Source of the DNA: Bedellia somnulentella
Lineage: Eukaryota > Arthropoda > Insecta > Lepidoptera > Bedelliidae
DNA: 64,000 nt
NCBI GenBank assembly: GCA_963576735.1
Contig: OY755189.1
Coordinates: forward strand, 2,542,001-2,606,000
Direction of reading: 5' to 3'
Positions 1 to 64,000 of the stretch are shown piece by piece (position 1 is the first letter of the stretch; every line of letters starts with the position of its first letter). The notes beneath the pieces were generated by a model that was not told where the DNA came from, searched no databases, and saw only the letters and a list, made by a program, of their open reading frames with translations. A program made the position numbers and the translations under genes.

Positions 1-315
1 TGTGAAAATAATGCATCTTTGGTGATGGGCTTTCTTTTATAACTTACGCGCATTAAGTAATTTTGTTTAAAATACTAAGTAACGTACTAAATAATATTAT
101 TAATTCGACATGTTTACCGACCAGTCCTTAAGAGATAAACGGCATGAAAACTATAATTAAAGTGATAAATATTTTAGCAGCTCAGCTGTGTGGCAAGAAA
201 GTGCAGCTAGGGTTTCTACTAATGCATTATTGACAGTTCGCTCATACACAGCGCTATTTTAGAACAGTGTCTTGCATTAGATTTAATATTCAAAGCCGTT
301 TCCGAAAGACATCCG

Positions 316-358
<43 letters not shown>

Positions 359-640
359 CAAATATATAATAATCGGGATTAACAAACAAATACATTCGTT
401 GAATCACTTACGTGATATGTTTGCCTGACGTTTTGGTTTGAAAAATGTTTTCATTGGTTAATCCCGATTGTTACATATAATGTCTACCAACCGTGATAAT
501 TTAAAAAGTGTACATCCGTTAAATTTATGTAAAACGAGTATAATTCAGATTGTACTCATAAACGTTATAAATCTTTAAACATACATACATATACTTCACG
601 ACTATAAATTACAAAGATGCGTAGCCAGAGCTTTGGCATA
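1..640. other. Intergenic, AT-rich, no gene seen
   Basis: No coding region or recognisable element is supported here. The only structure is the TA microsatellite listed separately. The short minus-strand ORF around 219-407 reads through that microsatellite and is low-complexity. Confidence 0.6.
317..355. repeat. (TA)n microsatellite
   Basis: Uninterrupted alternating T and A for about 38 bases. Confidence 0.9.
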
Positions 641-1657
641 TCTATACTAATATTATAAAGCTGAAGAGTTTGTTTGTTTGAACGCTAAGATCTCAGGAAC
701 TACCCAATCAAATTGAATAATTCTTTTTGTGTTGGATAGTCCATTTATTGAGGAAGTTTTAAGGCTATATATCATCACGCTGCAACCAACAGGTGCAAAC
801 TATCAGCGAATAATGTTGCAAAAACGGGGATAATTATTCATACTAAGGCTTCCGTTGTGTGCGCTGTGTAAACGGTTTAAGTTACCCAAAAAAAATGTAT
901 TAAAGAATTATTTCTCTTCAAATGATCTAAAAAAATGCCCGCGACAGTATATGTCTAACTTTTAAGTTTCACTTACTATAACCATTTTTATGGTAAATAA
1001 ATTTGGTTGAATTTAATGCATAATTGCCATAATGTGTTATCAACATAATATTAATCTTTATCGAAATAAATATGTTGTTGATTGAGAGTATTTAATTGAG
1101 AACAAAATTGTCCTTGACATCACTTAATTTAAATAAACATCTTAGAAGATAATACAATTTTAAAATTACTCCGTAACAAAATTTACACGCGTCCGTTAAG
1201 CGCAAGAAAAGAAGAAACGCTGCGCTGGCCGGCGAGCGAGGTCACCTTCGCGAGAAGCTTATGTTTAAGCCTTATCCTATTAATATTATAAATGTGAAAG
1301 TTTAGATGTTTGTGTGTTTGTAGCTAAATGAAAACTAATTCACAGAACGTATTTAAAATAAAATTTACAGGAAGCCAGGTAATGATCCCAATTAACACAA
1401 TAGGACACTTTTTATCCCAGAAAAATTAAGAGATCAATAAATTTTCTTAAAAAATGGTTAAACAGACTAAGAATCAATGCTCAGCCAAAACTATTATACT
1501 TATAAACTTAAAATTTATAAAGTGAAAAAATTGTGAGGACACTATGAAAAACACCTTTTTTCTCATCGCATGACCCTCAACAGGTCAGTTAAATATTTCA
1601 GTTTGACGACGTGAAAGTCTACACTTTTGACAGTACGAAGTCTGTGGGGGCAGCTAG
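641..1657 (+). mobile_element. Helitron-like non-autonomous element, about 1 kb
   Basis: It begins TCTATACTAATATTATAAAG and ends in CTAG. It is flanked by A on the left (640) and T on the right (1658), as expected for Helitron insertion between A and T. A related copy in the opposite orientation lies at 30331-31335, with long matching stretches throughout. No Rep/helicase ORF is present, so it is non-autonomous. The family assignment rests on the termini and flanking dinucleotide. Confidence 0.7.
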
Positions 1658-2076
1658 TGCTATAATAAAAGTAAAGTGGTATCAAAGGTGGAAGAGATAG
1701 CAAAATAAAGAACAGTGATGTGTGTAGAATGATTTTAATGCACTTCATGTCTTTTTAAAGGTGTAGTACAAAACCACGATGTTTTGTAGGAAATATTAGG
1801 TGATTTTTAAGTGAACCTATCACTAAAATTCACCTCACCTCTAAGAAAGTCATATTTTATTTGTCGTTAGATTGTGATTTTAATCATTAACTCCTAATTG
1901 TTTCTTTACATACTAAACACTTACTTTAATACAAAACCCTTGTCTCCCGAACTATGGAATGTTGTACTAAAGCAAGACTAGGAAGCTAAAAGCTATAACT
2001 AAATATGTTTATTAAACAATAAACATACTCTAACAACAACAAGCATATTTGCAACTGTACTATAATGTCCCTAGTT
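1658..2076. other. Intergenic, nothing recognised
   Basis: AT-rich sequence without an ORF, tRNA-like box or repeat that I can recognise. Confidence 0.5.
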
Positions 2077-2193
2077 AGAAGAGCTATAGCTCATGGGTAA
2101 AGACAGCTGTCTTGTCGCAGTCAGCTTTCTTATAGTGTATGTTTCCATTGTGTTCATACAATGAAGACTCGAGTTCAATTCCCGAGACGGGCA
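2077..2193 (+). repeat. tRNA-like SINE head fragment
   Basis: It contains an A-box-like segment (AGCTCATGGGTAAAGAC) and a B-box-like segment (GAGTTCAATTCCC) about 90 bp apart, too far for an intact tRNA. It abuts the (ATAC)n tail of a minus-strand family A SINE. A similar tRNA-like piece sits next to another family A copy at about 11451-11532. Confidence 0.4.
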
Positions 2194-2420
2194 AACATAT
2201 ACATACATACATACACTTACGGCTCAAAATCCATAGAAGGGAAAACCAGACCTAATGAATTAGAAATTCCTCAGCCACTTTTGGAAGTAAGTGGGGAAAA
2301 CATGGTAAAATAAAGGTTGTTGGTGATGGATCTCCAATCGCATCGCTCAAAAATCACTTAAAAAGCCCCAATAACCATGGAAAATTGGGGTAGTGCTATT
2401 TTAAGCTGACACTACACAGC
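2194..2420 (-). mobile_element. Family A SINE, minus strand
   Basis: Member of the dominant repeat of the window. Read on its own strand, the family starts with a head like GCCGTGTAGTGCCGGCTTAG, has a core around CGATGCGGTTGGAGACCCATC, and ends in GCCGTGAGTATATGTATG plus (TATG)n. This copy is diverged. Confidence 0.75.
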
Positions 2421-3034
2421 TTTAAATAATCATGGAAACAGACAGTATAAAGTATGCCACCGCAGCATATGCTTGAAAGTGTCGAACTCTTTCAAAAACC
2501 CTTCACGTGAACCGTACAATGGCTTCCGACCTCCGGTGAAGGAGGCTCTAGCACTCTTGTGAAGATTAGCGAAGGGCTGACTACTTCAAACTTGCATTGT
2601 CATTTTTACTAATACATGGATTTACTGGTAGCTTTCAATTTAAACACACACATGAGTCTTTTAGGTTACATTAGGGTTATCCTCTATGAACTCAAATTCA
2701 AACTTTCACGCCGAATATCTTAATATATTATTACTTAATATATTATTGTTGGCAGAGGTACTAATACTTCTGAACATCACGTGACATTGTCACCTGGTGT
2801 TCAGAGTACCCACGTTTTGCATGGACAGTGTACTCACGTGATAGAGGGCAGGCCTATCACCACTTTGTGAACGGATTTTACAACGTGAAGAGACAATAAA
2901 TCGCCACTTTTCACAGTCCTGACCAATTTTTCTTGCTTCCTTTATACTCATTTATACTCATTGTTTTGCCAAGGAGAAAATCATGATGAAATACTTGTCA
3001 GTCAGCTAGTACTAGTGACAGAGCAAGGAATATG
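2421..3034. repeat. Diverged family B SINE fragment in intergenic sequence
   Basis: About 2690-2905 matches the body of family B (the tRNA-derived SINE best seen at 24823-25190), minus strand: it has the TTTCACGCCG end and the segment around CCCACGTTTTGC. The rest of the interval has no recognisable feature. Confidence 0.5.
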
Positions 3035-3240
3035 ACGACAGCCGTGGCCGTGTAGATAGGTTATACTAGCTACTCGTTCTGGAGGTTGCAGGTTCGATCC
3101 CCGCTGAGAGCAACATTTATGTGATGAGCATTAATGATTGTTTCTTAGTTTTGGGTGTTACTTATGTTTGTATTACTTAGTTTGAGGCTAACTTGATCTG
3201 TGCATAATATGTCCGTGGGAAGAAACGAGGTAGTTTTATT
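3035..3240 (+). mobile_element. Family C tRNA-derived SINE
   Basis: The tRNA-like head has a B box (GGTTCGATCCCCGCTGAGAG), followed by a shared body (GTGATGAGCATTAATGATTG). Other copies or fragments are at 20040-20152, 22790-22975 and 32560-32770. Confidence 0.6.
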
Positions 3241-3383
3241 CTAAGCCGTCACTACTTTGTCAAAATAAAATAAGCAATATGTTGCTTAAATAATTATTGC
3301 TTTTTACAGAACATTATATAAATACCACTTAAACCTGCCAAGTTCTTTTGCGCTAAGAAAGTTACACATACTCGTAAAAAGAT

Positions 3384-3659
3384 AACATACATACATACAT
3401 ATACTCACGGCTATAAATTCCTTAACGGGATAGCCAGAGCTTTGGAATGAGAAATTCCTTAGCCACATTTGGAAGTTAATTGGGGAAAAGATGGTAATAA
3501 TAAATGTTTTTTTTTTAATAACGGTTATAATAAATAGGTGACGGGTCTCCAACCGCATCGCCCAAAAACCACTTAAAAAGCCCCTATACCCTTAGTCGCC
3601 TTTTACGATCACCCACGGGTAGAAAGGGGTAGTGTTATTCTAAGCCGACACTACACGGC
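3384..3659 (-). mobile_element. Family A SINE with short internal duplication
   Basis: The (ATAC)n tail is on the left and the head, ending in CACTACACGG, on the right. About 30 extra bases sit near 3510-3540, where the segment before the GACGGGTCTCCAACC core is partly repeated. Confidence 0.8.
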
Positions 3660-3999
3660 ATTGATTAAGAATAACAAGATAACCTTCAAAAATATTTTTT
3701 TAAATCATAACCTCATAATCTAGGATTACTGGCATGTAACCAAATCCACTTAACATCATTAATGTGCACAAAAGAAGGCTTTGTATTTGTAAGACTTCCA
3801 TTTTTACGACAAAGCCAAATTTAATCAATTCAAACCTTAAAAGTAACATTTTAGAAAAAAAACTTAGAATATATTGGAGCTGTCTTTTCTAATTTCAAAC
3901 TTATAACTAAGCCATTAATTATCTTTGGGGTAGTCAGAGATTATTGATCATCACTTTTTACGATCAGACTTTTACCCTTACGCACATCGTCTTCCCATA

Positions 4000-4146
4000 C
4001 TAACGCTTGATTTCTGAATTGAGTATTCATGCTGAGAACGACTTAATTATCGTTCTGTCGCATTGAAATCTTAACAACTGAATGAGACAAAACGATACTT
4101 ACGTGGTTCTCAGCTTGAATACTCAATTCAGAAATCGGGCGTAACA
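4000..4146. mobile_element. Hairpin MITE, about 147 bp
   Basis: Long imperfect inverted repeats meet with a short spacer. The left arm includes GATTTCTGAATTGAGTATTC and the right arm carries its reverse complement, both followed by a CTGAGAAC stretch. The element has no ORF. The superfamily is not determined. Confidence 0.6.
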
Positions 4147-4445
4147 CTCTTTGTTCTTAGTTTAGCTTTCTGCCACTTCAAATCTAATTCTATCTAGTCT
4201 CAATATGTCCCAAAACATCCACTACTTGCAATACGTTCCTGAGTCAATTAAAAAAGTATTTTTAAATAGGCGCTGGCTGAAAATCGGCGCTTTTGTCAAT
4301 TTATGTGACAATAGCAAAATACCGAGCCAGATACCTTTTCGCCAAATGAGGGCACATTGTGTAAATTGCAAGTTATGTGTTTTATTAATTATTAGTATTT
4401 AGTTTTTTTTCTAGTATATAAGTTCTATTTTGTTGTCATTTCCGA

Positions 4446-4511
4446 TTTACCGGATCCGACCGATTTATCGGATTTATCGGATTTACCGGACCGATTTATC
4501 GGATTTACCGG
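4446..4511. repeat. Minisatellite with a 10-11 bp CGGATTTAYC unit
   Basis: Alternating copies of CGGATTTATC and CGGATTTACC with CGGACCGA variants, about six units. Confidence 0.75.
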
Positions 4512-5892
4512 TTTTATTTCAAGAAAATCTAATTTAATCCTAATTGATCTATTAATGCTCGACGCGCGCGCGTGCGTAATCAATAGCTCCGTGAAAAATA
4601 ATTATTTAAAATGGCAAACACCTGGATACTCGCATTTATTTACCTCTTTACATTAATTGCCAGTCTGCTCGTTTAGATGATAGTGTATTCCGTAATAAAA
4701 CCTATGCTGAAGTGTTCTAAAACTTTAAAAACTGTGCCAAAATATTCAGTGCTAAAGAACCAAAACAAAGTGATTAATAAAACTATAAATAGATAATTAA
4801 AGTGCTCCTGTGGAATAAAAATGCAAATTAACTTAAGAGTGATTTCCATTTGTTAAATAACAATATTATTTTGAAAGTGCAACCAATATAAGTGTTTTGC
4901 TTTGTTTTAAATTTTAAAATTAACGGACCAACCAAACCCACGCTACACTTCAACGCTAAGAAACATTGTAGAATCATATACATATTTTCGCCCACAATAT
5001 CAATGTGTCTGTGGACGAGTGGACGAAGCCGCTGCCTAAACTCTCATAGGGCGTGCGTTCAACCCTGACTGGCGGCCTTTTTTATGATACATTTTTATTA
5101 TTAATTTTTTAAATTCCCGGGGACCGGTGAATAAAAATTGGTGTTAAATTTCCGGTGACCTACCGTTCCGAAGCACCTAGCTTACCAAAGTACCTAAACT
5201 TCGAAGCACATACCAAGAATACCAAGACCAGCACCTTTGTAAATAAAATGCATGCAGCTTCGTTGCTTAAAATAAAAATAATATGTATCACAAACTTTAC
5301 TTAGATTGATATATTGCTAAAATGGAAGTTGTTGCCGCTTTCACCCAACAGATGGTACTGCAACAAAACAGCGAAAGACATAACTTTTTATTACTCTCAC
5401 AAAACTACGACGATGACGAATGGACACGAGTTGATGCCAGTATTAATGAAGAGATGGCGCTAAATCAAAGCTGCTGAAACTTTATCACGTGACTCACGCC
5501 TGTCGTCAAACAACTTATTTTTCTTTTTCCTTTTTTTTCTGTCAATTTGAACTAATTTAATTATTTGTTATTGTTATTTTAATTATTTGTAGTTTCTTGT
5601 TTTATTATGCGGTGATGTTGATTTTGGAGATAAATAGCGCTACTAATAAACAAACAGCTCTGGTGGTGGGTGCCTGCTTTGCCTCCCTTACATTTTTGCT
5701 ATTTTGCTGATTACTGTAACATTTGAATTTCATCTAATTCACTTTGCATTAATTTATGATTTATATTTAGCGAATAATTTAACAAAATAATTTAATGTAT
5801 AACTTATTTGTTTTTAATGTGTTTAATTAGTTACTTTAGTTTAATTGCATGTATATCGCGATTGATAGGTATTTATAGTTAAGTGTTTTAAT
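4512..5892. other. Upstream region of the retrotransposon: tRNA-like box and a 51-codon ORF
   Basis: No host gene is supported. At about 5008-5072 there is a possible tRNA-like head (A-box-like GACGAGTGGACG, B-box-like GCGTTCAACCC). At 5322-5477 (+) a 51-codon ORF starts MEVVAAFTQQM and has an acidic stretch (YDDDEW). I do not recognise it; it may be part of the 5' region of the retrotransposon that follows or an unrelated relic. The 5' boundary of that retrotransposon could not be fixed. Confidence 0.4.
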
Positions 5893-8820
5893 TTGTTGTA
5901 TAATTTTCTATTTACAATGGCCCAAACAGATGTGGCTGACCTTGCCTGCTCCCACTGTCCTTCAAGTTGCCTAAAACGCTTTAATAAACACGGCCTCGCC
6001 ATACATTACGGGCGCATGCACAAACCTAAAGCTCCAATTCCGTTAGCTCCCACTGCCTCGCCACAGTCATCACCACCAATCGCAGCTTCAGGGCAGACGC
6101 TGGCACCTGCAGACCTCACCACGGCCACTACCGCTCCACCACCGGCGGCTCTAGACCAGTTGGAGACTCTTGGAGACCGCAGAGCTCACGTACGTGTTCT
6201 TAAACACATTCCTAAGGGCGCTCGCAATCTAGCCGCAGGGAAACTTGCTAGCCTCATCAATAGGTGCTTGGTAAGCAATTCAATTGAGGACTGGTGGGAT
6301 TTCCTTTCCTTTAGTTTCACCTCGCTCCGGGTACCTAAGGACAGAGACGGAACTGCATCTCTCACTAGCAGAGTTAAGCGGAACATAGGCTGTAGGGATA
6401 GTGTTGATGACATACCAGACAGGGGCTCACGGAATCCCACTTCAGTCCATAAGCTGATTGAGGGAAAAGTGTACGACGGGGATCTAAGAGGAGCGGTAAG
6501 ACTACTCTCCTCCGATTGTACCCTGGCACCCTCTGATAATCACACTCTCGAAAGACTGCGTGAGAGGCATCCAGCCCCACTACGCTCTGTACCTAGCTCG
6601 CCCTTCCCCTCAGACTTTGCGCAGCCATTATTAGTTACCAGCTCTGAGGTAGCTGCTGCTGTTGGGTCTTTCCATTCCAGCTCAGCCGCCGGGCTGGATG
6701 GCTTGCGACCACTGCATCTCAAGGAGCTTATTGCTACAACAGCTGGTGACAATGGGCCGCGGCTGCTGGAAGCTCTCACAAAGCTTAGCAATTTTCTCCT
6801 GAGAGGCGAATTAAATTCCGCGGTGTGCCCCTACCTCTACGGTGGTTCGCTCTGCGCCCTTTTGAAAAAGGATGGTGGCATAAGACCAATCGCAGTAGGT
6901 AGTGTTATTCGCCGTCTTGTAGCCAAATTGGGTTGCCAGTCGGTTCGTGATCAGATGGCACCTATTTTACGTCCGCATCAGTTGGGCTTTGGAACCCCTC
7001 TTGGCTGCGAGGCGGCCATTCACGCTACCAGACTATTCGCGATGTCACTTGCGCGCACCGGTGATGTGATCCTTAAAATTGACATTAAAAATGCATTCAA
7101 TAGTATTGAGAGGGACGTGATGCTGGCCGAGGCTAGGGTTAGAGTGCCTACTCTTAGCCCGTTTCTCGAGCAGTGTTACGTCGCTCCCAGTCACCTATTT
7201 TTTGATGGCAATAGAATCGCATCGCGGGTGGGCGCTCAACAGGGGGATCCACTTGGCCCTCTTCTCTTCAGCCTGGCAATCAATGACATTATAAATTCAT
7301 TGGGCGCGCCGCTCAACGTATGGTATCTTGATGACGGTACTCTGGGTGGTGCGCCTGACGTAGTTCTTAGGGATTTGGAGTTATTGATTCCCAGGCTGGA
7401 GGATCTGGGCCTGGTGGTAAATGGTAGTAAGTGCGAACTTTTTCCCTGTAATGACACCGCATCAGAATGCGTACAGGACTTTCGTCGGGTCTTCCCAGAC
7501 ATTAAAATCATCGATCGAGGGTCGTTCGAACTACTTGGAGCCCCTATTTTCGGGGACGCAGTTCCGGTCGCGATTCAAAATAAGGTAAAAATCCTCAAAA
7601 AGGCTGGCCAGCACTTGGATCATTTGTCCAGTCATGTCGCGTTTACCCTCTTTCGAAGTTGCCTAAGTATTCCAAAGTTAATGTTCATGTTGAGGACCTC
7701 TCCAACGTGGCTTTATCCTGACTCTGTTGCTGAAGTAGATGAATACATTAGGGTGGCATTGGAGCGGATCCTCAACGTGAGCATGGATGAGACACAATGG
7801 CTGCAAGCATCGCTGCCAATTCGTCACGGGGGGTTGGGTGTAAGGCGGGTACACGACACAAACTTACCAGCTTTTTTGGCTTCCTCGCATGGGGTGGTTG
7901 AAATCGTCGCTAACATTCTTTGTTTACAGGGTGACGAGCTCAACATCCCATTTGTTGGGGAGGCCAAGGAAGCTTGGTCGTCAGTATGTCCCGCAGTAGA
8001 TCATCCTGAAAAACCCCACATACAAAGGCAGTGGGACGATCCGTGTTGCGAAAAGAGGGTATCGGACATGCTACAGATAGCTACTGGGCCAGATGTTGCT
8101 CGCATAAAAGCTGCAGGCCTACCTGAATCTGGTGCTTGGTTGAAAGCTCTACCTTCACTAGGATTGGGCACCGCCCTGGACGATGAGACTTTAAGGGTGG
8201 CAGTGGCATTGCGGCTCGGAGGCAACGTGTGCGATGCACACCGATGCAGGTGCGGGGCAGCAGTTGATGTTCGTGGGCACCACGGGTTAAGCTGCGCTAA
8301 GTCAGCTGGTCGGTTTCCACGTCATCACATGCTGAATGATGTGCTCCGCCGTGCACTTGTTTCCGCCGGGGTGCCGTGTGTGCTGGAGCCTCCCGGATTG
8401 CTGAGGACAGATGGTAAACGTCCGGATGGACTCACTCTCATTCCGTGGGAGAAGGGACGATGCCTCGTGTGGGACGCCACCTGCGTCAGTACATACGCAG
8501 CATCCCACCTACCCAGAGCCACGAGAGCCCCACGTGCCGCGGCGGAGTGGGCAGCTGCTCAGAAGCACGCGAAGTACCTGGCTCTGAAGGACACGTACTT
8601 GTTCGTACCGTTTGCGGTCGAGGTGAGCGGCGCGTTGTGCGATGAGGCGTGGGAGCTTGTTCGGAGCATTGGACGGCGCTTGAGGGACGTTGGATCAGAT
8701 CCACGCTCCGTGTCTTATCTGGTTCAAAGAATATCGTTGGCCATACAACGTGGCAATGCTGCAAGCGTGCTAGGCACTTTTACACCAGATATGACACGGG
8801 GCGCGTATTGTGACTTGTAA
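5893..8820 (+). CDS. Non-LTR retrotransposon polyprotein (zinc finger, RT, restriction-like endonuclease)
   Basis: A single uninterrupted ORF of 975 codons; the second Met at codon 9 (MAQTD) may be the true start. Domains in order: an N-terminal zinc-finger-like segment (CSHC with HYGRMH, about residues 19-43); a reverse transcriptase whose catalytic box is YLDDG near residue 478, with an upstream GDPLGPLLFS box; a Cys/His knuckle (CRCG ... HHGLSC) near residue 785; and a C-terminal PD-(D/E)xK-type endonuclease (RPDG near 843, followed by LVWDATC). One ORF with a C-terminal restriction-like endonuclease is the architecture of the R2/R4/NeSL/CRE group; I cannot assign the clade. It works by target-primed reverse transcription. 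The frame is fully open and GC-richer than its surroundings, which suggests recent insertion. A polyadenylation-like AATAAAG and a (TTTC)n tail follow at 8927-8957. Confidence 0.88.
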   Translation: MLYNFLFTMAQTDVADLACSHCPSSCLKRFNKHGLAIHYGRMHKPKAPIPLAPTASPQSSPPIAASGQTLAPADLTTATTAPPPAALDQLETLGDRRAHVRVLKHIPKGARNLAAGKLASLINRCLVSNSIEDWWDFLSFSFTSLRVPKDRDGTASLTSRVKRNIGCRDSVDDIPDRGSRNPTSVHKLIEGKVYDGDLRGAVRLLSSDCTLAPSDNHTLERLRERHPAPLRSVPSSPFPSDFAQPLLVTSSEVAAAVGSFHSSSAAGLDGLRPLHLKELIATTAGDNGPRLLEALTKLSNFLLRGELNSAVCPYLYGGSLCALLKKDGGIRPIAVGSVIRRLVAKLGCQSVRDQMAPILRPHQLGFGTPLGCEAAIHATRLFAMSLARTGDVILKIDIKNAFNSIERDVMLAEARVRVPTLSPFLEQCYVAPSHLFFDGNRIASRVGAQQGDPLGPLLFSLAINDIINSLGAPLNVWYLDDGTLGGAPDVVLRDLELLIPRLEDLGLVVNGSKCELFPCNDTASECVQDFRRVFPDIKIIDRGSFELLGAPIFGDAVPVAIQNKVKILKKAGQHLDHLSSHVAFTLFRSCLSIPKLMFMLRTSPTWLYPDSVAEVDEYIRVALERILNVSMDETQWLQASLPIRHGGLGVRRVHDTNLPAFLASSHGVVEIVANILCLQGDELNIPFVGEAKEAWSSVCPAVDHPEKPHIQRQWDDPCCEKRVSDMLQIATGPDVARIKAAGLPESGAWLKALPSLGLGTALDDETLRVAVALRLGGNVCDAHRCRCGAAVDVRGHHGLSCAKSAGRFPRHHMLNDVLRRALVSAGVPCVLEPPGLLRTDGKRPDGLTLIPWEKGRCLVWDATCVSTYAASHLPRATRAPRAAAEWAAAQKHAKYLALKDTYLFVPFAVEVSGALCDEAWELVRSIGRRLRDVGSDPRSVSYLVQRISLAIQRGNAASVLGTFTPDMTRGAYCDL

Positions 8821-8957
8821 ATATTACTAAGTAAGTTGTAAATTGCATATGTAAATTTAAGTAATTTGTTTTTGTTGTTGTATAAGTTGTTTAAGTCTTT
8901 TTTTATTGTTTGTGTCCTCAAGAGGAGAATAAAGATTTTTCTTTCTTTCTTTCTTTC
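8821..8957 (+). repeat. 3' UTR and (TTTC)n tail of the retrotransposon
   Basis: A short AT-rich 3' UTR leads to GAATAAAGATTTTT and four to five TTTC units, typical of a non-LTR element 3' end. Confidence 0.65.
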
Positions 8958-9828
8958 AATACTACTACATCGGTTCAATACATTCCTTCACCACTTTTCT
9001 CTCATCCATCTGCTCGATGAGACCAAACCGTTTGTACACATTCGTTGTATGTATACAATTGATGTTTTATTGCAATTACGGAATATTAATAATTAAACTG
9101 CCTCCGTGGGGTAGCCGTAGTGCGTTTGGTTCACAATCCGGAGGGTTCAGGTTACAAAGTCACAAATTGAATTAGTATCATTTCACCAAATTGACCTGAA
9201 ACCATGGTAGAAGTCAACAGTTTGGTAACCTTCGCTAGCCTAGAGTGGTGAGCCTAGCCAAACTTCCGAAACAGGATAAGCTCCAGCTACTCGAAGGGAT
9301 ATTTTAAAATTAAATATAAAATCATATAAATTTGTTTAAGAACATTCCCTTAGTACTTCCAGCATGTTAACCCGTACAAATGACGCATTTCACACAACTA
9401 CTGTACGTTTCCATTTAAATCACAACTGATTAAATACAGGAACACAATGTTTTTTAACCTTGAACTTCAGCGTTCATTATCAAGGATATACGAAAAGCGC
9501 AAATCGAGGGGTCCATGAATTGGTTAATGGGGCAAATTGGCTGGTCTTCCGCAATTTTGTGTCAGTGGAATAGAATGATTTACGTTCTGTTGCCCAGTTT
9601 TCAGTGCGCAATTGTGGCATTAAGGAAACGGTTGGTTGGCATGATACATCTTACTACGGTTCAAAGTTCTATGCGAATTGACGGATTATTTTCCTACCTA
9701 ATTGCGGTAGTAACCAGATCAAAGCCCCGTAGCATTCGATGCGAGTATGTCACGCTTCTTGTGATAAACTGACAGATTTTGTATGACAGCCTTCCTTACC
9801 AAACACGGAATATACCACAATAATGATG
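8958..9828. other. Intergenic, possible SINE-like fragment only
   Basis: About 9105-9300 has weak tRNA-like boxes (GGTAGCCGTAGTGCG, GGTTCAGGTTAC). The 85-codon ORF at 9515-9772 has no recognisable motif. Nothing else is seen. Confidence 0.45.
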
Positions 9829-10005
9829 CTGTGTAGTGCCGGCTTAGAATAGCACTACCCCATTTCTTCCGGTGGGTGCACGTAAGAGGCGACTAACGGT
9901 ATTGGGGGCTTTTAAGGGATTTTTGGGCGATGCGGTTGGAGACCCATCACCAACAACCTTTATTTTACCATCTTTTCCCCGTATATGTATGTATGTATGT
10001 ATGTA
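9829..10005 (+). mobile_element. Family A SINE, internally deleted
   Basis: The head and core are intact, but the sequence jumps from CCATCTTTTCCCC straight to GTATATGTATGTATG, missing the last third before the tail. Confidence 0.8.
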
Positions 10006-10555
10006 GTGACGGATACAAATGATAAACTATAGTATCTTTCAATAGGGGTTGCCAACCTCATACCCTGACCACCCAAAGACAGATCATGTTATTGTTGCTA
10101 AAATCGTTTTTGTAGTCTAAGCTGTTTTTATTTGTTTATCAACACATCGCTGACTTCATTTCCAATACTTTAATCCAGATTTTCATGTTATATTTCATGT
10201 GCAATACCTCTTTAACTTTTTAAATTTTGCATGATAGTAAGATGAAATATTGCTGCTTTCTATTTATTAGCAGTTGACCTCGTATTTAACCAAACAAGAT
10301 AATCGCTAGTGAAAAAATCTAATTAAAACCTATTGAAGAGAATACTTCGATTTATTTGATTAGTTCTATCAAGAGCTTAATCTCACCAAAATTGATCGTG
10401 AAAACCAAAGATAGGATGAACTCTCACTCAGCTGCTAAGTTTTCAATTAATAAGATAAAACTTTACGTGATAAGAAGAATAAGTACATCTAATATAACCT
10501 TTAGGGAATACTATTTTTGTTTATTTCATTTTATTTTTCATTGTTCATTCGAGAG
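10006..10555. other. Intergenic, nothing recognised
   Basis: AT-rich. The ORF that begins at 10356 becomes meaningful only from about 10556, where the LINE fragment starts. Confidence 0.5.
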
Positions 10556-10814
10556 GATGGATGATAGGAAATTGGTAAAAGGTATCTATAGAGCTAATGT
10601 AGAAGGTAATGTTAGTAGAGGACGGCCTCGAAAGACACACATGGACCAATATGAAAGTGTGCTCAAAAAGGCTGGCGTCCGAAGTATGAAGAATAAAAGA
10701 GCATGTATGAAAAGATTGATGGATGTAGACGAAGCAAAGAGAGGTTTGATCGATAGTCTCTGCCTACCCCAATGGGAATTAACGGCGTGAGTATATATAT
10801 GTATGTATGTATGT
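10556..10814 (+). mobile_element. RTE-type LINE, 3' terminal fragment
   Basis: Translation gives the C-terminus of an RTE-like ORF (ERMDDRKLVKGIYRA, then SRGRPRKTH and NKRACMKRL). It matches the 3' part of the longer element ending at 36741. It finishes with GGCGTGAGTATATATATG and (TATG)n, the same tail as the family A SINEs. Confidence 0.8.
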
Positions 10815-10885
10815 TGTTCAGGCACTCACATCAACCTACAGATACGAATACAAATATAGGTACTTCTTTGAAAATTTTCATAGAA

Positions 10886-11065
10886 CTCAAACTCAAACTT
10901 TCTCGCCGTATACCCCCGAAGTTGATGGCAGAGGTACTAATATGAGAGAAGAGGTAATAATAGTTCTAAACATAACTTGACGAGCGGTGTTCAGAGTACC
11001 CACGTTTTGCTTGGACAGTGTACTTATGTGATAGCGGGCAGACCTATCGCTGTTTTTGTACGAGC
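10886..11065 (-). mobile_element. Family B SINE fragment
   Basis: It has the TTTCTCGCCGTATACCCCCG end followed by the shared CCCACGTTTTGCTTGGACAG and GTGATAGCGGGCAGACCTAT segments. The tRNA-like head is not intact. Confidence 0.6.
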
Positions 11066-11534
11066 ATACTGCCAGATGAATAATAAGAACAACTTAGCTC
11101 TAAGCAGAAACCCACATGGTTTCATAGAAGTATCCAAATTTAAATTAAATAAAAGAAAAATGATTAAATATAAAGAGATTGCGCGTGCCTTTTAAGTTAT
11201 TGTTTATTATTTATGTATTGATATAACTTTTATTATATTAGCTTTACTTGTGTTTGTATTCCTAAAATATTTTTGAAACTGAGGTAAAGAATTTATAGCA
11301 AAAATGTGAACTAAATTTGAAAACCATTGTTGAAAAGAATTTTAAACAAAATTTTCATGATGATTAATGTGGTTCGAGCAAAATCTCATTAACTATGTTA
11401 TGATATCTTTAAGCAGCATTAAAGAGGAGATAAACCAATGAAAATATGATAATGGCATCTCTGATAGCTCATAATTTTTGATGCAAGGTGGAAGATGCTT
11501 GTGTTCAAATTCTCGACCATGCAAGTATTTTTCA

Positions 11535-11773
11535 CTACATATGCTCACGGCCATAGATCCTAAAGAGGGGTAGCCAGAGCTTAAGAGCTAGAAACTCCTC
11601 AGCCACATTTGGATATTCATAGGGGAAAAGATGGTAGAAATAAAGTATCGTTGGTGATAAGTCGACAACCGCATCGCACTGAAACCACTAAAAAAGCCCA
11701 ACACCCAAGGTCGTTTCTTACCACTCCCGTGGGTGGAAAGGGGTTGTGATATTATTAGCTGGCACTACACGGC
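11535..11773 (-). mobile_element. Family A SINE, left arm of an inverted pair
   Basis: Minus-strand copy, from the tail segment ATGCTCACGGCC to the head ending in CACTACACGGCC. A plus-strand copy follows 45 bp later. Confidence 0.8.
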
Positions 11774-11818
11774 CATTTTTTGTCATATTGAGTGTAGAGA
11801 ATAGAATATATATAGAAT

Positions 11819-12073
11819 AGCCGTGTAGAGCCGGATTAGAATGTCGCTACCCCTTTCTACCCACGGGTGTCGTAAGAGGCGACTAAGGGTATTGGGGCTT
11901 TTTATTGGATTTTTGGGCGATGCGGTTGGAGAAGCATCAGCAAAAACCTTTATTTTTACCATCTTTTCCCCACTCAACTTCCAAAAGTGGCTGAGGAATT
12001 TATTATTCCTTAGCTCTGGCTACCCCTTTTAGGGAAATATAGCCGTGAGTATATGTATGTATGTGTATGTATG
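11819..12073 (+). mobile_element. Family A SINE, right arm of an inverted pair
   Basis: Near-complete plus-strand copy from GCCGTGTAGAGCCGG to (TATG)n. With the copy at 11535-11773 it could fold into a hairpin of about 240 bp. Confidence 0.85.
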
Positions 12074-12335
12074 AGAATAGAATAGAAACAAGTGATATTT
12101 GTTATGATCATGCAAAGAGGCGATTAAATAGTCTCTGCTTACATACTTGAGTTCTATATTTAGTAGATATTTTCAATAAAAAATATTGGACTCAAGTTTA
12201 ATCAAAAACATAGAAGCTATTTGAATTAAAAAATATATTTAGTAATTTTTAAATATATTACGACAATTCTTTAGAAATAAGGTTAACCGAGTAAAATTCA
12301 AACTTTATAAAAAAAAAAAGTATAATGCCGACTCA

Positions 12336-12780
12336 ACTCAACTCAACTTTCACGCTATATATTTTAGAAAGGGTGGCAGAGAGGTTCTGAACATCACGTG
12401 AAATATTGGTCACCTAGTGCCCACTTTTCGTTTGGCCATAAGTTCCACTAAGTACACTGTCACATGACTAAGTACAACTCAGCTATGTGTTTCTTTGTTG
12501 CTTCTTCTCTTTACGAACACCTTCCGAAGCAACGGATTAGAGATAAATTTAAATTTTTTACGTTCAAAAAATGTTAGTATTTAACTAAATTTTGAAAAAT
12601 TAACTTTTTGACTATTGACTTTGATGTGGGTTCCCTCACGAAGTGGTCCCTTAAGTTAACTACCTTGATTAAATAACAACACTCAGGCGGTACATAGGAT
12701 TCGAAGCTACGCGTGTCTACATACGAGTAAGAGGCGGTGGTGCTCCCCACTGAGCTATCACGGTGTTTACACTCAGTGGT
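12336..12780 (-). mobile_element. Family B SINE, diverged, with tRNA-like head
   Basis: It starts with the TTTCACGC end and ends with a tRNA-like segment around CCCACTGAGCTATCACGGTG (minus strand), the family B head. Confidence 0.55.
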
Positions 12781-13524
12781 TACAGGATTATTTGACAGGT
12801 TACTTTTAATCTGACGGCATTCTTCACAAATGGATTTTACACAGTGGATGTTACAAAATTCCACCCTTTAGAGGTGTGAAAATGCGATTTGAAATGATGA
12901 AGTTTCAATAAGTAAGTTCCAGTATTACGTATCAATAAGCTTTGATATACTCGTAAATTGAAACTGGAACTCATCGATGTTAAATAATTTTATGAAAGTA
13001 AATTCATTCAAGAACAGTTATAATAAAATTTATTGATCTCAGGCAATGTTTTCCAAGCTGTGCGTGAGAAAAAACTAAGAACTGGACTTCGCGAGGTCAT
13101 TCTGCATCACGAAGAATTAAGAAATGAGAATCTACCTCATCCACCCTACATCCCTGACTTAGCATTTGTGTTTTTTTTAATTAAAGGCAAAAAATAATAA
13201 TTTTCTTTTCATTTCCTGATAATGCCATTGTCTATGAAGTAGCAATTTCTAACTTTTCTTATCGGACGACTAGATAAAGTACTTCTTTGAAAAACTGTAT
13301 CATGATTTCTTAATGTTTTATTTTATCATATTTTAAATATTAATCTGCAGAAAACCGTTTTTTTATATTTCGAACGCATCGCAGAGCCCCATTTTTTCTA
13401 AACATTCATATCAGTATAATGGTTTTAATAATCAACAAATAGCCAATATAGGATATATTCAAAAAGTTTCACCCCAAACAATATGGTTTTAGAGAAGCTA
13501 TGACTGACGCATAAATGACATAAA
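12781..13524. other. Intergenic, nothing recognised
   Basis: AT-rich, without a supported ORF or repeat. Confidence 0.5.
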
Positions 13525-13768
13525 TACATACATATACTCACGGTTATAAATCTCTAGAAGGAGTGGCCAGAGCTAAGGAGTTAGAAACTTCTCAGGCACT
13601 TTCGGAAGTTCAGTGGGAAAAAGATGGTAAAAAAAAGGTTGCTGGTGATGGGTCTCCATCCGCATCGCCCATAAATCCCGTGTAAAGCCCAAAATACCCT
13701 TAGTTATCTCTTAGGTACACCCAGAGGAACAAAAGGGATAGTGATATTCTAAGCCGACACTACACACC
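13525..13768 (-). mobile_element. Family A SINE
   Basis: Complete but diverged minus-strand copy, from CATACATATACTCACGG to CCGACACTACACACC. Confidence 0.8.
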
Positions 13769-14130
13769 ATGACATAATAATCACATTTTTGGTTCCACGC
13801 AACCCGATCGATTTACTCTGCGATTCTACAAAGGTTTTGGAATGTGCAGCTCATTATTACAATTAACTAGAAAATTCTAACATAATGGAATATGAATCAC
13901 ACAATTGAAGTAAACCTAGTATACAAATCCTGACTTTCCATGAATGAAACCTTCCACGCTCCTTTCTCTCTTTTAGGATCAAAACGAAACTTATCACTTT
14001 AACTTGCCTCTTTTTGTATTTCCACTAACTTAGTGACTGTATCCCTTTCATGACTCACCTCGCTCGATCCCAACTTTCCTAACTCTACTTACTCTACAAG
14101 TTAATAAGGAAGATTAACTTTCAAATATTT
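13769..14130. other. Intergenic, nothing recognised
   Basis: No ORF, tRNA-like box or repeat was identified. Confidence 0.5.
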
Positions 14131-14378
14131 ACATACATACATATACTCACGGCTATAAATCCCTTAACGGGGTAGCCAGAGCTTGGGAATGAGAAATTCC
14201 TCAGCCACTTTTGGAAGTTGATTGGGGAAAAGATGGTAATAATAAATGATTTTGGTGACGGGTCTCCAACCACATCGCCCAAAAATCACTTAAAAAGCCC
14301 CTATACCCTTAGTCGCCTCTTACGATCACCCATGGCTAGAAATGGGGTAGTGTTATTCTAAGCCGACACTACACAGCA
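14131..14378 (-). mobile_element. Family A SINE
   Basis: Complete minus-strand copy of the CCCTTAACGGGG / CCACATCGCCC subtype that recurs at 39506, 40960 and 51526. Confidence 0.85.
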
Positions 14379-14637
14379 AGTACTTCTACAAGACACTACT
14401 TCACTTGTTATATCAATCTATAAATTATCTATTATAACCATAACGAACCAGGCTCGCGGCGGCTTATCGATTAATTTGGACGCTTTGTTTAGAATATCTC
14501 CTTCCTACATTTAATCATGTTTTGGTTTGATAACTATGTGAGTTATCCTTATCCGAAATTCGTTACAGATGATGTATATGTTATGAAAAAATGTATCTCT
14601 AGTTAACTACATGGAATTATCATAGATCAAAGTTGAG

Positions 14638-14645
14638 TATATATA
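14638..14645 (+). promoter_or_regulatory. TATA box of the Cys/Gly-rich gene
   Basis: TATATATA stands about 31 bp upstream of an initiator-like TCACAGT (A at 14671) and 65 bp upstream of the ATG at 14703. Spacing and order fit a TATA-dependent, tissue-specific insect promoter. The transcription start is inferred from sequence only. Confidence 0.55.
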
Positions 14646-14702
14646 CTCTGATAATCTGTAGGTTTATGTCACAGTACTTTGAAGTCAGAGACAGGCTCCA
14701 AC

Positions 14703-17700
14703 ATGGGTTGTAACAAAGCCTTTATATTTTTAGGTAAGTTTTGGTTTTATTATATTTATCTAGTTTTTGTTTACATCGTCCACTATGGAAACCTAAAGTA
14801 GGACTATACTGCCTTTCATTTTCATGCAAAACCCGTGCAAGTTTATTAAATAGGGGTGGAAAGTTAGTATGGGATTTTTTTAATTTTAAAAGATGAAACT
14901 TTATATTTTAACACTTGATAATAAATAAAAAAAAACAATGCGTTCCTGCGTTTTTGAAATTTTGACCTGTGAGAGGATGAAATAGGCGTTGAAAGTTTGA
15001 AGTTCATAATTTGTTTGCATTAAGGCACTAAATAAGAACCGAAAAGACCGTTGTTCTAGCATTTTGAATTTTTACCAGTATGGTGGTGAAATAGGGGTTG
15101 AAAATATAGGCTAAGAACCTCATTATACTTTCTCAGTTTGATCTAGGTACGACATTTTTAACTTATTAATTATTTTGAAAATTACAATATTTTAGATGAG
15201 CATTCCATAGGTAATGTTGTTTAGTTTGATGTCTTTTATCAATTTAAAATATGAAAAGGGTATGTTTTAAAACGAGGTCTAGGCCAATTAAATGTTGTTA
15301 TTAATGACTTTTGGGCCGATATACTACTAAATATTTAAATTGCTGGCAGACATAATGCTGTTTTTCCCGTAATGTATCGATAGTATGATTATGGTTTCCT
15401 AGGGTGTACCTACCTTATACACTAAACATGTATTTTTCGTATTTTTTTTGCTTAATATATAAATAATAAACAAATAAATAAAAAGATTTTATTTGCCTTT
15501 TTACACATATTACAAAAAGAAATCTATATCATACAGTTAAAAGAAGTAAAAAAAGAAGAACAAATTAGATAACAATAAAAAAAAAAAACACAAAATGGTT
15601 ACGAGCTCGGTCTAACCACTTAAAGCGGATAGCTCCGGTTTTCAGCTCTAACCAATACTTATAACTAAATAAAACTTAAAGACTAACTTATAGAACTAAA
15701 CACACAAAATAACATACACACGTACAAATATACATATTCTTAGCTAATAGCTAATGTACAATATGTGAGTATTTTTGGGTACATGCGCCTTATACATAAA
15801 AAGATAACATTTACATATAAAATATTCTAAACATATACAATACATACATATACAAACATAGAATATATATATATATATATACATACATACAGATATAGAA
15901 TATTTATATACACATATAAGTACAATACACACAAATATTCTAAATATTTACATATGAAAATTATAGGTATGAAGTATGTTAACAATAAAAACAAATAATA
16001 CTCTTTTGCGTCTTAATGGATAATATGAATACTTACACACATGTGCACATATATAGTTATAGCACATATGACATACATTAATATTAACTTGTATATTGCC
16101 TTTAAAAATAATAAAGTATATATTAAAGGGTAGCTCCTATACAATAAACTTTATTTTTTTAAGCAATTTTTACTGCATCTTAATAAACGTTTAGTAATAT
16201 AGATGAGAGTACACAACTCTTGGTGCGCGAGCCGACTCGCACTTGGCCGGTTTTTTATTTTCTTAGATGACAGAATCTTGCGAGACAATAAAGAGTGAAT
16301 TATTTTTACGCCGATTACACTGATGCCGTGTAGTGCCGACTTAGAATGTCACTACAACTTTCTACCCACGGGTGTCGTAAGAGGCAACTAAGGGATTTTG
16401 GGTGATGCAGTTGGAGACCAATCCCCTGCTATACTTTATTTGTACCATCTTGCGCCTATCAAGGTCCAATTTTGGCTGAGGAGTTTTTTGCTCAGAAACT
16501 CTGGCTACCCCTGTTTAGGATTTATGGCCGTAAGTGTATGTATTAAACTAGATTTTCATTTGTTTCAGTTTTCGTATCATCATCAATAGCTGCACCTTTG
16601 TTTCCACCGGGCGTCGTGCCCTGTGTGCCACCTTACCTTTGTCCTAGACCCTACCCAAGTCCTTGTCCAATCCCTTGGCCGTGTCAGCAGTCTTGTCTAG
16701 CCCCATGTCCCGGATCTCTGCAACTTCCTATTGGGTGTAGCAGCAGTTGCGGAGGTGGATGCGGTGGTGGTTGCGGCAATGGATGTGGAGGTTCCTCTGG
16801 TTTCATACCTAGTTGCGTTGGTTGCGGGTGTGGAAGCAGTTGTCTAGGCGGATGTGGGAGCGGTTGTCTAGGCGCATGCAGTTCCGGAAGCGGATGTGGA
16901 GGTGGATGCGGTTGTATTGGTGGATGTGGAAACGGTTGTCAAGGTGGATGCGGAAATGGATGCGGTTGTATTAGCGGAGGTGGGAACGGTTGTCAAGGTG
17001 GATGCGGAAATGGATGCGGTTGTATTGGCGGAGGTGGATGCGGTTTAATTGGTGGTTGCCAAGGTGGAAGCGGATGCGGTTGTGGAGGCGGTTGTGGAGG
17101 CAGTTGTCTAGGTGGATGCAATTCTGTAAGTGGATGTAGTTGTATTGGCGGATGTAGAGGCGGATGCGGTTGCATTGGCAGATGTGGAAGCTGTTGTCAA
17201 GGCGGATGTGTAGGCGGATGCAGTTGTCAAGGGGGATGTGGTTGTATTGGCGGATGTGGAAGCTGCTGTCAAGGTGGATGTGGAGGCGGATGTGGAGGCA
17301 GTTGTCTAGGCGGATGTGGAAGCAATTGTCTAGGCGGATGCAGTTCCGGAAGTGGATGTAGTTGTATTGGCGGATGTGGAGGTGGATGTGGAGGTGGATG
17401 TGGTTGTATTGGCAGATGTGGATGTGGTTGTATTGGCGGATGTGGAAGCTGCTGTCAAGGTGGATCTGGAGGCGGATGCAGTTGTCAAGGCGGATGTGGA
17501 GGCGGATGCGGTTGTCAAGGTGGATGTGGTTGTATTGGCGGATGTGGAAGCTGCTATCAAGGTGGATGTGGAAGTAGTTGTCTAGGTGGATGTGGAAGCT
17601 GCTGTCAAGGTGGATGTGGAGGCGGATGCGGTTGTCAAGGTGGATGTGGATATGGATGTGGAAGCGGATGCAGTTGTGTTTCCACAGGTGGATGCAATTG

Positions 17701-20673
17701 TCTAGGCGATTGTGGTAGCACTTGTATTGGTGGATGTGGAGGCGGATGTGGAAGCGGATGCTGTGGTCAAGGTGAGAATGACATGAGAATGGTAGACCTA
17801 TTAGTTGTAAAACATTAGAAGACTAAAGAATTTGGCTACCCCTTTTTGAGATTCATAGCCGTGAGTAAATGTATGTATGTATTTTGAATGTTTTTGTTCA
17901 TGAAAACCTCATTTGGGGATTATTACTAATAAATAAATACATACATACATACATACATATACTCACGGCTATAAATCCCTAAAAGGGGTAGCCAGAGCTG
18001 AGAAATTAGAAATTTTAATAAATAAAGAATAAATAAAGGAAAGAAAAATTATGACACAGGCGGGAATCGAACCCGCGACCTCGGGTATACGCCCCCGTTG
18101 CTCTGCCAATTGAGCTACCGTGTCAATCAATGCAAGCCTATGTCGAAATTTTTCTTTCCTTTATTTATTCTTTATTTATGTATGTATATCTTATTAAGTA
18201 AATTACAAAACTCACAGTGTAAAATCGTGTTAGAAGTTAATTCTTTTAGTACGAAAATGTTTCAGATTATTCCTTTATTTAAATTTAACCTAAAAGTTAG
18301 ATATAATCAGTATTTGCCGTGTAGTCTCGGTTTAGAATGTCTTTACCCCTTTCTATCCACGGGTTTCGCAAGAGGCGACTAAAGGTATGGGGCTTTTTTT
18401 AGTTATTGTTGGGCGATTGGAGACCCATCAGCAACAACTTTTATATTAATATCTTTTCCCACACTCAACTTCCAAAAGTGGCTGATGAATTTTATTTCGA
18501 CGCTCTGGCTACCCCTTTTAGGGATTTATAGCCGTGAGTATATGTATTTAAGTATATAATCAAAGACATAAAACGGGATTCATTTATTTTTGCAAAAAGA
18601 TAGATATGCGCAGATCTGCTATAGGTAAATATCATTAGACCTAAAAACTTTAACCATTAAAAAAAGCTAGTAATACAGACAGACCCAATACACAAAAAGA
18701 CAGATACTCGGTTATATATGAAAGTAGTAATAAGTTATTTAAACAAATTACCTTTAAAATAAAGTAAGAGTGATGTGTGAGGTACCATTGCATTTAAATA
18801 AGAGTATTTATTTTTGTATGAAGGTTGTGGCGGAAGCTGCGGAGGTTGCAGTAGTTGCTGTGACAGCGCGAACTGCTATGGAGGCTGTGCAGGTGGATGT
18901 AGCGGTAGCTGCGGCGGACGTAAGTGTTTCCAATTAAAGAAATAATGAAATTTATATACGGTCATTTTAAACAAAGACCAGATTAGCCCTAAATTAAGTC
19001 AAATTTGTGTTATGTACTATACTAATACTGACTCAACGATATATGTAATACTAGTGGATCGTCCCAGCTTCGCACGGGTAGCGTTGTTTTTTTTAAATAT
19101 TTGAGGTTTCTTTCTTCAGTCACTGCTCAAGCATTGTGAAATTCAGCGCAATGTTTTCAATTTATTAAATTTATAGCACTCCCTAAACAGTGTACTTTGG
19201 TGATTTTAAATGCGCTTTGATGAACGGTTCAGTATTTCCGTTTAATAGCATTTTTTTAAATAAAACGCTATGAAGTATTTATAACAATCTAAAAAATAAA
19301 TCATTACGTGATTTAGGATGCAACTACTCGCGCCATCTAGTATGATATATGTAAATTAGTAAAGATTTGGTTTTGATCACGGGCGCGATGGCTTATTTTA
19401 TGTATAATTTCGGTGTTTGTCTACCGATTTGTATGATTCTTTTTTTATTGAATAGGTAATAATGTTACCTTTTTTAAATTTGGGATGAGTGCGACGTTTA
19501 CGAACGTAAGAGTTAACAAATATAATCAGAATGATGAATGAGTTATTGTGAGTCAACCGTAAAAGATAGACATAAACTGCTGAGGTTTTTTTTTAGATAA
19601 TTTTATGAAGAATATTTCCGTCACACATGATTTCTATGTAAGTTTAACCATTGAGGCTGCACACGCGACGGAAGCTTAAAAAATGGAGTAACTTTTCCCG
19701 TTTTCCCAAAATTTCCCGAAATTCCCCTTTACTACTCTGCTGGAAAGTATACAAAAACCTGCGCAAGTGTATGAAGAATATTTTTACCAAGTTTCGTTAA
19801 AATCCGTCGAGTGGTTTTTGTTTCCATAAGGAACATACAAACCGACAGACAGACAGACAAAAATTTTACTGATTGCATTTTTGGCATCAGTATCGATCCC
19901 TAATCACCACCTGATAGTTATTTTGAAAATATATTTCATGTACAGAATTGACCTCTCTACAGATTTATTATAAGTATATATTATATAATATACATTTAAA
20001 TAACATTCCATACTAAAAAACAATCATTTATTCTCATCACATAAATGTTGCTGAGGTTGCGGGTCCTCCTCGGTCCGGAGGTTCGGGTATGGAACCCGCA
20101 ACCTCGGGACCGAGAAACTTGTTACCTATTTACGCGACCACGGACTTCGTCAAAGAAAATCAGTACAATACTAATAAAATACATACATACATCCATACAT
20201 ATACTCACGGCTATAATTCCCTAGAAGGGGTAGCCAGAGCTAAGGAATTATAAATTCCTCAGCCACGTTTGGAAGTTGAGTGGGGAAAAGATCGTAAAAT
20301 AAAGGTTTTTGGTGATAGGTCTCCAACCGCATCGCCGAAAAATCCAATAAAAAGCCCCAATACCCTTTTATTTTTTATTTTTATTTTATTTTTATTAGGA
20401 ACATCAACAGCGACATAAGTAATAATACACAGTTAATAATAGAAATCAAGTAAGGCCAATGACAGATGTTCACAGGTGTACAGAAAACATATCTAACAAT
20501 AATCTTGTTTTTACGTTACATTTGATTTTCAACACATGTTTTTTTTATAGCAAGTAACTCAAATACATACAATTTTAAGAGGAAATAAAATAGATATTAA
20601 TAACAATATTTAAAGCAAAATTGTTTTGATCCACGATATCTCAGGGGTGTGTGTATGTGCATGTGTGTGTGTA

Positions 20674-20713
<40 letters not shown>

Positions 20714-23700
20714 TGTGTGTGTGTAAAACAAATAAAAATCTGTGACATACATAAAGGCATATAAGAATGTATGTGTTATTAAATTATACTCATAATATAA
20801 TATGTATATTAAGAATTAAAAAGTACGTCCATTACAGCTTTTCTGAATGCGCATCTACTTAGATTAAAAAGATCTAAGTCATGGAAGTTTTTATTATATT
20901 CGGATAAAATACGACTAAACGGAGCGTTCTGTGAGTAGTTAGTTCTGGAAATTGGTACGGAGAACAAACTATTTATGGTATGGCGAGTCCTATATGATGG
21001 CGTGTTAAGTCCAACCTGTGCAAGTAAGTTTGGGTTATCCAAACGACCATGAATTATATCATGTAGAACGGTTAGGTCAGTTAAAATACGGCGATCCTCT
21101 AATCTTAACATTTTATGAAATTTACAACTCATTTCGTAACACTTATGGAAGTTTTTAGTTTTAAAATTTAAGTGTCGTACAAAAATATGTTGTATTCTTT
21201 CAATCATATGCTTGTACTTAATGTACTGAGGGGACCAAACACTTGAGGCGAACTCCAGAATACTGCGAACATAGGCATAATAAACCGTCTGTATACATTT
21301 AGGGTCTTTAAACGTTTCACAAGTCCTCATTACAAAGCCCAGATTTTTGTATGCACGATTAGTGATATCAACAATGTGTTGTTCAAAAGTAAGCTTTGAA
21401 TCTAAAGTAACGCCGAGGTCTTTTACTGCATTAACTCTCCGGATAGGCTGTTTATTAATATAGTAAGTATTAATGATGGGTTTATTACTTCGTGAAAAAG
21501 TAATTTGCACGCATTTTGACACATTTATGTCTATTCTGTTCTCGTTATAGTAATCGGTGAGGCGATCCAAATCCCTTTGTAGCTTATAACAGTCGTCGGC
21601 TTGTCGTATACCACAATAAACCTTTTTGTCATCTGCATACATTATAAAATTGGTCTCACATATGGCTGTAAAAATATCGTACAAATAAATATTATATAAA
21701 AGGGGACCCAAATGGGATCCTTGGGGTACTCCTGATGGTATGTCAACAAAACCTGATCGAAAACCACCCAAAACAACAGCTTGATGACGGTTAGATATAT
21801 AAGATTTTATCCATCTAAAGAAACCCTTAGTCGCTTCTTACGACACCCGTGGGTAGAAAGGGATAGCGGCATTCTAAGCCGGCACTACACGGCACTAATA
21901 AAATAAAATATTTGTTATCCATCCATGTATTATAAAAAAATACAGTCATACAATTTTAACACATCAACATGCGGGATAAAATTAAGTTGGTTTATTTTGT
22001 TTAAAGATTATAAATTGTCTTTATAATTGTGTATTTTAAACTTTTGAAATAACAAGTAAAAGTCACACCAAAATATTCCAAGGGACTACATACTTACAAC
22101 TTACAAGTTTCCGTTTTTATTTATAGGAAGCATGCGATGGTTTCAATATCCAACCAGCTGTGGAGGAAGCAGTTGCTGTAACAATATAAACAGTTGTGGA
22201 GGTGGTTGCAGTGGCGGATGTGGATCACAAGGGTGCGGATGTGGATGTGGAAATGGTTGTAGCTGCAGCAATTGCGGCAGTGGCAGTGAGTTTTTAAAAT
22301 AAATCAGAAGCACTTATAGAGTCATTAATTATAAATAATAAATAAATAAATATATAGACATATTATACATAAACATAAACGTTCACGCCGTTTATCCCCG
22401 AAGGGGTTGGCAGAGGTACCAATACTCCTGAACTCACATGGCAAGCGCCATCTAGTTTCCAGAGAAGGTACCCACGTTTTGCTTAGACAGTGTACTCGCG
22501 TGATAGGGGGCAGGCCTATCGCCGTTTTGTACGAATACACTGTCACATGACTAAGTACAACTCAGCCATGTGGGTTTCCTCACGATGTTTTCCCTCACCG
22601 TTAGCAACCATGATAAATTAACCACACATATGACTTTAGAAAAGACAAATTGGTGTAGGCCCGTCCCAGGATTGGAACTCACGCCCTTCTGTTTTCGGAC
22701 GGGTGTCCTACCCACTGGACTATCATGTCGCATATATATATATATTATACACAGATCAAGTTAGTCCCAAACAAAGTAAGACTTGTATTATTGGATACTA
22801 AGTCGATGATGTATTTAATATTATATAATACACATATAAATCACATCCAAGACTAAGAAACATCATATTAGCTCATCACACAGATGTTGCCCTCAGCGGG
22901 GATCGAACCTGCAACCTGCGGACCGAGAGGTAGTCACCTAACCACTCGACCACGGATTCCGTCCTCGTCCATTGATTCATTATTTACAGCATAGAAAAAC
23001 TAGTGGTCATTATTAGAGAAATAACTCTTATAGATTGGAAATAAATCAACATAACAAAAACAAATTAAAAGAAAAATAGGTTACAGCTCATTTTAGACTA
23101 CTTTAGCGACATTAGGAAACCAATAACAATCAGTCCGTATTTAATAGTAAGACCTTTAAGTTAGTATAAGCATTAAAAGTATAAAATTTTACAGGATATG
23201 TGCGGTGGCTCCGTTTCAGTAATGGAGGCTGTGGAGGTTGCAGTAGCAGTTGTAATAATGGAAACGGTTGTGGTGGAGGATGTAATGGATGCAATTGTAT
23301 AGGCAGTAATGGGTATAGTTGTGGAGGTGGATGTAATGGATGTAGCTGTATAGGTGGATGTAATGGATGTGGTTGTGGAGGTGGATGTGGAGGTGGATGT
23401 AGTGGATGCAGTTGTGGAGGTGGATGTAATGGATGCAGCTGTGTAGGTGGATGTAATGGATGTGGTTATGGAGGTGGATGTAGTGGATGCAGTTGTGGAG
23501 GTGGATGTAGTGGATGCAGCTGTGTAGGTGGATGTAATGGATGTGGTTGTGGAGGTGGATGTAATGGATGCAGTTGTGGAGGCGGATGTGGAAGTAGTTG
23601 TCTAGGCGGGTATGGGAGCGTTTGTCTAGGCGGATGCAATTCCGGAAGCGGATGTAGTTGTATTGGTGGATGTGGAGGTGGATGCGGTTGTAATGCTGGT

Positions 23701-25425
23701 GGTGGATGTAATGGATGCAGTTGTATAGGCAGTAATGTATGTAATTGTGGAGGTGGATGTAATGGATGGGGTTGTGGAGGTGGATGTGGAAGCTGTTGTC
23801 TAGGCGGATGTGGGAGCAGTTGTGTAGGCGGATGCAATTACGGAAGCGGATGTAGTTGTCTTGGTGGATGTACAGGTGGATGTAATGGATGCAGTTGTGG
23901 TGGTGGATGTAATGGATGTGGTTGTGGAGGCGGGTGTAATGGATGCAGTTGTGGAGGTGGATGTAATGGATGTGGTTGTGGAGGTGGATGTAATGGATGC
24001 AGTTGTATAGGCAGTAATGGGTGTAGTTGCGGAGGTGGATGTAATGGATGCAGTTGTGGAAGTGGATGTGGAAGTACTTGTCTAGGCGGATGTGGAAGCT
24101 GTTGTCTAGGTGGATGCAATTCCGGAAGTGGATGTGGAAGTGGATGTAGTTGCATTGGTGGATGTGGAGGTGGATGTAGTTGTATAGGTGGATGTGCAGG
24201 TGGATGTAATGGGTGCAGTTGTGGAGGTGGATGCAATGGATGCTGTTGTATTGGCAGTAATGGGTGTAATTGTGGAGGTGGATGTAATGGATGTAGTTGT
24301 ATTGGCAGTAATGGGTGTAATTGTGGAGGTGGATGTAATGGATGTAGTTGTGGAGGGGGATGTGGATGTGGTTGTACAGGCGGCAGTGGATGTGGTTGTA
24401 TAGGCGGTTGTCAAGGCGGATGTGGAGGCGGATGCGGATGTGGTTGTAATGGCAGTAAGTTTTATCAATTATATACATATACTCGCATATATACATATAC
24501 TCACACTCATACCCTTCAGAATAACTAAGTACTCAGCCAGTTTTGGAAGTTGAATGAATTTCTGCTCACCAACCCGAAATAAAAAAAACCCGTATGAAAA
24601 ATTTATCGTTTGAAATAACCGGCGGTTCCAAAACCTAAATACCAATCAATTCAGATCTGCGGACTAGGGTGAATTACTGATCCCTTACTATATATTACAT
24701 TACATGTACTCACGGCTACAAATACCGAGAAGGGGTAACCATAGCTAAGGATTTAGAAATTCCTTAGCCACTTTTGGAAGTTGCGTGGGGAAAAGTTGTC
24801 AAAAAATGGTTGTTGGTGATGGATGGACGACATGATAGTCCAATGGGTAGAACACCCGCCCCTAAACAGACAGGCTTAAGTTCAAATCCCTGGTCGGGCC
24901 TACACCAATTTGTCTTTTCTAAAGTTATATGTCCGGTTAATTAATCATGGTTGTTAACGGTGAGGGAAAACATCGTGAGAAAACCCACAGTACACCCGAG
25001 TTGTACTTAGCCATGTGACAGTGTATTCGTACAAAACACTGAGCGTACACTGTCTAAGCAAAACACAAGTGAGTACACTGTCTAAGCAAAACGTGGGTAC
25101 CTACTGTGGACACTAGGTGGCGCTGCATAAGTATTGGTACCTCTGCCAATCCATTCGGGGATAAACGGCGTGAACGTTTATGTTATGTTATGGTGATGGG
25201 TCACCAACCGCTTCACCCAAAATCCCTTATAAAGCCCCAATACCCTTAGTCGTCTCTTACGTACACCCACGGGGAGATTTGGGGTAGTGCTATTCTAAAT
25301 GTACACGTTTTTTTACAGATTGCATGCAGATGATTGGCACTGGCAGTTCTGGTTGCGTATTAGTGACTGATGGAAGTGGCTACCCACGCTCCTTATGCTG
25401 CTGCGTTCCATGCCAAGCGCTTTAA
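14703..25425 (+). CDS. Secreted Cys/Gly-rich repeat protein, six exons, about 951 residues
   Basis: Exons by splice signals and frame: 14703-14733, 16569-17771, 18824-18919, 22127-22285, 23195-24454, 25319-25425 (stop TAA). All five introns are phase 1, and every junction has GT donors (GTAAGT, GTGAGA, GTAAGT, GTGAGT, GTAAGT) and AG acceptors. The joined length is an exact multiple of three. Exon 1 plus the start of exon 2 make a classic signal peptide ([10 protein letters not shown], then VFVSSSIAA), so the protein is secreted. A Pro/Cys-rich neck ([18 protein letters not shown]) leads into long G-G-C arrays. Exon 2 uses CQGGC, CLGGC and CIGGC units; exon 5 uses GGGCNGCSC units. Cysteine is about 30 % in sampled segments. 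The last exon is non-repetitive and ends CCCVPCQAL. Composition recalls high-cysteine chorion proteins or keratin-associated proteins, suggesting a disulphide-linked extracellular matrix such as eggshell or cuticle. However, the chorion central domain and two-exon layout are absent, so the function is unknown. Confidence 0.82.
15482..15665 (-). repeat. LINE 3' tail fragment in intron 1
   Basis: Minus-strand AT-rich tail containing AATAAA-like signals and the segment around GAGCTCGGTCTAACCACTTA, typical of truncated LINE 3' ends. The family is not identified. Downstream, 15710-16100 is CA/TA-rich simple sequence, including a (TA)n run near 15867-15880. Confidence 0.4.
16325..16543 (+). mobile_element. 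Family A SINE just upstream of exon 2
   Basis: Plus-strand copy ending GGCCGTAAGTGTATGTATT, only 25 bp from the exon 2 acceptor at 16568. The intron polypyrimidine tract lies right after its tail. Confidence 0.8.
17833..17882 (+). mobile_element. Family A SINE, 3' fragment
   Basis: Only the last 50 bp (GGCTACCCC to (TATG)n) are present, shortly after the exon 2 donor. Confidence 0.65.
17939..18013 (-). mobile_element. Family A SINE, 3' fragment
   Basis: The (ATAC)n tail and first 50 bp of the minus-strand family A end; truncated at the inverted-repeat structure that follows. Confidence 0.65.
18018..18179. repeat. 33-bp perfect inverted repeat enclosing a tRNA-like sequence
   Basis: Arms 18018-18050 and 18147-18179 are exact reverse complements (ATAAATAAAGAATAAATAAA, then GGAAAGAAAAATT). 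The 96-bp centre carries the tRNA-like sequence. Neither arm looks like a poly(A) tail of a family seen elsewhere in the window. The structure sits in intron 2 of the Cys/Gly-rich gene. Confidence 0.8.
18054..18125 (-). ncRNA. tRNA-like sequence (probably a pseudo-tRNA or SINE head)
   Basis: On the minus strand, a 7-bp acceptor stem (GACACGG with CTGTGTC), a D arm (GCTC/GAGC) and a T arm (GCGGG TTCGATT CCCGC) all form. The anticodon arm does not close normally: only four pairs form, around an eight-base loop, and U33 is missing. Decoding function is therefore doubtful. Confidence 0.55.
18316..18548 (+). mobile_element. Family A SINE in intron 2
   Basis: Plus-strand diverged copy from GCCGTGTAGTCTCGG to GCCGTGAGTATATGTAT. 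Confidence 0.8.
19051..19980 (-). mobile_element. Helitron-like element, second subfamily
   Basis: Starts CTAGTGGATCGTCCC, preceded by A, and ends near TAAGTATA, so on the minus strand it runs from a TC-like end to CTAG. It is highly similar over its whole length to 49201-50182. It contains a short (GACA)n tract and no ORF. Confidence 0.7.
20040..20152 (-). repeat. Family C SINE head fragment
   Basis: Contains the minus-strand tRNA-like head (GGAACCCGCAACCTCGGGAC and GCGACCACGGACTTCG) next to a short inverted duplication of the same box. Confidence 0.5.
20368..21822 (-). mobile_element. Jockey/CR1-like LINE, 5' truncated, with RT C-terminal ORF
   Basis: The minus-strand ORF 20809-21771 (320 codons, ending in TAA) covers the reverse transcriptase from the [18 protein letters not shown] box through the catalytic FIMYADD to a C-terminal tail. 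The N-terminal part and endonuclease are missing, as expected for 5' truncation. The 3' end at the left is an A-rich tail (TTTTA units on the plus strand), and a (GT)n tract is included. Clade call is by motif style only. Confidence 0.8.
20648..20724. repeat. (GT)n microsatellite
   Basis: About 75 bp of GT dinucleotides with a few interruptions, inside the 3' UTR of the inserted LINE. Confidence 0.9.
22370..22735 (-). mobile_element. Family B tRNA-derived SINE
   Basis: Nearly complete minus-strand copy. The right end is the tRNA-like head (B box inside CCCAGGATTGGAACTCACGC, A-box region CCACTGGACTATCATG). The body contains CCCACGTTTTGC, and the left end is AACGTTCACGCCG. A (TA)n tract follows the head. 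Confidence 0.8.
22790..22975 (-). mobile_element. Family C tRNA-derived SINE
   Basis: The tRNA-like head on the minus strand reads through AGCGGGGATCGAACCTGCAA and CTAACCACTCGACCACGG. The body matches the copy at 3035-3240. Confidence 0.65.
24701..25299 (-). mobile_element. Family A SINE in intron 5, split by a family B SINE
   Basis: Halves 24701-24822 and 25191-25299 flank an inserted family B SINE. The duplicated target TGGTGATGG is at 24814-24822 and 25191-25199. The head is truncated 19 bp before the exon 6 acceptor. Confidence 0.85.
24823..25190 (+). mobile_element. Family B tRNA-derived SINE, complete, with 9-bp TSD
   Basis: Best copy of the family. The head has an A box around GATAGTCCAATGGGTAGAAC and a B box AAGTTCAAATCCC, then TTTGTCTTTTCTAAAG and a long body. 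The 3' end reads GGCGTGAACGTTTATG followed by TTATG units. Confidence 0.85.
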
Positions 25426-26029
25426 CGAGCAGACCAAACAAGAAGAACTTACGCGATAGCATATGGCTTAATCCAAAATTATTAAGTTAGAGAAAATGTA
25501 GTTTTTTTTTTATTTTTGTATAACCTGTTATAATGTTTTTTCTTTCATTTTATATTAAGTTTTAACAATTTTATTAATACATTAATTTTGGTCTCATTAG
25601 TGGTGAATTTTATTTTGTTTCCATCTTTTAATCACGTTGCAATTTTTAGGTTAAATATCTTTATTCAAACGCTATCATTTATTTCCGTCAAGTTGCAACA
25701 GTTTGAAAATTCAATATCGATAAATAACGAATATCGTTAATTAACTCACGGTACTGCGCTATTTTTTCTCTTTGAATGTCAATCTTAGTACTGATATACC
25801 AGCGGTGGCGGCGGTTACCCCTTTTAAAGTTGAACTTAGTCCAGCCCCCCCGCAGCGTTAGTTTTGAGAAATTGACAGATTATTTATACAAAACCTTTCA
25901 GATAGGTACTCACTCATTGCTCATGTGAGATGCGGGCTATAAATAAAATTAATTATAAAAAAAGTGTATTTATAAGTTGATACACCCAGAGGTGTACTGG
26001 TTAGTATATCTGTGCTGTCCTAAATTGCC
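25426..26029. other. Intergenic; 3' flank of the Cys/Gly-rich gene and a possible solo LTR
   Basis: No canonical AATAAA is close to the stop codon; the first candidate is near 25933. About 25970-26022 resembles the end of the LTR at 57292-57464 (GGTGTACTGG followed by AGTATATCT and GCTGT), suggesting a decayed solo LTR of that family. Confidence 0.45.
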
Positions 26030-27716
26030 CTTTCTACCCACGGGTGTCGTAAGAGTGGACTAAGGGTATGGGGCTTTTTTAAGAGGATTTTGGGCGATGC
26101 GTTTGGAGACCCAGCAGCAAAAACATTTATAATACAATCTTTTCCCCGCTTAACTTCCAAAAATGGCTGAAGAATTTTTAGATTCTGAAACTCAGGCTAC
26201 CCCTTTTAGGAATTTATTGCTCTGAGTATATGTACGAGGGGCATGCCAATAGAAGTTAGATACTCTTTTCTCATTTAATTGACATTGCTGGTTTTTTATT
26301 GACATATTTGACTGAAAATCTGTGTTGTGCATTCTACACCTTTTCACAATTGTTAAATTTATAATTTTCTTTATCACTTGTAGTTTATGTCTTTTTTTTA
26401 AATTTTTATGTTTAAGTAAACTTTATAAGTACCATTTAGTAATTCAAATGTGAATAAATGTCTCTTCTCTCTTTCTTTCTTAAAAAATATAAAACACACT
26501 TCTTTTATTTATTTTTTATTTGAATGAGCATCATTTTTCCGAGAATCTGGCGGGGATTCACTTGCAACAATGGAGCTCAGTCGACGTGATTTTCGCGCTA
26601 TGATTTATTATGATATTAAAAAGGTTTAAAGCCTCAAGAATGTTTTGAACTTTTGGCTTCTACTTTTGGTGAGTCTGCTTGTTCCCGAGCAACAGTATTC
26701 AATTGGTTTGCTGAATTTAAAAGAGGACGGGGATGTCTCGAAGATGAAGCAAAGACAGGACGGCCGCCAACCGCGGTCACGTAAGAAAACGTTCGTGCAG
26801 TCGAAAAATTTATTCACGAAAACCGACGAATTACATATGTAGAGCTAGAGCAAGAACTAGGAATTGGATCAGCAGCAATGCAAACCATAATTCATGACCA
26901 CTTTTCTCTCCGTAAACGTTGTTTGAGATGGGTGCCGCACAAACTTACCGATGAGCAGCACAACCGTCGTCGGGTGGAATGGTGCCTATTCATGATAGAT
27001 AAATTCAACGGGGGCGAGAAAAAAAACGTAATAAGATATACTGACTGGTGACGAAACATGGCTATATAACTATGATGCGACAGCGACAGATGAAGTGACA
27101 GTCGACTGTATGGTGCTTTGAAGACGAGCCAACTCCAACTAAATGACGCTGTGCACGAAGCACACAGAAACAAATGGTCGCCTCGTTTTTCTGCAAAACG
27201 GGTCATATTGCTACTGTTGTGCTAGAGAATGAAAGAACGGTGAACTCCGAATGGTATGTGACAGTTTGTGCTCTAACAGTAATATCAGCTTGGTGTGACA
27301 AGCGACCGAAGTCAGGAATCCGGCACCTTCTCTAGCACCACGACAATGCGGCGCCGCACACGTCTGCCAGAACACAGACTTTTTCAACTCGAAAAATGTG
27401 TCAATTCTCCCTCACCCGCAATATTCCCTTGACTTAGCACCTTGTGATTTTTACTTGTTTCCAAAAATCAATGAAAAACTAAAGGGGAAGAGGTTTGAAA
27501 GCAAAGAAGATGCACTGGTTGCCTATAATTTCGAGATTTCTGAGGTACCTAAAGAAGAGTGGTCACTGGTATTTTCCAATTGGTTCAGACGTGTGGAAAA
27601 GTGTACACGTGCTCAGGGTGAATACTTTGAAAAGATTGATACTTGTAATGCAGGATAAATTTTATAATTTTCGTGTATCTAGTTTCTTTTGACATGCCCC
27701 TCGTATGTATGTATTT
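26030..27716 (+). mobile_element. Family A SINE split by mariner in its tail
   Basis: SINE body 26030-26234; its (TATG)n tail continues after the mariner from 27704. The insertion site is a TA within the tail. Confidence 0.8.
26235..27703 (+). mobile_element. Mariner element with 30-bp TIRs, decayed transposase
   Basis: The termini are inverted repeats (CGAGGGGCATG and its complement CATGCCCCTCG; the match extends about 30 bp with a few differences). TA is duplicated at 26233-26234 and 27704-27705. Length 1469 bp. Translation in shifting frames shows the mariner landmarks: N-terminal HTH-like segment, TGDETWLYNYD (first Asp), HHDNAAPHTS (second Asp) and LDLAPCDFYLFP (third Asp). Several frameshifts and stops break the ORF, so it is a fossil. 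Confidence 0.88.
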
Positions 27717-28137
27717 TTTTCGTCTGTTCAAAACTCGGTCGTAAGTTCAGGATTTATTTTATGATCTTCTCCTAAAGAGTTAATTTTAAAATGTGAACAA
27801 TAACTTCTATGTATCTTTCCTTTATCTACAAATGCGAAAATTAAGTTTAAATAAAACTTCACAACTCAATTCACACCCCAAATGGTTGAATATAAACATA
27901 ACAAATGAAATAATAGTTGGACTAAGAATTCATAAATATCATGAAACACATTTTAAGTTTCTTGTACTGAAATGAGGAATAATTCTTACTAAACTATATT
28001 TAATTCATCTGTGCAAACTCGGTCGTAAATCATCGGAACAGATAACACGTGAGTGAGAGGCGTGAACGGCGTACGCGTTATCGATAAGAAAAAAAAACAT
28101 CGTCGTCGGTATTTGTTTATTGCTTATGAGATACTAT
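27717..28137. other. Intergenic, nothing recognised
   Basis: AT-rich; the 60-codon ORF at 27793-27975 has no recognisable motif. Confidence 0.5.
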
Positions 28138-28369
28138 TAGCTGCGTAGTGCCGGCTTAGAATAGCACTAACCCATTTCTTCCTATGGGTGTACGTAAGAG
28201 GTGACTAACGGTATTGGGGCTTATAAGGGATTTTTGGGCGATGCGGTTGGAGACCCATCACCAACAACCTTTATTTCACCATCTTTTCCCCACGTAACTT
28301 CCAAAAGTGCCTGAGGAATTTCTGATTCCCTAGCTCTGGCTACCCCTTCATGGGATTTATAGCCGTGAG
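28138..28369 (+). mobile_element. Family A SINE with 13-bp TSD
   Basis: The target TATGAGATACTAT is present at 28125-28137 and 28370-28382. The element ends GCCGTGAGTAT with almost no TATG tail. The long, exact duplication shows target-primed retroposition. Confidence 0.88.
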
Positions 28370-28924
28370 TATGAGATACTATAATGCATGAATGTCTTAT
28401 TTATATTTAAAACAGTGATTGCTTGGATTTCTAAGGGGCCGCAATGATAGGTTTTCATACATTCTATTAACACTTTTTGGAGCCAATATTCAAATTAAAG
28501 CAAAAGTTGTCATTTTATAAATACGAAACAAATGAAAAAAAAAATACCCTGATTTTATGTCCTATTGGTCGATTTGATACAACATCTACAAGATCTAAAA
28601 CTGAAGAAATGGTAAACTAATAAAAATTACCAATTATGGTGGTTCCTCATTTAAACAAAGTTAACATCATTAACATAAACATGGCATAACATAAACTGAC
28701 ATACCTGGATATCAATGATTACTTTGAAGAGTGTTATCCGAGTAGAAGTTAACCTGCGTTATTAATCTGTGAAGCTATTGATGTTAATGTTAAATACAGA
28801 CCAATCAATATTGACATTGACATTTGAATTTGGCATTGGCTCTTCTGTCTGACCAATGTTATTGTTTTTAAATTTCTAACGGGCATTAAAATTTATTTGA
28901 ACCTAAATAGTACTAAGTTTATTG

Positions 28925-31900
28925 ATGTTTGATTGTGAAAGGTGCAATATTATGATGAATGAACATAATCTTATATCGGATGAAGAATTTACATCATTTC
29001 TGAACAAATTAAGAGTAGAAACGTACAAATTGTCCTTTGAATGGATGCACAATGATCCTGAGATTGCTGGTGTTTTGAGATGGATGTGCAGTAGCTTGGA
29101 TAGCTGTAATGCATTAACTGCTAGAGAAGAATGCAGGTAATTTAACTTAAATACACCTTTAGCTATGTAGTTGCTGTTAAGATTTTTAATATAATTGGTT
29201 GAATCTACTTATATTATTCGGTTACACTTGCTTATAAAATGTATTCCTATTATTTCAAGTAGAAAAAAAAATACAAAAATAAAAACAAAGATAATTTTGC
29301 GTTTTTTCAGGAATATTTCGCACTTTGTCATATTTGTTGGTCAACTAATCTTAACTATTCTCATCATGCTAGATAACAGACTGCATTCAAATGGAATATA
29401 TTATACACATATTCAAGATGTCATTAGTCAATCAACAAATAGACAGATTTATTTTATATTTAACAGCTTGTTGCATATAGTAAGAATTCTTTCATAAATA
29501 CTATCAAAGTTGTGGAGATGGTATCAAACATTATCAATACTGTTACTTTATTGTCCATTAACAGGAAATTGCTTGGAAAAATGCAGTAAAAGAAAGTTAT
29601 GTACCAAGAACACATACATGACATATACTCACGGCTATATTTCCCTAGAAGGGGTAACCAGAGCTAAGGAATTATAAATTCCTCAGCCACTTTTGGAAGT
29701 TGAGTGGGGAAAAGATGGTAAGAATAAAGGTTTTTGGTGATGGGTCTCCAACCGTATCGCCCAAAAATCCAATAAAAAGTCCCAATACCCTTAGTCGCCT
29801 CTTACAACACCCGTGGGTAGAAAGGGATAGCGACATTCTAAGCCGGCACTACACGGCAATATATGTACCATGAAATTGCTGATAAACTTGTTTTCTATCT
29901 ATTATGCTGCTAACCCAGCAAATAAATAATTAAATGATTTCCTTTATTGTTCTTTCGGCTAAGTAAACTCTTAAGTTTAGGAAATTATGGAAGAGCTACT
30001 TTTGTCTAACTATAATTAATACAAATAGTGTGGTATTGAAGGGATATGTAAAATCACTGATAGTTCAAATGCCATTCTCTCCCTCAGGTATGCTGAGCTT
30101 CAAAGGAAAAATATGCTTCTATCCTCAGAAGAATTGGATGTTTCCCTCAAAACTATTTTAAAAGAGCACCAAGGTCTGCCATTACCCGGAGACCAAGAGG
30201 TTTTAGAAGATGTGCAGCTCAATATTCAAATGTTATCAGAGAGAGTTAAATTACTTGATAAACAAAATGATGTTACAGAAGATTTGATTAGAAAGAATGA
30301 GTAAGTATTTTAATTATTATATTAGGTATACTAGCTGACCCCACAGACTTCGTACTGTCAAAAGTGTAGACTTTCATGTCGTCAAACTGAAATATTTAAC
30401 TGACCTGTTGAGAGTCTCTGTCATGCGATGAGAAAAAGGTGTTTTTCATAGTGTCCTCACAATTTTTTCACTTTTTAAGTTTTAAGTTTATAAGTATAGT
30501 AGTTTCGGCTGAGCATTGATTCTTAGTCAGTTAGTCTATTTAACCATTTTTAATTTAAGAAAATTTATTGATCTCTTAATTTTTCTGGGATAAAACGTGT
30601 CCTATTGTGTTAATTAGATCATTATCTGGCTTCCTGTAAATTTTATTTTAAATGCGTTCTGTGAATTAGTCTTCATTTAGCTACAAACACACAAACATTT
30701 AAACTTTCACATTTATAATATTAATAGGATTAGGCTTAAACATAAGCTTCTCGCGCAGGTGACCTCGCTCGCCGGCCAACGCAGCGTCTTGTCTTGCCTT
30801 GCGCATCATGCACACGTGTAAATTTTGTTACGGATTAATTTTAAAATTGTATTATCTTCTAAGATGTTTATTTAAATTAAGTGATGTCAAGGACTATTTT
30901 GTTCTCAATTAAATACTCTCAATCAACAACATATTTATTTGGATAAAAATTAATATTATGTTGATAAAACATTATGGCAATTATGCATTAAATTCGACCA
31001 AATTTATTTACCATAAAAATGGCTATAGTAAGTGAAACTTAAAAGTTAGACATATACTGTCGCGGGCATTTTTTTAGATCATTTAAAGAGAAATAATTCT
31101 TTACCAAATTTTTTTGGGGTAACTTAAACCGTTTACGCAGCGCACACAACGGAAGCCTTAGTATTAATAATTATCCCCGTTTTTGCAACATTATTCGCTG
31201 ATAGTTTGCGCCTGTTGGTCGCACCTTGATGATATATAGCCTAAAACCTTCCTCAATAAATGGACTATCCAACAAAAAAAGATTTTTTCAATTTGATTGG
31301 GTAGTTCCTGAGATAATTAATAATATTAGTATAGATTAATTAGCATATACTCACAGCTATATATCCCTAGTAGGGGAGGGGTAGCCAGAGAGGATGGTAA
31401 AATAAAGGTTGTTGGTGATGGGTCTCCAACTGCATTGCCCAAAAATCCCTTAAAAGCCCCAATACCATTAGTTGCCTCTTACGTACACCCACCGGCTGAA
31501 ATTGGGTGGTGCTTTTCTAAGCCAACGCTACACAGCCAATAATTAATTAGGTGTAGAAATTAGTATAAAACAATTTAATAGCCCACAATTCATGTAGGCC
31601 TAGGGTTTGTAAATTATTGTTAAATTAAAACTATAATTTTCATGTTGATGTTGTATGAAGGATCTTGGTTTTATTTGATTGGAGGGTTATGGAGTTGGAA
31701 AGAACCATTCCAACATACTTATAATTAATGGCCACAGGTGGTTGGTTGAGCTCATCTCTCTTTGAATCAGGCTTACCAGACCTTTTTATATATATGTCAC
31801 TTTTAATCATTGTGATGATTGTTGTATTTACATGTTGTATCATATGAGTGACTTAATAAAGTTTTTTTTACTTTACTTTACTTTTATCAGATTGGCGAAA

Positions 31901-34900
31901 GAAGAGCTATCCAGGCAGATAACAAAGTTACACGCAGAAGAAACCCAGTGCAAAGAAGATGAGGAGACTGCAGCAAAAGAGTCAATGGAGCTCGCCAAAG
32001 AAGTTGAAAGCATCAAGGAGCGTATCATTGATGTTGTTGGTGACACGTTGGAGAAGTATGCTACTTGTGATGGAGATAAGGTGATTTGTATTACCTAAAA
32101 CAAAAAATTAAGTAGCAAAACTTAAACTCAAACGTTCACGCCGTATATCCCAAAGGAGTTGGCAGAGTTACACATACTTTTGGAAATCACATACGTTGTC
32201 ACCTGGTGTTCAGTGTACCCACGTTTTGCTTGGACAGTGTTCTCACGTGATAAGGGGCAGGCCATTTTGTACGAATACACTGTCACATGATTAAGAGCAA
32301 CTCAACCATATGGGTTTCCTCACGATGTTTTCACACCACAATTTAACCACATATGTATATGTCTTTAGAAAAGACAAATTAGTATAGGCCCGACCCGGGA
32401 TTGGAACCCTCATCCACTGCACGATAAGTGATGTTCTTCCCACTGAGCTATGACAGTAGCAAGTAAGTGAGTAAGCTAATTTAGACTTACTTAGCTTATT
32501 ACACTACCTGTTCACTTTCTACTGTACAGCACAATATCAGGTAGTACCTTTTTTAAATAGTACATATTGCGGGTTTGATCCCTGCTGAGAGTAATATTTG
32601 TGTGATGAGCATAAATAATTGTTTCTTAGTCTTGGATTCATATGTGTATTATATTCATTATATCATTGAGTTAGGTTATCCCATAGTACCAGTTTATATA
32701 CCCACAATAGTTTGGGGCACACTGGGAATAGTTAGGTTAATCTGTGTATAATATATCTGTATAATATCTCCGTATAATATTAGCCGTGTAGTGTCTGCTT
32801 AGAATAGTACTACCCCATTTCTACCCGTGGGCGATCGTAAGAGGGTATAGCGGCTTTTTAAGTGATTTTTGGGCGATGTGGTTGGAGAGTTTGGGGACCC
32901 ATCACCAAAAACGTTTATTATTATCATCTTTTCCCCAATCAACTTCCAAAAGTGGCTGAGGAATTTATCATTCCAAAGCTCTGGCTACCCCGTTAAGAGG
33001 GATTTATAGCCGTGAGTATATGTATGTATGTATAATATTTAAGAAGAAAGCATTAAGAAAGAAGGCAGTTGGAGATAAGAAGAAAGCATGGTTAGATTTA
33101 CTAGCGATTAAAGCTAGTAACCGAATGGATGCAAAATAAAGCGGGATTTGCAAGAGTGGTGTGAGAGGAAACTTCCTGATGATTTCAATAACCAAAAGTT
33201 ATTCTGGAAATATATCCGAAAAGAAAAGGGATGCCGTGTAGTGCCGGCTTAGAATGTCGCTACCCCTTTCTACCCACGGGTGTCGTAAGAGGCGACTAAG
33301 GGTATTGGGGCTTTTTATTGGATTTTTGGGCGATGCGGTTGGAGACCCATCACCAAAAACCTTTATTTTTACCATCTTTTCCCCACTCAACTTCCAAAAG
33401 TGGCTGAGAAATTTATAATTCCTTAGCTCTGGTTACCCCTTCTAGGGAAATATAGCCGTGAGTATATGTATGTATGTATGTAAAAGGGACTTTCCCAAAA
33501 CACGAGAGTGAATGTAATAAGAGATGAACAGGGTGAATCGGCGATGGATGAAAGTAGCATGAAACGGGTATGGAAGAATAATTTTGAGGGACTGTTTGAA
33601 AAAGAGGATGCATCCATTTCTTCGCCAATCGACAGTAATGTTGATTGGAACGAAGAGATGGGTGATTTCAGTGATAATGAGATTAGTATGGAAGCAATAA
33701 TGAAAAGTATGAAAGTAGGGAAGGCGGCAGCGTATAATAGGATTACTATCGAAATGCTGAGGGCTAGTAAAGGGTTGGTGGCTTCTTGGTTGTACATCCT
33801 TTTCCGAAAATGCTGGTCAAGTGGCAAATTACCACAAGACTGGTGCAAGGCAGTGATTGTGCTTCTATATAAAGGAAAAGGGTCACACCAGGAGGCAAAA
33901 AACTACCGCGACATCAGCTTACTCAGCATTGTCGGTAAATTGTATGCAAAGGTACTGATTGAAAGAGTGATGAATGAAACTGATGAGAAAATATGGGATG
34001 TGCAAGTGGGATTTAGGAAAGGGGTAGTAATAATGGCTCCGATAGTAAAATAAAAATTGTCCTTACAAAAAATATTAAATTTACTGCCTAAAATACTAAA
34101 TTTCCGACTACTTTTGCCGGAGTAAAAATGACGAAACGACAGAATGACATACTTAAATCTCCGAAAAAATAATATGTCTGTTTATTGTCACAATACTTTT
34201 CTACCAAGCAAAACTATGTTCTGCGGATAACAATGCTTTGTAATTTTTACCTTTACTTGCCTACAAGATATTTATAAATTACACTACATGTGTCATAGGG
34301 AGTATGCATTTAAGGTGCTCGCTCCGCTGCGCTTCGCTCGCTCGTTTTATACATAACCTAACCTAACCTAGCTAAATGTGACCTAACTTTTCTTCACCTG
34401 CAGGGGGCTTTAGAACCCCCGACCCCCCCCAACGGATAAACTTGTCGGAGGTTCAGTATTTTTTTTTCGGAAGTTTAGTTTTATTATTCGATGTTAAATA
34501 TATTTGTAAGTAAAAATGTAATTTGATCCTGTTCATAGGCGTTTGTTAAATTTATTTAATTTTTTCGGTATGTTTTGGGTTTTTTTGTCGGTAATTCATT
34601 AACCTTCCTATACCCGCGCGTTGGTCTGTGAGACCGACAAATTTGATTTTGGTAGTTTTCTCGTCTGCCGCAAGCGCTAGCAATCCGAGTTTCTTAGTAG
34701 CTGCCGGATTTCAACCGAACTTCACATCAATGCCGCCCACGCAGCTGTGGGAGTAGGACGTGTGGACCCTTTTGGCGCCAATCGGTCTGTGAGACCGCCG
34801 CGGGTATACGTGTAAGTTTTTGTGTTATTATTCATTACTTATTATTTGCTAATATTGAATATTTTTTCAATTGAATTTATTTGTTTTTTGTTTGCGTACA

Positions 34901-37900
34901 TTTATAATTATATTTTACACGTTTTAGTGTTGTGTAGGTAAGTGAGTATTTAAATTTTTCAGAGAAAAAGGAGTTGCCTGAGGAATTCACAGTAGTACGT
35001 GGCCGCGCGGAAAAATCATCAGTATTCGGGCATCGAGGAAACTGTACTCTAGTCTCTTTTGTTCCTAAAAAAGATAAAAATGTTCTTCTAGTGTCCAGTA
35101 TGCACAACAATGCTGAAATAAATGAGGAGACGGGAAAGCCTGAAATTATAATGGACTACAATTCGACCAAAGGAGGAGTGGACACTGTCAATAAAATGTG
35201 CGCTACTTATAACGCTGCTCGTGGTACAAATAGGTGGCCCATGGTATTTTTTATAGCCTCATGAACGTAGGAAAAAACAATCTCGGCAAGAAAATAAATC
35301 GCAGGACCTTCCTTGAAGCTTTGGCATACGATCTCATCAATTCGCACCTTAGACGACGAGCTCTCATGACATCTTTGCCTAAAACCTTGAAACTAAGGCT
35401 TGCCAAAATATGCCAATTAGATGGTCCTAAATCCCAAGCAACATCGAATAACAACAAAATAGGTCGTTGTGGCTATTATGCAGAAAAAATCGTAAAACAC
35501 GATACAATTGTGACACATGCAAAAAATACTTCTGTTTGGAACATGCTATTATGGTATGCCTCAACTGCTATAATAAGTCTGATAATTAAGTTAATGATTG
35601 TTTTTCATTAAGTTTGATTGTTAACCTCTATAAAAGTGTAAAATTTTATTTTGTTTTAGAAGAAAAAATATTTTTTGTTCCCGTTTTTTAGAACCTAAGG
35701 AAAATATCTCAAATTACAAGGCTGATTTTGGAAAAGTGATAAAAACTAAATAGTTTACTAATAAAGATAAGTCAAGACATTACATCTTTCATTTATGTCC
35801 CATATTTTAAATAAATAATGCTAAACATATATATTTACAATTGAATATATGAAAACCCAGGACACGAAAGGACGGTCTGTGAGACCGTGCGCGGGTATAG
35901 GTGCTACAAAAATTGGCGCGGGTATAGGAAGGTTAAAGCACTGGTTTATAAGAATAATAGTCGGACAGATGTAGTCGGAGCTTTATTTATTTTTCGGAAC
36001 CATTATTATTTCCCTTAGGAAAGGAATGGGATGAATGGATTAAATCTTCTCTCTAAGGAGCATCACCGAAAAGTTCTTAGCTAACCAAAAAGTGTATTGC
36101 TCCTTCATTGATTTAGAGAAGGCGTATAATAGGGTGGTAAGAAAGTGTTATGGGAGGTGTTATCCAAGTTCGGTTTGGGGAGTCAACTTATACGTGCACT
36201 GGTATCACTCTATGAGAATTCTAGTGCACTGACTGGTTCGGAATCTCTAAGGGTGTCCGACAGGGATGTGTAGCTTCTCCGTGGCTTTTCAATTTGTTCA
36301 TGGATAACTGTTTGATAGAGTTGCGTGAAAGTGATTATGGACTAAGAATAGGTGGATGGTGGATCATGGAGTGAGAAATAGTGTTATTCGTGAAAAGTGT
36401 GGTGTGAAAGATGATATTGTAAGAAAGATAGAAAAAAAATGTTGAGATGTTTTGGGCACATAGAGAGAAAGGATGATAGAAAATTGGTAAAAGGGATCTA
36501 CAGAGCTAGTGTGGATGGTAACGTTAGATGAGGACGACCACGGAGAACACACTTGGACCAAAATTGAGAGTGGGCTCAATAAGGCAGGCGTCCGAAGTAT
36601 GAAGAATAAAAGAGCATGTATGAAAAGATTGATGGATGGAAACGAAGCTAGAGAGGTTTGCCAGGATCGTATGAAGTGTTGATTGCTAGTCTCTGCCTAC
36701 CCCAATGGGAACTAATGGCGTGAGTATATGGATGTATGTATGTAAGATTTACTAATAACTACATCTTTTTATGTTGCAGGAAAAATCCCAGAAGTTCCTT
36801 GTATTCGGTCCCTTTGATAAATACAGACAGTCTCAGGCGTTATTCAACTCTCATTTCGATCTGTATGTCACTCGCAATTTCAGCCAGAAACAGAATCAAA
36901 CGAAACAAATGAGTGAACTGAAATGCGCTTTAAATGAAGCTAAGGATTTGGAAGAAAGGTATGACTTTGTCTATTCAGAAAGTTTTCATAGTTTTTTTAC
37001 ATCATACATACGTATACTCACGGCTATAAATCCCGATAAGGGGTAGCCAGAGCTAAGGAATTAGAAATTCCTCAGCCACTTTTTTACATCGGATAATAGA
37101 CATACTCTTCTAACCCCTATACCGTCGTATTTGTCATTGGTTTCATCGACTAGAAAGCTCCAATATTAATATTGTAACATACATATCAATATGTCAAAAT
37201 CCGAATATTCGTTGCGTGCGAGGGAGACAGCAATAAATACTAATGTGCGTAGAGATACATCTCACGCTTAATACTTCAGTGACCTATGTCAAAATTTTGA
37301 TGAATTGAGTTAAAATACTACGCAGACCTTAAAAAGCATGCTCTACAACATAATTATGAATACGAGACGATAAAGAAATAAGTGAAATTGAACCTTTTTG
37401 TGTTAAAAATACGGGTGTTTTCTCGTGACTATTTTGCAGAGCATGCTTTCTAAGGTCTATGTAGTATTGTAACTCAATTCATAAAAATTTTGACATACTT
37501 CACTGTAGTATTAAGCGTGCGACATATAAGAACAGACCTTCAGTTTTCAAATACTCTCAGCTAACTTAATTTAATTTGTTTATAAAACAATATTACAATC
37601 TACGATAGGCTATTTTTAAATTATATTATATTTACCTAAAATGTACAATCACCAATACAAGTCTATAAAATGTATTAAAAATTTAGAAAAATATAAAATA
37701 GTCACCTTTTAATAGTGTAAACTACAATAAAGAAACTTTTAACATACATACTTCCACTCACGGCTATAAATCCTTGGAAGGGGTAGCCAGAGCTTCGGAA
37801 TTAGAAATCCCTCAGCCTCTTTTGGAAGTGTTTAAGGGAAAAGATTGCAAACAAAGGTTTTTGGTGATGCGTCTCCCACCGCATAGCCCAAAAATCTCTT

Positions 37901-40900
37901 AAAAAACCCTAATACCTTTAGCCGCCTAAGTTAAGCTGATACTATATTAGACTTACATACATACATATACTTACGGCCATAAATCACAAAATAGGTAGCC
38001 AGAGCTTAAGAGCTAGAAACTCTTCAGCCACATTTGGAAGTTGTCACTAGACATCTTTAACTATATTGATAACTTTTATTTACAGATTAACGGATGCAGT
38101 TATATCGTATATAGAAACCAAAGTATCCTTGAGCGGCCAACAAGCGAAACTATTGCCTGATGATGATTACGATAATTTAAGTGATGACGAAATTGAGTAA
38201 GTTATTTTACAAGTTTTTATTTGCCGTGTGTGTAGTGTCGGCATAGAATAGCACTACCCCATTTCTTCCGGTGGGTGTACGTAAGAGGCGACTAAGGGTA
38301 TTGGGCTTTTAAGGGATTTTTGGGCGATGCAGTTGGAGACGCATCTACAACAACCTTTATTTTACCATCTTTTCCCCACTTTCATTTCCAAAATTGGCTG
38401 AGGAATTTTTAATTCCTTAGCTCTGGCTACCCCTTCTAGGGATTTATAGCCGTGAGTATATGTATATGTCTGTTATTTGCCATGTAGTGCCGGCTTAGAA
38501 TGTCACTACCCCTTTTCTACCCACTGGTGTCGTTAGAGGCGACTTAGAGTGTGAGGCTTTTTTCTGTGGTTTTTGAGCGATGCAGTTGGAGACCTTCTCG
38601 AGAGTTTCTAGCTCTGAAGCTCTGTTTACCCCCTTCTGGGATTTATGTCCGTGAGTATACGCATGATAATCATGGTTATTAGTAATTAATTTGAAATTAT
38701 TTAATCCTCGCGACCCTTATAAACCTATGAAATGAGTGTATTTCATACATACATATGTCTTTAGAAAAGACAAATTCGTGTAGGCCTGACCCGGAATTTG
38801 AACCCTTATCATCCGCATGACAAGCTGTGTTCTACCCACTGAGCTATCACGGTTGCTTGTGGGTTTTTAAAACTATACATATACTCACAGCTATAAATCC
38901 CTAGAAGGGGTAGCCAGAGCTAAGGAATTAGAAATTCCTCAGCCACTTGGAAGTTGCGTGGGGGAAAAGATGGTGAAATAAGGGTTGTTGGTGATGGGTC
39001 TCCAACCGCATCGCCCAAGAATCCCTTAAAAGACCCAATACCGTTAGTCGCCTCTTACGTACACCCATCGGAAGAAATGGGGTAGTGCTATTCTAAGCCG
39101 GCACTACACGGCTATTTAAAAAAAAAACTATATTTTTAAAACTATATTTTTTATATTTTCAGAATACAGCTAGTAGAATTGCAAACGGCTACCGAATTAA
39201 TAGAGCAAGAAGAGGCTATTTTAGAACAACAGATACAAGATACAACCAAACTGTTTGTGGAGAAACGAACTGCATTGGCTGTTGATATAGCTCTGAGGTC
39301 TGCGTTGGGTGTTAGAGAGTGAGTATAATACTTAGTGCAGCAATTTTACTTGTTAGTACCTCTGCCCCTTTTTGGGTATAAAAGGCGTGAACGTTTGAGT
39401 CTTAAGTACGAATATACCAATGCATATGCATATTCAACTCAGCCATATGGGTTTCTTCTAGACTGTTTCACTCACCGTTAGCAACTCTGATAAACATACC
39501 ACAAATATACATACATACATTCATATACTCACGGCTATAAATCCCTTAACGGGGTAGCCAGAGCTTTGGAATGAGAAATTCCTCAGCCACTTTTGGAAGT
39601 TGATTGGGGAAAAGATGGTAATAATAAATGTTTTTGGTGACGGGTCTCCAACCACATCGCCCAAAAATCACTTAAAAAGCCCCTATACACTTAGTCGCCT
39701 CTTACGATCACCCACGGGTAGAAATGGGGTAGTGTTATTCTAAGCCGACACTACACAGCAAATATGATTTAAGAAAAGACACATTGACGTAGGCCTGACT
39801 GATATTTTACCCTCACTTTCTGCATGAGAAACGGTGATATCTCCGATAACTATCAAGGTACTTCTTCAATATGTTATCACCTGCTTACCCTTCCAGAGCA
39901 ATGTACACAAAGCTATGCTGGCTCCACGATATACATATCACAGAACGGGCCCTACTCCTAGAAAATAGTTTGTACTATTTGATGAGATATTTGTTCCGCT
40001 CTGTCACCAATTTGGTGAATGGAAAGCAGTGACAATAATGTTCAGTGATATTCAGAAGTATTAGCACCTCTGCTAAGCCTTTGGAGGTGTAGTGTGAGGA
40101 TTTGACTCTTGAGTACGAATATACTCAGATGTTAAATACAGCTAAGCCATGTGGGTTTCCTCTCGACGTTTTCTTTCACCGTTAACAATTTACCACACAT
40201 ATGACTAAGGCTCACTGATGTTTGCCCGAATTATATTTTAACATCACATCTCCTACATAAGCGGTGGTATTTCCAATAAATGTCAAGGTACTTCTTCAAT
40301 ATGTTATCACTTTTGCTTACCCTTCCAGAGCAATGTACACAAAGCTATGCTGGCTCCACGGTATCACAGAACGGGCTTTACTCCTAGACAATAGTTTGTA
40401 CTATCTGATGAGATACTCGCTCCGGTCTGTCTCAGATTTGGTGCAGTTTGCTCAGGATCTCAGTCAGTATGTGGTTGAAGAACAAGCGGCTGTTGCTAGT
40501 AGGATTGTAAGTATACATATATACATACATATACCCACGGCTATAAATCCCTAGAAGGGGTAGCCAGTGCTAAGGAATTAGGAATTCCTCAGCCACTTTG
40601 AAAGTTGAGTGGGAAAAAGATGGTAAAATAAAGGCTGTTGGTGATTGGTCTCCAACCGCATCGCCTAAAAATCCCTTAAAAGCCCCAATACCGTTAGTCG
40701 CCTCTTACGTACACCCACCGGAAGAAATGGGGTAGTGCTATTCTAAGCCGACACTACACAGCAGATTGTAAGTATATACATACATATAATCACGGCTATA
40801 AATCGATAGAAGGGGTAGCCATAGCTTTAGCTATTTGAAATTTTTAAGACACTTTTGGAAGTAAAGTGGGGATAAGATCGTAAAATAAAGAATATTTGAT

Positions 40901-43482
40901 GATGGATCTTCTATTTTAAAAGAAACATCGCTTTAAATCTCTTTAAAAGATCAATATCCTAAATCCCTTAACGGGGTAGCCAGAGCTTTGGAATGAAAAA
41001 TTTCTCAGCCACTTTTGGAAGTTGATTGGGGAAAAGATGGTAATAATAAATGTTTTTGGTGACGGGTCTCCAACCACATCGCCCAAAAATCACTTAATAA
41101 GCCCCTGTACTCTTAGTCGCCTCTTACGATCACCCACGGGTAGAAATGGGGTAGTGTTATTCTAAGCCGACACTACACGGTTACAATGGTGTTTTACAAT
41201 TATATGTATTTGTATATATAATATTACATACGGCGTATATCCCATAAAGGGTGGCAGAGGTACCAGTACTTATGAATGTCATATTTGATACTTGGTGTTC
41301 GGAGTATCTATATTTAGCTTCGACACTAGACCCACCTGATAAGAGCCTGGCCTATTTCCGTTTAATACGAATACATTGTCACATGACTAAGTGCAACTCT
41401 AAATTGGGAATCTTCAAGATATTTGTCTTCACCGTTAACAACCTTGGTAAATTAACCTATTCGTTTGACTTAGTAAAGATGCATTGGTGTGGCATAAAAC
41501 TTATACATACGACATAAAAGAAGTGAAGGAAGTTATTTTTCTTCTGATCATTTTAATCATGCTATCTTTTCAACTGTTCCTCAGATTACCTGCTTTTTGT
41601 CTCAACAATGTACCTACATTATTCTGAAAGAATATTTTCAAAGTCCATAATAAATAAATAAAATTTTTTTTACAGGAATCCATGAACTCAATAAGTGCAG
41701 AACAAGACGCACGATTACAAAGAGTGAAATCCAATGATCCTTTGCTAGCGATTCTGTGTAAAATACTTGATTTGGAACCGAATAGCGATGTGATGAGTGT
41801 GGTGAAATGCTGTGGTGATCTTGACAAAGATATTTGTAATCTGAAAGAAAGGTTGGCGAACATCTTGCAGTGTAGGGAACAGAGGATTCGTGATTTGTAA
41901 GTGCTTTAATATTTTATTCTGGGGCTCAGGGTTTTAGTTGATTTTGCAAGAATTAAGATTATTGCTGCTGCATTAAAATTATTGATTATTATTGTTGCTG
42001 TGTAGTGACGGCTTAGAATAGCACTACCCCATTTCTTCCGGTGGGTGTAGGTAAGAGACGACTAACGGTATTGGGGGCTAGCAACCTTTATTTTACCATC
42101 TTTTCCCCCACACAAGTTTCCAAAAATGGCTGAGTAATTTCTTATTACTTGGCTCTGGCTACCCCTTCTAGGGATTTATAGCCGTGAGTATATATATGTA
42201 TGTACGTATGTAAGATTATTGGTAGACAAATAAGTAAAATGTGCTTAGATTTTTTTCTTTGAATTAACTTTTAAAAATTTTCTTTGTTTGGTGTGATATC
42301 TTATTATTCGTTACCACTGTTCGTCATGGAAATAATGGACAAACAAACTTTATGTGCTTTGTTTTAAAATAAATGTCAACCGTAATAATTTAAAAAGGCA
42401 TAAACTAAGAAGGTTCAATCAAAACTGGCCTATTCATGTTAATCGGGGTAGAGGCCGAATGCAGAGGAAAAACACTTATGATTTTATTTTAAATATAAAT
42501 AACCATTTGGCACATGTAGCTGAGTTTATACTTTTATCATAGGACTGGTAAGCATATCTGTACAAAACTTAAAAATGGACTGTGAAAAAATTATTTACAG
42601 TCACTTGGAATTTTATTAAAGAAATAAAAATACTGTACTAAGTGTTCAACAGTAACCTTGTTATAAAATATTATATCTTCATACTTTTAGATCACGCTAG
42701 AATTAAAGAAAGAGAATTAGAAAGACAAATACAATAATTATATTTATTTACAGCGTCCTATCTCATGAACCTCTAAAATCGATCCTATGGGATGGCTGCA
42801 CCAAACAACCAAACATACAAAACAGAGCAGTTTCCTCACTAATGGTGAGATTGAAGAGAGAAATGGATGCAACTGAACAGAGGATTGTCAATATTGGTAG
42901 CTCCTTGCAGGCTGCTAAGGTATTGTTATTTATATTTAATTTATTTGAGAATTTCTATAACTTTTATATTATTATTAAGGAATAATTGTTTAATTTTTAA
43001 AAGGTTTAATCTTGCACATAAGTAATTTATTGGTGCTGGTATTAAGCAACACTTAAAAGTCTGCTAACTTCACTACTGGTATAAGATACAACGGACATTT
43101 AATATCAATATTTTAATATTTATAATTTCCTCTCCTTGGGTGTCGTAAGGCTTTTATGGGTATTGTTGGACTATGCTATTAGAGACCCATAATCAAAAAT
43201 TCTATAATTTCTTCCCTACTCAACTTTCAAAAGAGAAGTAGAAGCTTTCATCTTTGAATATCATGCCACCACTTTCTGGGATTTATTGCCGTGAATATGT
43301 ACATTTAATACGATGCAATTCCTTACCTTCCTATTATATTTTAAACTTCATTAATAATTTTATAACTTTCTTTTCAGAACAATGACAAATATAATCTCAG
43401 AAAGCTATGGCAATGGTTCTTGACTGATGAAGCGAAGCTTTTAAGTGAACTGAAAAAAGCACAAGCCCGAAGTTATTCTTAA
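28925..43482 (+). CDS. HAUS3: HAUS augmin-like complex subunit 3, ten exons, 576 residues
   Basis: Exons: 28925-29136, 30088-30300, 31891-32080, 36780-36958, 38086-38196, 39163-39318, 40329-40506, 41676-41896, 42754-42919, 43378-43482. All junctions are GT/AG and the frame joins exactly. The N-terminus matches the HAUS3 family by eye: FEWMHND, GVLRWMCSSLDSCNALTARE, then LSSEELDVSLKTIL, as in the vertebrate pattern FDWLF, FLKWFC, LSERE. The rest is long alpha-helical coiled coil (Leu/Glu/Lys/Gln-rich), and the length is close to the human protein (about 600). HAUS3 is part of augmin, which recruits gamma-tubulin to spindle microtubules for branching nucleation. An in-frame stop upstream supports the ATG at 28925; later Mets at codons 10-11 are possible. 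No TATA box is seen. Introns are loaded with repeats, and exon 7 has a decayed copy upstream. Confidence 0.82.
29607..29861 (-). mobile_element. Family A SINE with 9-bp TSD in HAUS3 intron 1
   Basis: Target TATGTACCA is at 29598-29606 and 29862-29870; complete minus-strand copy. Confidence 0.85.
30331..31335 (-). mobile_element. Helitron-like element in HAUS3 intron 2
   Basis: Inverted-orientation relative of 641-1657. It starts CTAGCTGACCCC, preceded by A, and ends in TATAGA, followed by T, giving TC...CTAG on the minus strand at an AT site. No ORF. Confidence 0.72.
31345..31537 (-). mobile_element. Family A SINE, shortened
   Basis: The tail side CATATACTCACAGC and the head ACGCTACACAGCC are present; about 50 bp of the 3' region is missing after GTAGCCAGAG. 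Confidence 0.75.
32120..32460 (-). mobile_element. Family B tRNA-derived SINE
   Basis: Minus-strand copy from AACGTTCACGCCG to the tRNA-like head (CCCGGGATTGGAACCC and CCCACTGAGCTATGACAG). Confidence 0.75.
32560..32770 (+). mobile_element. Family C SINE, head truncated
   Basis: It begins at the B box (GCGGGTTTGATCCCTGCTGA) and continues with GTGTGATGAGCATAAATAAT. Confidence 0.55.
32783..33033 (+). mobile_element. Family A SINE in HAUS3 intron 3
   Basis: Complete plus-strand copy. GTATAATATT occurs on both sides (ending near 32781 and starting near 33031), a likely TSD that overlaps the tail. Confidence 0.82.
33232..33481 (+). mobile_element. Family A SINE inserted into the RTE LINE
   Basis: Flanked by AAAAGGGA at 33224-33231 and 33482-33489. 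Removing it restores the RTE frame. A near-consensus copy, useful as a family reference. Confidence 0.88.
34022..36014. mobile_element. DNA transposon with 9-bp TSD (Mutator-like?), host of a piggyBac-like insert
   Basis: TIRs are GGGTAGTAATAATGGCTCCG at the left and the complement of GGGAAATAATAATGGTTCCG at the right. TTAGGAAAG is duplicated at 34013-34021 and 36015-36023. Without the nested piggyBac-like element it is about 660 bp and has no ORF. A 9-bp TSD suggests Mutator-like; the family is not confirmed. Confidence 0.78.
34603..35932 (+). mobile_element. piggyBac-like element, internally deleted, TTAA-flanked
   Basis: TTAA lies at 34599-34602 and 35933-35936. The ends are inverted repeats (CCTTCCTATACCCGCGC and its complement). 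A subterminal palindrome GGTCTGTGAGACC occurs in both flanks. Inside, two overlapping-frame ORFs (34974-35264 and 35234-35611) give the C-terminal half of a piggyBac-type transposase: DYNSTKGGVDTVNKMCATYN, RWPMVFFIAS, NRRTFLEALAYDL and a C-terminal Cys/His part (RCGYYAEK). The N-terminal half with the first catalytic Asp residues is missing, so it is non-autonomous. Confidence 0.87.
37009..37077 (-). mobile_element. Family A SINE, 5' truncated, with TSD
   Basis: Only the 3' third is present, flanked by TTTTTACATC on both sides, as expected for a truncated retroposed copy. Confidence 0.75.
37225..37530. mobile_element. Hairpin MITE, about 300 bp, in HAUS3 intron 4
   Basis: The left arm (ACGCTTAATACTTCAGTGAC through AAAAGCATGCTCT) reappears as a reverse complement at 37436-37525 (AGAGCATGCTTTCTAAGGTC through GTAGTATTAAGCGTGCG). 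Arms are about 80 bp with some differences; the spacer has no ORF. Confidence 0.7.
37743..38046 (-). mobile_element. Two degraded family A SINEs in HAUS3 intron 4
   Basis: Copy 37743-37945 lacks most of the head; copy 37953-38046 is a 3' fragment ending 40 bp before the exon 5 acceptor. Confidence 0.65.
38221..38665 (+). mobile_element. Two tandem plus-strand family A SINEs in HAUS3 intron 5
   Basis: 38221-38468 is near complete; 38471-38665 follows directly, is shortened in the core, and ends CCGTGAGTATACG. Confidence 0.78.
38745..38858 (-). repeat. Family B SINE head fragment
   Basis: tRNA-like head (minus): GACCCGGAATTTGAACCC and CCACTGAGCTATCACGG, plus the CTTTAGAAAAGACAAATT linker. Confidence 0.65.
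38873..39114 (-). mobile_element. Family A SINE in HAUS3 intron 5
   Basis: Complete minus-strand copy ending 48 bp before the exon 6 acceptor. Confidence 0.82.
39346..39500 (-). repeat. Family B SINE fragment
   Basis: Shares GTACCTCTGCC, GGCGTGAACGTTTGAGT and CAGCCATATGGGTTTC with family B. Further scraps are at 39775-39860 and 40066-40275. Confidence 0.55.
39506..39760 (-). mobile_element. Family A SINE in HAUS3 intron 6
   Basis: Complete minus-strand copy of the CCCTTAACGGGG subtype. Confidence 0.82.
39878..40016 (+). pseudogene. Decayed partial duplicate of HAUS3 exon 7
   Basis: About 430 bp upstream of exon 7. It repeats the intron end, the acceptor (CTTACCCTTCCAG) and the first 110 or so coding bases (AMYTKLCWLH ... 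ITERALL, with a 6-bp in-frame insertion between). It then diverges after FRSVTNLV into a stop and has no donor site. Confidence 0.8.
40516..40763 (-). mobile_element. Family A SINE inserted at the exon 7 donor of HAUS3
   Basis: The TSD GATTGTAAGTATA (40503-40515 and 40764-40776) spans the exon 7/intron 7 junction, so the splice donor is duplicated on the far side of the SINE. Confidence 0.85.
40777..41179 (-). mobile_element. Two further family A SINE copies, adjacent
   Basis: 40777-40950 is a degraded copy; 40960-41179 is a better copy of the CCCTTAACGGGG subtype lacking its tail. Confidence 0.7.
41231..41515 (-). repeat. Family B SINE, diverged
   Basis: Begins GGCGTATATCCC, with GGCAGAGGTACCAGTACTTA and the ACATTGTCACATGACTAAGT segment of family B. 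Confidence 0.6.
41995..42214 (+). mobile_element. Family A SINE in HAUS3 intron 8
   Basis: Plus-strand copy with an internal deletion in the core; it ends GCCGTGAGTATATATATG plus TATG units. Confidence 0.8.
42215..42753. other. Rest of HAUS3 intron 8, nothing recognised
   Basis: AT-rich; the 62-codon ORF at 42354-42542 shows no motif. Confidence 0.5.
43134..43308 (+). repeat. Strongly diverged family A SINE in HAUS3 intron 9
   Basis: Recognisable order of GGTGTCGTAAGG, AGAGACCCATAATCAAAA, CTCAACTTTCAAAAG and GGGATTTATTGCCGTGA. Confidence 0.6.
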
Positions 43483-43496
43483 GGAAAGCTTTCAAA

Positions 43497-43502
43497 AATA
43501 AA
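43497..43502 (+). terminator. HAUS3 polyadenylation signal
   Basis: AATAAA 15 bp after the HAUS3 stop codon. Confidence 0.7.
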
Positions 43503-43538
43503 ACCACACTTAATTAAAATAAAACTATGTATGTATAG

Positions 43539-43544
43539 TAATTT
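43539..43544 (-). terminator. Possible ADAMTS polyadenylation signal
   Basis: ATTAAA on the minus strand (TTTAAT on plus), about 100 bp after the ADAMTS stop. If used, the two convergent mRNAs end within a few tens of bases of each other. Confidence 0.4.
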
Positions 43545-43640
43545 AATATTTTCCTATAATAAATACTACATTTTGATCACAATTTGATTTCATAACAAGA
43601 CTAAGTCAATCTTAAAACTACTGAATCGTTTTTGATGTAG

Positions 43641-46600
43641 TTATCCCCATATTGAGCGTGATTTTCCAAACATTGAATCTTCTGGTGCGATGTGTATTGG
43701 GTTGTTGAAATCAACTTCTATATGTTCTGGTCCTGCGTCGAAGTATGTTATATGTTCTTCTTTGTTATCTGAAAACATATAAAAATAATTGTTAGTTGTT
43801 GATCAGGGAATAAATAAGGACGATAAGAAAATTGTTTTACTTTAGAGACACATGTGCATTCAGGCTGACGGTTTAGCGGATGAAAACATTATCTAGTATT
43901 TTTATTATGCCCTACAACTACCCTAAACACTACCACTATAATAGTAAAGTGCACTGTCAGCATAACACAACAGCTCTAGATACTACTAACCCATTTTAAT
44001 TGTAGGTGTCTTACGAAGTGACTACGGGTGGGGGCTTTTTAAACCCACAACTGCATATCTTTATATATATATTATGCCTTATTGAGATTTGTCGGTATAT
44101 GTATTAATGGAAATATCTATAATTACATACATGCATATACTCACGGCTATAAATCCCTTAACGGGGTAACCAGAGTTTCGAAAGGAGAAATTCCTTTTGG
44201 AAGTTGATTGGGGAAAAGATGGTAATAATTAATGTTTTGGTGACGGGTCTCCAAATACATCGCCCAAAAATAACTTAAAAACCCCTATACCCTTAGTCGC
44301 CTCTAACAAACACTTACGGGTAGAAATGGGGTATTGTTATTCTAAGCTGACACTACACAGCAGCACTATTATTGTTGTTTTATATAAATAACCTGTAAGA
44401 TTCAGTCTTGCAATAATAGCGTCCAAATGCTCTTGATTTAGCGTCGCTTTCACAGTCATTCTATCCCGTAATAGACTTCGTTTGTGTCGGGAAGACTTCC
44501 TGCGGGTAGCGTTCCTGGTAAGTAGTGGGAGGGTGAACACCATCTCGGATAGAGGAGTGTTGTCGGGACCGAATTCCTGGAGCAAAAGAGGACGAAAGTT
44601 AATAAATAATAATAGTGTGTATTTGGATATAATAATAATAAATAATAAAAAACTCTTTATTGCACATCACAAAAAAAAACAATTACAAAAGAAAGATCGG
44701 TACAAAAGCCAAAGTACAACTGGCGGTCTTATCACTAAGAGCGATCTCTTCCAGACAACCATAAGATATATTTATTTATTTAAGAAACAAACGGTACACA
44801 ATATTTCAAATAAGAGAAAAATACGGAGAAGTTCTTGACCTATAAAGTTTCTACCAATTGTAATACAGACGATACAGAAAAACGCAAATTAAAATAACTA
44901 TTGAAAACAAAACAATTATACATCGGTTGTAATATAGATAATTTATACAGATGAAATTAAGTAAGTTAAATGAAATATATTGTCATTCCCACCAGACCAA
45001 GCAAACACTATAAGTATTAACACCCAGATTAATAAAAATGTGGTCAGAGATAATAACTTGACGTTCTATTTAGTAATTTACAATGCATAAAAAAATACAT
45101 CTAAGACTAAAGAATGAAACATCTTTACAAATGATTTGCCTCATCTAGGAACGAACCCTCGAATTCCGGATCCAAAAGAAATCTCTTAAAAACTTGACTG
45201 GTAATATTTTATCTTATGCCATAATAGTATTAAATTAGTAGGTATATAGTTTTATATACTTTAATATATAATATCTTCATTTAAATCATCGTAAAGAAAT
45301 ACACATGACTAGCAAAACGAAGGGGCGTGACCCTTCCAGTTTAAGAGATTTTTCCTTTACCATGTTGTTACAGTTTAATGATTACAATTTCTTACCTATA
45401 TATTGGCGTAAGCAGATACTTTTAATCTTTACTTTGCACTGTCTTGCCTGACTTTTCAAGCCTCTCTCACATCTCCGTTATATCCTTATCTAAATTCTAA
45501 CTCGGCCTATTATTTGTGTTGGAAACGAAATCTGAAATAAAGCTAAGGTTACTTACAAGACATTTCCCACTAACGCAGTAGGAAGTATTGTTCTTCCCGC
45601 AAGAAGTTCCGAGTGGGAACCATCCCTCGTTCCCGTTTACCAGATAGAACCTGTGAGATACCCTCTCGTCTTGGAAAGCGATGTAATAAAGTAACAATAG
45701 TTCTTCCCGCAAGAAGTTCCAAGCGGAAACCATCCCTCGTTCCCGTTCACCAGATAGAATCTGTGGGATACGTTCTCGTCTTGGAAAGTGATGTAATAAA
45801 GTAACATTAGTGTATAGGCTACTCACGAGACATTTCCCACTAACGCAGTAGGAAGTATTGTTCTTCCCGCAGGAAGTTCCAAGTGGGAACCATCCCTCGT
45901 TCCCGTTCACCAAATAGAATCTGTGGGATACGCTCTCGTCTTGGAAAGCGATGTAATAAAGTAACAATAGTGTATAGGCTACTCACAAGACATTTCCCAC
46001 TAACGCAGTAGGAAGTATTGTTCTTCCCGCAGGAAGTTCCAAGCGGGAACCATCCCTCGTTCCCGTTCACCAAATAGAATCTGTGGGATACGCTCTCGTC
46101 TTGGCAAGCGATGCGGCAAGGACGGTCGGGATCCTCTGTTGAAAGAATAGACAATTATTGTTGTGGTTGCGATATGAAATAGAAATATGGATAGTTGCTA
46201 CCCAGCTATGGTAGTTATGGTGTGCAGTGTTGAAATGATACAGACAGAATTATATTGTAGCTCCGATATTAAAAGTTAGTATGGATAGTTGTGGGCAGCT
46301 ATGGTAGTAGTATAAGGGAGCATCAAATAGTCAATAATGGTTTGCAGTCTCTCGTTCCTGAAAATATAAATGTGATTTCTATTTCTACAAGCACATGACA
46401 GCAATAAATAATTGAATGGAACATTTCAAACTTAATTACTACAACTTTGTTCGAAATCTTAGTTCGAAAGCCTATTACAATGTCGATGATTACATTAATG
46501 ATGAAGTGGCTTGGTGTCATCAGGGCTCTGTGCAGGATGTTTCCGGGCTAACACCAAAATTGTAATGGACGTAAAAAAAGATGTGTGTTGACGAGTTTCT

Positions 46601-49600
46601 TACGGGTTCTTCTCTCAATAAAACACCTTCCGAATCCGAAGTAAACTTAGCATTAAGTTGTAATTTGACTTTCAAAAAACAAAGATTTATTTTTTACTTT
46701 GAAATAAATCATTATTTATTTTATTTTGGATAAGTAAAAATGAAGAGGACCGTTCACGGCGAATTCTTCATTTTGGTCACAAAAACTTAAATGGTAAAAA
46801 CAACTAAATCCTGTATTCTAACTAAATAAACGGTGTAATGATGTCCTTAATTAATCCATAAATAATTTTAATATTTGTGATATAGAACTTACCAATAACA
46901 GGTGATATCTGCATTCCCAAGCCAGACAGCCGTCTCACTCTGTCCTTATACTTGGTGCACACCATCGTGGCGTATTGGAACGGAGACTTTCTTTGAGTGC
47001 AGCCCTGCAAAATATCTTATTAGAAAAGGGGTTTTAGTAGAAATGGAGTGTGTATTTGATTGATAATTACTGTTTTTTATACTTAAATGCTCGTGGATTT
47101 ATACACGTTAAGTACAAAAAGTATTTTGGTATCATGTATATTATACACTAAAATTTTATAAGGAGGTTAAGTTTGTCACTTTCTTTCATTCTTTAGAAAT
47201 AAAGGAATTGATCATTAGAATTATTTCACAACCAAAAAGCTCTATTAAGTATGATAGGCTAAGAATCAACATGCTAAACGTCATTTTCCACAACTCTTAA
47301 CAAATCATCCGCTCTATGTGCTCAGACCTCCTTAACAATATTTTATTCTAAACCTCACTTATTTTTCTAATATATACACCGACTCACAAAATCGGCCCTA
47401 TTGCTATCGGGCTGACACAGTTGTATCCTTTCTCTAATCTTAACTTCACTTCTTTATAAAATATGCGGGAACTGCAGAATACTGAACAGAAAACTCCGCT
47501 GTATACAAACTTATAAATGTATTTATACTTAGCTTCAGTAGTTCTTTGATACCGTGCTGTAGGTTATGAGAGAGACGCAGATAGTGTGCGAGTGAGACCA
47601 TGGACTAAAGGTCGCTACAAATAATGTTATGTATGATTAGTCTTGGTCCCTTTCACCTCACTTTTACCTATTTCTAAAACTAATGTGTAAATAGCTGGGC
47701 ACTTGGGTAGCTTTGGTTTAGAATACCACTACCTTATAATATAATAAATCTTTATTCAAAGCAACAGGGCTCATATTGTTAGTAACAATATATTATTATT
47801 TCTTCTTCCTTATTTCTTCTCGTGTATGTTCGTTAAGGCGACTTAGGTTATTTAAATTTTTTAAGTGTTTTTTTCTTTATACTATTTTTTATACCTAGAT
47901 ATGTAAATAAACTTACAAAATCGGCCCTATTGCTATCGGGCTGACACAGTTGTATGCTACTCCTAGTTCCAGCCCGTACTAATCTCAGTCCGGTGCCGGG
48001 CGCCACGCAGTGGTAGTGGCAGCCACTCGCGGGACGATCCTTTCTTTAATCTAAACTTCACTTATTTATAAAATATGTGGGAACTGTAGAATACTGACCA
48101 GAGAACCTCGCTGAACTTATATATTGCATTTATACTTAGCTTGAAGTGGTTTCACATCGCGATGTAGGTTATGAGAGAGACGCAGATAGTGTGCGGGTGA
48201 GACAAGGGACTAAAGGTCGCTAACAAATACATTATAATATGAATAGTTAAAGTCCCTTTCAACTTACTTACCTAATTCTATTATAAATGTATACAAAGCT
48301 GGGCACCTGGGTAGTGTTGAATTAGAATAGAACTGCCTCATTTCTTCTCGTGAATGTTCGTTCAGGCAGCCTAGGTTATTGAAATATTTTATTTGTTTTT
48401 TTTCTTTTACTTTTTTTTTTACGTAAATAAACTTACAAAATCGGCCCTATTGCTATCGGGCTGACACAGTTGTATGCTACTCCTAGTTCCAGCCCGTACC
48501 AGTCTCAGTCCGGTGCCGGGCGCCACGCAGTGGTAGTGGCAGCCACTCGCGGGGCGCCACGCCGAGCCGGCCGCGCGGCGCCACGGACTGGATTGTTTCG
48601 TGCTGGAATTTAATGTAGTAAATACCATTATTACAATACAGAAAAGTAATAAATAAAATAAAATAAAGCTGTGTAGTGTCGGCTTAATCAATTGCCGTGT
48701 AGTGTCGGCTTAGAATAGCACTACCCCGTTTCTACCGATGGGTGTACGTAAGAGGCGACTAACGGTATTGGGGCTTTTAAGGGATTTTTGGGCGATGCGG
48801 TTGGAGATCCATCACCGACGGCCTTTACTTTGCTATCTTTTCCCCACTCAACTTTCCAAAAGTGGCTGAGGAATTTATAATATCTCAGCTCTGGCTACCC
48901 TTTTAGGAATTTATAGCCGCGAGTATATGTATGTATGTATCTAATAAATAAAAACACATTGTTGTAAGCCTGGCTCACGGTATGAACTCACATCTCCTAT
49001 ATGAGAAGCAGTGGTGTTTGTATACGTGCGGAAAGGCCTAAAGACTTTAATAAAGAAACTGTTTATCACTTGTGTCATTCGTGACTAACAGTTTCCTAAA
49101 TGTCGTTCAGTTCAACAGACTTTTAGTAAAAAATAATGAAAGAAAAATACTTATTCATGGCATACAATAAAACACTTTAGCACAAAAAAATATTAAGGAA
49201 CTAGTGGATCGTCCCAGCTTCGCACGTGTAGCGTTGTTTTTTAAATATCTGAGGTTTCTTTCTTTAGTCACTGCTCAAGCATTGTGAAATTCAGCGCAAT
49301 GTTTTCAATTTATTAAATTTATAGCACTCCCTAAACAGTGTAGTTTGGTGATTTTGAATGCGCTTTAATGAACGGTTCAGTATTTCCGTTTAATAGCAAA
49401 TTTTGGAATAAAACGCGATGAAGTATTTATAACAATCTAAAAAATAAATCATTACGTGTTGTAGGATGCAACTACTGGCGCCATCTAGTATGTTATATGC
49501 AAATTAGTAACGATTCGGTTTTGGTCACGGGCGCGATGGCTTATTTTATGTATAATTTCGGTGTTTCTCTACGGATTTCTATGATTCTTTTTTTATTGAA

Positions 49601-50017
49601 TAGGTAATAATGTTACCTTTTTTAAATTAGGGATGAGTGAGAGGTTTACAAACGTAAGAGTAAACAAATACAATCAGAATGTTCCGAACTGCTAAGCTAT
49701 CAGGAATTACACGTGTAATTGTGAGTCAACCGTAAAAGAAAGACATAAACTGTTGAGGATTTTTTTTTAGATAATTTTATGAAGAATATTTCCGTCATAC
49801 ATGATTTCTATGTAAGTTTAACCATTAAGGCTGCACACGCGACGGAAGCTTAAAAAATGTAGTAACTTCTCCCGTTTTCCCAAAATTTCCCAAAATTCCC
49901 CTTTACTACTCTGCTGGAAAGTATACAAAAACCTGCCCAGGAGTATGGAGAATGATTGTACCAAGTTTCGTTAAAATCCGTCGAGTAGTTTTTGTTTCCA
50001 TAAGGAACATACAAACC

Positions 50018-50063
<46 letters not shown>

Positions 50064-53000
50064 AATTTTACTGATTGCATTTTTGGCATCAGTATCGATC
50101 CCTAATCACCACCTGATAGTTATTTTGAAAATATATTTCATGTACAGAATTGACCTCTCTACAGATTTATTATAAGTATAGATTATAACATAAGAGAACA
50201 CACTAAAAAATACAGATGAAAATGGATAACTAATCATGATACTAATAACCTTTTTAGCCATTAGTATGTATGTATACATATATAAATATATATGTTTTTT
50301 TTATAAATTTCGTACCCGAATTTCTGCGGAGGTGTAACTGAGTTGAGAGCCTCCCACTCGCAGTCACTGGCTTTTAAAGAGAATTCGTCATCTTCTGTTG
50401 TAGGGCATGTGAATTTCTGAAATGAGAGATTTTCATATATATTTTATTAATAGTTAAGTTCCGTTTTCAAATCTATAAGTTATTCAACATTGAGCTACTA
50501 AAGGATATTTTGTTTTCTGAAAAATGTTTGACGCTGTAACGTTTCAGTGATTTGAATTTCACGCTCGCCTAGTGCGGGTTGGTAAAATAACGATTACTAC
50601 TACCGTGATAGTATTCATTGTTTCATCATGTTTGACATTCCTGCGCTGGTACTGCTTTAGTAGCCAGGACTGATATCTTAAAAATATTATGACCATGAAA
50701 TCTTTTTATTTTTTATTATTTGTTAATCAGATCAATCAGCCTGCAATAGCATCTTCAATTCTATCTGGGCTGAATTTCACGAACTTATTTTAATCGAACC
50801 CGATACCTCAGCATCGTGAGCAAACCTCTACCGCTTGACTATGAGGGCAGTTTCTTGTAATACTTGATTTGAGTCTCTTAGATTTTCTTCTACTCTGTAC
50901 TAGACAGATAATGTTGAGCTTTGTATGTAGAGGAAGCATAAGTAAAGAGTTCCTCAGACAAATTTGTAATGTTAAGCTATGTTATCGAGTGAGAAATAGT
51001 ATAGAAATGTATACAACCTTGTTGTCTAAGTAGATATAATTATTAACTAATTTACATTTCGGCAAATAATTCCTACACTAACCTCAACATTATTATTATT
51101 TAATTTCTACCTAAATCTTTTAGTTCTGTAAGTATTATGTAATTTTTCTATAGGTGAAGATTTGTAAATGGCATTGTGTATTCATAATTAGTATTATATT
51201 GTTTGTATTGGTCTGTTAATATTCCAAAGAAAATAAAATAAATAAAATAAATAAGTTAAAAGACATATTTAATAGTTACAGAACATAAACTTTCACGCTG
51301 AATATCCCCGAAGGGGTTGGCAGAGGTACTAATACTTCTGAACATCACGTGACTTTGTCACCTGGTTACACCTGGTTGACAGTGTACTCACGTGATAGGG
51401 GGCATGCCTATCGCCGTTTTGTACGAATACACTGTCACATGACTAAGTACAACTCAGCCATGTGGGTTTCCTCACGATGTTTTCCCTCTTTTGCTCTTAA
51501 TAATTCTACTTTGATAATTGATACATACATACATACATACATATACTCACGGCTGTAAATCCCTTAACGGGGTAGCCAGAGCCTTGGAATGAGAAATTCC
51601 TCAGCCACTTTTGGAAGTTGATTGGGGAAAAGATGGTAATAATGAATGTTTTTGGTGACGGGTCTCCAACCAAATCGCCCAAAAATCACTTAAAAAGCCC
51701 CTATACCCTTAGTCGCCTCTTACGATCACCCACGGGTAGAAATGGGGTAGTGTTATTCTAAGCCGACACTACACGGCAATATATATATGATAATTGATAA
51801 TATAGTATTATTTAAACTTGAGACTTCCTTGAAAAACACCAGCTATGCAGTACTTAGGAGAGTACTCGGAACAAGAGGTCCCGTTCTATAACGCCCATTT
51901 TTCAGATTTGTACTTTCTACCTCTATTGTAACACCAAACTGCTTACATCTAAAATTACTTTATAAAACAAACTTACCTGACAAACCCCAGCGATGCAGTA
52001 CTTAGGAGAGTACTCGGAACAAGAGGTCCCGTTCTATAACGCCCATTTTTCAGATTTGTACTTTCTACCTCTATTGTAACACCAAACTGCTTACATCTAA
52101 AATTACTTTATAAAACAAACTTACCTGACAAACCCCAGCGATGCAGTACTTAGGAGAGTACTCGGAACAAGAGGTCCCGTTCTATAACGCCCATTTTTCA
52201 GATTTGTACTTTCTACCTCTATTGTAACACCAAACTGCTTACATCTAAAATTACTTTATAAAACAAACTTACCTGACAAATCCCAGCGATGCAGTACTTA
52301 GGAGAGTACTCGGAACAAGAGGTCCCGTTCTATAACGCCCATTTTTCAGATTTGTACTTTCTACCTCTATTGTAACACCAAACTGCTTACATCTAAAATT
52401 ACTTTATAAAACAAACTTACCTGACAAACCCCAGCGATGCAGTACTTAGGAGAGTACTCGGAACAAGAGGTCCCGTTCTATAACGCCCATTTTTCAGATT
52501 TGTACTTTCTACCTCTATTGTAACACCAAACTGCTTACATCTAAAATTACTTTATAAAACAAACTTACCTGACAAACACCAGCGATGCAGTACTTAGGAG
52601 AGTACTCGGAACAAGAGGTCCCGTCCGGGAACGCCCATCCTCTAGATTTGTACCCTCCTCCTCGGGTGTCGCACCAAACAGCGCATGAGCTGCTTACATC
52701 TGAAATGATTTAAAGAAAAAATACATAAATTAGAATCCTTTCCACTAGATGATGATAAAAATGCAGATTTTACTTCCTGCATTATGACAAATATGTCATA
52801 AATTTTTATCTGCTTAATTGATTAAAAATATGTATACTTTGAGATCAAAAGTAATTTATCTTAATTATGCCGTACTATAAAGTAAAACCTAGCCATTACT
52901 ATACGTGAATGGCGTATTATGTCAGTTAAATAAATTGATAAATTAGAACCTTCAGTATCAAGTCTCTGCAAGCCGGTTCCAATAAGGTCAGCGTCCACTT

Positions 53001-56000
53001 CTCTAGCCCGCGTACATATTTGATCGGCGAACTCACGGATTGATAGCTTTGGAAGGGTATCGCACTGCACAAAACAAACAATCACTTACTAATTTGAAAG
53101 AAAGAAAGACATTTATTCGCTGCATAAAAGGCACAAAAACTAACAATATGCAGATAATAAGAAATAAATTTGTTTTTAAAGAATACAGAAAAAATACAAT
53201 AATACTACTAAAATAATTAAAACACAAAACAAAAATTAAATAAAAATATCAAAAAGTGATTAAAAACTAAAGATAAAAAGGACACAAAACACCAAGAACA
53301 CATCAAAAATCTCTCTGTGCCCTCCAACAGCAAAAAGGCACTGACTCAGCAAACGTTGTGAGTTTTACCTTACAACACTGATTTTCGGTCAGCGTCATTT
53401 GGATGGTAATACCAGAAGAGGATTACCATGGGGGAAACATTAAGGCCTAACAGAGAATGTGCTTAAAAACCAGGCGACCAAAGTACGAAGAACAAAAGGA
53501 CATGAATGAAAAGATTAATGCATGTTAATCAAGCTCGAGAGGTTCTTCAGGAGGACTACTCTTCGAATTGAGAACGTTAATATCATGCGTATGTCTTTTA
53601 ACCTCAGTCAATATTTAGTTCCGTCTCTCTCGCACGTAATGTAAACTCAGATGTTGCTACTTTATTCGGTTATATGCGACAAAACCAACGACAGCAGAAC
53701 TATGGAAGAATTCAAACGATTAGTAAGCGCTTTTCGGATGATGCGGAGAGCCATTACCAAGGATATTTTATTTCTACCATCTTGTCTGCGATCAACTTCC
53801 AGATGTGGCTAAGGAGTTTCTAGCTCTGAAGCTCTGGCAACCTCTTTTTGGGATTTATGGACGTGAGTATATGTATGTATGTAGTAAGCGCTAAATTTAT
53901 TATTGTTCTATACTTGTGTTACAAATTTTGCTTAAACTTTGAAGCGGTGAGTCTAATATGAATATATTTTAACAACTATTTAGGAGAGGTACGGACAATA
54001 TCATTGTTGTGAAATTAAATGGTACACCAACTGAATATTTTGGAGAGGGTTTCACTTACCTGTTCAGCATGACATGCTTGATACTTCTTGGTCGGTCCAG
54101 CACAATGACTGCTGCTTGAATGTCTGTAATCAATCATAAAAAATATTAAATAATTTCAATGCACGTAAAATGGTTAATAATTTAAGGGAAATTAGCGTGT
54201 AAGGAAAAGTAAAGGGTGTTGACTTCTTTGAAATAACGCCATTTAGTCATTTATGTGATTGCAATAAATAGTTATCTATAATGTGATAGTAGATCATTTT
54301 TCTGTCAAGGGGTATGACTTATGTTTGTATTTAAAAGATGCAACAAAGATGCAGGAGGTATAATGGATTCATATCTGACTAGTGAACGTAGAGTAATGAA
54401 AAACATATGGCTCGAAGGACCAACTTTTTGACATAACTCTAGAAAGCGAAATTAATAGAGAAATGTATGAAATAAATATGATTAATTTAAACCCTTTCCC
54501 GCAAAATGATTTTGTTTATTTTGAAACTTTGTGAAGTCCGTTTTGATGATATTGTCATGATCTGCTAGTAGAGATGATATCAGTGGCATTCAAGTAGAAG
54601 ATAAGCCTGTTCTATTGGTTTTTTATTCTTCGTACATATAACGTAGTATTGTGTATGTATGTATGCATACCACATAAGGATATCATGCAAAACAAGGCCT
54701 AATTAAATATTACATACATACATACATATTCTCACGCCATTAGTTCCCATTGGGGTAGGCAAAGACTATCGATCGCCACTTTGTACTTTTTTTTTAAATT
54801 AAATAGTATTAATTTAAATACATATAATATTTAAATACATATAAGGTACCTAGCAGTACACCTCCGTACAGCGGCCGCCAGTCCCACGGTGACGGCGCGG
54901 CGGTCCCGTACTAGGCACGCGGAGGCGCACTCGCTCCACGCGCCCCAGGACGACCAGCGGGCCGACGTTTGGGAACGGAACGTGCAGGCGCCTGAGGTGC
55001 AGTACTGGGGGGGGGGGGGGGGGAAGTATGATTATTGTGGGTATAAAACTGTGAGATGAAATGAAGAAGTATAATATGCAACAATAAATAGGTGTCATAA
55101 AAATGGTTATGTTTTTTTAGGCATACGATCAGTATTTTCTGATTTGTGTAAGTAAAGACACAAAATCAGAACTTTTGTAATAAATGATATTCCTGAAATA
55201 CATCCTATGAAAACGCAGTTTAAAAAACAAGTTCAAATTTAATGCGGGACGATTGATGAAAGTGAATCAAATCAATTGCTGTTGAGGTTTAAACGGAAAG
55301 AGTATGAAAATTTCTGAAGGGATCTTTACAAAATTGAAGATTCTGATTGTTCAGCATAAAGAATAGCTATACTGCTTGTGGCAAAATTGTGATTAATGAA
55401 AGTCATATCATCTCAAAAAAATTAAGTGGATGTGGCAAATTGATCAAAATGCTTGTTTTTCGTGTTCACGTGGTCTGAATTATTAAATACATACATACAT
55501 ACATATACTCACGGCTATATTTCCCTAGAAGGGGTAGCCAGAGCTAAGGAATTAGAAATTCCTCAGCCACTTTTGGAAGTTGAGTGGGGAAAATATGGTA
55601 AAAATAAAGGTTTTTAGTGATGGGTCTCCAACCGCATCGCCCAAAAATCCAATATAAAGCCCCGATACCCTTAGTCGCTTCTTACGACACCCGTGGGAAG
55701 AAAGGGGTAGCGACATTCTAAGCCGGCACTACACGGCAAATTAAATTATTATTAAATAATTATCAAATAATACAAATTTTGTACAATCGACGCTGTGTCA
55801 CATTAAAGTTAAGAAATATACAGAAACGAGCGTATTTTACTGTCTACTATTTGTAAAATGGAATGCGCAGATACAGCACGGCGTTAATTCGTAATACAAC
55901 TAGAACTTAATTCTGTTGCGAATTTGGCTCATGGAACAAGTGAGGCGAGATTTTATTGTGTCATAAATTAATAAATGACATGCATATTGCGTATCACTTA

Positions 56001-59000
56001 TTTAGGATATTATAGATCATTTACTTATATAAGTGAGTCCTAGCTCCTTTTTGTAATAAAACGGCTTATTCTTTGTTCAATTTGTTTGCTGTCAAAATAA
56101 AAGAGTGTCATAAACATAAATTATCGAAAAAAAAACTCACCATATCTTCCCCGCATTTCGTGCCCTCCAGTGCCGGATGCGACGTCCACGTATAACGATC
56201 CCTCTGGCAATGAAGGTCTCGGCAGATGTCTTCTAGGTTTTGTAGAGCAGAGTGGCGGCTTCCTCGGCCGTACTTTAGCATACCTGGAATTTTAAAGAAC
56301 CGAAGGATAATATAAAGGTTACATAGAAATAGGCAAATTAAAAAAGTATATCGCGTCTTCGGTGGGACAAGGGCACATCTTACAAAAAATGGTAAAATGG
56401 GTTAAATATGCAGAAATGCCTTAAAAACACACTCTATCTGGTGGAACAAAGACACCTATTAGATTCTGTTTAAAGTCGCTAGATAGCATTTTAATAACTT
56501 TGTCATTTTGGGTTGAAAGAGTGAATGTTTTGGTGCGACAACATCTCATTGGTCAGTTACTCCCCCGCCGAAATCTGTTCTATCTTGGAGCGCCAAAGTC
56601 ACAAAGATATATATGCCCTTTAATATTTTATGTCCCTGGAGTGACAAAGTCATATAAAGTACACTTATGCCTTTTTCATAAGCGAATGTTGGAGAGATAT
56701 ATAGCCATTGCATCATTTGTGACTTCGTACTTCCAATATTTTTATTATTTTATAGTGCCTCATTAGAGGTCATACTCAAAACAAAGCTGAAAGAAGTTCA
56801 TTCGGTCATCGAAAAAAAACGTTAAACGGGCTCAAAAAGCAGGACCTATATAATCTCCAGCTAAGTATGAAAGTTTTATCCGAAATGCCAAAGAACGTGG
56901 CATCGCCCTTGAATGTTAATGATGTAAATTTCGATTTTTTCTTTGACTTGAAGTTGCTGATGAAACCAATTTTAATCTCAACAAACATGTTGATGGAAAT
57001 ACTATTAAGCTGCCAAAAATTAAAGTTATTAAAATTTTTAAAGGCTAAGAGGCATATCAATATAGAAACACCTATAAATCTCAGACCTAGACGAAAGCAA
57101 AAGTCATAATAAGTTGTGCTGGCAATTGAAAACAAATAAAAGATAGCATATTAAACAGGTTGTATTCTGAGAAGTTACCACTGCCTAACAGAGAAAAAGA
57201 ACATAATCGTCAACTGATTGACTCCAAGAAACATCCCAAATTCTATAAGCAGTATCATAATATTTTTTTTTAATATATCTAATAAAACATCTGTGGGAGT
57301 CATGTTAGAGCGCACACTACTGCAGACTCAAACGCACATAGCAGCGTCTCACTCATATTCCTACATCGCGGAGTGTAAATGTTTTTCGAGTTAAGCATAG
57401 ATACAAATTATAAGTTGGTACACAGCAGGGGTGTACTGGCCAGTATATCTCAGCTGTTCCCACAGTGGTGACCCCTCGATAAGAACACACGCGTCCTTCT
57501 ACTACATTTCTCGATCTACCCGCAACTTCTATTCCTCGCTTACCTCACCACTCCATTCATTCAGCAGAGCATCTACAGGCATGCAATCACCGGCCTCACT
57601 GCTCACACTGAATTTGGTAATTGGTAATAGGTACCTCCTAGCTTAGATATCGTCGTATCGACTAGGAGGGGAGTACTGTGGGAGTCATGTTAGAGCGCAC
57701 ACTACTGCAGACTCAAACGCACATAGCAGCGTCTCACTCATATTCCTACATCGCGGAGTGTAAATGTTTTTCGAGTTAAGCATAGATACAAATTATAAGT
57801 TGGTACACAGCAGGGGTGTACTGGCCAGTATATCTTTGCTGTTCCCACACATCCTAAAGGACGGTACCACAGACGTTTGTCGAGCATGTGGCCGTCCCGG
57901 AGAGTCACTTAGACATGTGGTTTCCGGTTTTTCTTGCTAACACTGATGCGTACTTGCACAGACACAACCAAGCAGCCAAAATCCCACATCATCATCAGCT
58001 CGCTCTGAAATACGGACTGTTGCAACAGAGCCTGCCGTATTACAATTATATACCGGAGCCGATCCTAGAAAACGACCGTGCCAAAATCTATTGGGACCAA
58101 TCCGTTATCTGATCCATAGAGTAGTAGAGTAACATAAAGTACTTTATGTTTGTTAATTTTATTTTCTTCATAAAAACAACATTCTTTAGTAAGTAAAAAC
58201 TGTCTGTTTACCGATGTAAACAATGATTTTATAACGTTAATTTTGACGCTAGTTTTAGGATATTTTAAGGGAACTCCCAAAGAGTTTCACTAGATATTTT
58301 AAAGTTTTTTCAACATAAGTTCCTTTAAAGTTATTTAATTATGTAATGAAATATTTTTTTTGCACAAAAAAAACTTGTTTTTATGTAATAATCAACAAAA
58401 CACGAAAGATGAATATGGTCACAATTACAAAATTATTTTAATGTTGGTGGAATAAGGGCATAAATGTATACCTCTTTTCGAAAAATCATAACAATTTAAC
58501 AAAAAAATGTTTGTCACCTGAAGAGTACATGTCCATATTCGCAGATAAATGCGTCGTATTTCATGCAAATAACAATCATTTTGACGCAAAGAAAAGCCAA
58601 ATAATACGACATTGAATGCAATAAAAACTTAAAAATGGCTCTCCCGTAAAACTACAAAAAGTGCAGTTGTGCCCTTGTACCACCGAAGGTGCGATATATT
58701 ATTGATTGGCATAGAATATCTAGGACAGGGCAGCGATATTTTCAAATCACTCTTCTATTTCTGTTATTTATCGAATGCATGCTTTAAAAATATTAAATGT
58801 GTATTTGCGTTATGACTTGGGTTTATATTAATAATTACTATTTTCCTTTTTTATTTCCTTATCTGGTCCACATACATACCGTGACTCTATGACTGTGATT
58901 TAATTCTAGACAATGGTCTCAAATTTATACAAACCAACTAAGTGTTATCAACCGTTCAATAAAAAAAAACTTGGTAATGTCATTTGGTTTTTAACCATAC

Positions 59001-62000
59001 ATACATATACTGACGGCATTAAATCCCAAAAAGGGGTAGCCAGAGCTTTTGAGCTAGAAACTCCTCAGCCTCAAATATTTTTATCACATCTGGAAGTTAA
59101 GTTGGACATAATGGCAGAACCACATCGCTCAAAAACCACGTAAAAAGCCTCATGCTCTTAATCGCCTCTTACGACACCCGAGGGTAGAAAGGGGTAGTGA
59201 CATTCCAAGTCGGCATTACTACACTACTTTTTATCTCGTTCAAATAATTAATATCATAAACCTTCGCTTCTCATAATAATACAGATACATAAATAGCATG
59301 ACTACAATTCATTTAATCCACTTACATTGCTGGTCCGCATCAAATCGTTCTCCTGGTAAAATTCCTTCGGCGCTATGATCCAGTTGACCTGCTGAGTTCC
59401 CGTGGTCTAACAGACAACTGGATTGGATGGTGCTGGAAATTAAATATTAAATAAGTTACTTTATCTTTGCTTCTAATGTTAATTTAATTTCACCACCGTT
59501 AGCTTCGTGGCAGAACTATCAGACTTACAGCAAGGTGTCTTTTCTTAAGTCATTTATCAAGCTGAGTCGTATTATTCATACAAAGCGATGATAAGCCTTC
59601 TCCCGATTACGTGAATCAAATTTCTAAGTACAAAGTGACCACATTTGATTTCAGAACTGTTACCTCTTCGGGAATATGTGACGGAACGTTAAGTTAAATA
59701 TTCACCCAAGATTGTTCTTACTCATAAGTTTGCCAATCCTCAAAAGGCTATGTTCGGGGTAGGATCGAGTCCTTCCGTGAAGACATATAAAAGTGTACAT
59801 TGAATACATACTCAAGAAACTTCTCCAGGTAATTCTTACTGCAATGCGACCACGTGATCTTGCCGCTGCCCAGCGTGGGACTCATGATGAAGGCGCTCGG
59901 GTCGCAGTTGTTATCTGCTGAAGTGCCGTCGTGACGCATGCCTAGGCTGGAATAGGATTAATAAAAAAATATATTAGATATTATAGCATTTTTTTTCTTT
60001 CTTTATTGAAATAAATAGATACATGTTTGATGGTCGTAAGTATCAAAGTTCTGGAGTGGCGGTATTAAAAGAAGGAACGATGAATTGGTGTTGGCTAATA
60101 GGATACACAGAACCGGACGTTAAGGAGATTTACGGAAGAGGCCATTGCCCAGCGGTGGTGGTAAATTGGCCGCATGATACTGATATTACAGTAATATGCT
60201 AATTTAATAAATATGCTCGTGAAAAAAGTATGCGAAGGACTATCGTAACGGGCTTGAAAGTGTATATATCTTGGATTTGCAACAAAGTAGAAATATAAAT
60301 AAAATTAGAACAATGACCGTGATTTTGGATCAAATAAATACTTAAATTGTAAAGAGATTCATGTTAATATATTTGTTGTTCGGTTTGTCAGTAGTCAGCT
60401 CTGTAATGCATACATTGCACATTAAGCGTGCTCTAACAGCCCAATCTATCAATCAAAAGCAAGCCATAACAACTCAATAACATCAGAAAGTACAAAGTAT
60501 ATTAATAGATCACTCAACTTTAATAACTGTGGTTTACTGATACATACTTATGGCCGATTTCGTGCGCAACGACGAAAACACTTTCAAAATGTCGACCTTC
60601 GTTCACCGTACAGCTACTGGTTACCGTGCACATGCCTGCCACTGGGGCTAAACCTGTAATAGACAGTTATTGATTGGTGATTAATGGGAAAGACTTGTCA
60701 TTCATGTGGAAAGAAATGATTAGATTGTAAAATCTGGCTGGGTAATTAAAGTTAAGAAAATAGTAGTTGAGTCTAGAAAACCGAGAGCGATGTTGAATAA
60801 TAGTGATAAAAAAAAACAGCATCTCAGCAGATGAACTTATTTTTGTATGTTTTTTTCATTTAAACTTTGATTGATATATTTTATTCAAATGCGTTTAAAA
60901 AAACAAGATAATAAAAAGATAAAAAACAAGATAACAAGATGAAAATTATTTAGGTATTAGGAGAACAATGATATTATAATTTTCTAAATTCTTGCAAAAT
61001 AAAAGATCAAAAAACCTTCGCTATCTCGCCGCAATCAAAACCTTTAGTAATCCTTTTTTCAATATGTTTGGTCGATGCACTAAAGTCAACGTTGAAAGTT
61101 ACTGATAAATATTCAATGAGAAGCATCACTATGGCATTGTACAAGTTGCATCAGACTAAGTCACGATTGCCATTTTCAAATTCACTACGCTTTGACCACG
61201 ATTGTAAGTTTGTAAAATATTTTGTAATGGAATCAAACAATAAAGCTTTATTCGAGTGTGATAGATTTTTAAAAAACACATGTCTGTTATTTTTGTCTAT
61301 ATTCTTAAGCCGAAATTTATTTCTGCCAATTAAATATTTTACAACATTAAAAAATCGATAGCTTAAATAATATTACGAAATATAAAGTTAGACATGGAAA
61401 TTAGACAGTATTTTTAGATATTAAAACAATACAAATATGAAAGCAACTACTCTAACTAAAACTATTCCAAGGATTACAAAATGTTTGTTATAATATCGAT
61501 GTAACAAGTTTTATTATGGAAACACATACGTGATGTTCTTGGGTTAATATTGAGTTTCCGAATTAAAACTCTTCCATGACTTTTATTGTTTAAAATATGA
61601 TTAAAGTAAAGCCCTTGTTTTTTGAAAATCACATCATCCATTTAATATTAAAGAGGCCCTTAGTTGTCTCATGCGGGAAGTAACGGGATAGTGTTTAGGT
61701 TCACTATAGTGTAAAGTTTAGGTATAGGTAGTAGGTGTAGGTAGACTGTAGTGTAAAGTTTTAATATACGCCAAACATATTTATTACATAAATACATATT
61801 TTCACAGCTATAAATCCCTAGAAGTGGTATCCAGAGCTTCAGAATAAGAAAATTAGCCACTTTTGGAAATTGAGGGGGGAAAAATAGTAAAATAAAGGTT
61901 ATTGGTGATAAGTCTCTAACCGCACCGCCAAAAAATCCCTCAAAAAGCCCCAATACCCTTAGTCGCCTTTTACGAACATCAATGGGAAGTAATGGGGTAG

Positions 62001-63774
62001 TGCTATACTAAGCATCATTACATAGCATATTGTGAAATATTTATGTATGAAAACTTACCAACCACTTGGCTACTGACTTTTCCATGTTTGCTTACAACGT
62101 ACAAATCCAGTCCAGTTAAAATTAATGCATGGTCCCAATGTAGGGGGTCAGTGTCACCGTGAGGATTTTCCAGTCTTTGCCAAGTACAAAAATTACTTAA
62201 AAACCTATCAATATCATGAGGTCGTTTTAAATTCGATGGATCTTCGTGAAGTATTTCCAACCTTTTCAGAATAAAATTCACTGGTCTACCTAAAGAGGGA
62301 TCATGATACAAAAGTTGTACAGCATTAATCATTGCCAATACAAATCTAATTAACTCTGTTTCAGTGTCTTTTGGAAAGTTTATGGTCATATGTTTGTAAA
62401 GGTCTTTGTCGACAAAAACTGCTGTTTCCACAAATATGGCTGGTGCTATAGCTCTTCGTTGTCTCACTGGTTTCTCATACAATTTATTTAAAAACGTATG
62501 TATTGTTTTGTCTCTATGTACTAAATCTAATTTGAATTCATCTAATTTTGGTTCTTCAGTACTGATATCTCTTTTCCGTCTTGTTTTCTTCCATGTTTTA
62601 AATTCTATACTTTTATTACTAATGTCTTGACTTTCGATGCAACGTGTTTCATCTACATCGTTTGTTTCTACTGGCTTTTTAACTATCACATGTAGTTTCT
62701 TGTCATCACTATGAAATCTTTCAGGTAGAGGATGAATGGTATATAATGTCTCGTTAGCACGTATTACTCCTCGCTAGAAAAAATAATGAATTTATTAAAG
62801 TTTTATAAAATCTGTAGAGAAACTAAAAAGGGAAACCAATATTTTACTGTTATTACTAATCGATAAATCTTAAATCCTAAAATGATATTAATTTATGATT
62901 TTTAAAACTCACCACATCATCACATAAATACAATGCTGCATTATGACTCCGATAATAACATTCGTCTATTTCATCATTATCATGTGAACCCAAAGCTGGT
63001 TCTGTGCCATTGGCAAATCTTCTTAAAAAAAGAAACTGAGAATCCAAAAAACTTCTTTTAGGAGCTAAATTTAGATCCAAACTCTTCTTTAAGAGATCGA
63101 TATCTTCATTTCTTATTGAGCGTTTTCGTCGTTTTACTGACGGTATATGTGCAATTTCAAATTGAGGTGCTGAAACAAGAAAAAGGTAAAGTATTTTTTT
63201 CCTCAGATTCAGGTATAGGCACTCGTAACTCAATCAACGAAGATGCGCCCCACTTTTTTTACGTTTATTAAGTTTTTTACGAATCTCATGCTTCGATACG
63301 ATCGGCCAATATTTCTTTGTATGTATATGTCCACATAGATTGATTAATTTACCGTGAAAGTGCTAATCCATTAGTCTTTATTTTACCCTTCATTTATAAA
63401 AGATTAAAAGAAAGGGTGAGGCGCGTCTTCTAGAACTACCTGTAGTCAGGCAGGACCAAACATAATAATCAAAGTTTTTTTTTTATTTATCATCATGTTA
63501 AATGACTATCATTTTAGCAAATTTTATGTAGAAGTGAAAAACAAAATCAAAAATTTTAAATTTTGTATTTGTTGCTGATTACTACCTTAGAGGTTATTGT
63601 AAGTTAAATCCTTTGTAGCGCTTTCTCTTGATTACAATATATGCTAGTCTTGTAATAATATATAAATGAATAACACCGGAAACATATTGAAAAAGACTTA
63701 CTGTTACTATTGGCACCAAATAGGAATAGCTTTTCAGAATCAGTCAGATGACCTAAGAGACGCTGTGAGTGTGC
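43641..63774 (-). CDS. ADAMTS-type secreted metalloprotease, 17 exons visible, 5' partial
   Basis: Exons in transcript order: 63702-63774, 62913-63169, 62059-62773, 60548-60653, 59812-59946, 59326-59432, 56141-56283, 54850-55004, 54060-54123, 52950-53064, 52569-52699, 50316-50416, 48437-48602, 46893-47004, 45987-46135, 44393-44576, 43641-43768. All are GT/AG and the frame joins to 946 residues plus stop; the last donor (GTTATT) is weak. The start and signal peptide lie beyond the window. The propeptide has basic sites (RRKR; RQRR before the catalytic domain). The catalytic zinc motif HEIGHNLGMRHD is split across exons 4 and 5, followed by the Met-turn FIMSP. A disintegrin-like region, a TSP1 ([14 protein letters not shown]) and a Cys-rich part (FPDGTSC ... 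YCIAGVC) follow. Then comes a second TSP1-like plus Cys-rich unit (LSGLGMQ, FPLGTSC ... YCVSGKC) and a short basic tail (RHKRS). Probable role: extracellular matrix proteolysis. Which ADAMTS orthologue it is, I cannot tell. Confidence 0.85.
44125..44361 (-). mobile_element. Family A SINE in the last ADAMTS intron
   Basis: Minus-strand copy of the CCCTTAACGGGG subtype with small deletions. A much more degraded copy may precede it at 43960-44100. Confidence 0.75.
44640..44780 (-). repeat. LINE 3' tail fragment
   Basis: Minus-strand A-rich tail (AATAATAAA units, CTCTTTATTGCACATCAC) and the segment AGAGCGATCTCTTCCAGACA, like truncated LINE 3' ends. The rest of the intron, 44781-45540, holds nothing I recognise. 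Confidence 0.45.
45557..45970 (-). repeat. Tandem partial copies of ADAMTS exon 15
   Basis: Downstream of the full exon (45987-46135) are three partial copies with a unit of about 160 bp. Copies near 45557-45686 and 45827-45956 keep the exon 3' two-thirds open ([23 protein letters not shown]) and end at good donors (GTAAGT, GTGAGT). The one near 45699-45805 lacks the donor end. Copies start at a TTTCCAAG that could serve as a phase-compatible acceptor. The first Cys pair of exon 15 is absent from all. Confidence 0.85.
47384..48042 (-). repeat. Tandem partial copies of ADAMTS exon 13
   Basis: Two truncated copies of the exon 3' end with its donor lie at 47384-47437 and 47917-48042, downstream of the full exon (48437-48602). 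They are separated by homologous intron (GGTTATGAGAGAGACGCAGA in both), giving a unit of roughly 515-530 bp. Confidence 0.82.
48691..48940 (+). mobile_element. Family A SINE in ADAMTS intron 12
   Basis: Plus-strand copy preceded by a duplicated scrap of its own head (CTGTGTAGTGTCGGCTTA). A short family B scrap follows at about 48955-49020. Confidence 0.8.
49201..50182 (-). mobile_element. Helitron-like element, second subfamily
   Basis: Starts CTAGTGGATCGTCCC after A and ends TAAGTATAGA before T, so TC...CTAG on the minus strand at an AT site. Nearly the same sequence as 19051-19980, with a longer (GACA)n tract at 50017-50060. Confidence 0.75.
51284..51486 (-). repeat. Family B SINE fragment
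   Basis: Shares TTTCACGC, GGGGTTGGCAGAGGTACTAA, GTGATAGGGGGCA and CAGCCATGTGGGTTTCCTCA with the complete copy. Confidence 0.65.
51526..51778 (-). mobile_element. Family A SINE
   Basis: Complete minus-strand copy of the CCCTTAACGGGG subtype in ADAMTS intron 11, just before the pseudo-exon array. Confidence 0.85.
51824..52568 (-). repeat. 148-bp tandem array of ADAMTS exon 11 pseudo-exons
   Basis: GATGCAGTACTTAGGAGAGT recurs (first copy with one mismatch before it) at 51844, 51992, 52140, 52288, 52436 and, in the true exon, 52584: exact 148-bp spacing. Copies 2-5 are nearly identical to each other and keep the donor (GTAAGT), but have lost about 11 bp near the acceptor and carry an in-frame TAG. 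Copy 1 has lost its donor. They diverge from the true exon mainly in its first half. Confidence 0.9.
53094..53345 (-). repeat. LINE 3' tail fragment
   Basis: Minus-strand sequence ending in GAATAAATGTC and (TTTC)n, followed on plus by A-rich UTR-like sequence; resembles a truncated non-LTR element tail. Confidence 0.45.
53395..53585 (+). mobile_element. RTE LINE 3' fragment, diverged
   Basis: Matches the RTE 3' ORF end (AAAGTACGAAGAACAAAAGG, GAAAAGATTAATGCATG, AAGCTCGAGAGGTTCTTCAG). Confidence 0.6.
53724..53884 (+). mobile_element. Family A SINE, head missing, diverged
   Basis: Core GGATGATGCGGAGAGCC to tail GACGTGAGTATATGTATG. Confidence 0.65.
54711..54775 (-). mobile_element. RTE LINE 3' end fragment
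   Basis: (ATAC)n, then ATATTCTCACGCCATTAGTT and CCCATTGGGGTAGGCAAAGA, the complement of the RTE 3' end at 36690-36741. Confidence 0.75.
55007..55023 (-). other. Homopolymer C17 tract at the acceptor of ADAMTS exon 8
   Basis: Seventeen G on the plus strand form an all-C polypyrimidine tract directly before the AG of the GC-rich TSP1 exon (54850-55004). Confidence 0.85.
55488..55738 (-). mobile_element. Family A SINE with TSD in ADAMTS intron 7
   Basis: Near-consensus minus-strand copy; ATTATTAAAT occurs just left of the tail and again right after the head. Confidence 0.85.
57292..57849 (+). mobile_element. TRIM-like mini LTR retrotransposon, 558 bp
   Basis: Two 173-bp direct repeats (57292-57464 and 57677-57849), nearly identical, begin TGTGGGAGTC and end TGTTCCCACA. 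The internal part is 212 bp: a primer-site-like TGGTGACCCCTCGATAAG next to the left LTR and a purine-rich AGGAGGGGAGTAC before the right LTR. CATC is duplicated at 57288-57291 and 57850-57853. There is no gag or pol ORF. Confidence 0.88.
57854..58112 (+). mobile_element. Non-LTR retrotransposon C-terminal fragment
   Basis: Coding pieces [20 protein letters not shown] and, after a frameshift, LHRHNQAAK ... [17 protein letters not shown] ... [13 protein letters not shown]. This resembles the zinc knuckle and pre-endonuclease region of an insect non-LTR element. The TRIM is inserted at its left side. Confidence 0.65.
58998..59221 (-). mobile_element. Family A SINE, diverged
   Basis: ATACATATACTGACGGC tail to CGGCATTACTACAC head, with a shortened core, in ADAMTS intron 6. 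Confidence 0.75.
60040..60180 (+). repeat. LINE 3' UTR-like fragment
   Basis: Contains GGAAGAGGCCATTGCCCAGC and GGTGGT, a signature common at lepidopteran LINE 3' ends. In ADAMTS intron 4. Confidence 0.45.
60654..61790. other. ADAMTS intron 3 interior, nothing recognised
   Basis: AT-rich intron; the 97-codon ORF at 61068-61361 shows no motif I know. Confidence 0.5.
61791..62028 (-). mobile_element. Family A SINE, diverged
   Basis: TACATATTTTCACAGC tail to a degraded head, ending 31 bp from the ADAMTS exon 3 donor at 62058. Confidence 0.75.
63170..63701. other. ADAMTS intron 1 (of those visible), nothing recognised
   Basis: No repeat or ORF stands out. Beyond the first visible exon, 63775-64000 holds only a 40-bp family A tail scrap at 63822-63862. 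Confidence 0.5.
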
Positions 63775-64000
63775 CTGAAAAATTAAAAAAATAAATTATA
63801 ATACGTTGGTAAAAAAATATGGTTTTGGAATTTATAGCTGTGTATATTTGTATGTATGTAAAATATGAAAGTATTATAATTAGCTTGCCAGAGCTTGCAC
63901 ACAATGCCATGTCTTAGTCAAGAACCCAACGTGTGACTTGTAAATTGGAACGATACATAATTAATTGGAATGTATATTGCGAATTGGACTAGACCTCGTT

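Follow-up and report, generated by a model that had tools for sequence, protein, structure and literature searches.

The HcA and HcB chorion proteins of Bombyx mori, which carry Gly-rich arms, are among the described systems closest to the gene reported here, and TCACGT is a chorion promoter hexamer. In the accounts cited here, moth chorion is hardened by disulphides and not by tanning (PMC3011924; PMC13409908), and it is laid down largely reduced, the disulphides forming later (PMC3011924). Chorion genes are described as consisting of two exons, a minor first one of about 50 nt and a major second one of 300-500 nt, and most of the A and B genes as clustered, tightly paired and divergently transcribed (PMC4639761). 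The same source describes a late high-Cys class, whose HcA and HcB proteins penetrate and cross-link the chorion (PMC4639761). For silkmoth chorion proteins, Cys contents of up to about 30% are given (PMC3068167). Within a 64-kb stretch of DNA from the moth Bedellia somnulentella (the whole stretch analysed, hereafter the window), we examined a probable gene whose product resembles HcA and HcB of Bombyx mori in its predicted secretion, very high Cys content, short first coding exon and richness in Gly. Unlike them, it is 951 residues long, is encoded by six exons, has neither a recognisable chorion domain nor a partner gene in the window, and contains Ser, Asn, Ile, Leu and Gln within its Cys/Gly repeats.

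Several other Cys-rich systems invite comparison. CREMP of the avian eggshell membrane is likewise long, repetitive and Cys-rich, and is an extracellular protein of an egg covering; its modules follow C-X4-C-X5-C-X8-C-X6, whereas the Cys spacings here are mainly 4, 2 and 3 (X3, X1 and X2). Ultra-high-sulphur keratin-associated proteins also consist of Gly/Cys/Ser-rich repeats, yet they are intracellular hair proteins without a signal peptide, encoded by intronless genes, in contrast to the signal-peptide-like N terminus and six exons found here. The disulphide-rich silk proteins of Chironomus are likewise large, Cys-rich, secreted structural proteins of an insect, but contain about 16% Cys compared with 26.1% here and are not dominated by Gly to such a degree. 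Metallothioneins have a family domain and spacing dominated by C-x-C; the present chain matches no Pfam family and its dominant spacing is 4. Of the four features of secreted disulphide-linked structural proteins, a signal peptide, very high Cys and repetitiveness are present by sequence; the fourth, disulphide cross-linking, is proposed here.

Gene model and splice sites

The six exons, all on the forward strand, splice into 2856 nt, that is 951 codons and a TAA stop, in exact agreement with the coordinates and length given in the preliminary description. Exon 1 (14703..14733; 31 nt) provides the start codon, in the context CAACATGG, and the first half of the signal peptide, and ends at a GTAAGT donor. 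Exon 2 (16569..17771; 1203 nt) supplies the remainder of the signal peptide, a Pro/Cys-rich head and Cys/Gly repeats. A short Cys/Gly exon 3 (18824..18919; 96 nt), possibly related to exons 4 and 5, is followed by exon 4 (22127..22285; 159 nt), which by sequence is homologous to the start of exon 5 (23195..24454; 1260 nt), an expanded and repeat-bearing version of it. Exon 6 (25319..25425; 107 nt) encodes a non-repetitive tail of 35 residues and the TAA stop. Recomputation returned GT-AG borders and phase 1 for five of five introns, as had been claimed, and the proposal of a spliced gene with a signal peptide split by intron 1 and a non-repetitive last exon is supported.

Upstream, a TATA box, TATATATAC, lies at 14638..14646 on the forward strand (TATATA at 14638 and at 14640), and an initiator-like TCACAGT at 14669..14675 on the same strand begins 31 bases after the start of the TATA box, which would probably place the transcription start near 14671. 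The positions of the TATA box, the initiator and the start context suit the proposed gene. The first AATAAA, 517 bases past the stop codon, counts against it.

Splice sites were scored with approximate matrices, not fitted to the host species. On this approximate scale the donors of exons 1 to 5 rank 8, 4, 67, 86 and 104 among 3809 GT dinucleotides of the forward strand, and the acceptors of exons 2 to 6 rank 208, 516, 31, 1293 and 103 among 3536 AG dinucleotides. The acceptor at 23195 is thus weak, and two neighbours score above it: 23220, which would be in phase 2, and 23228, which scores slightly higher, is in phase 1 and in frame, and would shorten exon 5 by 11 codons. We favour 23195 over 23228 because the proteins of exons 4 and 5 appear homologous from the first codon onwards.

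The preliminary description had treated the uniform phase as an argument for the gene. The pattern itself stands, and phase-1 introns are reported to be overabundant around signal-peptide cleavage sites (PMC1626468). Its evidential weight is lower than claimed, since every one of the 28 GT sites listed in the end regions of exons 2 to 5, the donors included, is in phase 1. The phase is partly forced, because the codons GGT, TGT and AGT place GT at codon positions 2 and 3; donors so forced oblige the matching acceptors to be in phase 1 too, and the five phases are therefore not independent. Exons 2 to 5 are each phase 1-1 and divisible by three in length, so that duplication or skipping of any of them preserves the frame. 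Taken as a whole, this is probably a real, apparently intact nuclear gene for a large secreted structural protein.

Composition of the chain and its proposed role

The whole chain contains 38.5% Gly, 26.1% Cys (248 of 951 residues), 11.9% Ser and 5.6% Asn. Cys reaches at most 29% in any exon, and the figure of roughly 30% put forward in the preliminary description was somewhat too high. The N terminus is signal-peptide-like as predicted by hydropathy: the most hydrophobic 12-mers start at residues 6 and 7, and their value of 2.42 is the maximum of the chain. With cleavage assumed after residue 18, the mature chain of about 933 residues contains 247 Cys, 365 Gly, 12 Tyr, 10 Arg and 3 Asp; Lys, His and Glu are entirely missing from it, as are N-glycosylation sites.

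The cysteines are far from randomly placed. Among the 247 neighbouring pairs, a spacing of 4 occurs 107 times (about 26 in shuffles), followed by 2 (55), 3 (34), 6 (21), 1 (13, compared with 64 in shuffles) and 5 (5), while spacings of 7 and 9 never occur. Most Cys residues of exon 2 share one parity; over residues 61-411 the share is 87%, against a maximum of 65% in 2000 shuffles. In exon 5 it is 62.5%, a value matched by 3 of 2000 shuffles. Such one-sided parity would fit extended strands with Cys on one face.

We propose, with a probability of about 65%, that this is a real gene for a secreted structural protein that becomes locked by disulphides into an insoluble extracellular coat. The chain would be secreted reduced or partly reduced and would pack as extended Gly/Cys strands, which inter- and intrachain disulphides would then lock into the coat. 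Since the chain offers neither Lys nor His, quinone tanning, lysine-derived cross-linking and Lys-Gln bonding could not draw these residues from it, and with Glu and N-glycosylation sites missing as well, the disulphide is the only abundant cross-link option; dityrosine has some scope through the 12 Tyr. The disulphide-hardened matrix role suggested in the preliminary description is strengthened by this composition and stays a proposal.

As to where such a coat would be made, the eggshell appears to be the single likeliest site, at somewhat less than even odds, and nothing within the window links the gene to the ovary. Other hardened secretions, such as silk or cocoon, egg glue or a cuticle structure, take up most of the remaining probability. 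A product of the silk gland, the accessory gland or the cuticle, hardened by the same disulphides and differing from our preferred reading in its place alone, is accordingly quite conceivable, and precedents are described in Chironomus silk and barnacle cement, with about 16% and 18% Cys, respectively (PMC3068167). Two observations speak indirectly against it. No cuticle or silk Pfam domain was detected in the protein, and intron 1 lies in phase 1 after codon 10, whereas the intron peak reported for those Drosophila signal-peptide genes that are mostly cuticle genes is in phase 0 at position 5 (PMC1626468).

We consider it unlikely that the gene is a diverged, late high-cysteine member of the lepidopteran chorion superfamily, without its former central domain and with enlarged Cys/Gly arms. 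Intron 1 does split the signal peptide after a very short coding exon, chorion genes too have a short first exon (PMC4639761), and the Cys content falls within the same range (PMC3068167). Yet a Pfam scan of the full protein up to E 1, a range in which matches above about 0.1 are mostly filtered out, gave no family; exons 2 and 5 matched none at E up to 0.01, and the scan detected no chorion central domain. The likeness to chorion and keratin-associated proteins is thus one of composition only, as the preliminary description had held. The two-exon design of chorion genes is present as far as the 31-nt first coding exon, but there are six exons here, the second of them 1203 nt long. On neither strand of the 64 kb does another stretch reach 5 Cys and 5 Gly per 20 codons, the threshold used for Cys/Gly coding sequence, and hence the window holds no divergent partner gene; none was found among the upstream open reading frames of at least 45 aa either. 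The hexamer TCACGT is absent from 14201-14703. By sequence, the gene does not appear to be a chorion-family member, although by analogy its product probably acts like the late high-cysteine chorion proteins.

Searches for relatives gave little. Against the protein database, the N-terminal 75 residues drew 7 candidates, all of them above E 1, and tail residues 905-951 drew 12 candidates and no match, while the whole protein had none at E up to 0.01 among the best 7992 candidates by common words. We regard this absence from the searched database as weak evidence of novelty. Neither PDB sequences searched with exon 2 nor NCBIfam searched with exons 2, 5 and 6 yielded a convincing relative. Among viral contigs, 17 pattern matches to exon 5 and 57 to the first 82 residues of the exon 2 translation gave no confirmed case. 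Among the open-licence papers listed, we saw no moth protein of such design, although one may have been published.

Among prokaryote contigs, 68 pattern matches to exon 2 left one locus, in Candidatus Termititenax (L001; E 1e-7, 31% identity). Its protein scored 786 against exon 2, compared with at most 601 in 200 full shuffles; when the Cys positions were kept and the other residues shuffled, the score was reached in 5 of 300 trials for exon 2 and in 229 of 300 for exon 5. The likeness is mostly common C-x3-C spacing, and we set this protein aside as a relative and read it as convergence. The protein is itself unusual: encoded at 643-2562 of L001 of Candidatus Termititenax persephonae, it has 639 residues, 122 Cys and no Pfam family, and 100 of its 121 Cys steps are of 4 residues (C-x3-C). 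It is accompanied by a radical-SAM-like protein (2855-4057; PF04055 at E 1.3e-4, below the cut-off), which follows an open reading frame of 99 aa, and the pair looks like a giant Cys-rich modified-peptide system.

Openness and constraint of the reading frame

Only one of the six frames, the proposed one, runs through exon 2 and exon 5 alike without a stop; the other five contain 5-16 stops in exon 2 and 1-45 in exon 5. This openness is not trivial to keep, with 497 of the 951 codons one change away from a stop. In 300 simulations of random divergence, exon 2 stayed open in 25%, 4.7% and 0% of cases at 2%, 5% and 10% divergence, and exon 5 in 21%, 1.7% and 0.3%, respectively. Since openness often survives 2% divergence, a very recent loss of the gene would still be compatible with it. 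Where two repeat windows of 72 bases are identical at 78% or more of their positions, the offset between them is a multiple of three; this holds for 26 of 26 cases in exon 2 and for 69 of 69 in exon 5.

Ka/Ks was estimated among the repeat copies by the Nei-Gojobori method at five window settings, and no significance is given because the repeat pairs are not independent. Within exons, the proposed frame gave 0.36-0.46 (exon 2) and 0.28-0.35 (exon 5), compared with 0.53-1.63 in the other two forward frames. One minus frame was equally low (0.24-0.72), because it has its wobble position in common with the proposed frame; it is excluded by its 16 stops in exon 2 and 3 in exon 5 alone. Stops number 12, 16 and 5 in the three minus frames of exon 2, and 5, 3 and 1 in those of exon 5. 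Long frames on the opposite strand (438 and 283 aa) were considered as candidates and rejected; the frame to which both belong has Ka/Ks of 1.22-1.61 (exon 2) and 0.55-0.78 (exon 5). When copies in exon 2 were compared with copies in exon 5, the proposed frame gave 0.33-0.67; at the strictest setting (90% identity), with six windows each, it gave 0.67 compared with 0.43 for another forward frame.

Mismatches at codon positions 1, 2 and 3 were 0.239, 0.135 and 0.239 in exon 2, and 0.196, 0.141 and 0.237 in exon 5. Second positions are thus the best conserved, while variation at first positions about equals that at third positions in exon 2 and comes close to it in exon 5, which suggests that Gly, Cys and Ser interchange easily. 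The reading frame, as judged from its repeat copies, bears signs of purifying constraint.

These results bear on whether there is a functional protein at all. Cys/Gly minisatellites that fit a gene model by chance, or a very recent pseudogene, would be in keeping with the low-complexity DNA, the TE-bearing introns, the lack of any homologue found, and the roughly one quarter (exon 2) and one fifth (exon 5) of simulations that stay open at 2% divergence. Against such readings stand the open frame, the Ka/Ks values, the in-frame repeat offsets, the homology of exons 4 and 5 and the promoter geometry, and we regard them as improbable. A secreted metal-binding, metallothionein-like protein is more improbable still: the 248 Cys and the 55 C-x-C among 247 neighbouring pairs, slightly above the 48 in shuffles, agree with it, but the dominance of spacing 4 (107 of 247), the 38.5% Gly, the signal peptide and the lack of a Pfam match do not.

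Surroundings and growth of the gene

Reverse-transcriptase frames lie in the introns and flanks of the gene, among them one in intron 3 (20809..21837, minus strand; RVT_1, E 4.4e-13). A tRNA-like element in intron 2 (18051..18125, minus strand; ARAGORN, Rfam RF00005) is likely the head of a SINE. Elsewhere in the window, a non-LTR retrotransposon-type frame of 983 aa spans 5869-8820 (RVT_1, E 2e-17); its start looks zinc-finger-like by eye, and its GC content of about 50% is much above that of most of the window. A possible Tc1/mariner-like transposase remnant lies at 26785-27658 (HTH_Tnp_Tc3_2, E 0.015, below the cut-off).

A gene for a metalloprotease of ADAMTS type occupies part of the minus strand downstream; some of its pieces match PF25379 and PF17771 above the cut-off, with PF01421 just below and PF01562 below it. 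HAUS-augmin3 matches weakly at 28907 (E 0.0058, below the cut-off), a hint of an augmin subunit gene between the Cys/Gly gene and the ADAMTS-type gene. Two tandem exon arrays were seen in the ADAMTS-type region, both on the minus strand. In the first region (51823-52653), five copies of 148 bases, 97% alike over the array, come after an ADAMTS-type cysteine-rich exon that ends at 52569; each copy has an in-frame stop at the identical place (KWAL*NGTSC), and the donor GTCAG|GTAAGT is intact in four of them. By sequence the array is like a set of homogenised decoy exons. The second (45590-46113) comprises a unit of 160 bases in about 2.6 copies (96% matches) and one of 110 bases in two, and encodes a 30-residue sequence or variants of it.

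Returning to the Cys/Gly gene, the exon 4 and exon 5 proteins align from their first codon (R-x-x-R-W; z 5.8, a score reached in none of 1000 shuffles). Their DNA matches from about 30 bases in, with a score of 50 where 300 codon shuffles reach 35 at most, and their donor contexts, TGGCA|GTGAGTTTT and TGGCA|GTAAGTTTT, have the common form TGGCA|GT(A/G)AGTTTT. By sequence, the two exons are homologous. Exon 3 is possibly akin to both: its protein score was reached by 47 of 1000 shuffles against exon 5 and by 86 of 1000 against exon 4, and a short DNA match to exon 5 scored 36 compared with a maximum of 34 in 300 codon shuffles. A module like CLGGCGSxCLGGCxSGSGC occurs in five copies, at residues 102 and 256 (exon 2) and 632, 698 and 792 (exon 5). 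Moreover, exons 2 and 5 have in common a 60-nt stretch of 95% identity, compared with at most 90% in 60 synonymous shuffles, which points to a recent common origin of the two exons or to later sequence exchange. Transfer between high-cysteine chorion gene families has reportedly occurred, and an exchange between exons 2 and 5, if real, would resemble it.

The gene probably grew by duplication of a phase 1-1 exon, giving exons 4 and 5, followed by expansion inside exon 5, with exons 2 and 5 related by shared descent or sequence exchange. We tentatively suggest, as a possibility that we do not favour outright, a disulphide-only structural protein that arose outside the chorion superfamily by phase 1-1 exon duplication and internal expansion, and whose giant exons, 5.4 kb apart across TE-bearing introns, still exchange sequence; this would be a second, independent route to a high-cysteine coat.

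If expressed, the protein would be a long natural chain in which cysteine is the sole plentiful cross-linking residue, and thus a clean case of disulphide hardening in which neither tanning nor lysine bonds take part. Its eggshell-type composition would moreover have evolved with no chorion domain, through the duplication of an exon and expansion within it. The exact junctions and the non-repetitive head and tail offer handles for finding orthologues that composition-masked searches miss.
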